Assembly: GCA_903929755.1 (NCBI GenBank)
Contig: CAIYVZ010000151.1
Location: 1 to 64,000 of the forward strand
Direction: 5' to 3'
Source of the DNA: an uncultured Acidobacteriia bacterium
GTDB taxonomy: Bacteria > Acidobacteriota > Terriglobia > Bryobacterales > Bryobacteraceae
DNA: 64,000 nucleotides
Shown here: piece after piece, positions 1 through 64,000 of the stretch
How positions within the stretch are numbered: position 1 is the first letter of the stretch
How the letters are laid out: each line of letters starts with the position of its first letter
Position numbers and translations under genes: made by a program
Notes under the pieces: generated by a model
What the model was told of the DNA's origin: nothing
Databases searched by the model: none
Seen by the model: only the letters and a program-made list of their open reading frames with translations

Positions 1-30
1 CTCGTCAATTATCTCTTTTCTGATTGTCAT
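1..30 (-). CDS. IS256-like transposase, first 10 residues (cut by window edge)
   Basis: Only the start is inside the window. A good ribosome binding site (AGGAGA) lies 5 bases before an ATG at 30, and the ten codons read MTIRKEIIDE. Transposases of the IS256 (Mutator) family often begin in this way (MT.RKE..DELL). The call rests on this short start, the distance of about 60 bases from a plausible element end at 90, and the fact that the neighbouring vapC is interrupted exactly there. Sequence to the left is needed to confirm it. Confidence 0.5.
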   Translation of the reverse strand, partial: MTIRKEIIDE

Positions 31-90
31 GCCGTTCTCCTATGGTCTTACTCACCGGAGAACCGCGTTTACACAATCCTTTGTACACCC
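1..90 (-). mobile_element. Left part of an IS256-like insertion sequence (one end)
   Basis: Read on the minus strand, vapC coding sequence stops making sense after codons for FLRI and runs into GGGTGTACAAAGGATTGTG at 90-72, which resembles the terminal inverted repeats of IS256-family elements (G-rich start followed by TGTACA and a T/G-rich stretch). About 40 bases further on a transposase-like reading frame starts with a strong ribosome binding site. The other end, the second inverted repeat and the 8-9 base target duplication lie outside the window, so the boundary at 90/91 is an estimate. Confidence 0.55.
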
Positions 91-242
91 TCGATCCGCA
101 GGAAACCAATCAGGACATTCCACACGAGACCGACCGTTTCCGTGCCGGAAAGAATCTCCTCCAGCCATCGCCTCGACGCCTCGTGGAAAGGCGAACTGGT
201 ATTTGCTGCGTAAATCAGCAGATTAAGGTCCGGAACGATCAA
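69..242 (-). pseudogene. vapC: vapC-like PIN-domain toxin, truncated by insertion
   Basis: The frame starts with TTG at 242, overlapping the TGA of the antitoxin gene (CGTTGATC), a usual vapBC arrangement. It begins MIVPDLNLLIYAA, with the first PIN aspartate at residue 5, and continues through HEASRRWLE and WNVLIGFLRI, typical of VapC toxins of about 130-145 residues. After residue 50 the similarity ends and a stop comes at codon 58. The loss removes the remaining acidic residues of the PIN active site, so the product should be inactive. The break coincides with the presumed IS256-like element end at 90, so I read this as insertional inactivation. Confidence 0.7.
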
Positions 243-505
243 CGCTGCTCAGCCCGCCCCATCTTCCGGAGAGTCTCTTCGTCGGCCATCGCGTCAGCCA
301 GTGAAAGAGCCTTCGTCAGATCGATCTTCTCGGGACCGCACGAATACGTCTTCTGTGTAAATCTCCGCGTTAATTCTGCCTTCTCAGCCGAAAGGCCCGC
401 GCGAAGAGTTTCATTCAGCGCCGCGTCAAAGTCGACGTTGCGGTCGTTAACCTTGCGTCGCAGCATTTGCTCGACATCCGCATCAAGATTTACTACAGCC
501 TGCAT
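239..505 (-). CDS. vapB: VapB-like antitoxin
   Basis: An 88-residue protein directly upstream of, and overlapping by 4 bases, the truncated vapC. The N-terminal part (AVVNLDADVEQMLRRKV, then ALNETLRAGL) has the look of a short ribbon-helix-helix antitoxin of the DUF2191/VapB type, and the C-terminal part would wrap the toxin. Known role of the family: it binds and inhibits the PIN RNase and represses its own operon. With its toxin broken, the gene is now an orphan antitoxin and may still protect against related toxins. It starts 19 bases after the upstream nucleotidyltransferase gene, so both may share a transcript. The family assignment is moderately sure, the pairing sure from position. Confidence 0.7.
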   Translation of the reverse strand: MQAVVNLDADVEQMLRRKVNDRNVDFDAALNETLRAGLSAEKAELTRRFTQKTYSCGPEKIDLTKALSLADAMADEETLRKMGRAEQR

Positions 506-524
506 ACCAACATGCTACCAGCCT

Positions 525-830
525 TCACGCTCGTTCATATTGCGTCACGGCTCCGGCAACCACTTTGGCCCGGAAGTATCGGCTCAGGTCGCCCGCCGTC
601 CGCAGGTCAACCTTACGGTTCAGCCTCTCGGTCAACTCCAGTTCCATACCGGCGACATCGAAAAGAGACACTTTACTCCCCGGTTCGAACTCAACCAGAA
701 CATCGATATCGCTGTCTGGCCGGAAATGGTCGGTCAGGACCGACCCGAACAAAGACAGTTTGCGGATATGATGCCGCTCGCAAAACTCCCGTATTTCGTC
801 GCGCGGAATATTCACGGTCAGCGTATCCAT
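525..830 (-). CDS. MNT-type nucleotidyltransferase (MntA-like)
   Basis: A 101-residue protein with the minimal nucleotidyltransferase signature: LFGSV (Gly29-Ser30) followed by SDIDVLVEF with the metal-binding Asp41 and Asp43, and a further acidic position near Asp80 (KVDL). Such proteins usually act as the antitoxin of HEPN/MNT modules by adding nucleotides to the HEPN RNase, or are of unknown target. No HEPN partner follows; the next gene downstream is vapB. I chose ATG at 830 because AGGTGAG sits 8 bases before it; a GTG at 842 would add four residues. The gene diverges from the dsbA-like gene with only 26 bases between the starts, so the promoters must overlap the coding ends. Confidence 0.8.
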   Translation of the reverse strand: MDTLTVNIPRDEIREFCERHHIRKLSLFGSVLTDHFRPDSDIDVLVEFEPGSKVSLFDVAGMELELTERLNRKVDLRTAGDLSRYFRAKVVAGAVTQYERA

Positions 831-856
831 TGCTTTTCTCACCTGGATGGTAACAA

Positions 857-1942
857 ATGAACGCCAAACGCACTCTCGCCGGCACCCTAACCCTCCTCAC
901 CCTCCTCGCCACCCCCACCCCCGCCGCCGAGGCCCCCAAACCGCCCGACGTCACCATCCAGATCTACTCCGATTTCCAGTGCCCCTACTGCCGCATGTTC
1001 GCCCCCGCCGCCCGCGAACTCGAAACCAAAGGTGTCGAAGGCATCCGCACCAAAGTTGAATTCAAAAACTTCCCCCTCGGCTTCCATCCCTTCGCCCAAC
1101 TCGCCGCCCAGGCCGCTGAAGCCGCCCGCCAGCAGGGCAAATTCTGGGAAATGCACGACCTCCTCTTCGCCAACCAAAACGCCCTCGCCCGCGAAGACCT
1201 CCTCAAACACGCCGAAACCCTCAAACTCGACATGCCCCGCTTCCGCCGCGACCTCGACAGCGAGGCCATCAAAAAGCGCATCGCCGACGAACAAGCCGAG
1301 GGCGCCGCCAAACACGTCGAAGGCACCCCCACCTTCTTCGTCAACGGCAAGCCTTATTCCGGCACCAAAACCCCCGCCGAACTCACCGCCCTCGTCAAAG
1401 GCGAATTTGGCCGCCACATCGCCCTCACCGAAATCACCGACAACCTCCTCACCAAAGGCCCTGCCACCGCCCCCGTCACCGTGGAATTTTACGCCGACCT
1501 CGAAAGCCCCGTCAGCCGCTCCGCCAACTTCGTTCTCGAAGAGCTCATCGCGAAGTATCCCGACACCGTCCGCATCCAGTTCCGCAACTACCCCCTCTCC
1601 TTCCACCAGCAGGCCGCCCTCGTCCACGACGCCGCCATGACCGCCGCCCATGAGGGCCGCTTCTGGCAAATGGCCAACTATATCTTCGACCACCAGGACA
1701 CCATCCGCGAACAGGACCTCATCGCCTTCGCAGGCCGCCTCGGCCTCGACCAGGAGAAATTCGCCGCCACCGTCCGGGCCCGCCGCTACACCCCCCGCGT
1801 CGACGCCGACCTCGCCGACGGCTTCCAGCGCGGCGCCCACGGCAGCCCCGTGATTTACGTCAACGGCAAACAGATCGATGGCGTCCCCAGCCTGCAAACC
1901 CTCACCGAATATGTCGATGCAGCTTTAACCCCGAAGAAATAG
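857..1942 (+). CDS. Secreted tandem thioredoxin-fold (DsbA-like) protein
   Basis: 361 residues with a signal peptide (about 1-24, ending TPAAEA). The first DsbA-like domain (about 32-190) has YSDFQCPYCRMF with redox cysteines 42 and 45, and the usual cis-proline region GTPTFFVNGK. A second copy of the fold (about 200-355) starts VTVEFYADLESPVSRS, where CPYC is replaced by residues without cysteine, and ends GSPVIYVNGKQIDG. So one oxidoreductase domain appears active and one degenerate. Likely periplasmic disulfide exchange, or delivery of a bound substrate by the dead domain. Codons end almost always in C, as in the next genes. The following gene starts 7 bases later, possibly co-transcribed, and those giant proteins contain few cysteines. 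Confidence 0.85.
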   Translation: MNAKRTLAGTLTLLTLLATPTPAAEAPKPPDVTIQIYSDFQCPYCRMFAPAARELETKGVEGIRTKVEFKNFPLGFHPFAQLAAQAAEAARQQGKFWEMHDLLFANQNALAREDLLKHAETLKLDMPRFRRDLDSEAIKKRIADEQAEGAAKHVEGTPTFFVNGKPYSGTKTPAELTALVKGEFGRHIALTEITDNLLTKGPATAPVTVEFYADLESPVSRSANFVLEELIAKYPDTVRIQFRNYPLSFHQQAALVHDAAMTAAHEGRFWQMANYIFDHQDTIREQDLIAFAGRLGLDQEKFAATVRARRYTPRVDADLADGFQRGAHGSPVIYVNGKQIDGVPSLQTLTEYVDAALTPKK

Positions 1943-1949
1943 GAACAGC

Positions 1950-4900
1950 GTGCAAGAGTTGATGCAAACAATTCGAAGGCGAAGCCCGCAGGGAGTAGCG
2001 GTCGTTCTCTTCCTCTGCCTCGCCCTCCCCCTCACCGCCCAACTCAACCAAAACTGCACCGTCTCCGTGCTGAACCGCACCGTCCCCGTCAAACCCGACG
2101 GTTCCTGGGTACTCCCCAACATCCCCGCCAACTTCGGCCAGGTCAAAGCCCGCGCCACCTGCACCCAAAACGGCGTCACCACCTTCGGCGAATCCGCCTT
2201 CTTCACCATCCCCGAGAATGGCGCGGTCAACCTGCCGGCCATCCCTCTCGGCAACACCACCCCCATCCCGGTCTCGCTCTCCATCGCGCCGGCCACGCCC
2301 TCGCTCACCACCGCTGGCCAGACCGTCCAGCTCATCATCACCGCCCTCTACCCCGACAATTCAACCCGCAACGTAACCGCCGCCACAACCGGCACCAACT
2401 ACACCATCAGCAATCCAAAAATCGCCACCATCTCCCCCGCTGGCCTCGTCACCGCCGTCACCAGCGGAACCGTCGTCATTCAGGCCAATAATGACGGAGC
2501 CACCGCCATTTCCACCGTTTCCGTCCTCCTCGGAGGCGCCAACGTAGGCGGCATCCCCGTCTCCTGGCTAACCAGCCACAACCTCAACCCCAACGACCCT
2601 CTCGTAGCAGTAGAAGACCCCGACCGCGACGGCCTCACCAACCTCGCCGAATTCACCGCCGGCACCGACCCCAACAACCCCGATACCGACGCCGACGGCC
2701 TCAACGACGGCGACGAGGTCAACAAGTACCACACCAGCCCCCTCCTCGCCGACACCGACGGCGACCTCATCCCCGACGGCGTCGAAATCACCACTGGCAC
2801 CAATCCCCTCAGCGCCGCAAGTTACAATCTCGCCAGCGCCACCCGAACCTCAACCCTGACCCCCGGAAGCTTCACCCTCGCCACCAGCGTCCTGAACCCC
2901 CTCGTCTTCGCCCAGCTAACCTGGCGGATAACGCTCATCGACGGCAAAACCACCCTCGACCTCACCGCCGATCCCCGCACCCACTTCTCCTCCAACAACT
3001 CCACAGTTTGCACCCTCAGCCCCACGCCCGGCCAAATCTTTGCCGGCAATCCTGGAACCTGCACTATCACCGCCTCCCAAAACAACCTCACCGCCACCTC
3101 TGCGGGAACCATCACCGGCTTCAATCCCGGCCCCCTCTCCTTCCTCCCCATTCCCGGTTTCGCCAACAACGTCAAAGTGAAGGGCAACTACGCCTACATC
3201 GCCGCCGGAGCCGCGGGCCTGCAGGTAGTCGATGTCACCGACCGAGCCCACCCCCGCATCGTCGCGTCGCTCTCGCTCCCGTCCAACGCCAACGATCTCC
3301 GCATCGCCGGCAACACCCTCTTCATGGCCGCCGATAGCGGTCTCATCGATATCAACATCACCGATCCCCTCCACCCCGCTATCCTCGGTGCGCTCAGCAC
3401 GCCGGGCATCGTCTGGGACGTAGCTGTTTCCGGCTCAAAACTCCTCATTGCGGCAGGTTCCGCCGGCCTGAAAATCGCCGACGTTTCCAACCCCGCAACC
3501 CCCACCCTCCTCGGTGGACTCCCCATCCCCGGAGGCACCGCCAAAGGTGTCGATTTCTCCGGCAACACCGCAGTCATAGCCGCCAGCGGAGCGGGAGTCG
3601 TCACCATCGACATCACCAATCCCGCAAGCCCCAGCCTCCTCGGGTCAGTCGCCACCCCCGGCGATGCCCGCAAAGTGGCGGTCAGCGGCAACGCTGCCTT
3701 CATCGCCGACTACCCCGCCAGCATGCAGGTGGTCGATTTCTCAAACCCCGTACTCCCCCGAATCGTCGCCGTGACAGCCGATGCGCTCGGAGGTAAACTC
3801 CAGGATGTCGCCGTCACCCAGCTCGCGGGCTTTACCTACACCCTCGGAGCCGACGTTTACTTCGTCAACGGAGTCCCCGTCGTCGATGTCACCACGCCCG
3901 CCAACCCCATCCCCCGCAACATCATCAGCTTCGCCGGTTACCGGGACGACAACGGCCACGGCATCGGCCTCGACCGCTCCTACGTCTACATGACCGGCGA
4001 GCGCGGCATCACCGACCTCGGAACAACAGGCGACACCGCCCTCTACATCGGCCAGTACCAGCAGATCGTGGACACCGGAGGCATTCCCCCCACGGTAACC
4101 ATAACCTCCCCGCCCGCCGGACAATCCCTCATTCAGGGCCAATCCATCACCTTTTCCGCCACAGCCACAGACGATATCGCGGTTGCGTCAACAACACTCC
4201 TCGTCAACGGCCAGCCCGTCCTGACCACGTCCGCGCCGCCCTATCAGGTCACTTACACCATCCCAGCCAACGCCACCACCGCCACTTTCGGCGCAACCGC
4301 CATCGACTTCGGCAACAACATCGGCTCCGCCGCGGACATAACCCTGCAAGTCATCCCGGACCCCCTGACCACGGTAACCGGGCGGATCGTGGACGCCACG
4401 AACACCCCCGTGTCTGGTGTTTCCGTCTCGGCGCTCGGACGCCAAACCACTTCCGTAGCCGATGGGACCTTCACCCTCACCGGTATCTCCACAATTCAGG
4501 GTCCCATCACCGTTGTCGCCCGAGGGACCCTCCAGAGTGTCGTAGTCGGAGGCCAGTCGCTGCCCCTAACGCCCGTCCGTGGAGGTACGATCAGTGGGGG
4601 CGACATCCGCATTACGCCAATCCCCAACATTCTCTCCATCGCGCCAAAATCCGCCCTCGCCGGTACTTCGGCAACCCTGATCATCACCGGCACGAACTTT
4701 AACGCCGCCACCTTCGCCTTCACCGCTTCCGCGCTGACCATCAATCAAACGACCATCAACGGAACCGGTACCCAGGCCACCCTGTCGGTCTCTATCGCCT
4801 CCACCGCCACCGGACGCTACACTGTGGTCGGCACCAACCCCGCAGGTTCTTCAGTCGGCACGCCAACGCTGGGCTTCATAACCGGTTCCGGCCCGTATAA

Positions 4901-5942
4901 TACTCTGACCGTTCCCGGCTTGACAGGTACCGCTGACCCCGACGGTGACGGTGTAACCAGTGCCGACGAAATCACAGCCGGTACCGATCCTCTGAACCTC
5001 GATACCGACGGCGACGGCTGGCCCGACGGTATGGAACTTTTCCTGAAATCAAATCCTAACGACCCCGCAAGCCTTCCCAACCCAGGCCTCTCCACCGGAT
5101 ACGGTGCAAGCCCCGTCTTCTCCCTGCTCAACACTCAGAACCCTGGGACAGGTACAGCAGGCATGACGCGATACGTGTCGTCTCCGGTGTTCTCCATCCT
5201 GAACACGCTGAATCCTTCAACTGGCGTACGGGGCAGCACGCAATATGTCTCTGGCTTTGTTTTCTCCATAGTCAATAACCTTAACCCCGGAATAGGAACT
5301 TCCGGAACAAAGCGGTACGTTTCAAGCCCTGTTTTTTCCCTCTTGAATACCCTCAACCCCGCCGTTGGCGTCACGGGTGCCACCCGGTACGTCTCGAGTC
5401 CGGTCTTCTCAATCCTGAACAGCAGAAACCCGTTCACGCTGAATTCCGGCCAGACTTACTACGTCTCCAGCCCAGTTTTCTCCATAATCAACACCATTTC
5501 CCCGGCACCCTCCGGAGGTTACCAGCGATTCCTAACGGGAGCCATTTTCTCTATCTCGAACCTGGTACCCGGGGCACACCTCACGCTTCCAGCTCTTTCC
5601 TTGATGGACACCGTCGCTGCGGGCACCTTCGCCGAGCGGATAGCGCAGCCATGGCTGTTCGGCGAAAGTGTAAAAAACATGTCGGACAGCGACGGCGACG
5701 GTCTCTCCGATGCCGACGAAATCCGCCTCGGTACCAACCCTTACCGCCAGGATACCGACGGCGACGGTTACCCGGACGGTCTCGAAGTTGCCCTCGGCTC
5801 AAATCCTCTGGACCCCAACAGCATCCCCGATATCAACCGGCCCGGCTTCGTAATAAGTCCGGCCTTCTCAATTCAGAATTACAGCCTCTTGGCAAGACAA
5901 CTCTCGCCGGCCCGCCCGGTCGAGGTAAGGAGAAATCAATGA
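1950..5942 (+). CDS. Giant secreted modular protein with TSP3, LVIVD and FS-x-N repeats (copy 1)
   Basis: About 1330 residues. Order: signal peptide (to about 31, ending LPLTAQ); N-terminal module with two cysteines (CTVSVLNRTV to ATCTQNG); Big_2-like Ig domain (about 108-195); thrombospondin type 3 calcium repeats (DPDRDGLTNLAEF, DTDADGLNDGDE, DTDGDLIPDGVE; about 222-285); a second Ig-like domain; LVIVD-type propeller repeats (about 395-700); Ig-like domain (PPTVTITSPPAGQSL, about 713); carboxypeptidase-regulatory-like domain (about 810-890); IPT/TIG-like domain (about 895-970); TSP3 repeats; 24-residue FS-x-N repeats (about 1049-1210); a last TSP3 pair. No anchor or sorting motif was seen. 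GTG at 1950 has AGGA upstream; ATG at 1962 is the alternative. Extracellular, calcium-dependent structural or adhesive role is inference. Confidence 0.9.
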   Translation: MQELMQTIRRRSPQGVAVVLFLCLALPLTAQLNQNCTVSVLNRTVPVKPDGSWVLPNIPANFGQVKARATCTQNGVTTFGESAFFTIPENGAVNLPAIPLGNTTPIPVSLSIAPATPSLTTAGQTVQLIITALYPDNSTRNVTAATTGTNYTISNPKIATISPAGLVTAVTSGTVVIQANNDGATAISTVSVLLGGANVGGIPVSWLTSHNLNPNDPLVAVEDPDRDGLTNLAEFTAGTDPNNPDTDADGLNDGDEVNKYHTSPLLADTDGDLIPDGVEITTGTNPLSAASYNLASATRTSTLTPGSFTLATSVLNPLVFAQLTWRITLIDGKTTLDLTADPRTHFSSNNSTVCTLSPTPGQIFAGNPGTCTITASQNNLTATSAGTITGFNPGPLSFLPIPGFANNVKVKGNYAYIAAGAAGLQVVDVTDRAHPRIVASLSLPSNANDLRIAGNTLFMAADSGLIDINITDPLHPAILGALSTPGIVWDVAVSGSKLLIAAGSAGLKIADVSNPATPTLLGGLPIPGGTAKGVDFSGNTAVIAASGAGVVTIDITNPASPSLLGSVATPGDARKVAVSGNAAFIADYPASMQVVDFSNPVLPRIVAVTADALGGKLQDVAVTQLAGFTYTLGADVYFVNGVPVVDVTTPANPIPRNIISFAGYRDDNGHGIGLDRSYVYMTGERGITDLGTTGDTALYIGQYQQIVDTGGIPPTVTITSPPAGQSLIQGQSITFSATATDDIAVASTTLLVNGQPVLTTSAPPYQVTYTIPANATTATFGATAIDFGNNIGSAADITLQVIPDPLTTVTGRIVDATNTPVSGVSVSALGRQTTSVADGTFTLTGISTIQGPITVVARGTLQSVVVGGQSLPLTPVRGGTISGGDIRITPIPNILSIAPKSALAGTSATLIITGTNFNAATFAFTASALTINQTTINGTGTQATLSVSIASTATGRYTVVGTNPAGSSVGTPTLGFITGSGPYNTLTVPGLTGTADPDGDGVTSADEITAGTDPLNLDTDGDGWPDGMELFLKSNPNDPASLPNPGLSTGYGASPVFSLLNTQNPGTGTAGMTRYVSSPVFSILNTLNPSTGVRGSTQYVSGFVFSIVNNLNPGIGTSGTKRYVSSPVFSLLNTLNPAVGVTGATRYVSSPVFSILNSRNPFTLNSGQTYYVSSPVFSIINTISPAPSGGYQRFLTGAIFSISNLVPGAHLTLPALSLMDTVAAGTFAERIAQPWLFGESVKNMSDSDGDGLSDADEIRLGTNPYRQDTDGDGYPDGLEVALGSNPLDPNSIPDINRPGFVISPAFSIQNYSLLARQLSPARPVEVRRNQ
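5094..5580 (+). repeat. Seven tandem 72-base (24-residue) protein repeats, FS-x-N type
   Basis: Within the first giant gene the protein reads as successive units of about 24 residues with core YVSSPVFSILNTLNP followed by a G/T/S-rich linker. The core varies: ASPVFSLLNTQNP, SSPVFSILNTLNP, SGFVFSIVNNLNP, SSPVFSLLNTLNP, SSPVFSILNSRNP, SSPVFSIINTISP, TGAIFSISN. One more related unit (ISPAFSIQN) lies near the C-terminus at about 5853. DNA copies have diverged at third positions, so the repeat is old and kept at protein level. I do not recognise a named family. The hydrophobic alternation suggests stacked beta strands. Confidence 0.85.
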
Positions 5943-7111
5943 CGTTCATCAGAAAGAACCAATTCGTTCGCTTCGTCGCGTTGCTGGCCATCGTAATGAC
6001 GCCGATCCTGGCTCAAACCTTCAGCAGCGGCTCCACCGGAGCGGACGGTGCCCTGAGCCTGACAACGCCGGGAACTTACGTCTTCGATCCGAAGACCTTT
6101 ACCCCCCCCCTCAATCCGTCTGGCGATGGCATATTTAATTTCACTACCATCACAATAGGTTCTGGGGTTACGGTCAAAGTGACTGGAGCGGTATTCAACA
6201 CACCCGTAGTTTGGCTCGCCTCGGGGGCGGTCAAGATCGATGGGACCGTCGATCTAAGTGGGCAGAATGCATTCAGTGCTAACAATACAACTCTGAGAAC
6301 GTACTCGACTCCGGGCGCAGGTGGCTACCCAGGTGGCTATCCGAGTGTCGGAGGGAATCCCGCCGGGCCCGGGCTGGGCCCGCTGGGCGGGCCAGTTGGC
6401 CTCGATTGTAACAGTTGGAGTACAGGAGGAGGAGTGTCTGCCAATCAGTTTGCTGTTCCTTTGGTTGGTGGTTCGGGTGGCGGGGCTTTGGGCTCAAATT
6501 CGGGAGGAGCGGGAGGAGGCGCAATCCTCATCGCCAGTAGCGCCTCTGTCACGGGTTCGGGCACCATCAGGGCCAGGGGCGGTGAGTGGACTAGTGGCAC
6601 CGGTGCGGGCGGCGGCGGTACCATACGGATCGTTGCTCCCACCGTTACATTGAGCGGACCGCTCAATGCTGGAGGTGGGGGCCAGGGCTGTCAGAGCGGT
6701 GCCAGCCGTGGAATTGTTCGGATCGAGGCCTTTACAGTCGGATCTATCAACATTGAAGCTGGGAACCTCTACACCGCGACACCGTACGGACTTTACCTCT
6801 CAAATGCTGGTCTTCCTTCCGTGAAAGTTGCCACCATTGGCGGCAATCCCGTTGCCGCCTCCCCCACCGGGACCTTCACGGTCCCGGACGTGACTGTCAA
6901 CTCCAATGGCCCTCTTGCGGTTGCGGTTCAGGCTACCAATGTCCCCATCGGAACCATCGCCACCATTACCTTCTTCTCAGAAAACGGTCCGGATCAAGTC
7001 GTCCAGACAACCCCGCTCGCAGGCACCCTCGCGGCCTCCACTGCGACCGCCAGCGTAACCCTTCCCTCTGGTTTCTCCAAAGGCTTCATCAAGGCTACTT
7101 TCACGCAATAA
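5939..7111 (+). CDS. Secreted glycine-rich protein, family copy 1
   Basis: 390 residues. ATG at 5939 overlaps the stop of the giant gene (ATGA) and has AAGGAGA 6 bases upstream, so translation is probably coupled. Signal peptide about 1-25 (FVALLAIVMTPILA), mature start QTFSSGSTGADGALS. Then short beta-like motifs (IFNFTTITIGSGVTVKV, WLASGAVKIDGTVDLSG), a glycine-rich middle (about 120-215) and IRIVAPTVTLSGPLNAGG, resembling the rungs of a right-handed beta-helix. The C-terminal 100 residues look like a beta-sandwich (NGPLAVAVQATNVPIG). Two paralogues lie at 10888 and 12128. Function unknown; likely a surface or matrix component made together with the giant protein. A run of eight C starts near 6103. 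Confidence 0.85.
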   Translation: MTFIRKNQFVRFVALLAIVMTPILAQTFSSGSTGADGALSLTTPGTYVFDPKTFTPPLNPSGDGIFNFTTITIGSGVTVKVTGAVFNTPVVWLASGAVKIDGTVDLSGQNAFSANNTTLRTYSTPGAGGYPGGYPSVGGNPAGPGLGPLGGPVGLDCNSWSTGGGVSANQFAVPLVGGSGGGALGSNSGGAGGGAILIASSASVTGSGTIRARGGEWTSGTGAGGGGTIRIVAPTVTLSGPLNAGGGGQGCQSGASRGIVRIEAFTVGSINIEAGNLYTATPYGLYLSNAGLPSVKVATIGGNPVAASPTGTFTVPDVTVNSNGPLAVAVQATNVPIGTIATITFFSENGPDQVVQTTPLAGTLAASTATASVTLPSGFSKGFIKATFTQ

Positions 7112-7142
7112 GGCAGCTTCGCCAGTGCCCAAACGGAGACCA

Positions 7143-10100
7143 ATGAACTTCGGCAAGCCCAGACCCGGGACAACCAGACGCGGCATTTGCCGCGCCCTGC
7201 TGTCCCTCTGCCTCGCCCTCCCCCTCGCTGCCCAGCTCAACCAAGACTGCACCGTCTCCGTGCTCAACCGCACCGTCCCCGTCAAACCCGACGGCTCCTG
7301 GGTGCTCCCCAACATCCCGGCCAACTTCGGCCAGGTCAAAGCCCGCGCCACCTGCACCCAAAACGGCGTCACCACCTTCGGCGAATCCGCTTTCTTCACG
7401 GTCCCGGAGAATGGCGCCGTTAACCTGCCCGCCATCCCTCTCGGTAACACCACTCCCATTCCCGTCTCACTGTCCATCGCGCCGGCCTCCCCCGCTCTCA
7501 CCACCGCAGGCCAGACCGTCCAGCTCATCATCACCGCCCTCTACCCCGACAGCTCAACCCGCAACGTCACCGCCGCCACAACCGGCACCAACTACACCAT
7601 CAGCAACCCAAAGATCGCCACCATTTCCCCCGGCGGTCTCGTCACCGCCGTCACCAGTGGCACCGTGGTCATCCAGGCCAATAACGACGGAGCCACCGCC
7701 ATCTCCACCGTTTCCGTCCTCCTCGGAGGCAGCAACGTAGGAGGCATCCCCGTCACCTGGCTAACCAGCCACAACCTCAACCCCAACGACCCCCTCGTAG
7801 CCGTCGAAGACCCCGACCGTGACGGTCTCACCAACCTCGCCGAATTCAACGCCGGCACCGACCCCAACAACCCCGACACCGATGCCGACGGCCTCAACGA
7901 CGGCGACGAGGTCAACAAGTACCACACCAGCCCCCTCCTCGCCGACACCGACGGCGACCTCATCCCCGACGGAGTCGAGATCCAGACCGGTACCAATCCC
8001 CTCAGCGCTGCCAGTTACGACCTCGCACGAGCCACCTTAACCTCAACCCTAACCCCCGCAACCTTCACCCTCACTACCAGCGTCGCCAATCCCGTGCTGT
8101 CAGTTCAGTTGACATGGCGCGTAACTCTGATTGACAGCAAGACGACCCTCAACCTGACTGCCGATCCTCGCACGACCTACGCCTCCAGCAACTCCGCTAT
8201 CTGCAACTTCCAGACTCAGCCCGGGCGCGTATTCTCCGGCAGTAACGCCGGCAACTGCGTCATCACAGTCACACAGAACACCTTGACCGCCACCGCATCC
8301 GGTTCCGTCTCCAGCTTCTCACCCGTTGAAGTCTCCGCGCTCTCGGTCCCAGGCGCTGTCGCGGTGGATGTGAGTGGAAACTTCGCTTACGTGGCGACCG
8401 GCAATACCGGGATGGCGGTCGTGGATGTTACCGATCATGCCAACCCGAGAATCCGCGGAACCTTGGGCAATCTTGGCAACGCCCAGGCCGTTCGCGCTTT
8501 CGGCCAGACCGTCTTTGTCGCGGACAGCAACGGCTTCCTCCGTGTCATCCGGACACAGAACTCGGATCTTCCCGTGCTCGCAGCGACTCTCGCGATTACC
8601 GGCAGCCCTGCCGCGCTCGCCCTCCACGGCACTCTTCTCGCCGTCGCCGCGCAGGCCGGGGGCGTCTCTCTCGTGGATGTGAGCAACCCCGCGGCCCCGG
8701 TCCTGCTTTCCCGCCTGCCCACCCCCTCCGCGGCTCAGGGTATCGATTTCGATCCGCAGACCGGCATCGCCGCCGTTGCCATGGGTACCGGCGGACTTCA
8801 GATCGCCGATATCTCGAACCGCGCGTCGCCCCGGTTGCGTGGGCTTCTGCCCGGTGGCGATGTACGCCGCGTCCTGCTCAGACTTCCTGCCGCTCTTCTT
8901 GCCGATGCGCAACGCAGCGTGACAGCGGTGGACCTCACCAATCCGGACGCACCGGCACTGGCGAAGTCTCTCTCGTCAAACGTCGGTGGAATCCCGGTCG
9001 ATATCGCGGCCTCGGGCAGTATTGCAATAACGGCCGATGTGACGTTCGGCCGTGCCATTCCCATCGTCGGCATCGCCAATCCCCTCAACCCCGCGACAAT
9101 CACCTACTGGTCTCTTCAAAGCCCGGGCTACAGTACCAGCGTCGCGGTGGATGTCAGCTTCGGCTACGTCATTATTCCGGCCACCGGCACGCTCCGCATC
9201 CTCAAATACCAGAACATCGTCGATACCTTCGGCATCCCCCCTGTTATTTCGATCACCTCGCCCGTTTCCGGTTCTCCCCTCATCCAGGGCCAGACCATCG
9301 CCTTCGCGGCCGACGCGAATGACGACGTTGCGGTTGCCTCGGTCACCATGCTGGCGAACGGCCAGGCCGTCTTCACCGGATCCGCGCCGCCATACCAGGC
9401 CGAGTACACGGTGCCCTCCAGCGTCAATACCCTTACCTTCGGAGCCACGGCCACCGACTACGGCAACAATATTGGCACAGCGCCCAACATAACCCTGCAG
9501 GTTATCCCCGATCCCCTCACCACCGTCACCGGCCGCGTCGTAGATTCCGCCGGATTACCTGTCGTCGGGGCCACCGTGAACGTCGTGGGAGCTTCCCCAA
9601 CCCTGACGGTGCGCACCTCTTCGGACGGTTCATTCTCCATCCCCGGCGCACCCACTCTTGCGGCAACACTCCAGGTCTTTACAACCTTTCTCAACCCCTC
9701 CGGAATCACGCTGTCAGCCTTCTCGGCCCCCACGGCCCCCGTCAGGTCGGGAACCACCAACGTCGGGGTCATCACCGCCCTTCCAATTCCGGTCATCACC
9801 AGCATGAGCCGCAAATCGTCGCTCGCGGGGACGCAGACCACCCTCGTGGTCCAGGGCGCAACGCTCGGAACCCCGATCTCGTTCGCCTTCCGGCCCACCT
9901 TCAACGCCCCGTCTGTTCAGGTCGCAGCGACCAATACCGGCGGAACTTCCGCCACTCTCACCGTCACCGCGGCCTCCGGCACCTTCGGAATCTTCACCCT
10001 CGTCGCGACTAACGCCGCCGGTGACTCCGGCACTTCCATCAACCCCGCCAACCGGTTCACCGTTGTCGCCGCCGATTCTGCGGCAGACACCGACAACGAC

Positions 10101-10952
10101 GGGTTGCCCGACATCCTCGAAGCACAGTTGGGTACCGATCCCGCAAACCCGGACACCGATCTCGACGGCGTTTCCGACGGCATCGAGGTTGCCAGCGGTT
10201 CCAATCCTCTTGACCCCAACTGCGTTCCGCTAACCTGCCGGATAGGTCCAGGCGAGGCTGACAGCGCTGGCTTCTCCTTCGCCAACCAGGGGGCGCTGTC
10301 CACCCGACCGAATGAAATCGACAGCTACTTCTCCGTCGTAAGCCAGGGCACCACGTCAGGTCGTCCCCACGAGGTTGATTCTCTGCTTTCGGTCATCAAC
10401 ACCACCGCCCTCTCTCGTACACCCCACGAGGTGGATTCTCTGTTTTCGGTAATCAACGGAGGCGGTCCGGGAAGCGCGTTGTTTGAAGCGAACTCCCGGT
10501 TTTCGGTGCTAAATACCGCCGTCGCTCCAACCGTTACTTCCCTAACCTCCGGTGCCTCGGCGCACCCCCAGGGCGGTGGAGACGGGGTAATTCCAGGCAA
10601 TTCGCCAACCCGAATCGCGTCCCTGGTAGATCCGGACGACACAGACGGTGACGGCTTAACCGACGCCGAAGAGCGCCGCCTGGGAACAGACCCCTTCAAT
10701 CAGGACTCCGACGGCGACGGTTATCCAGATGGTCTGGAACGAGCCCTTGGCTCGAACCCTCTCGACCCCAACAGCATCCCCAATATCCAGTTGCCCCTCC
10801 CAACGGCGGGGCGACCAGTTGAAATCCGCAACGCAAATCCAACGGGCCCCCAGCCAAATCAAGGCCAAAAAAATCAAGGAGAACCAAATGCTCTTCCCGC
10901 TCTTACACCCTCAAGAGATCGCCCGCGCCCGGCCGAGCTCGGTCAGCGCTAA
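7143..10952 (+). CDS. Giant secreted modular protein with TSP3 and FS-x-N repeats (copy 2)
   Basis: 1269 residues from ATG 7143, chosen because GGAG lies 7 bases upstream; a GTG at 7125 would add six residues. Same order as the gene at 1950: signal peptide (LSLCLALPLAAQ), two-cysteine module, Big_2-like Ig domain, three TSP3 calcium repeats, Ig-like domain, LVIVD-type repeats, Ig-like domain (PPVISITSPVSGSPL), carboxypeptidase-regulatory-like domain, IPT/TIG-like domain, TSP3 repeats, a different set of FS-x-N repeats and a final TSP3 pair ending near NPLDPNSIP. The first 270 residues are almost identical to copy 1 also at DNA level, whereas the propeller and C-terminal repeats have diverged. 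The C-terminal tail is 20 residues longer and overlaps the next gene by 65 bases. Confidence 0.9.
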   Translation: MNFGKPRPGTTRRGICRALLSLCLALPLAAQLNQDCTVSVLNRTVPVKPDGSWVLPNIPANFGQVKARATCTQNGVTTFGESAFFTVPENGAVNLPAIPLGNTTPIPVSLSIAPASPALTTAGQTVQLIITALYPDSSTRNVTAATTGTNYTISNPKIATISPGGLVTAVTSGTVVIQANNDGATAISTVSVLLGGSNVGGIPVTWLTSHNLNPNDPLVAVEDPDRDGLTNLAEFNAGTDPNNPDTDADGLNDGDEVNKYHTSPLLADTDGDLIPDGVEIQTGTNPLSAASYDLARATLTSTLTPATFTLTTSVANPVLSVQLTWRVTLIDSKTTLNLTADPRTTYASSNSAICNFQTQPGRVFSGSNAGNCVITVTQNTLTATASGSVSSFSPVEVSALSVPGAVAVDVSGNFAYVATGNTGMAVVDVTDHANPRIRGTLGNLGNAQAVRAFGQTVFVADSNGFLRVIRTQNSDLPVLAATLAITGSPAALALHGTLLAVAAQAGGVSLVDVSNPAAPVLLSRLPTPSAAQGIDFDPQTGIAAVAMGTGGLQIADISNRASPRLRGLLPGGDVRRVLLRLPAALLADAQRSVTAVDLTNPDAPALAKSLSSNVGGIPVDIAASGSIAITADVTFGRAIPIVGIANPLNPATITYWSLQSPGYSTSVAVDVSFGYVIIPATGTLRILKYQNIVDTFGIPPVISITSPVSGSPLIQGQTIAFAADANDDVAVASVTMLANGQAVFTGSAPPYQAEYTVPSSVNTLTFGATATDYGNNIGTAPNITLQVIPDPLTTVTGRVVDSAGLPVVGATVNVVGASPTLTVRTSSDGSFSIPGAPTLAATLQVFTTFLNPSGITLSAFSAPTAPVRSGTTNVGVITALPIPVITSMSRKSSLAGTQTTLVVQGATLGTPISFAFRPTFNAPSVQVAATNTGGTSATLTVTAASGTFGIFTLVATNAAGDSGTSINPANRFTVVAADSAADTDNDGLPDILEAQLGTDPANPDTDLDGVSDGIEVASGSNPLDPNCVPLTCRIGPGEADSAGFSFANQGALSTRPNEIDSYFSVVSQGTTSGRPHEVDSLLSVINTTALSRTPHEVDSLFSVINGGGPGSALFEANSRFSVLNTAVAPTVTSLTSGASAHPQGGGDGVIPGNSPTRIASLVDPDDTDGDGLTDAEERRLGTDPFNQDSDGDGYPDGLERALGSNPLDPNSIPNIQLPLPTAGRPVEIRNANPTGPQPNQGQKNQGEPNALPALTPSRDRPRPAELGQR
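10252..10530 (+). repeat. Five tandem 19-20-residue protein repeats, HEVDS-FSVIN type
   Basis: In the second giant protein, at the same place as the 24-residue repeats of copy 1, units of 19-20 residues have the core HEVDSLFSVIN: GEADSAGFSFAN, NEIDSYFSVVS, HEVDSLLSVIN, HEVDSLFSVIN, FEANSRFSVLN. The shared heart with copy 1 is F-S-[IVL]-x-N, but the flanks and period differ, so the two genes appear to have amplified different variants of one motif. Confidence 0.8.
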
Positions 10953-12126
10953 ATCTCTTGCCATCCTCGCCGCCGGATTCCTCGCCGCAGTCTCACTCGC
11001 GTATGGGCAGAGCCAGACCTTTAGCAGCGGTTCTACCGGAGCGGATGGAGCCTTGAGCTTCACCACGGCGGGCACCTACTTCTTTGACCCGACTACGATT
11101 CCCAATCATCAGGCTGGCGACACAATCTTCAACTTCACGACCATCACAATCGCCTCCGGAGTCACCGTCCGCCTCGATTCCCGTAACCTTCCAGGACCGG
11201 TCTACTGGCTCGCGACCGGGGCCGTCCAAATAGCCGGCATACTGGACCTGAGCGGGCTCCCCGGCCACAACCCGACCGGGAACCTGAGCGACCGGGCGTA
11301 TTCTACGCCCGGTGCGGGTGGGTTTGCGGGTGGCCCCGGTGGCGGTGCGAATGCCGCTCCACAGGCTGGCAGCGGCCCCGGCAGGGGTGCCGCATCCGGG
11401 GGCGGCTCACCGGGAGGAGGAGGCTCATTTTCGGGTAGCCAGTATCTGATTCCTCTCGTCGGCGGTTCAGGAGCCGGTGGTTCATTTTGCGATCGAAATC
11501 CATTCTCGAGCGGTGGTGGTGCCGGAGGTGGGGCTGTGTTGATCGCAAGTTCCTCCTCAATCGTCGTGGCCGGCGCGATAGGGGCGGACGGGGGGCCGGG
11601 CGGATCAAGTGACAGTCATTGTGTTTCGGCGGGAGCTGGCGGAAGCGGTGGAGCCATCCGCCTTATGGCCCCTTCCATCACAATAAGCGGATATGTTTCA
11701 GCACGAGGCCCCGGCGGTGGCGGCAACGGGTTTATTCGCTTCGAGACCTTCCAGTTGAACTGTCCCGGCAACTGTGTCAACGGCACGCCCAACACCGCGT
11801 CCCTGCCCTTCAAAGTTTCTCTTCCAACCGGACCGATCTCGAGCGTCAAGGTCACCTCGGTTGCGGGCATTTCGGTAAACGCCAACCCATTCAGCTTCCC
11901 CGACGCCATCATCAACTCCTCCAGCCCGGTTCCCGTCGTAGTCACTACGCAGGGCATCCCGCCGGGAGCGATTCCAACTCTCTACATCACTTCCGAGCAG
12001 GGAGCCGACCAGATCATCGCAGGGCCACCGCTTGCCGGCACCGTGCAAAGTGCCACGTCCACCGTAAATGTACCCTTCCCACCCAACGGCTCCCGAGGTC
12101 TCGTCAGGGTTACATGGAGCCAATAG
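10888..12126 (+). CDS. Secreted glycine-rich protein, family copy 2
   Basis: 412 residues. ATG at 10888 has CAAGGAGA 7 bases upstream and lies inside the last 65 bases of the giant gene in another frame. A long N-terminal segment (about 44 residues) precedes the mature start QTFSSGSTGADGALSFTT, with a hydrophobic stretch LAILAAGFLAAVSLAYG acting as signal peptide. The body follows copy 1: IFNFTTITIASGVTVRL, YWLATGAVQIAGILDLSG, a glycine-rich middle with GGSGAGG and GAVLIASSSSIVVAGAIGADGG, then GGAIRLMAPSITISG, and a C-terminal beta-sandwich-like part ending VRVTWSQ. One cysteine pair near 305-309 (NCPGNC) is particular to this copy. Role unknown; genomic pairing with the giant protein repeats that at 5939. 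Confidence 0.85.
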   Translation: MLFPLLHPQEIARARPSSVSAKSLAILAAGFLAAVSLAYGQSQTFSSGSTGADGALSFTTAGTYFFDPTTIPNHQAGDTIFNFTTITIASGVTVRLDSRNLPGPVYWLATGAVQIAGILDLSGLPGHNPTGNLSDRAYSTPGAGGFAGGPGGGANAAPQAGSGPGRGAASGGGSPGGGGSFSGSQYLIPLVGGSGAGGSFCDRNPFSSGGGAGGGAVLIASSSSIVVAGAIGADGGPGGSSDSHCVSAGAGGSGGAIRLMAPSITISGYVSARGPGGGGNGFIRFETFQLNCPGNCVNGTPNTASLPFKVSLPTGPISSVKVTSVAGISVNANPFSFPDAIINSSSPVPVVVTTQGIPPGAIPTLYITSEQGADQIIAGPPLAGTVQSATSTVNVPFPPNGSRGLVRVTWSQ

Positions 12127-12127
12127 A

Positions 12128-13288
12128 ATGAGCCGAGCACTCTACGCAAGCGTGGCGCTCCTCCTCCTCGCCACCAGCGCCCACGCGCAGACCTTTGACA
12201 GCGGCTCGGATGGCTCAGACGGCCCGCTGTTCCTCACCACTCCGGGAATCGTTGATTTCAATCCGGCAGTTCTTTTTCCGCACCACGTGGGAAACGTCTA
12301 CCGCTTTCAGGCGATCACCATTGGCCGGGGGGTCACGGTCAGGCTGAATACGCTTGCGGGTGGCTCTGCTGCTGCGTGGCTCTCCCAGGGACCCGTCCTC
12401 ATCGAAGGCACCCTCGATCTCACCGGCGCCGACAGCGTTGCCTACGCGGCAGGCGGGAAGCGCACACCGGTCCGTGGCGGTCCGGGCGGTTATCCCGGGG
12501 GCGTCGGTGCCTCAAAGTACGCGGAAGCCCAGCCCGGTGAAGGCACAAGTCCCGGTGCCCCGAACCACGGCGGAGCCTTCTCGGGCAACATTTTTCTGGT
12601 CCCCCTCACGGGTGGATCGGGCGGCGGGGGCACCGATGCCGCCAGCGGGGGCGGCGGGGGAGGAGCCCTGCTCATAGCCAGTTCCTCGTCCATTACAGTC
12701 AACGGGATTATCAACGCGAACGGAGGCAACCAGAATGCCGCCGAGTTCGCAACAACGGGAGGAGGAGGCGGTGCCGTCCGCCTCGCAGCGCCGCGAATCG
12801 ACGGTACCGGTGGCACCATCACCGCGCGTGGAGGAAAGGCATCCGGCGGCGATTTCTCAGGTAGCGATGGCCGCATTCGAATCGAAGCCTTTGAGAACGA
12901 ACTCACTGCCGACCTGAACGGTACCCCGGTCTCAGTTGGCAAGCCATTCCGCCCATTTCCGCCCGACGAGGCAGGTCCCTCCGCAAGGATCCTCAGCATG
13001 GGGGGCGTTTCGGTCGCCGACTCGCCCGAGGGTTCCCACGTCCCGCCCATCTCCGCTCCCGGACCGGTCAAAATCGAAATCGAAGGCCGCCGAATGAAAC
13101 CCGGCATGGTGGTGCGCCTGCGCGTATACAGCGAAACCGGCCCCGATCAGAGTGTTCTGGTCCCGATGTCACCCGAAACCGACCTCTCGCGAGGCATCGC
13201 CGAGATCCAGGCCCCCTCCGCCAACGCCGTCCTGGTCGTTTCCGTTGAGCTCAAAGAACAGCCGCGAGCTTTCACCGCGCGGCATTGA
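12128..13288 (+). CDS. Secreted glycine-rich protein, family copy 3
   Basis: 386 residues; ATG at 12128 follows the previous stop by one base and has GGAG 9 bases upstream. Signal peptide about 1-21 (LLLLATSAHAQ), mature start TFDSGSDGSDGPLFLTTPG. Beta-helix-like strings follow (YRFQAITIGRGVTVRL, AAWLSQGPVLIEGTLDLTG), a glycine-rich middle, GGALLIASSSSITVNG and GGAVRLAAPRIDGTG, then a C-terminal domain (VKIEIEGRRMKPGMVVRLRV). It is the most divergent of the three copies and the only one not preceded by its own giant gene. It closes the cluster. Function not known. Confidence 0.85.
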   Translation: MSRALYASVALLLLATSAHAQTFDSGSDGSDGPLFLTTPGIVDFNPAVLFPHHVGNVYRFQAITIGRGVTVRLNTLAGGSAAAWLSQGPVLIEGTLDLTGADSVAYAAGGKRTPVRGGPGGYPGGVGASKYAEAQPGEGTSPGAPNHGGAFSGNIFLVPLTGGSGGGGTDAASGGGGGGALLIASSSSITVNGIINANGGNQNAAEFATTGGGGGAVRLAAPRIDGTGGTITARGGKASGGDFSGSDGRIRIEAFENELTADLNGTPVSVGKPFRPFPPDEAGPSARILSMGGVSVADSPEGSHVPPISAPGPVKIEIEGRRMKPGMVVRLRVYSETGPDQSVLVPMSPETDLSRGIAEIQAPSANAVLVVSVELKEQPRAFTARH

Positions 13289-13436
13289 CGCCCTCGAAAC
13301 GACGCCCTCGAAACGCAATCACAGTTTTCAGGAATATCGCTAACCCAAGCCCCGCCAGTCTCTTACAGGCTGTCCTTACCGCGCAGGTAAGGCCTCTGCA
13401 TCGCCGCGCATGGCAAACTCCAATCGAGGAAATGTC

Positions 13437-13967
13437 ATGCTGAAAAACTCCAGAATTCCCTTCCAGGCCGATCTGCGCGACCTCGTCATTGGTCCCGAAG
13501 TCAAATTCCGTCTCGGCGATCTCATCGAAACCGCGCGTCTCGACTTCAAACCCCGCGATTTCGCAGAAAACTACCTCGTCGACGAGATGGCCATCTCCAA
13601 ATGGCGAGGCATTCGTACCAAAATCATGGAAAAGGCGGTCTACGATCATCAGGCCGTCTCATTTCGCCCTCGTGCGCTGAAGGACTCCCACGGTGCCTCG
13701 CTCGAACCCTATGAGGACATGTACCACCTGGCCATGGCACACTCGCCAGACACCAGTCGCATCGTTCTCACCGCTCTCGGACGTCTCGAAACCCGCTACT
13801 ACCGCCACTTCTGCGGATCTTTCCGCCTCCTGCTAACAGCAAGGCGCGGTACGCCGCCGCCACTTCCCCATCTCGACAAAGCGCTCGACCCGCTCTCCGG
13901 CTTCACTTCACCAAAGGAAAACACACCATGCGAACCCTCCCCGAACTCCTCGCACACGACACAGTAG
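13437..13967 (+). CDS. Protein of unknown function upstream of SEC-C gene
   Basis: 176 residues, soluble, rich in Arg, Asp and His, without signal peptide. I see no known domain. The part LIETARLDFKPRDFAENYL to WRGIRTKIMEKAVYDHQ could be helical; a Cys and a His occur at RHFCGSF. ATG at 13437 is preferred, with GAGGA 6 bases upstream; ATG at 13410 would add nine residues. The final 13 codons overlap the start of the SEC-C gene, so the two are probably made together. Just upstream (13287-13316) a 15-base piece, GACGCCCTCGAAAC, is repeated in tandem. Confidence 0.65.
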   Translation: MLKNSRIPFQADLRDLVIGPEVKFRLGDLIETARLDFKPRDFAENYLVDEMAISKWRGIRTKIMEKAVYDHQAVSFRPRALKDSHGASLEPYEDMYHLAMAHSPDTSRIVLTALGRLETRYYRHFCGSFRLLLTARRGTPPPLPHLDKALDPLSGFTSPKENTPCEPSPNSSHTTQ

Positions 13968-14572
13968 CCGGTCGCGGGAGCGACCCGGCTCAATCAGCCG
14001 CCAACCGCTCTGAATTCCTGGCCCTCGCCGAAGAAGCGCAGTCCCAACTCCGTCCCGAAGGCTTCCTCGAACTCCACTTCGCCGCCGAAATCTTCCGCGA
14101 CACCTGGCGTCTGAACATCATGGCCACAATCGACGAGTCCGCCTTCTCCGAAGAGACTCTCGACGCCCGCCGCAAATATCGCGACCGCCTGAACACCGCC
14201 GTCCGCCGCAACACCATGGAACTCCGGCGGCTTCAGACCGACCGTCACCTCAACAACCGCTGGAACCTCGCCCTCCCAACCCCGGCCAGCGCCCGCGATG
14301 TCTTGCGATTCGAAAAAACGAACCCAAATCCTCCGGCCACCGAAGCCCCGAAATCGGAAATTCGAAAAAGCGAACCCATTTCGGACACGGTACACACCGC
14401 CGAAAGCCGTCTCCACGCCCAAATCGAAGCCGAAGAGCGTCGCGAACTCGCCGAATTCGCCAAACGGACCAAGCAAATCCCCCGCAACGCGCCCTGTCCG
14501 TGCCGTTCAGGCGACAAATACAAGCGCTGTTGCGGCAAAGACGCCCCGCCTCTGCTGAATATCGCCGCCTGA
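13928..14572 (+). CDS. SEC-C motif protein
   Basis: 214 residues. The C-terminal NAPCPCRSGDKYKRCCG (about 189-205) is a complete SEC-C zinc-binding motif (CxCxnC-C) as at the C-terminus of SecA, where it binds zinc, SecB and ribosomes. The N-terminal 110 residues (LAEEAQSQLRPEGFLELHFAAEIFRDTW, broken here into helices) resemble a short helical domain seen in many small SEC-C proteins of Acidobacteria, and a low-complexity linker with Lys, Glu and Pro joins the two. Target unknown; ribosome or nucleic acid binding is a guess. It overlaps the preceding gene by 40 bases and is followed by a strong terminator. Confidence 0.8.
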   Translation: MRTLPELLAHDTVAGRGSDPAQSAANRSEFLALAEEAQSQLRPEGFLELHFAAEIFRDTWRLNIMATIDESAFSEETLDARRKYRDRLNTAVRRNTMELRRLQTDRHLNNRWNLALPTPASARDVLRFEKTNPNPPATEAPKSEIRKSEPISDTVHTAESRLHAQIEAEERRELAEFAKRTKQIPRNAPCPCRSGDKYKRCCGKDAPPLLNIAA

Positions 14573-14611
14573 AAGCTGGGGGGGGCAGCGGCACTTCAGC
14601 GCAGCTTCCTA

Positions 14612-14643
14612 AAAAAAGCGGGGGGCCGAAGCCCCCCGCTTTT
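14612..14643. terminator. Bidirectional intrinsic terminator
   Basis: A near-perfect inverted repeat, AAAAAAGCGGGGGGC / GCCCCCCGCTTTT, with a loop of four bases and A/T tracts on both sides. It lies between the SEC-C gene (plus strand, ends 14572) and the DinB-like gene (minus strand, ends 14667), so it can serve both. It also marks the place where strand composition changes. Confidence 0.9.
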
Positions 14644-14666
14644 CCTGGATCTGATCGATTAAAGGT

Positions 14667-15203
14667 TTAGCGGCCTTCGCTGGAAGGCGGCACAAGGCCC
14701 TTCACGCGCATGTAAACACCCATGGCGCCGTAGACTTCGTTGGCGTGGACGACGATGCCGTAAAGCACATTGACGCGGGGCTGCTGGCCACGGCCGGCGG
14801 CGATATTCTCGAGGGCGTTGGCGTCGGTAAGGACGGCGAACGCTTTGTCGCATTCGTCAAAAGACTCTTTCAGCGCGGCCACCAGGTCGGCCTTCGCAGT
14901 TTTACCCACGGCGCTGCTGGGCTTGCGGGCGCCGTTGAGGGCCGAGCAGGTTCCCATCTGGTTGGCGATGTGGGCGACACGCTGACCGAACGTCTCAACG
15001 CCATCGGCCGGTTTGAAGTTGTACTGGTCTTCCGGCATCTTCTCGGCTGCCTTCATGAAGTTGGTCTTGATGCGCTCGTAGCCAGCCTTGAGGGTGGCAG
15101 CGACGGAGGGGGGCCCGGGCGGCGGGGGCTGGGCGGCGATGAAACCGGCGGTAGCGAAACTGGCGGCGACAGCGATAGCGAGTAGGGCGAGGGTTTTCTT
15201 CAT
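14667..15203 (-). CDS. Secreted DinB-like four-helix protein
   Basis: 178 residues with signal peptide (MKKTLALLAIAVAASFATAG, about 1-24). The mature part has the DinB/YfiT pattern: AGYERIKTNFMKAAEKMPEDQYNFKP near the N-terminus, GQRVAHIANQM with the first metal-type His, and VVHANEVYGAMGVYMRVKGLVPP near the C-terminus with a second His. DinB-like proteins are four-helix bundles that often bind a metal and in some cases transfer thiol groups; secreted ones are common in Acidobacteria but of unknown role. The start at 15203 is chosen for the signal peptide and a GGAG upstream; an upstream in-frame extension to 15281 is unlikely. Confidence 0.85.
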   Translation of the reverse strand: MKKTLALLAIAVAASFATAGFIAAQPPPPGPPSVAATLKAGYERIKTNFMKAAEKMPEDQYNFKPADGVETFGQRVAHIANQMGTCSALNGARKPSSAVGKTAKADLVAALKESFDECDKAFAVLTDANALENIAAGRGQQPRVNVLYGIVVHANEVYGAMGVYMRVKGLVPPSSEGR

Positions 15204-15324
15204 CTTTGTATAGCTCCTGAACTTGTGGAATATCTCCCTGGCTAGTTTACCGCGATTCATGTGAGAATTTTTTCGCGCCACGCCACTTTAATGTAGAGCG
15301 GAAGTTTCCCGGGAGATAACAACC

Positions 15325-16348
15325 ATGACGGAACTGGAACGACGGAAAGCAATCGACCTCGCCCTGCTGGCGATGGACAAGCAGTTTGGACGCGGGACGG
15401 TCCTTCGGCTGGGGTCCGATAATGCGGTTCCGGTGGAAGCGATCTCATCGGGATGTCTCTCGATTGACGTCGCGCTTGGCGTGGGTGGGTTTCCCCGGGG
15501 CCGGGTTGCGGAGGTTTTTGGGCCGGAGTCATCCGGAAAGACCACCATCGCCCTGCAGGTGATTGCGCAGGCGCAAAAGGCGGGGGGCGCGGCGGCTTTC
15601 ATTGATGCCGAGCATGCTCTGGATCCGACGTATGCGCGGAAGCTGGGGGTTGATATCGACAACCTGCTGGTCTCGCAACCGGATACGGGAGAGCAGGCGC
15701 TGGAGATTATCGCGGCTTTGGTTCAGTCCGGGGCGCTGGACGTGGTGGTTCTGGACTCGGTGGCGGCGCTGGTCCCGAAGGCGGAACTGGAAGGCGAGAT
15801 GGGTGACAGCCATGTGGGTTTGCACGCGCGACTGATGTCTCAGGCGTTGCGCAAGCTGACGGGCGTTGTGTCCAGGACGAACACGTGCCTGATCTTCATT
15901 AATCAGATTCGCGAGAAAATCGGCGTCATGTTCGGGAGTCCGGAAACCACTACCGGGGGCCGGGCACTGAAGTTCTATGCTTCGGTGCGGGTGGATGTTC
16001 GCCGGACCGGGGCTATTTAAGGATGGCGACACCGTTATCGGTAACCGGACGAAGGTGAAGATTGTGAAGAACAAGGTTGCGTCGCCATTCCGCGAGGCCG
16101 AGTTCGACATCCTTTACGGGGAAGGTGCTTCGCGGGAAGGCGATCTGATCGATATCGGGGTGTCTCGTAACGTGGTGGAGAAGTCAGGTTCGTGGTTCAG
16201 TTACAAAGGCGAGAGGATCGGGCAGGGAAGGGATAACTCCCGGATCTTCCTGAAACAGAATCCGGAAATGGCGCAGGCTCTGGAGCAGGAGCTGCGGGAG
16301 GTACTTGGTCTGCGCCCGAAAGCTCGCAGCATTTCTGCTGTGGCCTGA
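15325..16348 (+). CDS. recA: RecA recombinase, split by a +1 frameshift
   Basis: Residues 1-231 are plain RecA: Walker [10 protein letters not shown] at 66-74, Walker [11 protein letters not shown], the [21 protein letters not shown] loop 2 region (shown in parts: [21 protein letters not shown]). At RRTGAI the frame meets TAA at 16018. Skipping the single T at 16018 restores the expected [19 protein letters not shown] and the whole C-terminal domain to 16348, giving about 340 residues, the normal RecA length. No other defect is seen. GGGAGA precedes the ATG. The product drives strand exchange and LexA cleavage. The shift may be a sequencing error, a fresh mutation or programmed +1 frameshifting; I saw no LexA box. 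Confidence 0.9.
16009..16021 (+). other. Frameshift site in recA
   Basis: The bases read GGGG-CT-ATT-TAA-G. In frame 0 ATT (Ile) is followed by the stop TAA; in the +1 frame ATT is followed by AAG (the conserved Lys of RecA). A purine run GGGG lies two bases before the ATT codon. The layout recalls the prfB frameshift site (a Shine-Dalgarno-like run, then a shifty codon, then a stop), but ATT is a weaker shifter than the CTT of prfB and the GGGG also encodes a conserved Gly. Confidence 0.6.
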
Positions 16349-16380
16349 GAGACGAGCCTGGTCCGGTATAGAATTATGGC

Positions 16381-17487
16381 GTGACGAGACGAGATATCCT
16401 GACGGCCGCGAGTTCGGCCGCATTGGTGGCACAATTTGCCGGCAGTGCTTCGGCTGAGGCCGTACCGAATCCAAAGGGGAAGCTTGGCATGGGCGGCGCG
16501 CCCACTGCCTTTGGTGCCCGGAACGGCGGCGCGAGGGGTGGTCGCGGGGCGGCTGCGGCTCCCGGCGGGTCACGGGCGGCTGGGTACGTTCCGCCTCCAT
16601 TCTCTGATGAATTCCTCGATTACTGCCATAAGCTGGGCCTGGGTGGCGCGGAGATGGGCAACACTCCGTCGGACCCCGAGACCATCGGCAAGTTCAAGGA
16701 AAAGGTTCAGCAGTACAACATGCACGTGATCTTCAACGTGCCGTTGCCCCGGACCGAAGCAGACGTGGATCGCTTCGAAGCCGGCGTGAAGGCGGCGAAG
16801 GAGATTGGCGCGTACAGTCTTCATGCCGCGCTTACGGGCCGACGATACGAGGATATGAAGACGCTGGCCGATTATCGGGTCAGCTTTGAGAACAACCAGA
16901 GAATGGTCGCGCTGGCGACGCCTGTCCTGAATAAGCACAAAGTTCGACTGGGGCTGGAGAATCACAAGGGCTGGAGCGCGGCGGAACAGGCTGCCTGGCT
17001 GAAGCGGATCGGAAGCGACTATGTGGGCGTTCACCTCGACTTCGGGAACAACGTTTCGTTCCTGGAAGACCCGATGTACACGCTGGAGACGCTAAAGCCC
17101 TGGGTGGTAGGGGCACACATCAAGGACATGGGGATTCTGCCGTACGAGGACGGGTTCCTGCTGGCGGAAGTTTCGTTTGGTGACGGCTTTCTGGACCTGA
17201 AAAAGATGGTGGATGTTCTGCGGGCGAAGGATCCGAACATGATCTTCGATCTGGAAATGATCACGCGCGACCCGCTCAAAGTGCCGATTTACACCGATCA
17301 GTACTGGGTGACTTTCAAGGAAACACCACCTCAACAGGTGGCGAAGTTCATGGAATTGCTGCAGAAGAAAGCCTCGAAGAAGCCGCTGCCTACCGTGGCT
17401 GGTTTGGGCGGCGCGGCGAGGCAGAAGCTGGAAGAAGACTACAACATGGCCTGCATCCGGTATGCACGGCAGAATCTGGGGTTATAA
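16381..17487 (+). CDS. Secreted sugar phosphate isomerase/epimerase-like TIM barrel protein
   Basis: 368 residues from GTG 16381. The N-terminus MTRRDILTAASSAAL is a Tat-type signal (RR-D-I-L), followed by a Gly/Ala-rich linker to about 62. The rest matches the xylose isomerase-like TIM barrel (AP endonuclease family 2): ENHKG, VGVHLDFGNN with the metal-binding Asp/Asn region, GAHIKDMG, and FDLEMITRDP. Such proteins bind a divalent metal and isomerise or epimerise sugars; the substrate cannot be told. The C-terminus ends with a helix rich in Lys. The next gene starts at once, so an operon with the secreted protein at 17491 is likely. Confidence 0.85.
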   Translation: MTRRDILTAASSAALVAQFAGSASAEAVPNPKGKLGMGGAPTAFGARNGGARGGRGAAAAPGGSRAAGYVPPPFSDEFLDYCHKLGLGGAEMGNTPSDPETIGKFKEKVQQYNMHVIFNVPLPRTEADVDRFEAGVKAAKEIGAYSLHAALTGRRYEDMKTLADYRVSFENNQRMVALATPVLNKHKVRLGLENHKGWSAAEQAAWLKRIGSDYVGVHLDFGNNVSFLEDPMYTLETLKPWVVGAHIKDMGILPYEDGFLLAEVSFGDGFLDLKKMVDVLRAKDPNMIFDLEMITRDPLKVPIYTDQYWVTFKETPPQQVAKFMELLQKKASKKPLPTVAGLGGAARQKLEEDYNMACIRYARQNLGL

Positions 17488-17490
17488 GTG

Positions 17491-18249
17491 ATGATGCGCA
17501 GAACTATTTTCGCTGTTCTTTTGTCGGGAGGTTTGATGGCGATGGCCGAGACTCCCGTGGAATTCGCTTCCGAGGCTCGGTTTCAGCTGGATCTGCATGT
17601 TCCCGATGCCGCGATTCAGGCGTTGCTGCCGAAAGGCTTCACGCTGAATGTGGCGACGCAGGGTCCGGCGAAAGACTGCAATGTCCGGCTGGTGTTCATT
17701 GACAGGCTCAGTATCAATGCTCCGGACGGGAAGCCGATTGGCAAGGGTGCGAATACGCTGGCGTACCTGGTGTCGCCGGTGAAAGATGCCGCGGGGGCCA
17801 ATGTGCAGCTGGTGGTGGGTGGGTTGACCGCCGATCCGGCAGACGCGCCTGGGCCGTTCGGGAACTACATCGCGGCGAGTACGCACAACGTGACACGGTC
17901 GCTTTCGAGCGGGTCCGGTCCGTCAACGGAGACGCAGGACTGGGTGTTTGTCTCAGCCAGCGGCGAGCGTCTGGAAATGCACATCAAGTTCGAGCGCGGT
18001 GTGGGCAACAAGGGCAAGCCGGCGGATACAAAGTTCTATTCCGCGAAGACGCCGGACTTCTACCAGATTTCCAGACAAGAGCAAGTGCTGGACATCCTGA
18101 AGAACACGACCACAAATCCGCCGGATCGCGTGAAGGAATTCTCCCTCAAAGCGGGTGGAGGCAGCTACGCGAAACTGTTCGACGGGACGGAAAAGATGCT
18201 CAGCTGGGACAACATCCTCTGGATCAACCGGACGGTGCTGCTGCCGTAG
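17491..18249 (+). CDS. Secreted protein of unknown function
   Basis: 252 residues with signal peptide (about 1-19, FAVLLSGGLMAMA). The mature part reads FQLDLHVPDAAIQALLPKGFTLN, then NVRLVFIDRLSI and NTLAYLVSPVKDA; this general pattern is faintly like acetoacetate decarboxylase-type beta barrels, but no catalytic lysine can be placed. GTG at 17488, ATG at 17491 and ATG at 17494 are consecutive start choices. The gene follows the TIM-barrel gene by 3 bases and probably shares its transcript. No function is claimed. Confidence 0.75.
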   Translation: MMRRTIFAVLLSGGLMAMAETPVEFASEARFQLDLHVPDAAIQALLPKGFTLNVATQGPAKDCNVRLVFIDRLSINAPDGKPIGKGANTLAYLVSPVKDAAGANVQLVVGGLTADPADAPGPFGNYIAASTHNVTRSLSSGSGPSTETQDWVFVSASGERLEMHIKFERGVGNKGKPADTKFYSAKTPDFYQISRQEQVLDILKNTTTNPPDRVKEFSLKAGGGSYAKLFDGTEKMLSWDNILWINRTVLLP

Positions 18250-18252
18250 CGG

Positions 18253-19317
18253 CTAGTTAAGCGTGTAGCGGAAGCGGTACATGAGGTAGTCCATAGCACC
18301 CTCCTTGCCGTTCCAGACGGCTCGGTCCATGTGGGAATACTGCAGGGAGAACATCATTCCGCCGTGCCAGTTCGCGGGCACGGCGAACTTCTGATTCACA
18401 CCCGCTGACCACTGGCGGACGATGCGGTTGGCGGTGGTGTCCATGCGGTTTGCGTAGACCATGCCTCCATAGGTGTAGAGTTCGGTGTTTCGCCGCATCT
18501 GAAACTCGGCTCCTTCGATAGTGGAGAGGCCGTTGGGGCCGATGGGCATTACGCCAAGAGCCTGGTAGGCGGCTCTTTTTGACCAGTATTGTTGATTCAC
18601 GAAGCGGAGCTTCGGCGTCAGACTGATAACTGCTGAGGCCGTGGCTCCCTTGCGTCCGAAACGTCCGCCAAAGGCCCCGAGTTCGTAGTGGGTGCGCTTT
18701 TTGTCCCGAACTACCTTGGTCAGCAGATTGCCGTCAGCTTCCCAGGCGACAGCGATTTTGTAGTCACCAACAGGCCGGGCGATACGAATCTGGCGGACTC
18801 GGGAACCGAGCAGCCCGACTTCGTATGCAGGGTCGATAACGTCGGTGCTCATCACGTTTTTGTCCGAGTCGGTGCCAATGCGGTTGGGCCGGAGGAGGCT
18901 CCAGGCCTGACCGCCGAGCAGTTCCCATTTGCCGTAACTCGCCTGACCCCAATACTGACGCCAACGCCAGGGGCTTTGCCCGGTGGTGAAGTTCATGAAG
19001 TCGCTTTCGAGGTAGGTGGTGAAGTGGAAGTCACCAGCGGGGAGCTCCGATTTCAGCATCAGGCGGGAATGGCGGGCCGAGCCAATGGTTTCCCACGGGG
19101 TGTCTCCGAGGGGGATCCTGCCGAACTTTGTGGAGACGGAGTCCGCCGTGGTGGAGCTGCGGGACATGCCGATCAATTCCAGAAAAGCGCCGGGCTTGAG
19201 CGTCAGGGCACCGAGGTGAACAAGATCGGGTTCCGCACCGCTTGGATGTGGATCAGCGGCCAACAGGAGATGAGTGGCCGTGAACAGGAGGGGGAGAAGA
19301 CTGGATTTGTAGATCAA
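18253..19317 (-). CDS. Outer membrane porin-like beta-barrel protein
   Basis: 354 residues with signal peptide (LLPLLFTATHLLLA). The mature protein shows long alternating strands with aromatic ends, e.g. FHFTTYLESDFMNF, QYWGQASYGKWELLGGQAWS, YKIAVAWEAD, and ends YLMYRFRYTLN, as expected for an outer membrane barrel resembling DcaP-type or phosphate-selective porins. No N-terminal coiled coil is present. Substrate unknown. It faces a convergent gene 3 bases away at 18249 and diverges from the cytochrome gene at 19412. Confidence 0.7.
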   Translation of the reverse strand: MIYKSSLLPLLFTATHLLLAADPHPSGAEPDLVHLGALTLKPGAFLELIGMSRSSTTADSVSTKFGRIPLGDTPWETIGSARHSRLMLKSELPAGDFHFTTYLESDFMNFTTGQSPWRWRQYWGQASYGKWELLGGQAWSLLRPNRIGTDSDKNVMSTDVIDPAYEVGLLGSRVRQIRIARPVGDYKIAVAWEADGNLLTKVVRDKKRTHYELGAFGGRFGRKGATASAVISLTPKLRFVNQQYWSKRAAYQALGVMPIGPNGLSTIEGAEFQMRRNTELYTYGGMVYANRMDTTANRIVRQWSAGVNQKFAVPANWHGGMMFSLQYSHMDRAVWNGKEGAMDYLMYRFRYTLN

Positions 19318-19411
19318 ACGTGGACCGTGCGAAGTAACACTTTTGTAACAATATCATCGGGTCTCGGCTGGACGGAACAACAGTGGGAACGTATAGAATG
19401 GTTTAGCCCGA

Positions 19412-19825
19412 ATGTCTATTCACAAACTAGTGTCGATTCTGATTGCAGTGGCCTGCCTGAGCGCAGCTGCGACGTCCCGCTCGGCGCGCGACGGTGTTTT
19501 TACGAAGGCGCAGGCCACGCGCGGCCAGAATGTTTACAACGAAGAGTGCGCCAAGTGCCATGGCCAGAATCTGGCTGGTGGGGAGAGTTCGCCGGGTTTG
19601 GCAGGGGCCGAGTTTCTGGCTAAGTGGCAGGGCAAACCCCTGAACGGATTGTTCGAGGTGACTCGGACTACGATGCCGGCAGATGATCCGGGGCATTTGA
19701 GCCGGCGGCAGGTGGCAGATTTGATGGCCTATATCCTGAGTTCCAATGAATTGCCGGCGGGCGAGAAGGATCTGGAGAGTTCCGCCGACACACTGAACGA
19801 CATTCGCATTGAGGGCAAGAAGTAG
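19412..19825 (+). CDS. Secreted class I cytochrome c
   Basis: 137 residues with signal peptide (about 1-22, ILIAVACLSAAA). One haem site, CAKCH, at residues 46-50, preceded by ARGQNVYNEE-like helix and followed by GGESSPGLAGAEFLAKW; the methionine ligand is probably in TTMPADDPG (about 88). Typical small mono-haem cytochromes of this type occur with dehydrogenases or oxidases, but none is adjacent. The next gene begins 7 bases later. The 94-base gap to the divergent porin gene should hold both promoters. Confidence 0.9.
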   Translation: MSIHKLVSILIAVACLSAAATSRSARDGVFTKAQATRGQNVYNEECAKCHGQNLAGGESSPGLAGAEFLAKWQGKPLNGLFEVTRTTMPADDPGHLSRRQVADLMAYILSSNELPAGEKDLESSADTLNDIRIEGKK

Positions 19826-19832
19826 CGCTCTG

Positions 19833-20570
19833 ATGCGAATCGCGCTGATTTCCGACATCCACGGAAATGCGATCGCTTTGGAGGCGGTGCTTGCCGAGGT
19901 TGATGGGGAGCGGGTAGACCGTACGATTTGCCTGGGCGATGTCGCTACTCTGGGCAGCCAGCCGCGTGAGGTGCTGGACATCTTGCGGGAGCGGCGGATG
20001 GTGAGTGTTTTGGGGAACCATGACGAGTTCCTGTTTGTTCCTGAACTGCTTCACCAGTACGCCACGGGGGCTCCGATTGAAGCTGCCGTTGACTGGTGCC
20101 GGGGACAGTTGCGGCCTGCGGATTTCGACTATTTGATGACGTTTGAGCGGGAGTTGATGGTACCTTTGGACGGCTGCGAAAGCCTTTGTCTGTTCCATGG
20201 CTCGCCACGGTCCCACATGGAGACGCTGCTGGCGACGACTCCGGCCGATGAGCTGGATATGATGCTGGACGGGCGGCGGGGAGCTGTGCTGGCTGGCGGA
20301 CACACGCATATCCAGCTGCTGCGGCAGCATCGGGGGCGGTTGCTGGTAAATCCGGGGAGCGTGGGGATGCCTTTTACCGAGCACATCGGCGCGAATCCGA
20401 ATACGCCTCCCACGATTCTGGCTCATGCGGAATATGCCGTAGTTCGGGCGGAAAAGGGCCGGATCTCGGTGGATCTGCGGCGGATCGAGCTGGACAAGAA
20501 GAGACTTCGGGAAGCGGCGCTGGCGTCTGAAGTCCCGCTGCGAGGTATGCTGGCCGCGCAGTACGCGTAA
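19833..20570 (+). CDS. Metallophosphoesterase (YfcE-like)
   Basis: 245 residues starting MRIALISDIHGNAIALEAVL, which has the first metal motif (D8-x-H10). Further motifs follow: CLGDVATLG, LGNHDEF, and the pair FHGSPR and GGHTHIQ, then NPGSVGMP. All are standard for calcineurin-like phosphoesterases of the YfcE/MJ0936 type acting on phosphodiesters or phosphomonoesters with two metal ions. No signal peptide, so cytoplasmic. ATG at 19833 is chosen since the motif starts right there; an in-frame extension to 19809 would only overlap the cytochrome gene. A terminator follows. Confidence 0.9.
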   Translation: MRIALISDIHGNAIALEAVLAEVDGERVDRTICLGDVATLGSQPREVLDILRERRMVSVLGNHDEFLFVPELLHQYATGAPIEAAVDWCRGQLRPADFDYLMTFERELMVPLDGCESLCLFHGSPRSHMETLLATTPADELDMMLDGRRGAVLAGGHTHIQLLRQHRGRLLVNPGSVGMPFTEHIGANPNTPPTILAHAEYAVVRAEKGRISVDLRRIELDKKRLREAALASEVPLRGMLAAQYA

Positions 20571-20576
20571 ACGGAA

Positions 20577-20608
20577 AAGGGGCGGTGAGTCGCCTCACCG
20601 CCCCCTTT
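20577..20608. terminator. Bidirectional intrinsic terminator
   Basis: Inverted repeat AAAGGGGCGGTGAG / CTCACCGCCCCCTTT with a four-base loop, placed between the convergent phosphoesterase gene (ends 20570) and TonB receptor gene (ends 20626). Confidence 0.9.
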
Positions 20609-20625
20609 CACTTACTGCTTACGGA

Positions 20626-23600
20626 TTAAAAATACAGCTTCATGCCGAACTGTACCTGCCGCGCGGGCGTCGAGAGAGACGTAATGGTCCCGAAGCTGCC
20701 GTTGCTGCGGTTGCCATCCGGAGCGCCGAAGTTGGTCTTGTTCATGAAGTTGAACGCTTCCACCCGGAATTCGAGCTTCGACGCTTCACTCCACAACTGA
20801 ACCTGCTTGTGGGCGGCCAGATCCGACTGGACCAGACTGGGACCACGCGCGATGTTGCGTCCCGCGTTGCCGAAAGGATGGCTCGGGTCGGTCGGGATGA
20901 GCACGTTGGCGGGGTTCAGATAGTTGGTGGGACCGCCATTTGGCGTGCGGGGATCGCCGATAATGTTCGGGCGATACGTGGGCAGGCCGCTGACCTGGAA
21001 CTGCGAAGACGGGCTGTAGTTCAGGTTCACGGGCAGGCCGCTCGCCATGGTGTTGATGACGCTGAGTTGCCAGCCACCGGCCAGACCATCCACCAGGCGG
21101 TTGGCGCTGCTCATGTGCTTTTTGCCCTTGCCAAACGGCAGGTCGTAAGCAATGGCGGTCGTGTTGTTGAACTTCTGGTCGTAGCTGGAGAGGCCCTTTT
21201 CGTTGCGGATGTCGGCCATGTTGACGCGGGAGTTATCGCCGTTGGCGGTCTCGAGGTGACCGGAGGCATTGTCGATACCTTTGCCAAAAGTGAACGAGTT
21301 CAGCATGTAGAGGCCGTCGGAGTAGCGCTTTTCCACCTTGAGCTGGACGGACTGGTAGTTGGCGAAACCGGCGCCCATGGCGACTTCAATCGCGTTGAAG
21401 TTCGAGATGGGGCGGCGAGCCTGGAGCGAGAGGTTCTGGCCGGGCTGGTTGGGCGTGGCCTGATTCCAGTCGCCCAGAATCATCAGGTGAACGCTGTGGC
21501 TGCCGACGTACGCGGCGTCAACCACCAGAGTCGGGGTAATTTCGCGCTGGATGTTGAAGTGCCAGCTTTGTACATATCCGTCGGGATTGTCCTTCGGGAT
21601 ATAGCGGGACTGGGCATTCAGGGGGTTGAAGTTAGCCGGCACCGCGAAGTTCTCGGGGTAGCCAAGCTGGGTGGGGCGGAAGCAGGTGCCATTTGCGGAC
21701 GCGGCGCTGGCGCAGAGCGACAGGTTTGTGGGGCTCTGGCTGAACGTTGCGTTCACGATATTCGGGCCGTTGTAAGCAAGCAGGTTTTCGCCGCCGAGAC
21801 GGTTGAAGTGGACCCAGGAGATGCCGTAGCCGCCGCGGATCACAGTCTTATCCATGGCGCGGTACGCAAAGCCGAGGCGCGGAGCCCAGTCATTCTTGCG
21901 GGGATTCACCAGCGCTCGGTCATAGATGCTGCCTGCCTTCGCCTGGAGCAGGGTTTTGGTGGCCGGGTCGAAATTGGCGAGACGGTTGTCGGCGACCCAC
22001 TGTGGGGTGCCGAATTCGTAGCGCATACCCAGGTTCAGGGTCAGCTTCGAGTTGACCTTGAAATCGTCCTGTATATAGCCGAAGTGCATCTGCTGGCGAA
22101 GATCGACGATGACGAAGTTGTTGAGTGAATAGGAGTCGCGCGCGCCGAACATGAAGTCGGTGAGGGCGTAAGCTTCACGCTGCGCGGTGGAGGGGCTGGC
22201 CACGCCGGGGTTGCTGAACAGGCCGTTGTAGGTGTCCTGACCGAAGACCGGGTTGAAGTCGTTGACGGTGGTGGTGATGTCCTGGAACTCGTAACCCATC
22301 TTCAGGGTGTGACGGCCAAGATACTTCGAATAGTTGACCTTGGGGTTGACGACGAAGGGGTTCTGGAACTGCGGATTCGACCCCTGGCGACCGAACTGGG
22401 AGAACGTGGTTACGGCCTGGCTGTTCAGGATGCTGACGACGAGAGGGTCTGTGGGAAGGCCGCCGATGCCGAACTGGGCGAGCAAGCTGGGCTGGCCGGC
22501 GCCGATGGGCGTCTTACCGCCATCGAACCAGGAGATGCCGAGGCGGGCTTCGATCAGCGAGGTGGGGCTGAAAGAGTAGGTGGCGCCCGCGGCAAGTTGC
22601 TGGTTGAACTGGTGGACATCGCCGTTATTGTTGCCGCCCGCCGCGCCGGGGATGTTGCCGGGAACGTAGAGGTTGGCTTCGCGATGGCTGTAGCGGACGA
22701 ACGCGTTCAGCTTCTGGTTGGGGATGTAGTCGATCTTCCAGTCGCCCTTATCGTCGTTGATGGACGCGCGGGGCATGGTGGAGAGATTGTTGCTGAAACC
22801 GGCCACATTGGGATCGGGCAGCGCGGCGAGCACGGCCTTCGCGAAGGGGCTCATGGCCGACTGGGGGACAACTCCATCGGCATAGACCGCGTTCGTATAC
22901 GGGTTCTTGACGGCGGTGCCGAAGTTGCCGGATTTGTAAGCTGCGGTGGGGATCGTGGCGAAGGTGAGGGCGCGTTGCACGCGGCGGAGACCTTCATAAT
23001 CGACGAAGAAGAAGAGCTTGTCCTTAATAATGCGACCACCAAAGGCGGCGCCGTATTGGTTCTGCTGGAAAACGGGCTTCACGCCGCCATTGGGTTTGAA
23101 GAAGCCGACGGCATTGAGCTGGGTGTTGCGGACGAATTCCCAGGCGGAGCCATGGTAGCTGTTGGTGCCGCTGCGGATGGTGGCATTGATGACGGCACCG
23201 GAAGCGCGGCCATATTCGGCGCTGTAGTTGTCGGTGGCGACGCGGTATTCGGCGACGGCATCGGGGTTGATCTGCACAACCTGGTTGGAGAAACCCTGGT
23301 TACTGGTGCCGTAAGCGTTGTTATCCACGCCATCAAGGACGAAGTTATTGAACGCGCTGCGCTGGCCGTTGACGTTGTAGGATGCGTCGCGACTGGTGAT
23401 GGAGCCGTCTTGAAGGACGGACTTCCGAACACCCGGCGAGAGCAGGGCGAGGTCGGCGTAGGAGCGACCGTTGAGCGGGAGATCGAGAATCTGACGGGTG
23501 GCCATCACCTGGCCGCGGTCACTGGAGTCGGTTTCGAGGACAGCGGCGGCGCCGGAGACGGTAACGCTTTCGGTGACGTTGCCGACAGGAAGCGTGAGAT

Positions 23601-23901
23601 CGACGCGCTGACGGGCGTTGACGGTGACGGTGAAGCGGTCGGCCGTGGCGGCTTTGAAGCCCGGGGACTCCGCCCTCAGGCTGTATTCGCCGATACGGAC
23701 TTTGAGGAATTGATAATTGCCCTCCGAATCGGTGGCGGCGTTTTGCTGGGTGCCGTCGGCCAGATTGGCGAGAGATACTTTACTGGACGCAATCACATGC
23801 CCGGATGGATCGTGGATCGTACCCAGCACAGTTGCGGTATCGAACTGTGCAAAGCAGACCGACGCACCTATAAACAACAAGGTTATTGGGGATCTTAACA
23901 T
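20626..23901 (-). CDS. Oar-type TonB-dependent receptor
   Basis: 1091 residues: signal peptide (about 1-19), carboxypeptidase regulatory-like domain (about 20-105, VLGTIHDPSGHVIASSKV, GNYQFLKVRIGEYSL), plug domain (about 110-235, with LNGRSYADLALLSPGV and FVLDGVDNNAYG), then a large barrel to a final aromatic, VQFGMKLYF. This is the build of Oar-like receptors, which import large or rare substrates through the outer membrane using TonB energy and are numerous in Acidobacteria. Substrate unknown. No neighbouring binding lipoprotein or hydrolase points to it. A second member lies at 40753. Confidence 0.9.
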   Translation of the reverse strand: MLRSPITLLFIGASVCFAQFDTATVLGTIHDPSGHVIASSKVSLANLADGTQQNAATDSEGNYQFLKVRIGEYSLRAESPGFKAATADRFTVTVNARQRVDLTLPVGNVTESVTVSGAAAVLETDSSDRGQVMATRQILDLPLNGRSYADLALLSPGVRKSVLQDGSITSRDASYNVNGQRSAFNNFVLDGVDNNAYGTSNQGFSNQVVQINPDAVAEYRVATDNYSAEYGRASGAVINATIRSGTNSYHGSAWEFVRNTQLNAVGFFKPNGGVKPVFQQNQYGAAFGGRIIKDKLFFFVDYEGLRRVQRALTFATIPTAAYKSGNFGTAVKNPYTNAVYADGVVPQSAMSPFAKAVLAALPDPNVAGFSNNLSTMPRASINDDKGDWKIDYIPNQKLNAFVRYSHREANLYVPGNIPGAAGGNNNGDVHQFNQQLAAGATYSFSPTSLIEARLGISWFDGGKTPIGAGQPSLLAQFGIGGLPTDPLVVSILNSQAVTTFSQFGRQGSNPQFQNPFVVNPKVNYSKYLGRHTLKMGYEFQDITTTVNDFNPVFGQDTYNGLFSNPGVASPSTAQREAYALTDFMFGARDSYSLNNFVIVDLRQQMHFGYIQDDFKVNSKLTLNLGMRYEFGTPQWVADNRLANFDPATKTLLQAKAGSIYDRALVNPRKNDWAPRLGFAYRAMDKTVIRGGYGISWVHFNRLGGENLLAYNGPNIVNATFSQSPTNLSLCASAASANGTCFRPTQLGYPENFAVPANFNPLNAQSRYIPKDNPDGYVQSWHFNIQREITPTLVVDAAYVGSHSVHLMILGDWNQATPNQPGQNLSLQARRPISNFNAIEVAMGAGFANYQSVQLKVEKRYSDGLYMLNSFTFGKGIDNASGHLETANGDNSRVNMADIRNEKGLSSYDQKFNNTTAIAYDLPFGKGKKHMSSANRLVDGLAGGWQLSVINTMASGLPVNLNYSPSSQFQVSGLPTYRPNIIGDPRTPNGGPTNYLNPANVLIPTDPSHPFGNAGRNIARGPSLVQSDLAAHKQVQLWSEASKLEFRVEAFNFMNKTNFGAPDGNRSNGSFGTITSLSTPARQVQFGMKLYF

Positions 23902-24081
23902 CCCTCTATTTTAGCGAATTGAGGAAGTTTCAGGTTTCAATAGGGTTTAAATGCGGCTGGCGATCGGTTAAATTTCGTGGGCAACGTTTCACGGGCACGG
24001 TGGGGTGGGGCCGGCGAAGTACAACGGAGTATTCTTCCCGCCGATGATGACCCCGGTTCCACTCAACGCATCCGGAAGTGG

Positions 24082-26106
24082 TTAGACGCCGGCGAGGATA
24101 AACGCGAACTCAAAGGCTTTTTCTTTGAGCTTCTCGTAACGTCCGGAGGGTCCGCCGTGGCCCGCGCCCATCTGCGTTTTTAACAGGATCACGGACGTTC
24201 CGAGGTTGTTGTCACGGAGCTTCGCAACCCATTTTGCAGGTTCCCAATAGGGTACACGCGGGTCGTTCAGGCCGGCGGTAGCCAGAATGTTCGGATAGCG
24301 GGCCGGCACCACGTTTTCGTACGGGGCGTAGGAACGGATACAGGCGTAGTCTGCGGCCACGTTCGGGTTCCCCCATTCCTCGTATTCGGTGACGGTTAGC
24401 GGGAGCGTGTCGTCGAGCATGGTGTTCACCACGTCCACGAACGGCACGTGCGCGACGACGGTATGGAACAGATCGGGGCGCAGGTTGGTAACGGCACCCA
24501 TCAACAGACCTCCGGCGCTGCCTCCTGCTATGGCGAGACGCTCGGGTGATGTGTAGTTGTTGGCGACCAGATGCTGAGCGCAGGCGATGAAGTCGAGGAA
24601 CGTGTTCTTCTTGTGGCCCAGCTTGCCGTCTTCGTACCAGAGTCGGCCCATATCGCCAGAGCCCCGGATATGGGCGATGGCAAAAACAAAGCCACGGTCG
24701 AGCAGGCTGATGCGCTCGGGGGAGAAGGCGGGGTCGGTCACGATGCCGTACGAGCCGTAGCCGTAGAGGTAGAGGGGCGATTTGCCGTTGCACTCGAACC
24801 CTTTTCTGTAGACAACGGAAATAGGCACGAGCGTCCCGTCGTGCGAGACGGCCTGCAGGCGCTCGGAAACGTAGTTGGCGGAATCGAAGCCACCGAGGAC
24901 GGCATAGCGTTTCAGCAGCGTTCGCTCGCGGGTGGCCATGTTGTAGTCGAAGACGGAGCGGGGCGTGGTGAGGGAACTGTAGGTGAAGCGGAAGAGCGAC
25001 GTGGAGTATTCTTCGTTGCGTTCCTCAAAGAAGGTGTAGGCTGGCTCGTCGAAGGCGACGGTATGTTGCTCTTCGGTGGCCGTATTGATGACGCGCAGGC
25101 GCTTCAGGCCCCCGACGCGTTCGGTGATGACGAGGTGGCCGGCAAAGGCGTCCATGCCTTCAACAGAAGCCCCCAGCCGGTGGGCGATGACCTCCTGCCA
25201 CGGTGCCGGCGCGGTGACGGGGGCACGGAGGAGGCGGAAGTTACGGCCATTTTCGTTGGTCCGCATGTAAAAGTGTTCGCCCTGATGCGCGATGTAGTAT
25301 TCGACATCCTGGCGGCGCTCCTGCATTCGCAAAAACGAACCCACGCCGGTGCCTGGGGTGTACCAGACTTCGCTGGTGGTGTGGCTGGCGAGGGTGAGGA
25401 GGAGGTACTGGTTGCTGCGAGTCCGGTCGATGGCTACATTGAACCGGGCGTCGGGCTCTTCGAAGACGAGTTCGGGGGCGGTGGGGGAGCCCGCGGTGCA
25501 TTTCCAGAGCCGCCAGGGGCGTTTGGTTTCGTCGAGGGTGGTGAAGAAGAAAGTCAGGCTGTCAGAAGCCCAGGAGGCGGAGTAGTAGACGCCGGTCAGT
25601 TCGCCGGGGAGATCGTCGCCTGTCTGAAGATCTCGGAAGCGCAGCGTATAAACCTCAGCGCCATCGGTGTTTACGGCGTAGGCGAGGAGGTTGCCATCGG
25701 GACTGACGTGGTCGAAGGCGAGGGAAAAATAGTCGTGACCCTCGGCGAGCGCGTTGCCGTCGAGGAGGATTTTCTCGATTCCGTCGGCACCTTTCCGGCA
25801 GGAGATGGAATATTGGCGACCCTGCTCGGTACGGGAATAATATTGCCAGCGGCCTGACTTCCATGGCACGGACACGTCGGTTTCCTGAATTCGGCCCACC
25901 ATTTCGGCATAGAGTTCCTGGCGCAGCGGCTCCAAATGAGCAGTGGAGGCCTGGGTGAAGCGGTTTTCGGCCTCGAGCCAGGGAATTGTGGCTGGGTTTT
26001 CTCGATCCCGCAGGTAAAACCAGTTGTCGATCACGGTCTCGCTGTGGACAGTTCTGGCTTGGGGGAATTTGGGCGCGACGGGCGGGTTCGATATTTCCGG
26101 TTTCAT
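24082..26106 (-). CDS. ptrB: Oligopeptidase B-like S9 serine peptidase
   Basis: 674 residues, without signal peptide. The N-terminal part opens PPVAPKFPQARTVHSETVID and DNWFYLRDRENP, as in oligopeptidase B, followed by a seven-bladed propeller. The C-terminal hydrolase domain has GGSAGGLLMG (Ser near 529), the Asp in DPRVPYWEPAKW and the His in GAGHGGPSGRYEK. The enzyme cleaves short peptides after Arg or Lys. The length is close to the usual 680-700. It diverges from the two-component regulator at 26161 with 54 bases between. The alternative name would be prolyl oligopeptidase, but the opening and C-terminal motifs favour PtrB. Confidence 0.9.
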   Translation of the reverse strand: MKPEISNPPVAPKFPQARTVHSETVIDNWFYLRDRENPATIPWLEAENRFTQASTAHLEPLRQELYAEMVGRIQETDVSVPWKSGRWQYYSRTEQGRQYSISCRKGADGIEKILLDGNALAEGHDYFSLAFDHVSPDGNLLAYAVNTDGAEVYTLRFRDLQTGDDLPGELTGVYYSASWASDSLTFFFTTLDETKRPWRLWKCTAGSPTAPELVFEEPDARFNVAIDRTRSNQYLLLTLASHTTSEVWYTPGTGVGSFLRMQERRQDVEYYIAHQGEHFYMRTNENGRNFRLLRAPVTAPAPWQEVIAHRLGASVEGMDAFAGHLVITERVGGLKRLRVINTATEEQHTVAFDEPAYTFFEERNEEYSTSLFRFTYSSLTTPRSVFDYNMATRERTLLKRYAVLGGFDSANYVSERLQAVSHDGTLVPISVVYRKGFECNGKSPLYLYGYGSYGIVTDPAFSPERISLLDRGFVFAIAHIRGSGDMGRLWYEDGKLGHKKNTFLDFIACAQHLVANNYTSPERLAIAGGSAGGLLMGAVTNLRPDLFHTVVAHVPFVDVVNTMLDDTLPLTVTEYEEWGNPNVAADYACIRSYAPYENVVPARYPNILATAGLNDPRVPYWEPAKWVAKLRDNNLGTSVILLKTQMGAGHGGPSGRYEKLKEKAFEFAFILAGV

Positions 26107-26160
26107 AGGCTCTTACAAAGGTTTACCGCACCCGGGGGGGGCTGGTGTTAAATTTCAGAT

Positions 26161-26847
26161 GTGCGAATCCTGATAGTGGACGATGACGACGAGCTTTCCG
26201 GCATGTTGAGCGAGTTACTGGTCCGGGAAGGATACCGGGTAGATACGCAGAACGACGGTCGGCGCGGCCTGTCGGCGGCGCTGAACGGAGGCTACGATCT
26301 TCTGGTACTGGACGTAATGCTGCCGGGCATTGACGGTTTTGAGATTCTGAAGCGGATTCGCCGCGAATCGCGTATTCCCATTATGATGCTGACGGCGCGC
26401 GGCGAGGATGAAGACCGGATTGTGGGGTTGGAACTCGGGGCGGACGATTATCTGCCGAAACCCTTCAATACGCGCGAACTGGTTGCTCGTGTGAAGGCGA
26501 TCATGCGGCGTCTGGAAGAGCGCAACCCGGGCGGCAAGCTGGAAGTGAACGGCATCACCATCGACCCTGGTACTCGCGACGTTCTTCGCGAAGGGACTCC
26601 GGTTGAGGTGACCACGTTTGAGTTCGACATCCTGGAGACGCTGATGCGTTCGGCAGGCCGGGTGGTTTCGCGCGACCAGTTGATGGAAGAGCTGTATGGC
26701 CGCAAGGCCACGCCGTTTGACCGGTCTGTGGACATGCATATCAGCCACCTGCGCCGGAAGCTGGAAGGCGAGAAGCCTCTGATCAAGACCGTCCGTGGCG
26801 TGGGCTATCAATATGTGCGCTCACCCGATGAGGCCGTCACGCCATGA
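26161..26847 (+). CDS. OmpR-family response regulator
   Basis: 228 residues from GTG 26161. The receiver domain has the acidic triad VDDDDE (7-11), phosphorylation site Asp51 in LVLDVMLPGIDG, Thr in LTARGE and Lys in LPKPFN. The C-terminal winged helix (about 128-222) ends RPVDMHISHLRRKL-like and IKTVRGVGYQYV. It is closest in build to CpxR. The gene overlaps the kinase gene by four bases (ATGA at 26844), so the two are translationally coupled. Targets unknown; envelope stress is plausible from the CpxRA-like form. Confidence 0.92.
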   Translation: MRILIVDDDDELSGMLSELLVREGYRVDTQNDGRRGLSAALNGGYDLLVLDVMLPGIDGFEILKRIRRESRIPIMMLTARGEDEDRIVGLELGADDYLPKPFNTRELVARVKAIMRRLEERNPGGKLEVNGITIDPGTRDVLREGTPVEVTTFEFDILETLMRSAGRVVSRDQLMEELYGRKATPFDRSVDMHISHLRRKLEGEKPLIKTVRGVGYQYVRSPDEAVTP

Positions 26848-28223
26848 GTCGGCTGTTTTCCAAGATTCTGCTGTGGTTTTTGCTGACCGTGATTCTCAGC
26901 ACGACTGCCAGCTTTTATATATGGAACGTTTTTCTGCGGCCGGCGCCGATACCCAACATGGGATTCCGGACGTACGAGCTTCGAGAAGCCCGGGGAGCCT
27001 GGGAAGCTGAGGGGAAAGCCGGTCTGGAACGGTTCATGACGCGTTACCGCGACGCGATGGGGGTGGAGGCTGCGCTCACAGACGGCGACGGAAAAGATCT
27101 TCTGACTGGCCGCGACTGGAGCGGTGAAATTCGTTCGAACGCCGGCGGGCGCGGGCGTGGTTCCAGGGGCGGTCCGATGTTTCCCTTCGTCCGGATTGAG
27201 ACGCCCCGGCCAGCCAGCTTTGTGAATGCGACGGCTTCACGGGACGGCAAGTACAATTTTGTGGTGGTTTTTCCGAACCGGGAGCCGCAGCGCGCCACCT
27301 GGAGCGTGGAAGTTCCCCAGCAAACCTGGTGGATGCTCGGGTTCATTGCGACGCTTTGCTACCTGCTGGCGAGGCACCTGACATCGCCACTGCGCACGAT
27401 GCAGAAGACGATTGAACGGTTTGGCCACGGGGATTTCTCGGCGCGGGTGAATTCTCGCCGCGGTGACGAGTTGGGCCAGTTGGCACGGACGGTTGACCAG
27501 ATGGCGGAGCGGATCGACCAGCTGTTGAAGTCGCAACGCAGGCTGCTGCAGGATATTTCCCATGAGTTGCGTTCCCCGCTGGCGCGCCTCGGCGTGGCGG
27601 TGGAACTTGCCCGCGGGGGCGGGGATGCCTCGCTCGCGCTGACGCGTGTGGAGCGTGAAGCGGACAGGCTGAACACGCTGGTGGGCGAGTTGATCCAGGT
27701 TACCCGCGCGGAAGGTGATCCTGAGGGTTTGAACACTGAAGGGGTACGGCTGGACGACCTGGTACGAACAATTTTGGACGATGTCCACATAGAGGCTCAG
27801 AAAAAAGGTATCCAGTTGCGTCCGCGGATCGTGGAAGTGGAGCTGCAGGGGAATCCGGAGCTGCTGCGTCGTGCCTACGAAAACATCATCCGCAACGCGA
27901 TCCGTTATTCGCCGGAAGAGTGCCAGGTAGATGTTACGCTGAGCCTCCAGGGCTCGTCGGTCTCGCTGGCGGTTCGGGACTATGGGCCGGGTGTGCCGCC
28001 TGAATCGCTGCCCAGCATCTTCGACCCGTTTTACCGGGTGGAGAAAGACCGGGGCAGGACCTCGGGCGGAGTGGGGCTGGGCCTCGCCATCGCCCGTCGT
28101 GCCGTGGAACTGCACCATGGAACCATGCGGGCCGTGAATCGCGACCCGGGTCTGGAAGTTGAAATTGTATTACCGCTGACGCCTGTCGCTTCGCGCGAGC
28201 AGCTCGCGGCTCAGACCGCTTAA
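26844..28223 (+). CDS. Membrane sensor histidine kinase (CpxA-like)
   Basis: 459 residues: TM1 about 7-26, a periplasmic sensor region to about 155 with an RGRGSRGG-like basic patch, TM2 about 157-175, HAMP about 176-228, HisKA with the phospho-acceptor His240 in QDISHELRSPLARL, and an ATPase domain with NIIRNAIRYSP (N box), RDYGPGVPP (G1), FDPFYR (F box) and GVGLGLAI (G2). All catalytic motifs are intact. It should phosphorylate the regulator encoded immediately upstream. The periplasmic region shows no known ligand-binding fold. Confidence 0.92.
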   Translation: MSRLFSKILLWFLLTVILSTTASFYIWNVFLRPAPIPNMGFRTYELREARGAWEAEGKAGLERFMTRYRDAMGVEAALTDGDGKDLLTGRDWSGEIRSNAGGRGRGSRGGPMFPFVRIETPRPASFVNATASRDGKYNFVVVFPNREPQRATWSVEVPQQTWWMLGFIATLCYLLARHLTSPLRTMQKTIERFGHGDFSARVNSRRGDELGQLARTVDQMAERIDQLLKSQRRLLQDISHELRSPLARLGVAVELARGGGDASLALTRVEREADRLNTLVGELIQVTRAEGDPEGLNTEGVRLDDLVRTILDDVHIEAQKKGIQLRPRIVEVELQGNPELLRRAYENIIRNAIRYSPEECQVDVTLSLQGSSVSLAVRDYGPGVPPESLPSIFDPFYRVEKDRGRTSGGVGLGLAIARRAVELHHGTMRAVNRDPGLEVEIVLPLTPVASREQLAAQTA

Positions 28224-28246
28224 GTTCCCCTGAAAGGTTTTTAATT

Positions 28247-29236
28247 ATGAAGCCCATACTTGCTCTCGTTTTCGCTGCGGCCGCCTTTGCGGCCCCGCCC
28301 ACGTATAAGGTCCTCTCCAAAATCAAGATTGGCGGCGGCGCCCGCTGGGACTATGTTTACATCGACAGCACCAACCATCGTATGTACGTTTCCCACGGCA
28401 CCCAGACAGAAGTGATCGATACCACCACGGACAAGCTGGTGGCGACGATTCCGGATACGAAGGGCGTTCACGGTATCGCGGTGGCGAACGATCTTGGAAA
28501 GGGCTTCACCAGCAACGGCACCACCAACGACGTCACCATCTTCGATCTGAAGACCAACAAGGCGACCGGCAACGTGAAGACCGGCGCGAACCCGGACGCC
28601 ATCATCTATGAGCCCGTTACGCACCGCGTGCTGACCTTTAACGGCAAGAGCAACGACGCCACGATCTTCGATGCGAAGACGGGTGAAGTTGTTACCGCGT
28701 CTCTGCCCGTGGGTGGAAAGCCGGAGTTCGCTCAGGTGGATGGCAAGGGCCACGTTTACGTCAACATTGAAGATAAGAACGAAGTGATCGAGATCAGCGT
28801 TAAGGATTCGGTGGTTTCGAGGCGGTACTCGATCGCGCCCTGCGACGGTCCCAGCGGGCTGGCGATCGATACGAAGAAGGGTGTCCTGTTTTCCGTCTGC
28901 AACAAAGTGATGTCGGTCAGCGATTATGCGAAGGGGAAAGTTCTTGCTTCCGTAGTAATTGGCCAGGGTCCGGATGGCGTGGCTTTTGACGACGGCTACG
29001 CTTTCAGTGCGAATGGCCGGGACGGCAACATCAGCATGGTTAGCGAGACGGCTCCGGGTAAGTGGGAGACTGTGGCGACCATAGAGACGACGAAGGGTGC
29101 GCGGACCATAGGCGTAGACCAGAAGGCACACAAGCTGTATTTGCCGGCAGCGGAAATGGGTCCGGCGGACGCCAAGAGCGGTAAAGCGGGCGCGGCGTTG
29201 CCCGATTCGTTCATGGTTATCGTTGTCGGACGCTAA
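28247..29236 (+). CDS. Secreted YncE-like beta-propeller protein
   Basis: 329 residues with signal peptide (MKPILALVFAAAAFA). The mature part is a chain of YVTN-type repeats: DYVYIDSTNHRMYVSHG, then GIAVANDLGKGFTSNG, NPDAIIYEPVTHRVLTFNG, GPSGLAIDTKKGVLFSVC, and GARTIGVDQKAHKLYLPA, making about seven blades. YncE-type proteins act as scaffolds or bind DNA or ligands in the periplasm, with no enzymatic activity known. It starts 23 bases after the kinase gene and may be in that operon, which would fit a periplasmic sensor accessory, but that is inference. Confidence 0.85.
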   Translation: MKPILALVFAAAAFAAPPTYKVLSKIKIGGGARWDYVYIDSTNHRMYVSHGTQTEVIDTTTDKLVATIPDTKGVHGIAVANDLGKGFTSNGTTNDVTIFDLKTNKATGNVKTGANPDAIIYEPVTHRVLTFNGKSNDATIFDAKTGEVVTASLPVGGKPEFAQVDGKGHVYVNIEDKNEVIEISVKDSVVSRRYSIAPCDGPSGLAIDTKKGVLFSVCNKVMSVSDYAKGKVLASVVIGQGPDGVAFDDGYAFSANGRDGNISMVSETAPGKWETVATIETTKGARTIGVDQKAHKLYLPAAEMGPADAKSGKAGAALPDSFMVIVVGR

Positions 29237-29652
29237 GCCGTAATCAGGTCAGCACTCAGCATCGCAGCATAGCGATCGGGCAGGCGCGTGGGACGGAATT
29301 CCTTGTTCAGGAAGATATGGCGCGTCCGCCCGGTCGCAACTTTTCGGCCTTCACAGGTCATTGCGTAGTGGAATTCGATGAAACGACGGTTGGAGTCTTT
29401 AATCGTCGCTGTAATATCGATCTCCTCGCCGTATTTTGCGGCGCGCAGATAGCGGCACCCCGCCTCAGACACCGCCAGCAGGACCCCGTCGGCTTCCATT
29501 TCGGAGTAGGCAAACCCGGTCGCTTTACAGAGTTCTGTACGGGCAACCTCCATCCAAACCAGATAGTGGGCGTGGTAGACGACCCCCATTTGGTCGGTTT
29601 CCGCATAGCGGACCGTGACGCGGCTGGTGTGTGTTGTAACCTTCAAGGGCAT
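29233..29652 (-). CDS. Acyl-CoA thioesterase, YbgC/hot-dog family
   Basis: 139 residues. The motif RYAETDQMGVVYHAHYLVWME at the N-terminus holds the catalytic Asp (D19 region) and the hot-dog helix start; RFIEFHYAM and GRTRHIFLN follow. The family hydrolyses short or long acyl-CoA thioesters; YbgC interacts with the Tol-Pal system in Proteobacteria, but no tol genes lie here. It converges with the YncE-like gene and overlaps it by four bases. ATG at 29652 is preferred; the alternative upstream extension gives only noise. Confidence 0.9.
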   Translation of the reverse strand: MPLKVTTHTSRVTVRYAETDQMGVVYHAHYLVWMEVARTELCKATGFAYSEMEADGVLLAVSEAGCRYLRAAKYGEEIDITATIKDSNRRFIEFHYAMTCEGRKVATGRTRHIFLNKEFRPTRLPDRYAAMLSADLITA

Positions 29653-29744
29653 CTGTCCTGTTGATTTCGTGACGCTTCACGCCACCGTAGCAGACCCCAG
29701 TGTAGCGATGTGGTTCTGATAATCTTCGATTAGTCGCTACCACC

Positions 29745-30455
29745 ATGCAAATCAGGGTCTTATTCTTTGGGCAGTTGAAAGACGTCTGCGGACGTGCAGA
29801 GGAAGGTCTGGAAGTTCCGGACGGGGCCAGTATGCGCTTCGTATTCGACCATTACGCAGCCCTGTACCCGCGCCTTTCGGCGATGGCGAAGAGTGTGGTA
29901 ATGGCTCGGAACCAGGAATTTGCTCAGGCCGGCGAGTTGCTGGCGGAGGGCGATGAAGTTGCGCTGCTGCCTCCGGTGAGTGGCGGGTCCCCTTTGAAGA
30001 TTGAGGATCCGGAGGGGCATTTTTTTGAGATTACCCGCCAGGTGATCGATGTCCGCGCGGCGGAAGAGCGGCTGCTGCAGGGTATTGACGGGGCGCTTGT
30101 AACTTTTCAGGGCGTAGTCCGTAACAATACCAAGGGACGGGCGACGTTACGCCTCGATTACGAATGCTACGAGCAAATGGCAATCCGGCAAATGGCGCAA
30201 CTGGGGCGCGAGATCGCGGCGCAGTTTGCGGTCAGCCGGGTCGCCATTATTCATCGCCTGGGCACCATGGAAATTGGCGAAGCGAGCGTGGCCATCTTCG
30301 TGGCTTCGCCGCACCGCAAAGCGGCGTTCGACGCGGCGTTCGAGGCTATCAATCGGCTGAAGCGCCAGGTTCCCATCTGGAAAAAGGAGTACTTTGCCGA
30401 TGGTGAGGTTTGGGTTGAGGGCGAGTGGGACGACAATGCGCCCCGGATGGCGTAG
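29745..30455 (+). CDS. moaDE: Fused molybdopterin synthase MoaD-MoaE
   Basis: 236 residues. Residues 1-81 form a ubiquitin-like MoaD (MQIRVLFFGQLKDVCG, ending LLPPVSGG at 80-81). After a short link (SPLKIEDP) residues 90-236 form MoaE, with VRNNTKG, YECYEQMA, HRLGTMEIGEASV and the catalytic-pocket KRQVPIWKKE. Together they insert sulfur into precursor Z to make molybdopterin. MoaD works through a thiocarboxylate on its terminal Gly, so the fusion must be cut after Gly81, as described for mycobacterial MoaX. It overlaps the start of the VWFA gene by 20 bases. Confidence 0.92.
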   Translation: MQIRVLFFGQLKDVCGRAEEGLEVPDGASMRFVFDHYAALYPRLSAMAKSVVMARNQEFAQAGELLAEGDEVALLPPVSGGSPLKIEDPEGHFFEITRQVIDVRAAEERLLQGIDGALVTFQGVVRNNTKGRATLRLDYECYEQMAIRQMAQLGREIAAQFAVSRVAIIHRLGTMEIGEASVAIFVASPHRKAAFDAAFEAINRLKRQVPIWKKEYFADGEVWVEGEWDDNAPRMA

Positions 30456-31521
30456 GGTGCGCCGGTTGTTCGTCACGAGGGCCCGGCTCGCGGTTCTCGG
30501 CCTGGCGTGCGCAGCGGCAGGTTTCTGCCAGAAGGTGGAAATTGCCGACCAGGAGGCGACGATTCGCGTAGATGTGCGCCTGGTGCGCCTTCTTGCCACC
30601 GTAAAAGACTCTGCGGGCAATGCCATCGGCACGCTGGATCAGGCTGCTTTTACGGTAAAGGACAACGGCACGCCCCAGGCCATCTCGATATTTGAGCACC
30701 AGACCGACCAGCCCCTGAATGTGGCGATCCTGATTGACAACAGCGCCTCTACCGGCAAAGATCTGAAGTACGAGACGGAGTCTGTGGCCCGTTTTGTGAA
30801 GGCGTTGTTTCGGGAGGGGAACCCTGCCGATTGCGCGGCGCTCTACAGTTTTAGTCTGGACACGATTCAGCAGCAGGGGTTTCATCGCAACCCGGCAGCG
30901 ATTGAGCACTCGCTTCGGGCGCTGAAGGCCGACACGGGCACGTCGCTGTACGACGCCGTCATGCTGGCTTCGCGAGACATTGAGCATCGCCCGGGGCGGC
31001 GCATTCTGGTGGTGGTGACGGACGGCGGGGATACGACGTCCCGGACCGATTTCAACCGCGCGGTGGAGGCGGCACAACTGGCGGATGCGGTGATTTATCC
31101 CATTCTGGTGGTGCCGATTTCGAACGACGCCGGCCGCAATACCGGCGGGGAAAACGCGTTGACAACTTTCGCCCTGCGTACGGGTGGCCGTGTTTTCGCG
31201 CCTTCGCTGGGCGCGGAGATGGACCATGCGTTTGACCAGATCTTGCGGGATCTGCGGACGCAGTATCTGATTGGTTTTTATCCCAAAGATGTTCCGCTTA
31301 CAGCCAACAGGTTCCATTCACTGGACGTTACTCTGGCGACACCAGGGCTGCACGTGCTGGCGCGTAATGGATACTATGGAGAGGCATTGCAAAGTTCCGC
31401 AGCGTCGCCTTTGAGTTCGAGTGCCCGCATAAGCGTGGTGCCGGGTGACGAGACGTTGCGGGCTCCGAAGAAAGCGGCTCCGGCCCTACCAGCCAAAAAG
31501 TCGTCAAGGAAAGGTCCGTAA
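30436..31521 (+). CDS. Secreted VWFA-related domain protein
   Basis: 361 residues from ATG 30436 (an upstream in-frame ATG at 30394 lies deeper inside moaDE). The start MRPGWRRVRRLF leads into a signal peptide ending about residue 33 (LACAAAGFC, possibly lipoprotein-like at Cys). The domain carries VAILIDNSASTGKDLKYE (MIDAS DxSxS), DTGTSLYDAV and VVVTDGGDTTS, the three metal-adhesion pieces. This matches the acidobacterial VWFA-related family (TIGR03436-like). The C-terminus is low in complexity with KK repeats. Function unknown; protein-protein binding in the periplasm is likely. Confidence 0.88.
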   Translation: MRPGWRRVRRLFVTRARLAVLGLACAAAGFCQKVEIADQEATIRVDVRLVRLLATVKDSAGNAIGTLDQAAFTVKDNGTPQAISIFEHQTDQPLNVAILIDNSASTGKDLKYETESVARFVKALFREGNPADCAALYSFSLDTIQQQGFHRNPAAIEHSLRALKADTGTSLYDAVMLASRDIEHRPGRRILVVVTDGGDTTSRTDFNRAVEAAQLADAVIYPILVVPISNDAGRNTGGENALTTFALRTGGRVFAPSLGAEMDHAFDQILRDLRTQYLIGFYPKDVPLTANRFHSLDVTLATPGLHVLARNGYYGEALQSSAASPLSSSARISVVPGDETLRAPKKAAPALPAKKSSRKGP

Positions 31522-31527
31522 CGTATC

Positions 31528-31761
31528 GTGCAGCCACCGAGTAAGGCGAAGCGTCCGCCAGAGCAGACGTTCGAAGAAATTCGTTACCTGAAGAAACTGA
31601 TTGAAAATCATACACAGGTAGTCGTTAAGCTCGCCGACAACCAGACTGTGTCGGGGATCGTGGAGTATTACGACCAGCGTTTCATCCGAATCACGCGGAG
31701 CGACGGCCCGAACCTGTTCATTTTCAAGCACGACATCAAATATTTGTACGAGGCCCAATAG
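31528..31761 (+). CDS. Divergent Hfq-like Sm protein
   Basis: 77 residues from GTG 31528, six bases after the VWFA gene. The N-terminal helix (TFEEIRYLKKLIENHTQV) leads into an Sm1-like piece (VVVKLADNQTVSGIVEYYDQ) and an Sm2-like piece (NLFIFKHDIKYLYEA) where FKHDI matches the YKHAI of Hfq. Typical Hfq forms a hexameric RNA chaperone that pairs small RNAs with mRNAs. Here the usual Q-rich start (LQDPFLN..RK) is replaced and a charged YDQRFI turn stands in Sm1, so RNA preference may differ. Assigned by pattern only. Confidence 0.75.
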   Translation: MQPPSKAKRPPEQTFEEIRYLKKLIENHTQVVVKLADNQTVSGIVEYYDQRFIRITRSDGPNLFIFKHDIKYLYEAQ

Positions 31762-31762
31762 C

Positions 31763-32587
31763 TTGCGCTCATTTGTGGAGACGGCGGCGGATATCGCCGT
31801 GGAAGCGGGTTCGCTGCTTCGCTATTACTTTGAGCGGCGCGTCGCGTTTGAGATGAAGGGCGAGTACGACCTGGTGACGGAGGCCGACCGGGCTTCCGAA
31901 AAATTGGTAGTGGAGCGGTTGCGCCAGCATTTTCCCGAGCACAGTGTGGTGGCTGAAGAGGGCGGAGGGCAGGATACTTCGTCGGAGTACCGATGGTATG
32001 TGGATCCTTTGGATGGCACAACCAATTTCGCGCATTCGTATCCGGTGTGGAATGTAACGCTGGGGCTGGAAAAGGCCGGCGAGATGATTGCCGGGGTGGT
32101 TTTTGATCCGACCCGGAACGAGTTGTTTACGGCGGAGCGCGGGTCTGGGGCGTTCCTGAATGGCAAGCGGATTTCGGTGTCGAAGGCCGCCCGTGTTGCC
32201 GACAGCCTGTTTTCGACCGGGTTTCCGAACCACAACCGGGCGGCGAATCCAAACCTCTGGTTCTTCCATGAGATGGCGCAGACGGCGCATGGCGTGCGGC
32301 GGGGTGGGGCGGCTGCTATTGACCTCGCCTACGTCGCTTGTGGGCGACTGGACGGGTTCTGGGAGATTGGGCTGAGTCCGTGGGACCTTGCTGCAGGGAT
32401 CTTGCTGGTGGAAGAGGCGGGCGGGACGATTTCCGATATGAAAGGCGGCCCACTGAAGATCCGGTCGCCCCATTTGTTAACGGATAACGGCTTGGTTCAT
32501 GCCGAGGTGCTGGAAGTGTTTCAGGCGATCTGGCGGGGCGAACTGCTTCACCCGCTGCCTCCGATTGCTCCTGCCAGCGGGGTTTAG
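31763..32587 (+). CDS. suhB: Inositol monophosphatase family protein
   Basis: 274 residues from TTG 31763, one base after the Hfq-like gene. Metal and substrate residues are in place: EEGG (65-68), DPLDGTTNF (81-89), and WDLAAGILLVEEAGG near 210. The family removes phosphate from inositol phosphates and related sugars; SuhB also takes part in rRNA antitermination, so the symbol is tentative. Since the preceding two genes are only 1-6 bases apart, moaDE to this gene looks like one operon. The gene ends four bases inside the convergent Rpn-like gene. Confidence 0.88.
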   Translation: MRSFVETAADIAVEAGSLLRYYFERRVAFEMKGEYDLVTEADRASEKLVVERLRQHFPEHSVVAEEGGGQDTSSEYRWYVDPLDGTTNFAHSYPVWNVTLGLEKAGEMIAGVVFDPTRNELFTAERGSGAFLNGKRISVSKAARVADSLFSTGFPNHNRAANPNLWFFHEMAQTAHGVRRGGAAAIDLAYVACGRLDGFWEIGLSPWDLAAGILLVEEAGGTISDMKGGPLKIRSPHLLTDNGLVHAEVLEVFQAIWRGELLHPLPPIAPASGV

Positions 32588-33444
32588 GCGGGCTGGCCGA
32601 AGAGTTCGCTGATAGTACTGGCACTGAACAGCCGGTCGGACAGCGCCTGAAGTTCGGTGGACGACATGGCATTCAGGCACCGGGCGTACCGGACCGGGAT
32701 CTTGCCGAAGCGGTGGGTAATCAGGCTTGTTAAGTTCTGCCGGACGCCCTGATCCATGCCTTCCTGGATGCCTTTCTCCAAACCTTTCTCGAGGCCTTCT
32801 TTCAGGCCCCTGCGGTAATGGGGGCCGAAGACGGTGTGCGTGTTCAGGTCGATCACAATCGGCATTTTCTTGATCTCTTCCTCTATTATGCTCCCAAACT
32901 GGCGCAAGCCCGCAAGGATCATTAATTCTACGACTGCCCCTTTCCGGCGGTCCGGTGGTGCCGCCGCAATGCGGTTCAGGATCTGCCGCACATCGGCTGG
33001 CTTGCCGGAAAAGCGGGTAAGGACAGCCAGGATATTGTCTTCGAGGCTCGGACTCTCCAGCAGTTCGGTTGGCTCGAAGCTTCGGATATCGACGATGTCG
33101 CATTCAAAAACGAAGCGACTGGCCTTGAGATGTTGCTTCATCGCCAATTTTTCCCGGCCGACGTAGAGCACAACCTGTAAAGGAAACGCACCATAGCGCC
33201 GATAGATGGCCAGCGCATATTCGGCCATGCGCAACGCCATTTGCGCGTCATTGAAGCTCTGGAGTTCCACCTGGACCAGCTTGCCGCTGTCTGTCCGGCC
33301 CAACAGATCCACGTGCCGGGTCCGAACCTCGGGTAATTCGGCATTCAGCCATTCGCGGATGGAAAAGCCCATCAGGCGGGCCAGCGCGCCACCTTGCAGT
33401 TGGCGTTGGAGCATGGTTTTCAGGGTGATGTCGAAGCGCTGCAT
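32584..33444 (-). CDS. Rpn-family nuclease-like protein (PD-(D/E)XK)
   Basis: 286 residues. The N-terminal half has HVDLLGRTDSGKLVQVELQSFND, the D-ExQ form of the PD-(D/E)XK core typical of the Rpn/YhgA transposase-like family, plus RMAEYALAIYRRYG and FPLQVVLYVG. A basic helical piece with repeated KEGLEKGLEKG-type units (about 210-230) precedes a DUF4351-like tail (LITHRFGKIP). The family cuts DNA and boosts recombination or acts in phage defence; the real role of such long-lived chromosomal copies is not known. Plain gene, no sign of a nearby mobile element. Confidence 0.8.
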   Translation of the reverse strand: MQRFDITLKTMLQRQLQGGALARLMGFSIREWLNAELPEVRTRHVDLLGRTDSGKLVQVELQSFNDAQMALRMAEYALAIYRRYGAFPLQVVLYVGREKLAMKQHLKASRFVFECDIVDIRSFEPTELLESPSLEDNILAVLTRFSGKPADVRQILNRIAAAPPDRRKGAVVELMILAGLRQFGSIIEEEIKKMPIVIDLNTHTVFGPHYRRGLKEGLEKGLEKGIQEGMDQGVRQNLTSLITHRFGKIPVRYARCLNAMSSTELQALSDRLFSASTISELFGQPA

Positions 33445-33489
33445 CGCGGGCTACTGACTAAGTGCCGCGAGCGGGCAATAATTCTCAGA

Positions 33490-33750
33490 CTATTCCACGC
33501 GTGAGGGTGCGAAGCCCCGGCTGCGGATCAGGTCGGCGACCTGGGGCCGGGCGTCAGGAAGAACGTAGAAAAAAGCTCCCACGCGGGTACGGCGAAAAAC
33601 TACGCCACCTTCGTATTCGTCGGTTTCGACGCCGTAATCGATGCCCTCCGCGGTAAGGAACTCTTCGAGCGCTTTGGCGTCGGAAAGGCTTTTCGCGATG
33701 TAGAGAAGGGCGGGTTCGTGGCCCTCAAAGAAAGAACTTTCCTGTCTCAT
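33490..33750 (-). CDS. Small conserved protein, DUF2007-like
   Basis: 86 residues: ALLYIAKSLSDAKALEEFLTAEGIDYGVETDEYEG followed by FFYVLPDARPQVADLIRSRGF (broken here for reading). The alpha/beta pattern with a short hydrophobic start resembles small signal-transducing PII-like or DUF2007 proteins that bind unknown ligands, but no key residue allows a clear family call. It stands alone, 58 bases from the divergent dprA and 45 bases upstream of the Rpn-like gene on the same strand. Confidence 0.65.
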   Translation of the reverse strand: MRQESSFFEGHEPALLYIAKSLSDAKALEEFLTAEGIDYGVETDEYEGGVVFRRTRVGAFFYVLPDARPQVADLIRSRGFAPSRVE

Positions 33751-33808
33751 TGAGTCTTTGCGCAGAGGAACTGAGAATTTTTCGGGGTCAACTGCACTAT
33801 TTTAATCG

Positions 33809-35035
33809 ATGGCTCCCCCTTCTCTTTCAACCCTGCCTCCCCCGGTGGCAAATTCGCTCACCCCGGAGGAAGAACTCTACTGGCTTGCGCTGCGTCTGGT
33901 ACCGGGTTTGGGAACGCGGCGTTCGGCGCAACTGCTGGAGCGCTTTGGAAGCCCGCAGGCTATTTTTCGGGCAGACCCTAACGAGCTGGAATCGTGTGGG
34001 CTGAATGGTTCGGTGGCGCGGTCCGTCGCCAGCGGCTGCAGCTTTGACGACGCGGCAACCCAGCAGGAGTTGATGCGCAAAGGGGGGGCTCAACTTGTTA
34101 CCTTGGGCGACTCGCGTTACCCGGATCGTTTGCGTGAGATATTTGATCCGCCTCCGATGATGTTCGCCCGGGGCAATGTGGAACTGCTGAACTCGGTCTG
34201 CCTGGGCGTTGTGGGGACGCGCCACCCAACGACGTACGGAGTTGCGGCCACGGAGCGGCTCTCGGCGGACCTGGCGCGGGCCGGGCTCACCATTGTGTCG
34301 GGGATGGCGCGAGGCGTGGATACGGCTGCGCACAGGGCGTGTCTGGGCGCAGGTGGCAATACGATCGCGGTGCTGGGTTGCGGGGCGGATGTGGTGTATC
34401 CGTCGGAGAACCGGAAGCTGGCCGCGGAGATTGCTGCGCGGGGCCTGATTATCTCGGAGTTTCCGATGGAGTCGACCGCGTTCCCGCAAAATTTCCCGAT
34501 ACGCAACCGGATCATCGCTGGTCTGAGCGCCGGCTTGCTGGTGGTTGAGGGGGCGCAGTACTCGGGTTCGGGGATCACGGCGAAGCTGGCGCTGGATCAG
34601 GGCAGGGAACTGTTCGCTGTCCCGGGTAACATTACGTCGAAGATGAGCTGGGGTCCGAACCTCCTGATTAAACAGGGGGCGCGGCTGGTCCAGGACTGGA
34701 ATGATGTGGTGGTGGACCTGCCGCAGGCGGACCAGCGGCTGCTGATTGCCGCAGGCCGCCAGCGGATTTTGGATCTTGGGGGCGAGGGGGCTGCTGAATC
34801 TTCCGCCGCCGGGGGGGCATCCAACCAGCCGGAAGGCCAGATGCCGGAACCACAAGCCCGGGCCGCGCGCCGGGTTCTCCAGCATTTGAAGCCGGATACG
34901 GCGGTTCATCTGGATGTTTTAGTGGAGGCGATCGACGATATGTCACCGTCAGAAATCATCGCGTCCCTGTTCGAACTGGAGATTCTGGGCTTGGTGCGTC
35001 AGCAGCCCGGTCGTAACTTTGCTAAAGTGTGGTAG
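33809..35035 (+). CDS. dprA: DNA-processing protein DprA
   Basis: 408 residues. N-terminal SAM-like helices (YWLALRLVPGLGTRRSAQLL), central Rossmann domain with VVGTRHPTTYG, SGMARGVDTAAH, VLGCGADVVYPSEN, SEFPMESTAFPQNFPIRNRII (pieces) and VVEGAQYSGS, then a linker and a C-terminal winged helix (VLVEAIDDMSPSEIIASLFELEI). DprA loads RecA on incoming single-stranded DNA in natural transformation. All conserved motifs are present. The first ATG (33809) gives a short Pro-rich tail before the SAM-like part. topA follows 152 bases later, a neighbourhood seen in many bacteria. Confidence 0.93.
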   Translation: MAPPSLSTLPPPVANSLTPEEELYWLALRLVPGLGTRRSAQLLERFGSPQAIFRADPNELESCGLNGSVARSVASGCSFDDAATQQELMRKGGAQLVTLGDSRYPDRLREIFDPPPMMFARGNVELLNSVCLGVVGTRHPTTYGVAATERLSADLARAGLTIVSGMARGVDTAAHRACLGAGGNTIAVLGCGADVVYPSENRKLAAEIAARGLIISEFPMESTAFPQNFPIRNRIIAGLSAGLLVVEGAQYSGSGITAKLALDQGRELFAVPGNITSKMSWGPNLLIKQGARLVQDWNDVVVDLPQADQRLLIAAGRQRILDLGGEGAAESSAAGGASNQPEGQMPEPQARAARRVLQHLKPDTAVHLDVLVEAIDDMSPSEIIASLFELEILGLVRQQPGRNFAKVW

Positions 35036-35187
35036 CCAGGTGAACCCGGGCGCAGCGGGGCCGGAGACGTTAGTGTCATCCGGACGGAACTGGGCGTTTG
35101 CGGTGAATGGATGGCGCAGCTTTTCTCCGTGATCCGGGGAAGCGCCGCCCTGGTGGTTTATTCTGGGAAAGCATTAAACAAACGAAC

Positions 35188-37638
35188 ATGGCAAAAGCTC
35201 TGGTAATCGTCGAGTCGCCGGCCAAAGCGAAGACGATCAACAAGTACCTCGGGAAGAATTTCATTGTGAAGGCCTCGCTGGGTCACATCAAGGACCTGCC
35301 AAAGCGGGACCTTGCGGTGAACGTGGAGAACGGCTTCCGTCCCGAGTACGTGGTGATCGAAGGCAAGAAGAAGCTGATTCAGGAACTAAAGGATGCGGCC
35401 AAAAAGGTCGATTCCATATACCTCGCGGCCGATCCTGATCGCGAAGGGGAAGCAATCTGCTGGCATCTGCAGGAAGAGCTGAAGCCGAAGAAGCCTGCCT
35501 CCGATGGTTCCGACCCGAAGTTCTATCGGGTCATGTTCAACGAAATCACGAAGAAGTCGATTGAGAAGGCGTTTGAGAAGCCGCTCGACGTAAACGTGAA
35601 CCTGGTGGATGCTCAACAGGCGCGCCGTGTGCTGGATCGTCTGGTGGGCTATAAGATTTCGCCGCTGCTGTGGGATAAGGTCCGCAGGGGCCTTTCCGCC
35701 GGGCGTGTGCAGTCGGTTGCGGTCCGCGTAATTGTTGAGCGCGAGCGGGAAGTGCGCGCCTTCATAAAGGAAGAGTACTGGACGATTGACGCCGGCCTTT
35801 CGGCGAAGAAACCGCCCCAGTTCTCGGCCCGGCTGCTTCGCCGGAACGATGTAAATCTTGAGATTCCGGATGAGGCGTCGGCATCCGCGCTGGTGGCTGA
35901 TCTGGAAGGCACCCGGTATCTGGTGCACTCGGTGGGGACGAAGGAGAAGCGCCGGAACCCGGTGGCTCCCTTTATCACGTCGACTTTGCAACAGGATTCT
36001 TCGCGCAAGCTGCGGTTCAGCGTGAAGCGGACCATGATGCTGGCGCAGCAGTTGTATGAAGGTGTGGAGCTGGGGGACGAAGGTCTGACCGGTCTCATCA
36101 CCTACATGCGTACGGACTCCACCCGTGTTTCCGATGATGCGGTTATTGAGCTTCGCGGCTTCATAGAGGGGAAGTTCGGGGCGCAGTACCTCCCGGCCGC
36201 TCCGAACGTTTGGAAGTCGAAGAAGGACGCGCAGGACGCTCACGAAGCCATTCGCCCGACGTCTGCCCTGCGTACTCCGGAAGATGTGGCGCCTTTCCTT
36301 GCTGAAGATCAGCTGAAGCTGTACAGGCTGGTGTGGATGCGCTTTGTGGCATCACAGATGAATCCGGCCGTGTTTGACCAGACGACCATTGATACGGCTG
36401 CCGCGGGCAAGAGTGGCGCGTCTTATATCTTCCGGACCACCGGATCTGTGTTGCGCTTCGACGGCTTCCTTGCCGTGTATGAGGAAGGCAAAGATCAGAA
36501 GGACGAAGAAGACGAAGAGCTGAAGCACAAGCTCCCGGCTGTTACCGCGGGTGAGGAACTTCGGTTCCGCAATCTGGAACCGGAACAGCACTTCACGGAA
36601 CCGCCTCCCCGTTACACAGAAGCCACGCTGGTGAAGAAGCTGGAAGCGGACGGCGTTGGCCGTCCCTCGACCTACGCTTCCATCCTTTCAACGATTCAGG
36701 AACGTGAATACGCCTCGAAGGAGGGCGGTAAGTTCCGGCCTACCGAACTCGGCATGGTGGTTACGGACCTGCTGCTCGAGAGCTTTAACGACATCTTCGA
36801 TGTGCGCTACACGGCGCGCATGGAAGAACAGCTCGACAACATTGAAGAGGGCAAGATCGACTGGCGCGACGCCATCGGTGAGTTCTACGAGCGGTTCACG
36901 AAGGATCTCGACAGCGCCGAGACCAACATGACCAACATCAAGCGGATGGAAAAGCCCACCGACTTGTTGTGCGACAAATGTGGTAAGCCGCTGGTGATCA
37001 AGTGGGGCAAACACGGCAGCTTCCTGGCCTGCACCGGGTACCCGGAGTGCACTTACACCCGCGAGCTCACCGTGGACCTGCCGGACGTTGAAGGTGCGGA
37101 CCTTTCCGACCAGGGCGACGAAGAGTATTGCCAGAACTGCGGCCGGACCATGGTGCTGAAGAAGGGCCGTTTCGGGACCTTCTATGCCTGCTCCGGCTAT
37201 CCGGACTGCAAGACGACCAAGCAGATTGGCGGGGCGCAGAAGAAGCCGGACGTCATTCTGGAAGACAAGTGCCCGAGTTGTGACAACCATCTCGTCCTGA
37301 AGACCGGGAGGTTCGGGGAATTCACGGCGTGCGGCAACTATCCCGCGTGCAAGTACGTGAAGCAGAAGACCATCGGGGTAAAGTGCCCGGAATGCAGCGA
37401 AGGCGAGATTGTGGAGCGTCGCTCTCGTCGGGGGAAGACCTTCTACGGGTGCCATCGGTATCCGGACTGCGAATTCGTTGCCTGGGCGAAGCCTGTGCTT
37501 GAGGCGTGTCCGGAATGCGGCGGCGCGTACATGACGGAGAAGTTCCTGAAATCGGGGGCTTTCCTGGTCTGTCCGAACGCGGAATGCAAGTACAAGAAAG
37601 ACATGCCGATCACGGAAGAAACGGCTGTAGCTGTCTAA
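35188..37638 (+). CDS. topA: DNA topoisomerase I
   Basis: 816 residues starting MAKALVIVESPAKAKTINKYLG, the TOPRIM start; DPDREGEAICWHL holds the acidic metal site, RRVLDRLVGY and SAGRVQSVAVR follow, and the catalytic Tyr lies in LITYMRTDSTR near residue 306. The C-terminus carries five zinc-ribbon-like units (CDKCGKPL, CQNCGRTM, CPSCDNHL, CPECSEGE, CPECGGAY). The enzyme relaxes negative supercoils. An in-frame extension to 35107 is judged non-coding because the TOPRIM domain starts directly at 35188. Rho-independent terminator follows. Confidence 0.95.
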   Translation: MAKALVIVESPAKAKTINKYLGKNFIVKASLGHIKDLPKRDLAVNVENGFRPEYVVIEGKKKLIQELKDAAKKVDSIYLAADPDREGEAICWHLQEELKPKKPASDGSDPKFYRVMFNEITKKSIEKAFEKPLDVNVNLVDAQQARRVLDRLVGYKISPLLWDKVRRGLSAGRVQSVAVRVIVEREREVRAFIKEEYWTIDAGLSAKKPPQFSARLLRRNDVNLEIPDEASASALVADLEGTRYLVHSVGTKEKRRNPVAPFITSTLQQDSSRKLRFSVKRTMMLAQQLYEGVELGDEGLTGLITYMRTDSTRVSDDAVIELRGFIEGKFGAQYLPAAPNVWKSKKDAQDAHEAIRPTSALRTPEDVAPFLAEDQLKLYRLVWMRFVASQMNPAVFDQTTIDTAAAGKSGASYIFRTTGSVLRFDGFLAVYEEGKDQKDEEDEELKHKLPAVTAGEELRFRNLEPEQHFTEPPPRYTEATLVKKLEADGVGRPSTYASILSTIQEREYASKEGGKFRPTELGMVVTDLLLESFNDIFDVRYTARMEEQLDNIEEGKIDWRDAIGEFYERFTKDLDSAETNMTNIKRMEKPTDLLCDKCGKPLVIKWGKHGSFLACTGYPECTYTRELTVDLPDVEGADLSDQGDEEYCQNCGRTMVLKKGRFGTFYACSGYPDCKTTKQIGGAQKKPDVILEDKCPSCDNHLVLKTGRFGEFTACGNYPACKYVKQKTIGVKCPECSEGEIVERRSRRGKTFYGCHRYPDCEFVAWAKPVLEACPECGGAYMTEKFLKSGAFLVCPNAECKYKKDMPITEETAVAV

Positions 37639-37661
37639 ATCCTGATATCTGCTTTACTATT

Positions 37662-37704
37662 AAGGGCCGGATGTGCGACAGCGTACATCCGGCCCTTCCG
37701 TTTT
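37662..37704 (+). terminator. Intrinsic terminator after topA
   Basis: A 13-base stem, AAGGGCCGGATGT / ACATCCGGCCCTT, with a ten-base loop, then CCGTTTT. It lies 23 bases after the topA stop. Confidence 0.88.
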
Positions 37705-37830
37705 GCGCCTGCCCAAAATAATTGTGAGAATTGTGTGGTTCTGCTGCCACTGTATACGTATACTTTCGTTTAGAAATAAACGGCGAAGTCTGGTGTAATT
37801 CATCTAAAATTTCTGGAAGGTTGGGCCTTT

Positions 37831-38802
37831 ATGACAGCGCAGACGATCGATGTGCAGGCGAGCAGCGGGCGAATTCTTTCATCTCCTGTTTTTCGGCCTG
37901 GCGGAAAAAAGCTTCTGGCCAAAGGCCATATGCTGCGGGATGAAGATATCAGGATCCTGCAATCTGAGGGCATGGCTCAGATTTGGGTTACCACGCTCGA
38001 TGAGGATGAGGTGTCAGAAGACGCAGCAGTCTGCGGAATCGCCGGCGAGATGGCTTGCGGCTGTTATGAGATCCAGATGGCCCCGGGTGGACGTGCAAAC
38101 CTGGTTGCCACCGAAAACTGCTGTGTTTTGGTGGATGAAGAGCTTCTGCGGCAGATGAACTGTACTTCCGGGGTGGTGATCGCCACCACCCTGAACTTTA
38201 GTTTCGCTTTTGCCGGTCAGCGGATCGCGACCATCAAGAGCGCTCCGTTTGCTGTTGCAAAGTCGGATTTTGAGGGGTCGTTGAGCATGCTGCGGGAACG
38301 CGGTCCCATTCTGCAGGCCCGTCCCACTCGCGGCGGATCTGTGGCGGTTCTCTACTGCGACCCGATAAATGGTGATCGGGCTCGTACATTATTTGAAGCC
38401 ATTGTCCGACAAAAGCTCGAGCGTTTTGGGGCGCGTATTCAGGCGACGATGACAGTTTTGGAGAATGAAGAGCATGTTGCGCGGGCAATACAGCAATTGG
38501 TGCGTACCAATCCGGCCGCAATTCTTATCGCCTCTACCACGGCTCCAGCAGGGCCACTGGATGTAGTGGGCCGGGCGATGACGAAGATTGACTGCCAGAT
38601 TGAACGGTTTCTGGCTCCGGTAGAGCCGGGGAGCCTGCTGCTAATGGGGTACAAGAACGACATTCCGGTGCTTTCGGCGCCGGGCTGCTATCGTTCGCTG
38701 AAGCCGAATGTTATTGATCTCTTGTTGCCCCCGCTGACAGCTCGCTATCGGGTTTCAACCTGGGAAGTGGCGTGCCTGGGACACGGCGGGCTACTGGGTT
38801 AG
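37831..38802 (+). CDS. Molybdopterin-binding (MoeA/MogA-like) domain protein
   Basis: 323 residues. The N-terminal part (ILSSPVFRPGGKKLLAKGHML) is like the N-terminus of MoeA-type proteins, and the region from about 165 (GGSVAVLYCDPINGDRARTLFEAI) to 320 follows the MoCF-biosynthesis fold, with SAPGCYRSLKPNVIDLLLPPL near the end in place of the usual PGNP. It may bind molybdopterin or its precursor, in keeping with moaDE in the same window, or have drifted to another role since the usual metal insertion motifs are partial. TGGAAGG is 12 bases upstream of the ATG. Its end overlaps the convergent adaptor gene by 12 bases. Confidence 0.75.
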   Translation: MTAQTIDVQASSGRILSSPVFRPGGKKLLAKGHMLRDEDIRILQSEGMAQIWVTTLDEDEVSEDAAVCGIAGEMACGCYEIQMAPGGRANLVATENCCVLVDEELLRQMNCTSGVVIATTLNFSFAFAGQRIATIKSAPFAVAKSDFEGSLSMLRERGPILQARPTRGGSVAVLYCDPINGDRARTLFEAIVRQKLERFGARIQATMTVLENEEHVARAIQQLVRTNPAAILIASTTAPAGPLDVVGRAMTKIDCQIERFLAPVEPGSLLLMGYKNDIPVLSAPGCYRSLKPNVIDLLLPPLTARYRVSTWEVACLGHGGLLG

Positions 38803-40008
38803 GCCGACCGGCGCGACCTTCATGCCGGTCTTGAGCACGACGTCGGAAGGTTGCGCCACGACATCGTTGTCGGCCAGCCCGCTGAGGACTTCGACACGCA
38901 GGGCGTCGGAAGCTCCGGTTTTGACGTTTTTCCAAACAACGGTCCCGGTCGCCTTATCCAGGGTATAGACCCCGGTGCCACTTTCGTGGCGAACAGCAGT
39001 TCTGGGAATGGTTAGAGCGTTCTGGACAACCTGTGTGAGGATAAAAGCATTCACGTTGGTACCGGGCACCAGTTCGGTGCCGGGGTTGGCGAGGGTGCAG
39101 AGGACTTCGCCGACCTGGCGGGAGCCCAGTGCCACTACCTGAGTGGGTTTCTGTTCGACTCTTCCGGTCCAGTCGCGGCCGGGTAAGGCATCCCAGGTGA
39201 TGCGCACGGGCTGGCCTGGTGTGACACGACCGAGTTCCGGCTCATCCACGTATACGCGGACGCGGACGGGGTCGAGTTTGCCGATGGAGCCCAGGATGTC
39301 GCCTGCGTTCAGGAAGGCACCTTCACGGATGGGCAGGTTGTAGAGGATTCCGGCAGCAGGGGAGGTCAGGACGTTTCTTGCGATGCGTCCGGTGATGAGA
39401 TCAACGTTCGCCTGGGCTTCGCGGATGCGGGCACGTGCGGAGTCGAGGTCGGTGCGGGCCACCAGGACCGAGCGTTTCTGCGTGAGCGACTGCAGTTGGG
39501 TGTCGATATCGCGGATCGTCTGTGCGGCCTGTTCGGCTTCGAACTTTGTGGCCGCATTGGCCTGGACCAGACGGTTCAGGGCGTCCAGATTCCGATGGGC
39601 AACGTCGCGCTGGCCCCTTAGCCTGGTTTGGGCCCCTTCGATCTCTGCGATTTCGGAGCCACGTCCACCTGCTTCGAGCGCGGCCAGTTCGGCATTCATT
39701 TGAGCGACACGAGCCTGGGCGGCGGCAAGTTCGTCGGTTTGGCCCGGGGCGGCGAATTCGGCCAGGGGCTGGCCTTTCCTGATAGTGTCGCCCTGACGAA
39801 TCATCAGTTTCCGGATCAGGCCGGGGCCCGGAGCGCGAACTTCGGTGTACTCCAGTGGTTCGAGCTTACCGTTGGTTGAAAGCGTGCTGGCGAGGCGTTC
39901 CCGCGCGGTTTTCGCGAAAGGTACCTTGGGCAGTTCGGTCTTCTGCTGGTATACGAACCAGCCTGCAACGGCTACGACCGAGAGGGAAACCAGGAGTTTT
40001 GTTTTCAC
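38791..40008 (-). CDS. Membrane fusion (HlyD/RND-type periplasmic adaptor) protein
   Basis: 405 residues. One N-terminal TM (about 3-20, LLVSLSVVAVAGWFVY), lipoyl-like halves (TEVRAPGPGLIRKLMIRQGDTIRKGQ and LTSPAAGILYNLPIREGAFL, pieces), a long helical hairpin between about 95 and 215 (EAQANVDLITG, AALEAGGRG), a beta-barrel domain (VRVRVYVDEPELGRVTPGQ) and a membrane-proximal domain. It should link an inner-membrane exporter to the outer membrane, but no MacB, RND or ABC partner lies next to it. GTG 40008 overlaps the upstream stop (GTGA), indicating coupling with the gene at 40005. Confidence 0.85.
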   Translation of the reverse strand: MKTKLLVSLSVVAVAGWFVYQQKTELPKVPFAKTARERLASTLSTNGKLEPLEYTEVRAPGPGLIRKLMIRQGDTIRKGQPLAEFAAPGQTDELAAAQARVAQMNAELAALEAGGRGSEIAEIEGAQTRLRGQRDVAHRNLDALNRLVQANAATKFEAEQAAQTIRDIDTQLQSLTQKRSVLVARTDLDSARARIREAQANVDLITGRIARNVLTSPAAGILYNLPIREGAFLNAGDILGSIGKLDPVRVRVYVDEPELGRVTPGQPVRITWDALPGRDWTGRVEQKPTQVVALGSRQVGEVLCTLANPGTELVPGTNVNAFILTQVVQNALTIPRTAVRHESGTGVYTLDKATGTVVWKNVKTGASDALRVEVLSGLADNDVVAQPSDVVLKTGMKVAPVGLTQ

Positions 40009-40553
40009 GATGCCTTTGTTGCGCAGTAGTCGAACAATAGCTGCCATTCTGCCAGTTGCACCTGCATGGCCAGTGTTTCTTCGCGTGAACCGGGGCGCTT
40101 GCGTGCGGTCTCGCAGTAGTCGATGAAGGCCAGGGGGGCCCAGCGGGCCGGTGTGGAATTGCCTTTCGTGTAGCCGAGAGCTTGTGCCGTACTGGCAAGG
40201 GCGGGGAAGACGGGGTGACTGCCGACGCGGCGGAACCAGTAGCCGGCATTAAACGGGTCCGGTTCCTGCCGGTGCATAATACCGTGCCAGAAACTGCCTT
40301 CGGGGGTATCCAGAGCCTGCGCGATGGCATGGCTTTCTTCGAGGCAGGAGAAGTACAAATACAGGCCGCTCATGGCGCCCTGGGGAGAGCGGGACGACGG
40401 GAAAAGCTCGGAGGGAGACAGTGTTTTCAGGCGCTTCAGTACCTCGGCTGTGGCCGGGCCAGCGGGCGAAAGGGGCATGGGGCGAAGGCCCCTCTCGCCG
40501 AGTGCGAGAAGTGCCTGAACGGCCGGGTGGTAGTCTGCAGCGGAAAAATTCAC
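40005..40553 (-). CDS. Conserved hypothetical protein coupled to adaptor
   Basis: 182 residues, soluble, probably helical: HPAVQALLALGERG at the start, FSCLEESHAIAQALDTPEGSFWHGIMHRQEPDP in the middle (two His and Asp/Glu clusters) and WQLLFDYCATKAS at the end. The run SFWHGIMHRQEPDPFNAGYW is notable as a possible active or metal site. The family occurs in Acidobacteria and I know no function. It overlaps the adaptor gene start by four bases. Confidence 0.7.
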   Translation of the reverse strand: MNFSAADYHPAVQALLALGERGLRPMPLSPAGPATAEVLKRLKTLSPSELFPSSRSPQGAMSGLYLYFSCLEESHAIAQALDTPEGSFWHGIMHRQEPDPFNAGYWFRRVGSHPVFPALASTAQALGYTKGNSTPARWAPLAFIDYCETARKRPGSREETLAMQVQLAEWQLLFDYCATKAS

Positions 40554-40665
40554 CAGCTACTACGATACCGGATGAACTATGCAGGGAAGGCGTCGGGCGT
40601 CGGCAGCCTCGAAATAACCGGGGGGGGGGCCCAGGCCCGGAACGACTCCGGACAACACAAAGCGG

Positions 40666-40729
40666 CATTGAAAAAACGAAGCCGCCAGGCTCCACAAACC
40701 CCAAAGAAGGGTTTGCGATGCCTGGCGGC
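40666..40729 (-). terminator. Intrinsic terminator after TonB receptor gene
   Basis: On the minus strand, GCCGCCAGGC and GCCTGGCGGC form a ten-base stem with an inner smaller stem AAACCC / GGGTTT, followed by TTCGTTTTTT. It lies 24 bases after the stop of the TonB receptor gene at 40753. The gap 40554-40752 holds nothing else recognisable apart from a G9 run at 40620. Confidence 0.88.
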
Positions 40730-40752
40730 GAGTTACGGCCATCATGCTGGAC

Positions 40753-43700
40753 TTAGAAGGAGATCTTGCCGCCCAGTTGGATGTTTCTGGAGTTGGTTGA
40801 GGTTCCCGTGATGTTGCCGAAGGTCGCGGCCTGGATATTGCTGGCCGGGTTGGCGAATTCGGGGTTGTTCCAGAGGTTGAACGCTTCCGCGCGGAACGTA
40901 AAGCGAACGTTTTCGTGGAGCTGGAAGGTCTTGTGCATCGACATGTCCCAATTGAACATGTGCGGTCCACGGAGGACGTTGCGGCCCATGTTGCCATAGG
41001 CATAGATGCCGGCGGCGATGTTGCCGGGGACGGCGAACGACGTCGGGTTGATGCAGGCAACCAGGTGACCGGCACCGCATTCATAGACAGGCGGCTTCAG
41101 AAGGTCGGGACGCTGAGTACCTTGCGAACTGGTATTTGCAGCGTCCGTGCTGATGGAGAGGTTGAAGGGCGTGCCGCTCTGCAGCGAGGTGACGCCGTTG
41201 AGCTGCCAGCCGCCGAACACGGTCTTCATCATCATGTTGGCGTTGGCCATCATCGGAATTTCATAGATGAAGGTGCCGACAACGCGGTGGCGGAGATCAA
41301 ACGGGGCGTTCCCGTAGTCGGCGCGCCAGTTGTACGGATTCAGCGGGGTGCCGCCGTTGTTGGAGTCGCTGGTGACGTCCAGAGCGTGCGACCAGGTGTA
41401 GCTGGCGTTCAACTGCACGCCATGCGTCAGACGCTGGTTCACGGTGACGGCGAGGTGGTGGTAGTTGGAGATCAGATCGTTGGTGATGGTGCGGATCTGG
41501 CCGAACAACTGGTTGGGCCGGCGGGGATTGATGGCACCGGGACCCGGGGCGTAGGGCGTGTTGTTGAAGTAGCTGCGGTCGAGGTGATACGAGTGCGAAC
41601 CGAGATACTGCACGTCGAGACCGGTGGTCTTGCCTACCTGGCGCTGCACGCCGAGGCTCCATTGATTCATGGTGGCTGGCGGCAGGTGCCAGTTGTCGGT
41701 GATCCAGTTCTGGGAGACTGAGGTGCTGCAGCCGGCGCCGAGGGGATTCGAAAGCGAAAGAGTCGGCTTGGTTGCGTCAGAGGTACAGGTGGTGGAGTTG
41801 CCGAACGGCGGATTCGTGGTGAGGAACGTGAAGCTGTTGGTCTGGTTCGGGTTGAAATAGATGCCGCCACCGATGCGGACCACGGTCTTGTCATCGAAGC
41901 GATAAGCGATGCCGAGACGGGGCGCAAAGTTCTTATGGTTCGGATCATGGAAACGGAATCCGGGAGACGGCGTAGTGGCGGGCACGGGAGCCGACTGGTC
42001 GCGGTTCAGTTCGCGGGCGAAGCCGGCGACCGAGTACGGCACGGTCTGCAGTTCCCAGCGAAGTCCATAGTTGATGGTCAGCTTCTTCGAAACCTGCCAG
42101 TTGTCGAGGACAAAGAAACCATCGCGCCAGGTGGCGATGTCGCCCTGGTACTGGATGGTGGGGGTGACCAGGTTCTGGACGTAGCCGAGAACGAAATCGG
42201 CGGGGGCGTAACCGGTGAACTGGCCGTTGAAGTTGAACACGCCGCGGGGGCTGTTGGCAGCGGAGCGCGAGGTGTAAAGCTTGCGGAATTCAGCGCCGGC
42301 CACGATGGAGTGGTTGCCCTTCATCCAGCTCAGCTGTTCGGCTGCCTGGATGGTGCTGTCGGTCTGGAACCAGTTGGTGCCGGAGTTGCCCCAGCCAGAG
42401 AAGCCGGTGACGTTGAATTCCGGAGTGCCGGGGTTCTTGCTCTTCGAATCGGCGTCGAAACCGGGGATCCCGAGCTTGGTGCCGGCGTCCGCGAGGCCGT
42501 TGGAGTAGAAGTAGTTCACGGCGTTGGTGTTGAGCGACTGGCGGCCGAGGCGGAAGTCATTCACCAGAGTGGGCGTAATGGTGTGCGTGTAGCCGCCGGT
42601 GATGTTGTCTGTGGTGGCCGGAATGTCGGCAGCGTTGAACTTAATGGCTGCGCCGTTGGCAATAGACTGCACCTGCCGCTGGTAACGTCCAAAGAGGCGA
42701 ACCTTGGAGCCGATGTTCTGGTCGAGGCGATCCACCGTCTGGTCACTCTTCACGAGCGACGGGTAGACGGTGTTGAAGTTCTGGGTGATGCCGTTGCCGC
42801 TGGGCTTCACATAGTACTGCTGCAGCGCGGTCGCGATGGGCGAGACGCGCGAAGGCGGGACGATGTTGCCGGGGAACTGGATATTACTGTTTGACGGATC
42901 TTTCACGATGGTGGGCGTGGCCGAGAAGTTACCGGCGAAAAAAGGCTCCGTAATGACCGTGTTGCCCGTGGATGCGGTCTGGCGCTGATTTTTCAGACGT
43001 TCCCAGGAACCCATGAAGAAGGTCTTGTCCTTGCCGTTGTAGAGTTTCGGGATGACGACGGGGCCATCGAGCTCGAAACCGTACTGATTCTGGCGGAGGG
43101 CGGTCTTCTTCGTGGTGGACGGGAGGAAGTAGCTACGAGCATCAAACGCATCGTTGCGGATGAACTCGACCACGTTGCCGTGGAGTCGGTTGCTGCCGCC
43201 CTTGGTGATCATATTGATATGGACGCCAAGGTAAGCGCCGTACTGGGCGGAATAGGTGCCGGACTGAACTTCCACTTCCTGCACGGTTTCGACCATGGGC
43301 TGCGTGGGCGAGGTGGTGATGAGGTTGTTCATGATGCTGATGCCGTCGAGCGACATGGAATTCTGAATCTCTCGGGTACCAGCGCCGATGAAAGCCTGGC
43401 CGGGGGGGACGCCCTGGGTGCCCTTGGTGCCGGGCAGGATGCCTGCGGTGGTGGTGGCCAGCATCATGGCATTGCGACCGTTCATGGGCAGGTCGGCCAG
43501 TTGTTTGCTGGTGACGACGGCGGAAACAGCGGCGTCATCCGTCTTGATAAGAGGTGCACCGGACTCCACCGTGACGGACTCGGTGACGGAACCGGGGGAA
43601 AGGGTGAAATCGTTCCGGACGGTTTGGTTGACATCCACCACGCTGCCCTTGCGCTGGGCTTTGGTGAAACCGGCGAATTCGGCGGAAACGGTGTAGGTGC

Positions 43701-43917
43701 CGTTGCGGACGAAGTCGATGCGATAGTTACCATCCTGATTGGTTGCTGTTGAATAAGTATCGAGGGTGTCGGCATTGACTGCGGTGATTTTTGCCCCCAC
43801 GATGACCTTGCCGCTGGAATCTTCTACTGTGCCGACAAGAGAAGTCCTTGTGGCCAACTGTGCCCAGGCACTGACTGAAACTGCCAGACAGGCCAGAATC
43901 CCTAATAGTTGCTTCAT
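40753..43917 (-). CDS. Oar-type TonB-dependent receptor (second)
   Basis: 1054 residues from ATG 43917, preceded by GGAGG; signal peptide about 1-19 (LLGILACLAVSVSAWA). Carboxypeptidase regulatory-like domain (TRTSLVGTVEDSSGKVIVGA), plug (LPMNGRNAMMLATTTAGILPG, SLDGISIMNNL), large barrel ending NIQLGGKISF. As for the receptor at 20626, substrate unknown; the two share build, not close sequence. It is followed by an intrinsic terminator and preceded by a long-loop inverted repeat. Uptake of polymers or oligosaccharides is typical of the class. Confidence 0.9.
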   Translation of the reverse strand: MKQLLGILACLAVSVSAWAQLATRTSLVGTVEDSSGKVIVGAKITAVNADTLDTYSTATNQDGNYRIDFVRNGTYTVSAEFAGFTKAQRKGSVVDVNQTVRNDFTLSPGSVTESVTVESGAPLIKTDDAAVSAVVTSKQLADLPMNGRNAMMLATTTAGILPGTKGTQGVPPGQAFIGAGTREIQNSMSLDGISIMNNLITTSPTQPMVETVQEVEVQSGTYSAQYGAYLGVHINMITKGGSNRLHGNVVEFIRNDAFDARSYFLPSTTKKTALRQNQYGFELDGPVVIPKLYNGKDKTFFMGSWERLKNQRQTASTGNTVITEPFFAGNFSATPTIVKDPSNSNIQFPGNIVPPSRVSPIATALQQYYVKPSGNGITQNFNTVYPSLVKSDQTVDRLDQNIGSKVRLFGRYQRQVQSIANGAAIKFNAADIPATTDNITGGYTHTITPTLVNDFRLGRQSLNTNAVNYFYSNGLADAGTKLGIPGFDADSKSKNPGTPEFNVTGFSGWGNSGTNWFQTDSTIQAAEQLSWMKGNHSIVAGAEFRKLYTSRSAANSPRGVFNFNGQFTGYAPADFVLGYVQNLVTPTIQYQGDIATWRDGFFVLDNWQVSKKLTINYGLRWELQTVPYSVAGFARELNRDQSAPVPATTPSPGFRFHDPNHKNFAPRLGIAYRFDDKTVVRIGGGIYFNPNQTNSFTFLTTNPPFGNSTTCTSDATKPTLSLSNPLGAGCSTSVSQNWITDNWHLPPATMNQWSLGVQRQVGKTTGLDVQYLGSHSYHLDRSYFNNTPYAPGPGAINPRRPNQLFGQIRTITNDLISNYHHLAVTVNQRLTHGVQLNASYTWSHALDVTSDSNNGGTPLNPYNWRADYGNAPFDLRHRVVGTFIYEIPMMANANMMMKTVFGGWQLNGVTSLQSGTPFNLSISTDAANTSSQGTQRPDLLKPPVYECGAGHLVACINPTSFAVPGNIAAGIYAYGNMGRNVLRGPHMFNWDMSMHKTFQLHENVRFTFRAEAFNLWNNPEFANPASNIQAATFGNITGTSTNSRNIQLGGKISF

Positions 43918-43960
43918 TTGTTTGACGCCTCCCATTGTGACCTGCTACAAAACTTTACTA

Positions 43961-44031
43961 AAAAGCCCCGAGCTTAAACGATACCGATTGCAGGTGTTGA
44001 AATGCAACCGTAACCAGGGCCCGGGGCTTTT
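43961..44031 (-). terminator. Inverted repeat with 51-base loop upstream of TonB receptor gene
   Basis: AAAAGCCCCG at 43961-43970 pairs with CGGGGCTTTT at 44022-44031, with a 51-base loop. On the minus strand the second arm is followed by a T run, so it can end transcripts from the small gene at 44040. Its location just before the receptor start could also make it a leader attenuator; the long loop makes either role uncertain. Confidence 0.5.
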
Positions 44032-44039
44032 GCGGGCTG

Positions 44040-44303
44040 CTAGGCCGCCAGATCCGATTGCCGCGGGTGCCAGTGCGGCGGATCCTGCCAGACAACCTGC
44101 CTCTCTTCATGAAGTTGCGCGACGAGGGTGCGCCGGATCTTCATTAGATTGCTGATATCTGCCGCGTTCAGTTTTGCCTCAGCGGCGGACTTCAGGGCCG
44201 ATTCTAATCCTGTCAGTCGCAACCGATGACACCACTCGCGGGAAGCCGGTCTCGGCGTGGGGTGCAGGATGTTCAAGCTGTTCTTGTTCTCGTTCTTTTT
44301 CAT
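44040..44303 (-). CDS. Small protein of unknown function
   Basis: 87 residues from ATG 44303, chosen because GGAAGGAG sits 7 bases upstream; MKKNENKNSLNILHP at the N-terminus. The C-terminal half is charged with EAKLNAADISNLMKIRRTLVAQLHEERQ (in pieces, an amphipathic helix). No known family. Many Acidobacteria have such short genes near receptor genes, but I draw no role from that. In the 287 bases between its start and the next gene (44591) I see nothing. Confidence 0.6.
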   Translation of the reverse strand: MKKNENKNSLNILHPTPRPASREWCHRLRLTGLESALKSAAEAKLNAADISNLMKIRRTLVAQLHEERQVVWQDPPHWHPRQSDLAA

Positions 44304-44590
44304 GCAGGTACTCCTTCCTGGTTGGAAAGTTAGCATGTGGTTGCAACAAGTTCGTTCGAAAAGCGGGCTAAAATGTTGAAAATATGAGAGAAAAATCTTT
44401 GTGACCGGATTGCGGGGAAGACAAGATCGCAGTCAGTTTTCGCGGTCTGCCAGCGGTGGGGCGCGAGAGTTGTGTTCCTGCTGCTTCAGGCGCGTGCGAT
44501 TTGCCGACGATATTGGTTTGCCGCGAGACCACAGGGACGTAGCCTGCGCCGGGTCAGTCGACGTGATTGTCCTCGTCTGGAACGCTTTCT

Positions 44591-45022
44591 CTACCGCAGG
44601 TCTGCGAACGGGTTCACTGCACGCACCGATCCGTAAAGCCGGTCATGCTGAAAATCTTCCGTTAGAATCTCCGCGAGTCCGTAGTGTTCGGCGTACGCCC
44701 ACAGATGCGCATCGAACCAGTTCAACTGGTAAGCCGCACACCCGCGAACGGCCTGACGGACAATCGCTTCATTGGGATACAGAACCACGAACTGTTTTAG
44801 AAACTCTTCTGCTTCTCGTAACGCATCCGCCTTTTGCATAATTACGTAGCCCTGCAGGGGACGCGTTACCGCTGCCACGAACTCGTTGATGGCCTGATGA
44901 GGCAGACGCACCGAGCCTGCCACGATGCCGCGCCGGAGAATGCCGGTCGCAATCTCTTGCTTTTCGGGAAAGCGGTTATCGTATCGGTAAACCAGAATGT
45001 TGGTGTCAATGAGAGCGTCCAC
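44591..45022 (-). CDS. PIN-domain toxin (VapC-type)
   Basis: 143 residues with all four acidic PIN residues: Asp6 in LIDTNILVYRYD, Glu47 in INEFVAAV, Asp104 in NWFDAHLWAYAEH and Asp123 in LTEDFQHD. The length is normal. Such enzymes are Mg-dependent RNases that cut tRNA or other RNAs when not bound by the antitoxin. It overlaps the AbrB-type gene at 45006 by 17 bases, which makes a complete toxin-antitoxin pair in contrast to the broken vapBC at the left edge. Confidence 0.88.
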   Translation of the reverse strand: MDALIDTNILVYRYDNRFPEKQEIATGILRRGIVAGSVRLPHQAINEFVAAVTRPLQGYVIMQKADALREAEEFLKQFVVLYPNEAIVRQAVRGCAAYQLNWFDAHLWAYAEHYGLAEILTEDFQHDRLYGSVRAVNPFADLR

Positions 45023-45290
45023 GACCGTATAGATCCTCCCTGCTCCATCCCCTGTCGGGAGGCTGCCCCTGATTCGGTGTGACCGGACGTGTGCGGTGCC
45101 GTTCGGTAGCCTGGTCGAAAAGCCGGAGTCTTGACTCCCGGTCGAGCGCGACCACCCGTGCGCCCGGCGGGATCACACGAATCACGTCGCCAGCCGCCAC
45201 CCAGTCGATTTCATCGCCAGGCCGGATCGCGTAGCTATCCGCGATCTTCTTCGGCATGGTGACCTGATATTTTGACGTGACCTTTGACAT
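45006..45290 (-). CDS. AbrB/MazE-type antitoxin
   Basis: 94 residues: MSKVTSKYQVTMPKKIADSY and RPGDEIDWVAAGDVIRVIP form a swapped-hairpin AbrB DNA-binding domain; the rest is charged and should bind the toxin. A longer in-frame reading to 45584 has no similarity before MSKV and is rejected. It would repress its own promoter in the 45291-45726 region. Overlaps the PIN gene by 17 bases. Confidence 0.85.
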   Translation of the reverse strand: MSKVTSKYQVTMPKKIADSYAIRPGDEIDWVAAGDVIRVIPPGARVVALDRESRLRLFDQATERHRTRPVTPNQGQPPDRGWSREDLYGRGRSH

Positions 45291-45726
45291 AATTTGTGTC
45301 CGCTCGTATTTCCTTACTTTATCAAGGATCGAATCCTTGCTTCCCGTTTTTCCAGCGAAGGGTGGCTCCCCGGCGGAGGTGCGAATAGGATTCCATTTGA
45401 TTCGAACACTTGTGTTGGTTGTCTGGCGTGAAGTGGAGAGTGCAGTCCCCCGGTTAGCGAGTATAACGGCATTTTCGGCGAGCCAGTTTAGGACGATAGC
45501 TCGCACCGCACTGGCGGGTGGGTGGAAGGACAAACTGGGTACGGAAGAAATAGTGTCGGCCTGAACGTTCACATTGCCAACCAAGTGATTTTCGTGTGTG
45601 GCACTTTTCGAAATCGCAGTTCATCTGCCATAAACTTGCAGGCACCCGCCCGCAGGCTCTGTAGGCCGGTAATTGGCGGGGCGCCTACTCCCGATCTATC
45701 TTGCGAATCGCCCCGGTTGTGCCGGA
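45291..45726. other. Gap without recognised gene
   Basis: 436 bases between the AbrB-type antitoxin and the ceramidase-like gene. No reading frame here looks coding and base use is more even than in flanking genes. The antitoxin promoter must lie at its left. No repeat, tRNA or terminator was seen. Confidence 0.6.
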
Positions 45727-46515
45727 TCACGTGCTAACGCGTGGATTGGCTTGCTGCACGAGTAACGCACGGCGCTGCGCAAGCGTGCTCAAGTAGGCGA
45801 ACATAGCCGCCGCCCCAGCGATATGTTTCCAGGGGTGCCCCCCCGTGGCTATAATCGCTGCCACCGCCCGGTCGCCCCGGTCGAAGCCAAGGGCAAGCCC
45901 ATAAAGTGCGATCATCGTGAAGATGCCGGCCGAACCTGAGTACCGTGGCGGGAATAGCAGGAGCATGAGTGGCACGGCGGCAAACGGGTAGAACTGGACC
46001 AGTAAATAAAGGCGGAGGTCGTCGACGACTCTCCAGTACGAAACAGAAACCACCGCCGCCGCGAGCAACGGGAGCAGCAGCAGCCGCCCGCCCCGCGGAC
46101 TGATCCGTTCGCCAATCGTCGTGGCCAGAAGCGCCATGAACATGACTGCCATCGGAACGCGGTCCCAGAAGAGCGTGGCGTCGTCAGGCCAGGCGTGGTA
46201 ATAGCTCGATCCAACCGCGATCAGCGCCACCGCAATCAGGAGAATCCAGTAGGCGGTGCGCTCCCATTTCTCCACAAACGCCGTTCGAGAGCCAACGCTC
46301 CGCAAACCCCAGATCGCGGCCAGCAGAAACGGAAGATTGGAGACCACGTTCCAGAAGTTCGGTACACCCCACAGAGTACGCTGGTCTGCGAAATTGTGAT
46401 AGTCCGGTAAGACTTCGTTTTGGGCCATTGGGCCGTAGAGCAACAGGAACACCATCGCCACGACTGGAAGTCCGGCGATGAGCCCAACCCGGCAACGATG
46501 ACTGGCAGCGTCCAT
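45727..46515 (-). CDS. Ceramidase-like (CREST) membrane protein
   Basis: 262 residues with about seven TM helices. The motifs VGSSYYHAWPDDATLFWDRVP (in pieces SSYYHAW, DDATLFWDR) and GGHPWKHIAGAA match the alkaline ceramidase/CREST pattern: a Ser-x3-His, an Asp, and His-x3-His that bind zinc. In eukaryotes these enzymes hydrolyse ceramide; bacterial members act on unknown lipid amides. ATG 46515 gives the start right before TM1 (LIAGLPVVAMVFLLL); an in-frame extension to 46653 looks unlike protein. No partner gene. Confidence 0.78.
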   Translation of the reverse strand: MDAASHRCRVGLIAGLPVVAMVFLLLYGPMAQNEVLPDYHNFADQRTLWGVPNFWNVVSNLPFLLAAIWGLRSVGSRTAFVEKWERTAYWILLIAVALIAVGSSYYHAWPDDATLFWDRVPMAVMFMALLATTIGERISPRGGRLLLLPLLAAAVVSVSYWRVVDDLRLYLLVQFYPFAAVPLMLLLFPPRYSGSAGIFTMIALYGLALGFDRGDRAVAAIIATGGHPWKHIAGAAAMFAYLSTLAQRRALLVQQANPRVST

Positions 46516-46998
46516 GAGTTTTTTGATGGTCGTCGAGTGCGAGGTGGACGACGAAGACCCCGAGAACACCAAAGGCAATGCAAGATTCCAGCACCTCAAC
46601 CCCTCGGAATCTACTGCCATGTATCCAGCTCTCGTCGATGCCCCCCTGATCACTAAGTCGAGTTATCTAAGCGCTAAGCACTCCGCCATCGACTATACGC
46701 CCTTCAGACGGTTGTGACAAGCGCTATTCGGATCGTAAAGTGGGCTTTTCTGCCACCTGTCCCGAAGCGCATCACGCAGCCTGCCGCCGTCGAAACTGCC
46801 GCTGTTTTGGCACCACCTCCAACTTCCGATCCCTCCTGGCGTGGATCTCGTGCTGATGCCCGGCGAAATTCCGAATGCGTCGTAAAAGGGACGTCGGGCC
46901 TGTGCGCCTGCGATGATAACGGGGCTTCGGCGATTCGGGTTGGTGCAGATGAATGGCACCTCTTACGCGTCGTGATAGATTGATGGTGGCGAACCGCC
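46516..46998. other. Gap without recognised gene
   Basis: 483 bases upstream of both the ceramidase-like gene (minus) and the regulator gene (plus). Several frames are open on the minus strand but none resembles a known family; a worn-out transposase is possible and not supported by motifs. Two promoters must be here. Confidence 0.5.
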
Positions 46999-47844
46999 AT
47001 GTCTGAGCCGTCACCCGCACGCGCGCATTGTTTCGGACCGTTCCGATTCGATCCAGACCAGCGATTGTTGTCGCGCGACGGCGAGCCTGTCCCCTTGATG
47101 CCGAAGACTCTCGACACCCTGGCAGTGCTGCTGGAGCGGCGTGGACAAGTGGTCGAAAAGGCCGATTTAATGAAGTTGGTGTGGCCGGACTGCGTGGTGG
47201 AGGATGTCGGGCTCGCGCGCAATATCTCATTGCTTCGCCAGGCGCTGGGGCGCGACGGTGAGGCCTACATCGAAACCGTACCGCGGCGGGGGTACCGGTT
47301 TACGGCGGTCGAGGACCAAGCCACGGGCCAGCTGCCGGAAGTGAAGCGGAGACCGATTCTGCCGCTGGTCACCGGTGTGGTGTTTCTCCTGCTTGCGGCT
47401 TTCCTATACTTTCAGTTCTACCAGTCCTCACGATTCGTTCCCACCCAGGGACAGCGGGCTTTTCTGGCGGTAGCAACAGTCGAGATCATCGGGTCCGAAC
47501 CGGAGCGGACTGCGTTCCCTCGGCGGTTCACGGACACGCTGGTGGGCGAAATTGCGAAGCTTGATTCGGTGCAGTTGATTTCACCGAGCACGGTGCGACG
47601 CTACGAGCGGCGAGGGATCCCGGTGGCGCTTATGGGGCGCTTGTTGGGAATAGACGTCATTGTGGAGGGAACCGCTCAGCAGTTCGGATCAAATGTGCGG
47701 ATTGCACTGCGGATGAGCGATGTCCATTCGGGCAGGCTGATATGGGCGGAAAATTACGATTGTCCGTCGGGGGATCCGGCGGGCGAAGAGTCCAGCGTGG
47801 CGCGAGGGGCCGCCGCGCAGATTGGGCAGCGCTTAAGTCATTGA
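46999..47844 (+). CDS. CadC-like transmembrane regulator with TolB-like output domain
   Basis: 281 residues. The OmpR-type winged helix (about 10-105) reads FGPFRFDPDQRLLSRDGEPV, then LMPKTLDTLAVLLERRGQVV and ETVPRRGYRF. One TM follows (about 117-138, PLVTGVVFLLLAAFLYFQF). The C-terminal part (FTDTLVGEIAKL, IDVIVEGTAQQFGSNVRIALRMSD) follows the TolB N-terminal/FlgO-like fold. In related acidobacterial proteins this layout senses periplasmic signals. No phosphorylation site. Target genes are not evident; the two small membrane-protein genes following are candidates. Confidence 0.88.
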   Translation: MSEPSPARAHCFGPFRFDPDQRLLSRDGEPVPLMPKTLDTLAVLLERRGQVVEKADLMKLVWPDCVVEDVGLARNISLLRQALGRDGEAYIETVPRRGYRFTAVEDQATGQLPEVKRRPILPLVTGVVFLLLAAFLYFQFYQSSRFVPTQGQRAFLAVATVEIIGSEPERTAFPRRFTDTLVGEIAKLDSVQLISPSTVRRYERRGIPVALMGRLLGIDVIVEGTAQQFGSNVRIALRMSDVHSGRLIWAENYDCPSGDPAGEESSVARGAAAQIGQRLSH

Positions 47845-47943
47845 TTCCTGAACGCGAAGCACCTTTCGCACGTTCCGAAACAAATGCGAAGGCCCATTCG
47901 CGGCGCTTGTGAGTCATTCTGGCAGCGAAAGGACGGTTCCTGA

Positions 47944-48315
47944 ATGGCCGAGTTTTCGAAGAAGTTACTGTATTGGGCACCGCGCGGCTTGTGCCTCGCC
48001 TTCGCCCTGTTCCTGTGTCTGTTGGTCGCTGCGGAAGTCTTCAGTCAGGGGGTGGATTTCTGGCGGACCTTGTTAGCCCTGTTCATTCACTTGATCCCCG
48101 TGTTCGGCCTGTTGCTGATCCTGGCCCTGGCCTGGCACCGGGAGTGGGTGGGCGCGCTGTTCCTGACCGTGCTCGGCTGCCTGCAGATCTGGTTGATGTT
48201 GTCGAGACACATGCCCTGGCAGTCGTGGGCGGGCATCGCCGGACCGCTGTTCGTCATCGCCGCGCTGTTCCTGGCGAACTGGCTGAAGCGGAAGGAACTG
48301 CACGCCGGGAGGTAG
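47944..48315 (+). CDS. Small four-TM membrane protein
   Basis: 123 residues with four TM helices: about 13-30 (GLCLAFALFLCLLVAAEVF), 43-62 (LLALFIHLIPVFGLLLILAL), 70-86 (WVGALFLTVLGCLQIWLML) and 95-112 (WAGIAGPLFVIAALFLANW). A Lys-rich tail follows. No enzymatic motif; conserved membrane family of unknown role. It lies 100 bases after the CadC-like gene. Confidence 0.75.
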   Translation: MAEFSKKLLYWAPRGLCLAFALFLCLLVAAEVFSQGVDFWRTLLALFIHLIPVFGLLLILALAWHREWVGALFLTVLGCLQIWLMLSRHMPWQSWAGIAGPLFVIAALFLANWLKRKELHAGR

Positions 48316-48363
48316 TGGGCGTACGATGGGCGGTCGGTTGAAAAAGGATAAAAGGAGTACCAA

Positions 48364-48855
48364 ATGACTGCGTGGACCAGCTACCTCGGTTCAGGAACAA
48401 TCACTATAAGGCAAATAGTGATTTCATTTTCGCTCGGGATGCTGGCGACTCCGGCTTACTTCTTTGGTGTCTTGCCTTTTGATGTGAACGGGCAACCGGT
48501 TCCCCTCCAGGGGATCGAGAGTGGGTCTGCCGCTGTGGTGTTGTGCCTGGCGGTCTGCCAATTTTGGGTCAAGTGGAAAAGCTGCCGTGAGGCGGCCGAG
48601 GACGCCGCCGCAGCGACGGGGATGTTTACGTTTACGGCAGGGGCACGTCCTCGCGAAACCAGCATCCGGCTACCCGGTTGGTCTCTGATGCTTGCCATGC
48701 TCATGCCGGTTGCCGGCCCGTACTGCCTGATGTGGCTGCAGGACCCTCAGGCGAGTGAAGCGGGCAGGCTCCCATTCCTGTCGGCCGGCATCATCGGAGT
48801 CCTTGCCGGGGCTGCGCTCGCGAAGGCCACCGTAAAACGCCGCACGCGGGGATGA
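48364..48855 (+). CDS. Small membrane protein of unknown function
   Basis: 163 residues with about four hydrophobic stretches (IVISFSLGMLATPAYFFGVL, AAVVLCLAVCQFWV, WSLMLAMLMPVAGPYCLMWL, FLSAGIIGVLAGAALA). AAAGGAG precedes the ATG at 7 bases. It resembles nothing I know and might have come with the preceding gene. No sign of an own terminator. Confidence 0.65.
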   Translation: MTAWTSYLGSGTITIRQIVISFSLGMLATPAYFFGVLPFDVNGQPVPLQGIESGSAAVVLCLAVCQFWVKWKSCREAAEDAAAATGMFTFTAGARPRETSIRLPGWSLMLAMLMPVAGPYCLMWLQDPQASEAGRLPFLSAGIIGVLAGAALAKATVKRRTRG

Positions 48856-49665
48856 GCCGCGAGCGGGCATGGCGCGTCCTGCGGCCGGTGGGTGCCAGAA
48901 TGCTGCGCGCAGTAGCGGTGATTCTGGTTCCGGCAGAGGTAGCCCCGCGGCACGATTTCCCCGCCGTCGGTCGCCACCGGCTGAATGGTCGTCGTGTCAT
49001 TCCGGTTGGCGCTTGCCGCCGCCTTCCTGTTGATGTGCGCACGCCCGGGCGATGTTAACGGCGGCTGCAGGGGCTGCTGGTTTTGGGTGGCATCCTGGCG
49101 GTGGACGGAGGCGCTTATATCCCGGATGGCCTGGTAATGCTGGTTCCGACCGCGCTTTTCCTTCGTGCGGCGCTGGACCTGTGCGCGTGCGGTTCGTGTG
49201 TGATGGCTACCCCGTACTCGATCTGCACGAAGACATGCGAGAACTTCTTAGCGCAGGGCGACCGCTGATCCGGGACGGTAGCCTGTATAAAACATGCCGA
49301 AGACGTGGATCGATTCCGCTTTCCGCTGATTGCCGCTGCGGGTTGGGCGAATCAGGAACATCAGCACGCTATTTCGTATTTGAGCGAGGAGAACAGGATG
49401 TGGCGGGAGCACTTCGGACCCCGTCGGCTTCGGTTTCCCGAACCGTCTCTGAATGGCCGTCCCCTCATGTACTGGCGCTCAACGTGACTACCGGTATCCG
49501 CTCGCGGTCCACTGGAACTCCTTCCGACAGCCGAGGCTGAACACACGCCGATATAGGTTTGCTCTCTCCGCCGTCAGGGCTACGAAGGCTACACCGGTGC
49601 CCAGGTTGAAGCCAGTTTTGGTGAGGGAATTGTACGCGAGCGCGGTTGCCCTGCGGCTTGATATC
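48856..49665. other. 810-base stretch without recognised gene
   Basis: Plus-strand frames open here are short or of biased composition. One fragment near 48984-49130 (MVVVSFRLALAAAFLLMCA then a stop soon after) looks like a small lipoprotein-type signal, and the frame at 49083-49268 holds GLVMLVPTALFLRAALDLCA, another membrane-like piece, which may be debris of a lost membrane gene. The start of the PSCyt gene is at 49666; a longer frame from 49453 is not supported. Promoter of the PSCyt operon should be here. Confidence 0.45.
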
Positions 49666-52203
49666 ATGAGCGGAATGGTACCGTTGTCCGCGCGTCCCCT
49701 CTGGCGACCCTTGCTGGGTCTTGTTGCCGCGATTCCCCTGCTGGCGCAGGCCCCGTCTGATCTTTTTGAAAAGGAGATCCGGCCGGTCCTTATTGAGAAG
49801 TGCTATGGCTGCCACTCGTCGAAGCTGAAGTCTCCGATGGGCGGGCTCGTGCTTGACACGAAGGCGGGTCTGAAGCGCGGCGGTAATGGTGGACCCGTGC
49901 TGGTGGCGGGCGATCCGAAGTCGAGCCGGTTGCTGAAGGCTCTGACTTACAACGAGACGGACCTGCGGATGCCGCCGACCGGCAAGCTGGGCGACGACAA
50001 GATTGCTGCTTTTGAACGCTGGATTGCGGCCGGTGCGGTGGACCCGCGTGAGGAAGTCGCTGCCGGGGCGCCGGCGCCTGCGCCGAAGAAGGGCATGGAT
50101 ATTGAGTCGGGCCGGAAGTGGTGGGCGTTCCAGCCGGTGAGTGCGCTGCCGCAGCCGAAGGTTCGCGGGACGGCTTTCGCGAAACAGTGGACGAAGGAAA
50201 AGATCGACTGGTTCATTCTGGCGAAGCTGGAACAGAACAAGCTGAAGCCCTCGCCGGAAGCGGACCGCGTGACGCTGATTCAACGCGCTTCACTGGATTT
50301 GACTGGTCTGCGGCCGACTTATGAGGAAGTACAGGCTTTTGTGGCGGACAAGGATCCGAAGGCTTACGACAAGCTGATTGACCGTCTGTTGGCGTCGCCG
50401 CATTATGGGGAACGCTGGGGCCGTTATTGGCTGGACGTTGCGCGTTATGGGGAGGACAACCCGACTTCGGAAGCGACGAACCCGCCGTATCCGTTTGCGT
50501 GGCGGTATCGCGACTGGGTGATTGAAGCGGTGAATCACGATGTCCCCTACGACAAGTTTGTGAAGATGCAGCTGGCGGCGGACTACATGCCGGATACGCC
50601 GCGTGAAGATCTGCGGGCGCTGGGGTATTTGGGGGCTGGCCCGATTTATCACACGGATTTACGCCTTTCGCGCGATGTGATTGAGACCCTGGTGACGGAT
50701 GGTTGGGATGAACGGGTGGATGCGGTGGGCAGAGGGCTACTGGGCCTGAGTGTGGGCTGCGCACGGTGCCACGATCACAAGTTCGATCCGATTCTGAGCA
50801 AGGATTACTACGCGCTGGCCGGAGTTTTCGCCTCCGTGGTGCAGGCTCCGCGTCCATTGGCGAATGTTGATAAGGACCTGGACAAGCAGTTCATGCTGAC
50901 GACGCAGAAGCTGTTTTTCCTGAGCTATCTGGCGAATCTGCTGAACGGGGAGCCGGGCAGTAAGCCGGAAGAAGCGGCGAAGAAAGTCACGTACTACACA
51001 AAGGAGATGGAGAAGCTTCGGGATTCGATGTTGTTCCTGAAGGAAAGCCATCCGGAGATGTGGACGTATCTGAATGGTCTGGCGCGGGTTCCGGTGGTAA
51101 AACCTCTTATGCCGAAGACGGCGGAAGTAGTGGTGAAGCCTGCGGCGGCTCCGATGCCTCCTCCGGTTCGTCCGGCGAATGCTGCGGCGGCCCGACGTGG
51201 GCGGGGTGGCGCTTCGGAACTGCCTTTCATGCACTCGGTGGTAGACGCCGGGGTTTGGGTGGATGGCAGCGATGCGGATTTGACGGTGCTGGATATGCGG
51301 CTGGATCAGCCGCGCGACATGAACATTCTTCCTCACGCGAATGTGGCGGCTCCGGGGGCGATTGTGAAACGTCAGTTCCTGACCGTGCTTTCCACGGGCG
51401 ATTCAACGTTTACGCACGGGTCGGGCCGGATCGATCTGGCGGACCGGATTTTCTCCGACAGTGGTCCACTGGCGGCCCGCGTGATGGTGAATCGCGTGTG
51501 GGCGTGGCATTTCGGCAAACCACTGGTCTCGACGCCGAGCGATTTCGGCACGCAGGGCGACAAGCCCTCGCATCCGGCACTGCTGGATGATCTGGCGGCG
51601 CGGTTTGTACAGAATGGCTGGTCGCTGAAATGGCTGCATCGGGAGATTATGCTGTCGGCGAGTTATCGTCAGGCAAGCCATCCTCGTGCAGACGGGAATG
51701 CGGCTGACCCGACGAATAAGCTGCTTTGGCGGATGAATCCGCGGCGGCTGGATGTGGAGGCGTATCGGGATAACCTGCTGAATCTGGCGGGGGATCTGGA
51801 TGAAAAGCCCGCGCCGCTTTCGGAAGAACTGGATGCGGCGGAGAACAAGCACCGTACGGTTTATGGCCGCGTTAGTCGCGGGCGCCTGAACACCGTGCTG
51901 CAACTATACGATTTCCCCGATCCGATGATGAGTGCGCCGCAACGCGACCTGACGACGTCGCCGCTGCAGCAGTTGTTCGTGATGAACAGTCCTTTCCTGA
52001 AGGACCGGGCGGACAGTCTGGCGAAGAAGGTGGAATCGGACGCGGATAACAGCGCGAAGGTGCGGGATCTGTACCGGCGGATTCTGGGCCGTGAGCCTAC
52101 GGGCAAAGAACTGGATCTGGCGCTGACTTATCTGAACAAGGGGACCGTCGGCGAGTTTGCGCAGGCGATTCTGGCAACCAACGAAGTTATTTTCTGGCCC
52201 TGA
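49666..52203 (+). CDS. Planctomycete-type cytochrome C / DUF1549 / DUF1553 protein
   Basis: 845 residues with signal peptide (about 1-28). PSCyt1 domain near the start with haem motif CYGCH (46-50) and LRMPPTGKLGDDKIA; DUF1549 (about 188-385: IDWFILAKLEQNKLKPSPEA, LIDRLLASPHYGERWGRYW, a second motif CARCHDHKFDP near 366); and DUF1553 (about 575-835: RVMVNRVWAWHFGKPLVSTP, WLHREIMLSASYRQ). Such proteins, frequent in Planctomycetes, Verrucomicrobia and Solibacteres, are thought to take part in polysaccharide or sulfatase-related breakdown. The DUF1501 gene follows 9 bases on. Start chosen at ATG 49666; ATG 49675 is also possible. Confidence 0.9.
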   Translation: MSGMVPLSARPLWRPLLGLVAAIPLLAQAPSDLFEKEIRPVLIEKCYGCHSSKLKSPMGGLVLDTKAGLKRGGNGGPVLVAGDPKSSRLLKALTYNETDLRMPPTGKLGDDKIAAFERWIAAGAVDPREEVAAGAPAPAPKKGMDIESGRKWWAFQPVSALPQPKVRGTAFAKQWTKEKIDWFILAKLEQNKLKPSPEADRVTLIQRASLDLTGLRPTYEEVQAFVADKDPKAYDKLIDRLLASPHYGERWGRYWLDVARYGEDNPTSEATNPPYPFAWRYRDWVIEAVNHDVPYDKFVKMQLAADYMPDTPREDLRALGYLGAGPIYHTDLRLSRDVIETLVTDGWDERVDAVGRGLLGLSVGCARCHDHKFDPILSKDYYALAGVFASVVQAPRPLANVDKDLDKQFMLTTQKLFFLSYLANLLNGEPGSKPEEAAKKVTYYTKEMEKLRDSMLFLKESHPEMWTYLNGLARVPVVKPLMPKTAEVVVKPAAAPMPPPVRPANAAAARRGRGGASELPFMHSVVDAGVWVDGSDADLTVLDMRLDQPRDMNILPHANVAAPGAIVKRQFLTVLSTGDSTFTHGSGRIDLADRIFSDSGPLAARVMVNRVWAWHFGKPLVSTPSDFGTQGDKPSHPALLDDLAARFVQNGWSLKWLHREIMLSASYRQASHPRADGNAADPTNKLLWRMNPRRLDVEAYRDNLLNLAGDLDEKPAPLSEELDAAENKHRTVYGRVSRGRLNTVLQLYDFPDPMMSAPQRDLTTSPLQQLFVMNSPFLKDRADSLAKKVESDADNSAKVRDLYRRILGREPTGKELDLALTYLNKGTVGEFAQAILATNEVIFWP

Positions 52204-52211
52204 GAATAAAA

Positions 52212-53621
52212 ATGATTACGAAAAAATATTCACGACGTGAGTTGGTTTCGCAGTTGACGGGCGGGCTGGGCGCAGTTGGCCTGGCGGGCATGTTCTCAGA
52301 AGACAGCTGGGCGGCAGCGGCGAAAGCGGGCGCAGGTGCGACGCAGAAGCAGGTACCTCCGCCACAGGTGAAGTTCCCGAACTTTCCTCCAAAAGCTAAA
52401 GCCAACATCGTGCTGTTCATGGTGGGCGGGCCGTCGCAACTGGACATGTTTGACCCGAAACCGGCGTTGCTGAAGTATCAGGGGCAGCGACCTTCGAGCG
52501 TGGATCTGCGAACGGAGCGGACTACGGGCGGATTACTGCCGTCGCCGTTTGAATTTAAGCAGTATGGGCGGGGCGGGGTGCATGTTTCGAGCCTGCTGCC
52601 GAATTTGGCTTCGGTGATCGACGATATCTGCGTGATTAAGTCGATGTACACGTATAACCCGACGCATACGCCGGCGCGCAGCCTGTTCCATACGGGGAAT
52701 ATTGCGGCGACGCGGCCATCGTGGGGTTCGTGGATCTCGTATGGCCTGGGTTCGGAGAACAAGGATCTTCCGGGGTTCGTGATTCTGTCGCCGGGCGGCG
52801 GTGGCGGGGGCTTTGGACGGTCGGGCTTCCTGCCTGCGCGGCACCAGGGGACTTTCTTTGACGACTCCATGGTGGAGCCGGATAAGATGATCCGGTACCT
52901 GCAGAACAAGGATCTGGACAAGGAAAAGCAGCGGACGCAGCTGGATCTGATTCAGGCCCTGAACCAGGAGCACGAACAGTCGTTTGGCCAGGATGAGTAC
53001 CTGGAAGGCCGGATTCAGTCGATGGAGACGGCTTACAGCATGCAGTTCGCGGCGACGGACGCGTTCGATATCCGCAAGGAATCGGAGGCGATGCGGGAAT
53101 CTTATGGCGATACGCCGTTCGCGCATGGTTGTTTGCTGGCGCGGCGGTTGGTGGAGCGCGGGGTGCGGACGGTTCACGTTTATTACGGGCCGGGGCAGCC
53201 GTGGGATGACCACTCGAAGATCAATAAGAATCTGACGGAGCGTTGCCCGGATATGGATAAAGCGTCGGCGCAGCTGATTCGGGATCTGAAGCAGCGTGGG
53301 TTGCTGGATTCGACGATTGTGACGTGGGGCGGGGAATTTGGGCGGACTCCGGTGTCGGAATCGGGCGATGGGCGCGACCATAATCCGTATGGCTTCACCA
53401 TGTGGATGGCGGGTGGCGGCGTGAAGGGCGGAATGGCGTATGGTGAGACGGATGAGTTTGGGTTTAAGTCTGTTGAAAAGGCCGTTTCGATCCACGATTT
53501 GCATGCCACGATGCTGAACCAGATGGGCGTGGACCATAAGCAACTAACTTACCGGTATGCGGGGCGGGATTTCCGGCTGACGGATGTTTACGGCGAGGTA
53601 GTTCGGGATATTCTGACGTAG
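52212..53621 (+). CDS. Tat-exported DUF1501 protein
   Basis: 469 residues. Tat-like start (KYSRRELVSQLTGGLGAVGL) and DUF1501 motifs: VLFMVGGPSQLDMFDPKP, FTHTPARSLFHTGN-like stretch, WGSWISYGLG, GEFGRTPVSESGDGRDHNPYGF and VSIHDLHATMLNQMGVDH. The fold is that of alkaline phosphatase/sulfatase superfamily members. DUF1501 proteins always occur next to DUF1549/DUF1553 proteins and act outside the inner membrane. The substrate is unknown. Unusual codon pattern none. Confidence 0.9.
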   Translation: MITKKYSRRELVSQLTGGLGAVGLAGMFSEDSWAAAAKAGAGATQKQVPPPQVKFPNFPPKAKANIVLFMVGGPSQLDMFDPKPALLKYQGQRPSSVDLRTERTTGGLLPSPFEFKQYGRGGVHVSSLLPNLASVIDDICVIKSMYTYNPTHTPARSLFHTGNIAATRPSWGSWISYGLGSENKDLPGFVILSPGGGGGGFGRSGFLPARHQGTFFDDSMVEPDKMIRYLQNKDLDKEKQRTQLDLIQALNQEHEQSFGQDEYLEGRIQSMETAYSMQFAATDAFDIRKESEAMRESYGDTPFAHGCLLARRLVERGVRTVHVYYGPGQPWDDHSKINKNLTERCPDMDKASAQLIRDLKQRGLLDSTIVTWGGEFGRTPVSESGDGRDHNPYGFTMWMAGGGVKGGMAYGETDEFGFKSVEKAVSIHDLHATMLNQMGVDHKQLTYRYAGRDFRLTDVYGEVVRDILT

Positions 53622-53638
53622 ATTTTGGATCGCGGCCG

Positions 53639-54007
53639 TTACAGGCATCCCATCGAGACCGCGACTCTGGAGGCAAGTTCGCAAATCCGCTTGTTGCTCA
53701 GTTGTCTCAGCGGGCCGTTGGGCTCCACCAGAGAGCTCTTCAGCACAACTGTCACATCCTCCGCTCTGGCGGCGCAATCCGCCTGAAGACCAGTTTCGCC
53801 TGCCGGGAGAAACAAGTGAGTCGGAAAGTCCTTGTGAATGCTGGTGGTCAGTGGCACGACGAGGACGGTTGTTGCACGCTCGTGGCGGTTCCTTGCGTTG
53901 ATGGAGACGACGACCACGGGGCGGCGGCCTTTGTCCGGGGGCTCGGTATGCATCCGCACGAACCAGATCTCACCCCGAACAGGATATCGGGTAGCAGAAG
54001 TGGACAC
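53639..54007 (-). CDS. mazF: MazF/PemK-type toxin
   Basis: 122 residues from GTG 54007, one base after the antitoxin stop. RGEIWFVRM and KGRRPVVVVSI then TTVLVVPLTT match MazF/PemK, an mRNA interferase; near the C-terminus LSNKRICELASRVAVSMG gives the usual end helix. A longer in-frame reading to 54079 overlaps the antitoxin and is less likely. The gene is convergent with the DUF1501 gene, 17 bases away. Confidence 0.85.
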   Translation of the reverse strand: MSTSATRYPVRGEIWFVRMHTEPPDKGRRPVVVVSINARNRHERATTVLVVPLTTSIHKDFPTHLFLPAGETGLQADCAARAEDVTVVLKSSLVEPNGPLRQLSNKRICELASRVAVSMGCL

Positions 54008-54008
54008 C

Positions 54009-54317
54009 TCAGGCAGGTTCCTGCGCCAGGAGTTCGCCCAATGAAAATTCACCCCACTGGGATTGGTCCTGAGCTTCATCGGCTGAGAGGCCGGAATAGA
54101 AGCTGGTCACGGTTCGGTCGAGAGCGTCACGCTCCTGCGCGCGCTTGAGGCCCTGGATGATGTCATCGAGTACTGCCGAGACCGACGCCGCTCGCCGCTG
54201 CCGGTGAACGGTTTCCAGAAACAGGATGGACTCTGGTGAAAGAGTGAAACTCCTTCTTGCCTTTCGGGTAGATGGCGGCGCTGGAAGTATCTTACCCATG
54301 ATCGTACTGGCTATCAT
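54009..54317 (-). CDS. Antitoxin of MazF-type toxin
   Basis: About 102 residues (ATG 54317; ATG 54299 is the alternative). RRSFTLSPESILFLETVHRQRRAASVSAVLDDIIQG (in pieces, FTLSPESILFLE and SVSAVLDDII) is a ribbon-helix-helix DNA-binding motif, and the tail ADEAQDQSQWGEFSLGELLAQ is the acidic toxin-binding part. Position one base before mazF supports it. It should autoregulate from the 54318-54528 interval, in which I see no other gene. Confidence 0.75.
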   Translation of the reverse strand: MIASTIMGKILPAPPSTRKARRSFTLSPESILFLETVHRQRRAASVSAVLDDIIQGLKRAQERDALDRTVTSFYSGLSADEAQDQSQWGEFSLGELLAQEPA

Positions 54318-54528
54318 ACCAGCAATGCCGGGGTTGAAAAAGGGTGACCGCGTCGCAGAGTAGTGGCGGGCGTTCAACCGGTCAAATGCCCGGGATCTGA
54401 ACAGGGCAGTGGTTGCTTCCGGTTTTGGACCAGCCGGGTCCCGCGGTGCCCGGCACCACGCCGGGCCGGCCGGTGCCGCGAAAGGACCGCATCGCGCGGG
54501 CAGTAGAGTCAGCCTAGAATAGGACCAT

Positions 54529-55383
54529 ATGGCTACTCGGGCGGGCCGGTTGCAGGGTGACGACCTTGTGGCTGAAGTTCTGCGCAACATGGAAGAGGGA
54601 TTGTTCCGGATTCGCAAGAAGACGGTGGTTCCGGCGATTTACCGCATCTATCTGAACCCGGAGGATCACGGGCAGTTTCGTGATGTGGAGGGGTTTGTGT
54701 GCACCGAGATTCGCGGCGCTTTGGACGAACGGCTGGCGCAGTGGAACGGGTCGAAGCTGCGGCTTGCCCGGGTGCTGCTGGAGAAGTTCGGTGCAGGCGA
54801 TGGGGCGGAGGTTGGGGAATACGTTCGCGTCGCCGACGACTGGACGGTGGAAATCTATCCGGACGTAGACGGCAAACTGGCAGCGGGCGAGATTGAGATC
54901 CACTCGGAACTGGGAGCGCCGCAGAAGCCGGAACTGGGCGGCGGGTCCATGACTCGGCGGATTATTCCGCAAAAAGCGGAAGTCACGATTGCTGCGGCTG
55001 CGGTTGCGGTTGCGCCGTCGGCAGTCGCTGGCGGCGATTTTCCCGAAGACGAGGGAACAAAAGGCCGAGCGTTTGCGCATCTAACCTATGTGGACCAAAC
55101 GGGCCCGAAAGTTTTCGAAGTGACAAAAAATCTGACCGTTATTGGGCGCGGAGGCCGTTCTTACTGGGTAGACGTTCGTTTGGAAACTTTGCCGGATGTC
55201 TCGCGCGAGCACTGCCGTATCCGGCGCGACCCCGAGTCGGGGCGTTTCACGATTGAAGATGTGAGCCAGTTTGGAACCGCAGTGAACGGTACGCCGGTGG
55301 GAAAAGACGCTTCTGCAGAATTGCCTGCTGCGGCCACCATCAGCCTGGCTGATGTAGTGGAGCTGGGATGGCAGACGGCCTGA
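54529..55383 (+). CDS. fhaA: FHA-domain protein with DUF3662-like N-terminus (FhaA-like)
   Basis: 284 residues. N-terminal domain (about 8-130: EVLRNMEEGLFRIRKKTVVP, AIYRIYLNPEDHGQFRDVEG) matches DUF3662 as in FhaA of mycobacteria. A linker rich in Ala/Val follows, and a FHA domain (about 190-284) with GRGGRSYWVDVRL, SREHCRIRRD and SQFGTAVNG, the phosphothreonine-binding pattern. It should bind phosphorylated kinase or cell-wall proteins. First gene of the apparent cell-wall signalling operon. ATG 54529 is preceded by TAGGACC only, a weak ribosome site. Confidence 0.88.
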   Translation: MATRAGRLQGDDLVAEVLRNMEEGLFRIRKKTVVPAIYRIYLNPEDHGQFRDVEGFVCTEIRGALDERLAQWNGSKLRLARVLLEKFGAGDGAEVGEYVRVADDWTVEIYPDVDGKLAAGEIEIHSELGAPQKPELGGGSMTRRIIPQKAEVTIAAAAVAVAPSAVAGGDFPEDEGTKGRAFAHLTYVDQTGPKVFEVTKNLTVIGRGGRSYWVDVRLETLPDVSREHCRIRRDPESGRFTIEDVSQFGTAVNGTPVGKDASAELPAAATISLADVVELGWQTA

Positions 55384-55414
55384 CCGGTTTCAGGCTGTTG
55401 CTGACGCTAAACAA

Positions 55415-55513
55415 GTGAATGATTTACTGAGCGCGCGAACGATTCTGCTACCTCTGATGGTGGTGGTGCTGGCGCTTGTCTCCTGGCTGGCGATTCGCCG
55501 GGAGGGCCAATGA
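55415..55513 (+). CDS. 32-residue single-pass membrane miniprotein
   Basis: GTG 55415 to TGA 55513: VNDLLSARTILLPLMVVVLA then LVSWLAIRREGQ. One hydrophobic helix (about 8-26) is flanked by positive residues on both ends (Arg8; Arg28-Arg29). The stop TGA overlaps the start ATG of the next gene (ATGATG at 55510), and the frame sits in an otherwise empty 126-base gap between genes of one operon. The overlap and TM character support it. No homologue is known to me; it could help tether or regulate the phosphatase or kinase. Too short to rule out chance. Confidence 0.5.
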   Translation: MNDLLSARTILLPLMVVVLALVSWLAIRREGQ

Positions 55514-57114
55514 TGTCGGTTCGTACGCAACTGAAGTCGGCCGCGGCCAGCGATATGGGCCGGCGGCGAACAAACAATGAAGACCGCTATCTGCATGATG
55601 CGGAGCACGGGATCTATGCGGTGGTGGATGGCGTGGGCGGGCATGCGGCGGGCGAACACGCGGCAGAAACTGCGGTGGAAGTTCTGCGGGAGCGCCTGAC
55701 GCGGCAAACCGGGACGCCGGAAGAGCGTCTTCGCGAGGCCATAGCTCTGGCCAACAACGAAATTTTGCGGCTTGGACAGGCTAACCCGGATTGGGCGGGA
55801 ATGGCGTGTGTTCTGACGGTGGCGGTGGTGGAAGACGACATCGTCACGGTGGGGCACGTGGGAGATTCGCGGCTGTATCTGGCGCGACCGGGTGAGATCC
55901 GCAAAGTAACCCAGGATCACTCGCCAGTGGGCGAGAGGGAAGATCGCGGCGAAATCAATGAAATGGCGGCGATGCGGCACCCCCGGCGGAATGAGATTTA
56001 CCGGGATTTGGGGAGCCGCGAGCGTTCACCGGATGAACCCGGGTTTATCGATATTGAAAGATTCCCGCTCCCGGTGGATGGCGCGCTTTTGCTGTGTTCG
56101 GACGGCCTGAGCGATCTGGTGACGAGCCAGGAAATTCTGACCACGCTGGAGCGTTCGGCGCAGGACCCGGAAGCGGCTGTGCTGGCGCTGATTGACGCGG
56201 CGAATCTGGCGGGAGGGAAAGACAACATCACGGTGCTGGTGGTGGCATCGCCGGGATTCCGGCCGAAGATTGCCGGGGCTCCGGTAGCTTCAGCCTCCCC
56301 GTTGGTGGGGAAATCGTTGATCCGGGCTTCGATATTTCCGGTGCTGGGGCTGTTGTTCGGAGCTGCGGCCGGGGCGGGCGGGATGTACTGGTTCTTCCAG
56401 GGCTCGCCGGAGGGGCAGAAAACGCTGACAGTGGTTAGCGCGATTGGGCCCGTGCTTTTGCAGGCGCATTCGGGAGATACGGTGCTGATTCCGGCGGGGC
56501 GCTACCGCGAGCGGCTGGAGATGAAGGCGGGCGTTACGATCCGGGCGTTGGAGGCGGGGACGGTGACGCTGACCTCGCCCGATGGTGGTCCGGTGATTGT
56601 GGCGCGCGGCATCGTCAACGGGACCGTTGAGGGTGTTTGGATCCAGGGGAGTCTGGAGAGCCCGGTGAATCCGGCGGTGCTGGTGGATTCCGGGAGTCCG
56701 GCGCTGACGCAGGTGCGGATAACGGGTGCGGGCACGGGGATTGAGATTCGCGGGGACGCGGCGCCTTCCATTCGGGATTCGCGGATCACGAATAATCTGG
56801 GGCCTGGGATTGATGTGGGCGCAACGTCGCGTCCGGTGATTTCGGGGAACCTGATTGCGGCGAACGGGGCGGGCACCCCGGGGAGCCTGCGGCCGGGCGT
56901 GGAAGTGCGGGATCAGGGCCAGCCGGTGCTGAAAGACAACGGGATTATCGATAACGCGGCGGAAGCGATTTGGATCCATTCGCGGACTTATCATGCGCCG
57001 AGTTATGAAGAGAATTTCTTTGGCGGGCTGAGTCCGAAGAAGGCGATTCGGTTGCTGGAGCTCCCGCAGTCGGCTCCGGCGGAGAAGAAAACCAGGAGTG
57101 GGAGGCAGGGATGA
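55510..57114 (+). CDS. pstP: PP2C phosphatase fused to TM and right-handed beta-helix
   Basis: 534 residues. PP2C domain (about 1-245) has all metal motifs: ASDMGRRRTNNEDRYL, VVDGVGGHAAGEHAA, HVGDSRLYLARPG, LLLCSDGLSDLV and GGKDNITVLVV. A TM (about 275-297) follows. The C-terminal 235 residues read GDTVLIPAGRYRERLEMKAGVTI, NAPVLVDSGSPALTQVRITGAG-like and RPVISGNLIAANG, right-handed parallel beta-helix (PbH1/NosD-type) with about eight coils. The phosphatase would face the cytoplasm and the helix the periplasm. PstP of Actinobacteria instead has a plain tail. ATG 55510; its TGA overlaps the kinase ATG (57111). Confidence 0.9.
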   Translation: MMSVRTQLKSAAASDMGRRRTNNEDRYLHDAEHGIYAVVDGVGGHAAGEHAAETAVEVLRERLTRQTGTPEERLREAIALANNEILRLGQANPDWAGMACVLTVAVVEDDIVTVGHVGDSRLYLARPGEIRKVTQDHSPVGEREDRGEINEMAAMRHPRRNEIYRDLGSRERSPDEPGFIDIERFPLPVDGALLLCSDGLSDLVTSQEILTTLERSAQDPEAAVLALIDAANLAGGKDNITVLVVASPGFRPKIAGAPVASASPLVGKSLIRASIFPVLGLLFGAAAGAGGMYWFFQGSPEGQKTLTVVSAIGPVLLQAHSGDTVLIPAGRYRERLEMKAGVTIRALEAGTVTLTSPDGGPVIVARGIVNGTVEGVWIQGSLESPVNPAVLVDSGSPALTQVRITGAGTGIEIRGDAAPSIRDSRITNNLGPGIDVGATSRPVISGNLIAANGAGTPGSLRPGVEVRDQGQPVLKDNGIIDNAAEAIWIHSRTYHAPSYEENFFGGLSPKKAIRLLELPQSAPAEKKTRSGRQG

Positions 57115-59003
57115 CCGCACTGGACCCCAGAGTGTTCGGTCGCTACGAAATCCGGCGCAAGCTGGCGGGTGGCGGTATGGGGCGGGTGTATCTGGCCTAT
57201 GACGCGACGCTGAACCGTGAGGTTGGGCTGAAGCTGATTGACCTGGGGACGGATGCGGAGAGCCTGGAGATTATTGCCGCTGAACAGCGCGGGGCGAAAC
57301 TGCAGGACCAGTTGGCGCAGCGGGAGCCGGGCGGGCGCGTGGCGCAGATCTTCGATGTGGGCGAGCGCGACGGGTTCTTTTTCATCGCCATGGAGTACAT
57401 TGAGGGCGAGGATCTTTCGGAATCAGTGGCACGGGGGCCGATAGAACCTGCGCGCGCGGTGTCGATTGCGCTGGATATTCTGGAAGTTCTCACCAGGGCA
57501 CATACTTTCAGTGCGGTGATTGATGACCGTCAGCATCGTGGCATTATCCATGGCGACATTAAGCCGCGAAATATACGAATCACGCCGCAGGGGAGCGTGA
57601 AGGTTCTGGATTTTGGCATCGCGAAGGCAGTTTCCATGACGCGGAGCATGACGTTTAACCAGTTCGGTTCGGTACCGTATTCGTCGCCGGAGCGGCTGCA
57701 GACGGGCGACATGGATGTGCGGTCGGACGTGTGGTCGGTGGGCGTGGTGCTGTTCGAGATGCTGGCCGGAAGGTCGTATTTTCAGGCGGAATCGGCACAG
57801 AAGATGGAGTGGGTGATCCGCAACTACTCGGCGGTTCAGCCAGCGATGTGGGGGATGCCTGCCGGGTTGCGGGAAGTGCTGATGCGGGCGCTGCATCCGG
57901 AGCCGCAAAGCCGGTTTGCGACGGCAGCGGAGATGCAGGGTGCGCTGGGGGAATGGCGAGCGAGCGGGAGGTATTCGAGTCCGCAGCCAACGGATTTTGA
58001 GGCTACGCGGCGGACGACGGCTTCGGTTATTTCGGATGATGGGGAAACCCGGCGGAGGGCTGCTCCTGCGGTTGACGATGCTACCCGGCGGACGAACCTG
58101 TCGGAGCCCCCGCTTCCTCCGGGGCGAGAGCCGGGGGTAGCTTCGATTACCTCGGCGGGCGGTTTTCGGCTGAATGGCATGGTGGCCGGAGCGGTGGTAT
58201 TTGTGCTGGCGGCGGGCTTTGCGGTGGCGGAAATCCGGCAATGGAGTAAGGCGAGCGACCTGCGGCGGAGGCTTGAAGCCGGCCAGTTGTCCGCCGACGC
58301 AGGGGCTGTCGAGTACAAGACGCTGGCTGCGGGCTCCTGGTTTTCGTGGCCGTTGTATCCGGCGCGGACGAGTCTGCGGGACCGGTATTCGGCGGAAGCG
58401 GATCGGGTGATTGCGGATTATCGGGAGGCCAGCGAGAGTACGCCGGTCTACGTGAAGGACTGGAAACGTGCCCAGGCCGCCATTTCGGCAGCGGCGAATC
58501 TGGCCCCGGAGGACGCGGCGATTCGTGGTCGCGCGAACCTGATTGAGGGTCACTTGAAGCTTCGCGCCGGGGATATAAAAGGTGCGCGGTCCAGCTTCGA
58601 AGCAGCGCGCGAGAGGATGTCCAGGTCGCCGGACCCCCATCTTGGCCTGGCGATGATCCACCTGCACGATAGTGATCTGGACAAGGCGGAGGGGGAGCTG
58701 AACGAAGCGCAGCGCAATGGTTTCCGGCCCGGGCGTCGCGAGCAGAAATCTCTGGCCGATGCTTACCGGAAGCGCGGGGAGCGTTGGCTTGCGGTTGCGA
58801 AGAAAGCGCACGATATTGGGCGCATGGAAGACGCGCTGAAGAAGGCGGACGGGGATCTGGCGCATGCGCAGAGTCTGTATAACGCCGTTGCGCCGTTTTT
58901 CGATGGTATTGAGCTTTCGGAACGAGTTGCGAGCGAGCGCGAGCAGGCGCAGAAGACTCTCTCGGCCGCGCAACTGGCGCAGCAGGCTGCGGGGAATCCT
59001 TAA
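57111..59003 (+). CDS. Transmembrane Ser/Thr protein kinase (PknB-like)
   Basis: 630 residues. Kinase domain (about 11-275) with GGGMGRVYLAY, Lys41 in VGLKLID, HGDIKPRN (Asp149), DFGIAKA (Asp167) and a SPER site; the HRD motif is HGD. After a Pro/Thr-rich linker comes a TM (about 353-375). The periplasmic tail to 630 has TPR-like helical repeats (IRGRANLIEGHLKLRAGDIKG, DPHLGLAMIHLHDSDLDKAEG), not PASTA domains. It should phosphorylate FHA partners and perhaps the SEDS-PBP fusion. It is co-transcribed with the phosphatase (ATGA overlap). Confidence 0.92.
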   Translation: MTALDPRVFGRYEIRRKLAGGGMGRVYLAYDATLNREVGLKLIDLGTDAESLEIIAAEQRGAKLQDQLAQREPGGRVAQIFDVGERDGFFFIAMEYIEGEDLSESVARGPIEPARAVSIALDILEVLTRAHTFSAVIDDRQHRGIIHGDIKPRNIRITPQGSVKVLDFGIAKAVSMTRSMTFNQFGSVPYSSPERLQTGDMDVRSDVWSVGVVLFEMLAGRSYFQAESAQKMEWVIRNYSAVQPAMWGMPAGLREVLMRALHPEPQSRFATAAEMQGALGEWRASGRYSSPQPTDFEATRRTTASVISDDGETRRRAAPAVDDATRRTNLSEPPLPPGREPGVASITSAGGFRLNGMVAGAVVFVLAAGFAVAEIRQWSKASDLRRRLEAGQLSADAGAVEYKTLAAGSWFSWPLYPARTSLRDRYSAEADRVIADYREASESTPVYVKDWKRAQAAISAAANLAPEDAAIRGRANLIEGHLKLRAGDIKGARSSFEAARERMSRSPDPHLGLAMIHLHDSDLDKAEGELNEAQRNGFRPGRREQKSLADAYRKRGERWLAVAKKAHDIGRMEDALKKADGDLAHAQSLYNAVAPFFDGIELSERVASEREQAQKTLSAAQLAQQAAGNP

Positions 59004-59055
59004 TCAGAACATTTCGGGCCAGCGGTGCGTTTACCGATAAGATGAGGGGACCCCA

Positions 59056-62000
59056 ATGGCTGTAACCCGCAGTACTGCCGAGAGCCGTGGCAGCATCCCG
59101 CGCAGCGGTGGTGGTGCGAAGCCGTTACGGGTGGGGCGCGCCCCGGAACTGGTGTGGCTGCTGGTGGTGGCGATGCTGGTTAGCTGCGCATGGTGGATGG
59201 TTTATACCGCTCGGGTGCGTCGGGATGCCGGGCCGGTGCAGCCGGTGAATTTGGCGGAAGCCCGAACGGCGTCCAGTCTGGAACCCGCGCTGACGGTGCT
59301 GCGGAGTCCGGCGGACCGCGCTTTTGCGGCGAAGCAGATTCTGGATTTGGTGCAGGTACATGAAGGGCATTTGCCGAACACGGGGGCGATTGCCCGATTG
59401 CGTGTGAATCGGGCGGTGGTGGCGGCAAATCGCAGTCTGGAGCAGTTGCGGACGCGGGCAGGTGAAGGCGCGGGGGACACGATGGCGCTGTTCACGCCGG
59501 CCGAGTTCGCATTAGTGAAGCAGGCGGTGGAGGTGCGGCCGATGTCCGAATTCCGCGGCGAGTTTTTGAAGTGGGCGGGCATCGTGCTGGGGGCATTTTT
59601 GCTAACGCATCTGGTGTGGAGTCTGCGCGGATTCGGGGGGCACTGGGTTTTTTTGCCCTTGCTGCTCCTGCTGACCGGGATTGGTTTCACGCTGATGCTC
59701 GCGCTGCGGGATCCGGTGCGGGATCTGATGATCTTTGTACCTTATGCGCAGGGGGTGGCCGCGGGCTGTCTGGTGATGTTGGCGGCGAGCTTTGTGAATT
59801 GGGAGTCGGCCACGGCGGGCTTTAGCTTCGTGCCGCTGGTGGGGGCTGCGGTGCTGTCGGTGGCGCTGATGCTGTTCGGTACGGCTCCGGGTGCGAGCGA
59901 TGCGAGGGTGAATCTGGGGCCCGTGCAGCCGGCTGAGGCCATCAAGATTCTGCTGGTGTTCTTTCTTGCCGGGTACTTCGCGAAACGCTGGCCCTTACTG
60001 CGGCAGTTGAAGGAGAAACGGGTCCTGCTGCCCGGCGTAGAACTGCCCAGGCTGGAGTATGCGGCTCCAGTGGTGGTGGGCGTGCTGGTTTCGCTGCTTT
60101 TCTTCTATCTTCAGAAAGATTTGGGGCCCGCACTGGTTTTCGCGGCGGTATTCCTGACCATGTATGGCATCGCCCGAAACCGCGCCGCACTGGCCGCTTT
60201 GGGGATGGGGGCGCTGTTCTGCGGGTTTCTCGTCGGGTATTTTCTGGGTGTACCACATACGGTGCATGACCGTGTGGCCATGTGGATCTCGCCGTGGGGC
60301 AACTCGGTGCGCGGCGGCGACCAGGTGGTGCATTCGCTTTGGGCGCTTGGTTCGGGCGGGCTAGTGGGCACCGGACTGGGGCTGGGGGAGCCGGATGTGA
60401 TCCCGGCCGGTCACACGGATCTGATTGTCTCGGTACTGGGCGAAGAGTGGGGTTTTCTGGGCATCGTGCTGGTTTATGGGGCACTGGCGCTGCTGGTTTG
60501 GCTGTCGCTCAGGATTGCGCGGCGGGCTCGCACGGACTACACGTTCTTTCTGGCGCTGGGGTTGACGTTACTGCTGGCGGCGGAAGTTCTGCTGATTTCG
60601 GCGGGGATTCTGGGTTTGTTCCCGCTGTCGGGCGTGGTGACGCCGTTCCTGAGCTTTGGCCGGACTGCGATGCTGGCGAATTTCTTCATTGCCGGGGTGC
60701 TGCTGGCGATTGGGAATGTGCGCGAAGGGGAGCAACGGACGGTGGCGTTTCATGGCGGGCTCCGCTGGGTTGAGTTTGGTCTGGCGGCTGCGCTGCTGCT
60801 GGTGGTGGGGCGTGCGGGGTGGGTGCAGATTGCCCAGGCCGACGCTTTTGCTGGAAAAGGCGCGCTTGTTCTGCAAGCTGACGGGGGGCGGCGGTTCGTG
60901 TACAATCCGCGCCTGATTGCCGCGGCCCGAACGCTGCAGCGGGGGAGTATTTACGACCGGACTGGTCTGCCGCTGGCCACCAGCGCCTGGGATGAACTGG
61001 AAAAGCATCGGCGAGAATACGCGGGGCTGGGCATCGATATCGACAAGACCTGCAATCGCGCGGACAGCCGCCATTACCCGCTGGGCGGGCTGACGTTTCA
61101 TATTCTGGGGGATCTGCGGACGCGTGCAAATTGGGGGGCTCCGAATAGTTCTCTGATCGAGCGTGATCACGCGAAGCGGTTGCAGGGATATGACGACCGG
61201 GCGCGGATTATGGAAGTGACGGATGCGGCGGGGAAGCCTCAGCTTTCCGTGCAGTATGACTATCGGGAACTACTGCCTCTGCTGCGGCGGCGCTGGCAAC
61301 CGGAGCATCCGGCGGTAAAGGCGCTGATGGACCGGGAGCGGAATGTACATCTCTCGATTCATGCTGGATTACAGGTGAGCGCGGGGCAGATTCTGAAGAC
61401 GCGCCTGGCGGAACAGGGATTGACGAAAGGTTCCATGGTGGCGATGGACCCGGAGACGGGTGACTTACTGGCGTCAGTCAACTGGCCTTCTCCGGAAGCG
61501 AATGAAGAACGCCTGGCGGTGGGTGAAGCGGCTGGGCCGATGCTGGACAGGGCACGGTACGGGCTGTATCCGCCGGGGTCCACGTTCAAGATTGTGACGG
61601 CGATTGCGGCGTTGCGGGCGGACCCTGCGCTGGCCAGTCAACACTTCGATTGCGTACGCTTGCCGGATGGCCGCACGGGGAATTTTATTGGCAATTCGAA
61701 GCGCCCGATCCGGGATGACGCGGAGGATAAAACGCCGCACGGTTCACTCGACATGCACCGGGCGATTGTGGTTTCCTGCAATGCTTACTTCGCGCAGTTG
61801 GGCGCGCTGAAAGTGGGGGCAGCGGCACTGCTGGAAACTTCGAAGCTGCTGGGGATTTCGGTGGCGAATCCGATGACGGTGGCGAATCTGAAACCGCAGT
61901 TGCCGCAGATTTCCTATGGCCAGGGGCAGGTGGTGGTGACGCCGTTCCAGATGGCTCGGGTGGCGGCGGCGGTGGCGGGCGGCGGGAGGCTGCCGATGGG

Positions 62001-62358
62001 CCGGTGGGTTCTGGATGAGAACAATGCGCGCAATGCCGCGCCGGTGGTTCTGCTGGACGCGAAGCTGGCGGCGGCACTGGGGCGCGATATGCGTGGCGTG
62101 GTGACGAGCGGGACCGGGAAGAAGCTGGCCGGGATTGATCCGCCCATCGCCGGCAAAACGGGCACGGCCGAACTGGCCAATGCTCCTTCACACGGCTGGT
62201 TTATTGGCTTTGCTCCTTATGCGGAGGCCGCACCCGTTGGCACGAAACGAATTGCCTTCGCAGTTCTGGCCGAAAACGGGCATTATGGTGGTACGTCGGC
62301 GGCTCCCCTGGCGGGGGATCTGGTGGCGGCAGCGAAACAACTGAAACTAATCCAATGA
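59056..62358 (+). CDS. SEDS (RodA/FtsW) glycosyltransferase fused to class B PBP transpeptidase
   Basis: 1100 residues. An N-terminal TM (about 33-52), an extracytoplasmic region (about 53-170) and nine or so further TMs (about 172-565) form the SEDS part, with VQPAEAIKILL, QKDLGPALVF, SGGLVGTGLG, HTDLIVSVLGEEWG (His453-Thr-Asp455) and PFLSFGRTAML. After one more TM (about 580) comes the transpeptidase with GSTFK (Ser842, Lys845), SCN (907-909) and KTGTAE (1034 on), all intact. In most bacteria these are separate interacting proteins (RodA-PBP2, FtsW-FtsI). This single chain should both polymerise and cross-link peptidoglycan. 52 bases separate it from the kinase gene. Confidence 0.93.
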   Translation: MAVTRSTAESRGSIPRSGGGAKPLRVGRAPELVWLLVVAMLVSCAWWMVYTARVRRDAGPVQPVNLAEARTASSLEPALTVLRSPADRAFAAKQILDLVQVHEGHLPNTGAIARLRVNRAVVAANRSLEQLRTRAGEGAGDTMALFTPAEFALVKQAVEVRPMSEFRGEFLKWAGIVLGAFLLTHLVWSLRGFGGHWVFLPLLLLLTGIGFTLMLALRDPVRDLMIFVPYAQGVAAGCLVMLAASFVNWESATAGFSFVPLVGAAVLSVALMLFGTAPGASDARVNLGPVQPAEAIKILLVFFLAGYFAKRWPLLRQLKEKRVLLPGVELPRLEYAAPVVVGVLVSLLFFYLQKDLGPALVFAAVFLTMYGIARNRAALAALGMGALFCGFLVGYFLGVPHTVHDRVAMWISPWGNSVRGGDQVVHSLWALGSGGLVGTGLGLGEPDVIPAGHTDLIVSVLGEEWGFLGIVLVYGALALLVWLSLRIARRARTDYTFFLALGLTLLLAAEVLLISAGILGLFPLSGVVTPFLSFGRTAMLANFFIAGVLLAIGNVREGEQRTVAFHGGLRWVEFGLAAALLLVVGRAGWVQIAQADAFAGKGALVLQADGGRRFVYNPRLIAAARTLQRGSIYDRTGLPLATSAWDELEKHRREYAGLGIDIDKTCNRADSRHYPLGGLTFHILGDLRTRANWGAPNSSLIERDHAKRLQGYDDRARIMEVTDAAGKPQLSVQYDYRELLPLLRRRWQPEHPAVKALMDRERNVHLSIHAGLQVSAGQILKTRLAEQGLTKGSMVAMDPETGDLLASVNWPSPEANEERLAVGEAAGPMLDRARYGLYPPGSTFKIVTAIAALRADPALASQHFDCVRLPDGRTGNFIGNSKRPIRDDAEDKTPHGSLDMHRAIVVSCNAYFAQLGALKVGAAALLETSKLLGISVANPMTVANLKPQLPQISYGQGQVVVTPFQMARVAAAVAGGGRLPMGRWVLDENNARNAAPVVLLDAKLAAALGRDMRGVVTSGTGKKLAGIDPPIAGKTGTAELANAPSHGWFIGFAPYAEAAPVGTKRIAFAVLAENGHYGGTSAAPLAGDLVAAAKQLKLIQ

Positions 62359-63134
62359 GCATCTTGAAAAAGCTGGAGAAGGTCCTGGACGACCGTTTGC
62401 GCGGCATTTTTGCGTCGCAGCAGGAGGGCGGGCGTGAGGCGATTGAACTATACCGTGACGCGCTGAATCAGGTTGCGGCGCGGGCTACGGTGGGGTCACG
62501 CGGGGACCGGGTGTTGCCGTTCAATCGTATCCGGATTGAGTTGCACGCCGATTCCGACGAGCGCCGGGCGGTGCTGGAGGCTCTTTTTGAACCCATACAG
62601 ATGCGGGAAGATATTCGCGCGGGGTTGCTGGAAGAACGGATCTCTACGCCGGAGCAACTGATTCTGCAAGTTGAGTATCCGGCGGATGCGGCTGTTGAGA
62701 TGCGGTTGCTTTTTGAGAAGGGCGGGGCAGCGCCGAAGCTGGAACCTGCGCCTATGGCACCGCTGCGGCTTGCGGTACTGGAGGGCGTGGCGGCTGGTGG
62801 GGATCTGCTGTTGCAAGGCAATGTGGTGAACGTGGGGCGCAGTAAAGACGTTATCGACACGATGGGGCGCATTGTGCGGCGCAACCAGCTTTGTTTCCCC
62901 GAGGATCTGAATCCGGAGCTGAATTCTACGGTCTCTCGCGCTCATGCGACGCTGCGGTGCAATCCGACCGAGGGGGAGTGGCGCGTGTTTGACGATGGCA
63001 GTTCCATGGGGACTGCGGTGTTTCGCGACGGCGTGCGGATCGAAGTTCCGGCGCATGCCAGTCGGGGTGTGGGGTTACGCGCGGGCGATGAACTTTACTT
63101 CGGGTCGGTTCGCGTCCGAGTGGAGACTACTTAG
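62355..63134 (+). CDS. Second FHA-domain protein with DUF3662-like N-terminus
   Basis: 259 residues; ATG overlaps the stop of the SEDS-PBP gene (ATGA). The N-terminal domain (about 1-115: ILKKLEKVLDDRLRGIF, VLPFNRIRIELHADSDE) is a distant form of the FhaA N-terminus, and a FHA domain at about 155-259 has VNVGRSKDVIDT, STVSRAHATL and DDGSSMGTAVFRDGV. It is the last gene of the run and lies next to the convergent LOG gene (63131). Likely reader of Thr phosphorylation on the wall synthase or kinase. Confidence 0.87.
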   Translation: MSILKKLEKVLDDRLRGIFASQQEGGREAIELYRDALNQVAARATVGSRGDRVLPFNRIRIELHADSDERRAVLEALFEPIQMREDIRAGLLEERISTPEQLILQVEYPADAAVEMRLLFEKGGAAPKLEPAPMAPLRLAVLEGVAAGGDLLLQGNVVNVGRSKDVIDTMGRIVRRNQLCFPEDLNPELNSTVSRAHATLRCNPTEGEWRVFDDGSSMGTAVFRDGVRIEVPAHASRGVGLRAGDELYFGSVRVRVETT

Positions 63135-63715
63135 GTCTCGCGTGCGGTGATCCACTTGTCTTCTGGCGGCGCTGCGTATTGCAACATGCGTTGGATCAGC
63201 GATCCCGGGTCCGTGTCAGCGATAACGAAGTCACGGTGGACGGGCTTGACGAAGCGCTCGGCTACGGCGTGATCGAACAATGACAGCAGGGAATCGTAGT
63301 AACCTTCCACGTTTAGCAGCCCGAAGGGTTTCGTCACCAGGCCGAGTTGTTTCCAGGTGAGGATTTCGCAGAATTCCTCGAAGGTGCCGTAGCCTCCAGG
63401 CATGGCGATAAAGCCATCGGCGAGTTCGGCCATTTGGGCTTTGCGTTGGTGCATGGACCCGACTACGCGAAGGCTGGAGAGACCGTGATGCGCGACTTCC
63501 TTTTCGACCAGGGCGTGCGGGATCACGCCGATGACTTCGCCTCCGGCGGCGAGCGCGGCGTCGGCAAGGGCACCCATGAGACCGGTTCGGCCTCCGCCGT
63601 AGACGATGGAAATTCCGTTGGCGACCAGGGCTTGTGCCATGGCCTGCGCATTTGCGATGTAGGCGGGTTTGCTGCCGGGGCTGGAACCGCAAAAGACGCA
63701 GAAGCGCTTAGCCAT
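63131..63715 (-). CDS. LOG-family (cytokinin-activating-type) phosphoribohydrolase-like protein
   Basis: 194 residues from ATG 63715. MAKRFCVFCGSSPGSKPAY, GGGRTGLMGALADAAL, then MHQRKAQMAELADGFIAMPG and GGYGTFEEFCEILTW form the TIGR00730 pattern (PGGxGTxxE). The family hydrolyses nucleotide 5'-monophosphates; bacterial members are often named Rossmann fold nucleotide-binding proteins. It overlaps the upstream glycerol dehydrogenase gene by eight bases, so the two are probably co-transcribed. DprA in this window shares the same Rossmann type. Confidence 0.92.
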   Translation of the reverse strand: MAKRFCVFCGSSPGSKPAYIANAQAMAQALVANGISIVYGGGRTGLMGALADAALAAGGEVIGVIPHALVEKEVAHHGLSSLRVVGSMHQRKAQMAELADGFIAMPGGYGTFEEFCEILTWKQLGLVTKPFGLLNVEGYYDSLLSLFDHAVAERFVKPVHRDFVIADTDPGSLIQRMLQYAAPPEDKWITARET

Positions 63716-64000
63716 TATTACGTTCCCAAAGCATGCCCGCGTCATTTGCGGCGCGCATCGCTTGTTCCACCAGTTGCGGCGTGACGGGGAAGGGCTCGTT
63801 GTGCATAGTTTCACCCGGCGCGGTGGCTCGTTCGGCGATTCTGCGGAGAGTGTCAGCATCCGGGGTGGCACCCAGGCCGACACCGGCGAAGGTTACGGGC
63901 AAGCCGACGCTTTTCGAGAATGCGAGGACTTCTTCCACGATGGTGCGAGGCTGATCTTCCAGCATGAGCTGGGTGATGACACCAAATGCAACCTTCTCGC
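63708..64000 (-). CDS. gldA: Glycerol dehydrogenase, C-terminal part (partial)
   Basis: The last 96 residues are in the window; the gene starts beyond the right edge. EKVAFGVITQLMLED, AFSKSVGLPVTFAGVGLG and ETMHNEPFPVTPQLVEQAM are very like the C-terminus of iron-containing glycerol dehydrogenases such as GldA (KVAFGTLTQL, ETIHNMP, TPDQV). The enzyme oxidises glycerol to dihydroxyacetone with NAD. The length to the stop is normal. The upstream part could not be seen. Confidence 0.85.
   Translation of the reverse strand, partial: EKVAFGVITQLMLEDQPRTIVEEVLAFSKSVGLPVTFAGVGLGATPDADTLRRIAERATAPGETMHNEPFPVTPQLVEQAMRAANDAGMLWERNNG

Follow-up and report, generated by a model that had tools for sequence, protein, structure and literature searches.

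Pairs of a SEDS glycosyltransferase and a class B penicillin-binding protein (PBP) are core synthases of the cell wall, and how signals switch them is an open question. In Actinobacteria, such a pair is encoded within a cluster with the gene list fhaA-fhaB-pstP-rodA-pbpA-pknA-pknB. Passages of two papers bear on whether the two activities can reside in one polypeptide: synthetic fusions of Escherichia coli RodA to PBP2 are described as active, and as inactive when carrying D262A (PMC6207328), whilst PMC10449877 also treats an engineered E. coli RodA–PBP2 fusion and mentions natural SEDS–PBP fusions (one ORF, both activities), citing the Rhodococcus RHA1 genome paper. We found no description in the literature of a fusion module linked to a kinase.

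Here we describe an operon of this sort in a 64,000-nucleotide stretch of DNA (the window) from an uncultured Acidobacteriia bacterium. Named relatives likewise point to an acidobacterium as the probable host. The operon probably provides a third, optional peptidoglycan synthase that would be controlled by phosphorylation through its own kinase, PP2C phosphatase and FHA proteins.

The operon and its products

Six genes lie on the forward strand in the order FhaA-like protein, transmembrane (TM) miniprotein, PP2C phosphatase, Ser/Thr kinase, fusion and second FHA protein. Their positions agree with a first-pass annotation of the sequence, as does the number of four-base overlaps, three, which lie at 55510-55513, 57111-57114 and 62355-62358. 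The features discussed below are as follows.

54529..55383, + strand: FhaA-like protein, with a sub-threshold FhaA_N-like region and a C-terminal FHA domain with GR and SREH motifs
55415..55513, + strand: single-TM miniprotein, 32 amino acids, GTG start, one hydrophobic segment; its stop codon overlaps the PP2C start
55510..57114, + strand: PP2C phosphatase (Pfam, hydropathy), predicted TM segment at about 265-296, C-terminal right-handed beta-helix, presumably periplasmic
57111..59003, + strand: Ser/Thr kinase, domain 12-270 with HGDIKPRN and DFG, predicted TM segment 357-375, presumably periplasmic TPR-like region
59056..62358, + strand: single-chain SEDS glycosyltransferase–class B transpeptidase, 1100 amino acids (frame, Pfam, motifs)
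59056..59076, + strand: N-terminal motif MAVTRST of the fusion, predicted to be cytoplasmic; T[RK]S[TW] recurs near the presumed start
59215..59559, + strand: inserted domain, amino acids 54-168, presumably periplasmic, within an extra N-terminal two-TM hairpin
60412..60420, + strand: SEDS catalytic loop HTD, residues 453-455 (by motif)
60736..60831, + strand: short joint and transpeptidase TM helix, about amino acids 561-592 (helix 563-593 in the model)
61579..61590, + strand: transpeptidase SxxK motif (S842TFK), with further motifs SCN at 907 and KTG at 1034
62355..63134, + strand: second FHA protein, with a conserved insert ahead of an SRAH motif

The fusion protein

Both domains are matched in the one chain well above their Pfam cut-offs, as the first-pass annotation had proposed: PF01098 (SEDS) at residues 232-553 (160.5 bits; cut-off 26.4) and PF00905 (transpeptidase) at residues 792-1089 (118.3 bits; cut-off 22.1). 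These are the sole Pfam matches at E 0.01, GT51 being absent. The combination of PF00905 with SxxK, SxN and KTG motifs (S842, S907 and K1034) marks the protein as a class B PBP. Hydropathy predicts the hydrophobic segments of a multi-TM SEDS core, of which residues 197-552 can be aligned with residues 13-352 of Thermus thermophilus RodA (6bar). By motif, D455 is the predicted equivalent of D297 of FtsW, the catalytic aspartate of ECL4. The TD of this loop is kept in 28/28 acidobacterial fusions examined, and all the catalytic motifs are present in 26/26 class-1 and 2/2 class-2 fusions. The closest solved transpeptidase is Mycobacterium tuberculosis PbpA (3un7). The full-length structural model is of moderate quality (mean pLDDT 67.4, pTM 0.51), and in a fold search with it the best 50 of 640 matches are all penicillin-binding proteins.

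Could two genes have been merged by a sequencing or assembly error, a frameshift or a missed stop? The frame is open for 1105 codons and runs uninterrupted through residues about 565 to 620, where a break had been suggested as the point to check. Homologous single frames are found at 25 further class-1 loci, so the fusion is not due to chance or an assembly slip, and in the 11 class-1 loci measured the spacing between the two domain matches is similar (184-208 residues). Nothing turned up in favour of this explanation, and we ruled it out, its probability being negligible.

The N-terminal region holds two further features. MAVTRST is a candidate phosphorylation site or docking peptide. T[RK]S[TW] occurs near the presumed start in 17/26 class-1 proteins, or 20/26 if three others with TRSR, TRSS and TRTW are added; the motif is absent from the remaining six (L042-L045 and L059, which start MRII or MRV, and L054), start codons being uncertain in L042-L045, L055, L056 and L059. 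It was found neither in the two class-2 fusions examined nor in a fusion from Spirosoma (see below). The inserted domain lies within a confidently modelled region (AF2 pLDDT 90.4 for amino acids 28-192). It has no Pfam match up to E 1, its best match among PDB folds has an E value of 3.8, and in the 25 genomes searched it occurs inside fusion frames only. Three of its 17 fold matches are DNA glycosylases of the helix-hairpin-helix kind, which we regard as noise.

The partner genes

The first FHA protein scores 47.6 bits for FHA and 24.3 bits for FhaA_N, just below the 25-bit cut-off. The phosphatase matches PF00481 (63.3 bits) and the beta-helix family PF13229 (43.1 bits); the beta-helix was not found in 3/5 class-1 PP2Cs scanned besides the window's (L056, L057 and L044). 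The kinase matches PF00069 at 112.8 bits, with TPR_16 and TPR_19 under their cut-offs. No PASTA family is matched by the kinase in Pfam, and a PASTA kinase model scores 222.7 bits against a cut-off of 450, over positions 6-353 of 563. A PASTA-type kinase was thus rejected, and PknB-like sensing is not supported.

A hydrophobic mini-ORF stands at the equivalent position in 13/14 loci, the window's included, where search regions were placed by hand around each gap, and in 8/10 testable later loci, where they were set from BLAST ends; it is missing in L046, L137 and L141. The background is 31 such ORFs in 446,968 strand-bases, a figure that includes the miniproteins themselves.

Conservation and distribution

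The 26 class-1 loci with a single fusion frame, the window's included, come from 25 genomes or contigs, one genome (G480) having two. Not counted are G258, whose fusion is divided between contigs (L016 and L049), the incomplete loci L058 and L061, and G552, which runs off the end of a contig. The order of the five large genes, headed by the FhaA-like orthologue, is kept in 21/26 loci; four of the others are cut by contig ends and one is rearranged. In a survey of relatives, as proposed in the first-pass annotation, at least 12/396 related genomes carry the fusion, a lower bound because two candidates were scored per genome. Most related genomes in the search lack it, its distribution is patchy, and relatives of the same genus do not have it.

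Spread beyond the phylum was assessed by one scan, covering the best 80 loci of 588 relatives, and by plasmid searches. A plasmid of Spirosoma oryzicola (Bacteroidota) carries a similar operon, with five genes together and a hydrophobic mini-ORF included. The window protein matched eight plasmid records, one of them across both domains; the Spirosoma protein matched only the Spirosoma record among plasmids and nothing among viral contigs.

Canonical synthases in the same genomes

The first-pass annotation took the fusion to be the organism's entire peptidoglycan synthase, and the presence of both activities and every motif in one chain would accord with a main or sole synthase. That role is nonetheless very improbable. 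The window genome also encodes RodA and PBP2 as a separate pair and, apart from these, an FtsW accompanied by an FtsI-like gene, which already refutes the fusion as the only synthase. RodA and PBP2 exceed their equivalog cut-offs; FtsW, which scores 308.2, below the ftsW cut-off of 337.5, adjoins murG and murC. Separate rodA and pbpA copies in the main role had been named as the finding that would overturn the claim; the copies are there, which bears out that finding in part. The other counted carriers likewise have SEDS matches besides the fusion, of which two reach canonical scores except in G188 (one in pieces), and the same-genus relatives mentioned above do without the fusion. SEDS matches number three or more in 21/21 carriers counted and exactly two in 13/13 non-carriers counted, the latter being a subset of those surveyed. 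By these counts, the fusion is probably an optional third synthase in addition to the canonical ones.

Nor is it a renamed RodA or FtsW, an idea that we dropped in view of the SEDS trees and the NCBIfam equivalogs, all of which it fails (ftsW, 162.7 against 337.5; rodA, 139.8 against 336.7; pbp2, 153.3 against 455). In unrooted SEDS trees, built from rows picked by hand with fragments excluded, a 100/99 branch splits the fusions and actinobacterial and clostridial SEDS proteins from RodA and FtsW. The fusions themselves make up one clade, next to the actinobacterial and clostridial proteins (89/89, or 81/67 in the tree with Spirosoma), with little support for class 1 as a separate clade once Spirosoma is added (47/11). 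Judged by sequence, the fusion appears to group with RodA–PbpA-type proteins of Actinobacteria and clostridia and not with the genome's own RodA or FtsW. The transpeptidase tree, likewise made from hand-picked rows without fragments and lacking three proteobacterial and two acidobacterial intended rows, also places the fusions in one clade. It does not itself tie them to the actinobacterial type, because the actinobacterial rows do not fall into a single group and the genome's own FtsI forms a long branch.

A possible mechanism

Control by Thr phosphorylation is suggested by the gene neighbourhood, by motifs that are intact in the kinase, the phosphatase and the FHA proteins, and by the recurrent N-terminal threonine. 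It could be argued instead that the kinase, PP2C and FHA genes merely share a promoter with the fusion and that the kinase has its targets elsewhere, and the fact that the N-terminal motif is not universal fits such an arrangement. We consider this unlikely: five genes stay together in 21 class-1 loci and in another phylum, a PP2C gene adjoins both class-2 fusions, and unfused actinobacterial relatives stand beside a PP2C in 4/4 loci examined.

For a phospho-controlled third synthase we infer the following scheme, including its catalysis and its topology beyond hydropathy. The SEDS half would polymerise lipid II via D455 and the transpeptidase half would cross-link the product via S842, with the short cytoplasmic joint locking the two at 1:1. 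The kinase and PP2C both have a predicted TM segment and an outer domain, and between them would set Thr phosphorylation, the likeliest site being the N-terminal tail MAVTRST. This state would be read by the two FHA proteins, which would switch or place the synthase or recruit partners to it. The miniprotein and the inserted domain may act as activators or sensors, making them new candidate regulators of a synthase. Where nature provides a single chain, and the presumed kinase, phosphatase and FHA readers are encoded alongside it, stoichiometry is fixed and regulation could be tested in one purified system.

When such a synthase would be used is a matter for tentative suggestion. Sporulation has its own synthase, SpoVE–SpoVD, and a narrower form of the third-synthase explanation is that the fusion is similarly specialised, its kinase switching it on in development or stress such as stationary phase or envelope damage. 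The optional, patchy distribution, the presence of canonical SEDS genes besides, the outer domains on kinase and phosphatase and the plasmid carriage in Spirosoma are in keeping with this, and we hold it possible, if somewhat short of an even chance. Optional presence beside canonical SEDS proteins, together with a plasmid relative in another phylum, also suggests that genomes can acquire wall synthases as accessory modules. The operon may be a transferable, self-contained module for wall growth, in which the single-chain synthase comes with its own membrane kinase, phosphatase, FHA proteins, miniprotein and an outer domain serving as sensor. Such a module would travel from one genome or phylum to another, plasmids included, and give its host a third synthase gated by phosphorylation.

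Comparison with known systems

The RodA–PBP2 and FtsW–FtsI synthases have the same domains and catalytic motifs as the fusion but are separate proteins. In the engineered RodA–PBP2 fusion, as described in the passages cited above, the SEDS protein comes first and the transpeptidase second, as here, but the linker is man-made and there is no kinase operon, insert or miniprotein. The natural fusions of PMC10449877 are, like this one, encoded by one ORF; the passage that mentions them names no operon, family or function. Two fusions from clostridia (L080 and L130) group in the trees with clostridial proteins that are not fused, and their gene context differs from that of the window operon.

The closest parallel is the actinobacterial cluster, and the likeness to rodA-pbpA-pstP-pknAB noticed at first pass is in keeping with the split in the SEDS trees. 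FHA, PP2C, Ser/Thr kinase, SEDS and class B PBP genes occur together in both, and at two actinobacterial loci (L082 and L111) PP2C, SEDS, PBP and kinase genes lie side by side. The fused SEDS falls on the same side of the 100/99 branch, PbpA is the best solved match, and two extra N-terminal hydrophobic segments are a further point of likeness. In the operon described here, however, SEDS and PBP form one chain instead of the products of separate rodA and pbpA genes, the kinase has no PASTA match, the N-terminal hairpin contains an inserted domain, a TM miniprotein accompanies the other products and the whole set is additional to canonical RodA and FtsW.

The operon and its single-chain synthase

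The first-pass annotation had described six forward-strand genes with three four-base overlaps, and all of this holds. The operon and other features of the window are as follows:

1950-5942 and 7125-10952 (+), two large proteins near each other (1330 and 1275 residues), with TSP3, LVIVD and Big_7 repeats common to both
49453-53621 (+), upstream of the operon, a PSCyt1, PSCyt2 and PSD1 gene, then a DUF1501 gene
53639-54079 and 54009-54617 (-), a gene for a PemK/MazF-like toxin (PF02452, 58.6 bits), directly upstream of the operon on the opposite strand, and an ORF overlapping its start that matches nothing in Pfam at E 1e-5 and possibly encodes the antitoxin
54529-55383 (+), FhaA-like protein
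55415-55513 (+), transmembrane miniprotein
55510-57114 (+), PP2C phosphatase
57111-59003 (+), kinase
59056-62358 (+), SEDS-transpeptidase fusion, 1100 residues
62355-63134 (+), second FHA protein
63131-63883 (-), LOG-type gene (Pfam Lysine_decarbox, LDcluster4), converging on the operon with a four-base overlap with the last FHA gene

The proposed joining of a SEDS glycosyltransferase and a transpeptidase in one chain was borne out: PF01098 matches residues 232-553 and PF00905 residues 792-1089, both far above their cut-offs, and a check for an overlooked stop or frameshift found a 1105-codon frame without a stop. The SEDS aspartate is D455, within HTD; in a study that mutated H295, T296 and D297 in ECL4 of E. 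coli FtsW, the residue put forward as catalytic is D297 (PMC8765783). In the transpeptidase half the motifs S842TFK, S907CN and K1034TG are present. The kinase has HGDIKPRN and DFG motifs, the phosphatase DGVGG, GDSR, SDG and DN, and both FHA domains GR and SRxH, all of which we take to be family signatures. In the second FHA protein and its orthologues, a conserved stretch separates GR from the SRAH motif.

Canonical synthases beside the fusion

The further proposal that the fusion is the whole peptidoglycan synthase of the organism has to be abandoned: its genome holds three SEDS and five transpeptidase-domain matches. Separate rodA and pbpA copies in the main role had been named as evidence against it, and this is borne out in part: separate copies exist side by side, one SEDS passing the RodA equivalog cut-off and the adjoining PBP2 the PBP2 cut-off. 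For another SEDS the order is mraY, one unscanned ORF, SEDS, murG, murC, and an FtsI-like gene is present farther upstream; the top score of this SEDS is to ftsW, yet under the cut-off (308.2 vs 337.5). The fusion is below the rodA, ftsW and pbp2 cut-offs.

In a first set of 13 genomes, at least three SEDS hits were found in 11/11 genomes with a fusion (carriers; in G188 and G258 the hits are split across contigs) and two in 2/2 non-carriers. Twenty more genomes gave three in 9 carriers and two in 11 non-carriers; genome G480 has four, two being fusions. Totals including the window's genome are at least three in 21/21 carriers and two in 13/13 non-carriers. One additional unfused SEDS is present in G051. 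The fusion is real and conserved: a third SEDS-transpeptidase, in a single chain and linked to a kinase; we infer that it is catalytic and under phospho-control. Engineered RodA-PBP2 fusions are functional, with polymerisation blocked by D262A, according to the available text of PMC6207328, and no natural fusion was found in that of PMC8262863.

Distribution and operon conservation

The fusion occurs in at least 12 of 396 genomes of the phylum, own genome included: 10 of the window type (class 1, counting G258, where it is in two contig pieces) and two divergent (class 2). At class level it is found in 12/250 genomes, again with the own genome, and in the own genus in 4/7. The matches listed include an uncultured Acidobacteriia bacterium, 71% identical across the part searched, as well as Thermoanaerobaculum sp. 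and Candidatus Sulfopaludibacter sp., and from these relatives we take the host phylum to be Acidobacteriota.

The order FhaA-like, PP2C, kinase, fusion, FHA is kept in 21/26 class-1 loci. Contig ends truncate four (L039, L042, L136, L140), and in L046 operon members are rearranged; no FhaA piece was recognised in the 303 bases ahead of the L039 PP2C ORF. Near the presumed start, 20 of the 26 fusion proteins have a threonine, then arginine or lysine and serine or threonine, the exceptions being L042-L045, L059 and L054. G480 carries the whole operon twice (L138, L143), with clearly different fusions.

A hydrophobic mini-ORF of 29-45 residues (counted from the nearest start) lies between FhaA and PP2C in 13/14 loci, window included. 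Among 11 held-out loci (L134-L144), retrieved once the pattern had been noted, it was present in 8 of the 10 testable (L136 was not) and absent from L137 and L141. The background is 31 comparable ORFs per 446,968 strand-bases, the miniproteins themselves counted in. No such ORF was found within a set stretch upstream of the synthase in class-2 loci L047 and L048 or four actinobacterial loci.

A Spirosoma plasmid operon

Of eight plasmid records matched by tblastn, one is matched across both domains: NZ_CP089545.1, from Spirosoma oryzicola. Its annotation gives an FHA protein, PP2C, two kinases, a fusion of 1323 residues and another FHA protein. BLAST identities to the window proteins are 33% (PP2C), 29-30% (kinases), 29% (fusion) and 27% (second FHA, E 4e-5). 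The first FHA protein has no BLAST match to them at E 1e-3; its identity comes from the annotation and from Pfam, where FHA scores 22.2 bits against a cut-off of 20.7. In the second, Pfam finds nothing at E 0.001. Here too a short hydrophobic ORF (27 residues) sits between the FHA and PP2C genes. By eye, the fusion has HTD, STAK, SSN replacing SCN, and KTG; its inserted loop, of ~245 residues, matches CarboxypepD_reg below threshold (23.5 bits against 32.3). Among titles and abstract starts listed for the open-licence literature, none describes the operon in Acidobacteriota or Bacteroidota.

Lineage of the fusions

Class-1 and class-2 SEDS domains form one side of a 100/99 branch, likewise in the tree with Spirosoma, where the Spirosoma SEDS is placed within the clade of fusions (100/99) and, less firmly, next to class 1 (89/71). 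The transpeptidase domains of both classes also stand together on one side of a 100/99 branch; that tree agrees with the fusion clade, whose neighbours are poorly resolved in it. A second 100/99 branch divides the SEDS proteins in two, with the own RodA and FtsW among the canonical ones on one side and the actinobacterial, clostridial and fused proteins together on the other. With the root of the SEDS trees uncertain, this split does not prove that the fusion descends from the actinobacterial type.

The matches listed in the relatives scan include clostridial fusions L080 (8624-11305) and L130 (8210-10969) and the partial L094. L080 and L130 are nested among unfused clostridial relatives in the SEDS and transpeptidase trees, which suggests separate fusion events. 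Their gene context differs: they lie behind genes with ZapA-like and U32-peptidase-like sequences, and neither locus has a match to the window PP2C or kinase at E 1e-3.

Topology and comparison with known SEDS proteins

Behind the SEDS core, a short joint is followed by one transmembrane helix (563-593 in the model), which would place the SEDS C-terminus and the transpeptidase N-terminus both in the cytoplasm, as a working fusion would require. Confidence in the model of the whole chain is moderate (pLDDT 67.4, pTM 0.51). Residues 13-352 of T. thermophilus RodA (6bar) align with 197-552 of the fusion, so the core begins near residue 195. It is preceded by two extra hydrophobic segments, at roughly 32-50 and roughly 170-188, which are separated by a loop of ~120 residues. 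At the threshold used, 6 of 11 class-1 fusions compared have both segments, with loops of 93-129 residues, and the remaining five the first only.

The loop domain, modelled at pLDDT 90.4, has no Pfam match to E 1 and no match among PDB folds (best E 3.8). Across 25 genomes searched it is confined to fusion frames, in 18/18 class-1 carriers and none of seven others (two class-2 carriers, five non-carriers). The own RodA and FtsW lack the N-terminal extension, whereas unfused actinobacterial and clostridial relatives have the two extra segments in 9/9 checked, with a loop of 4-20 residues.
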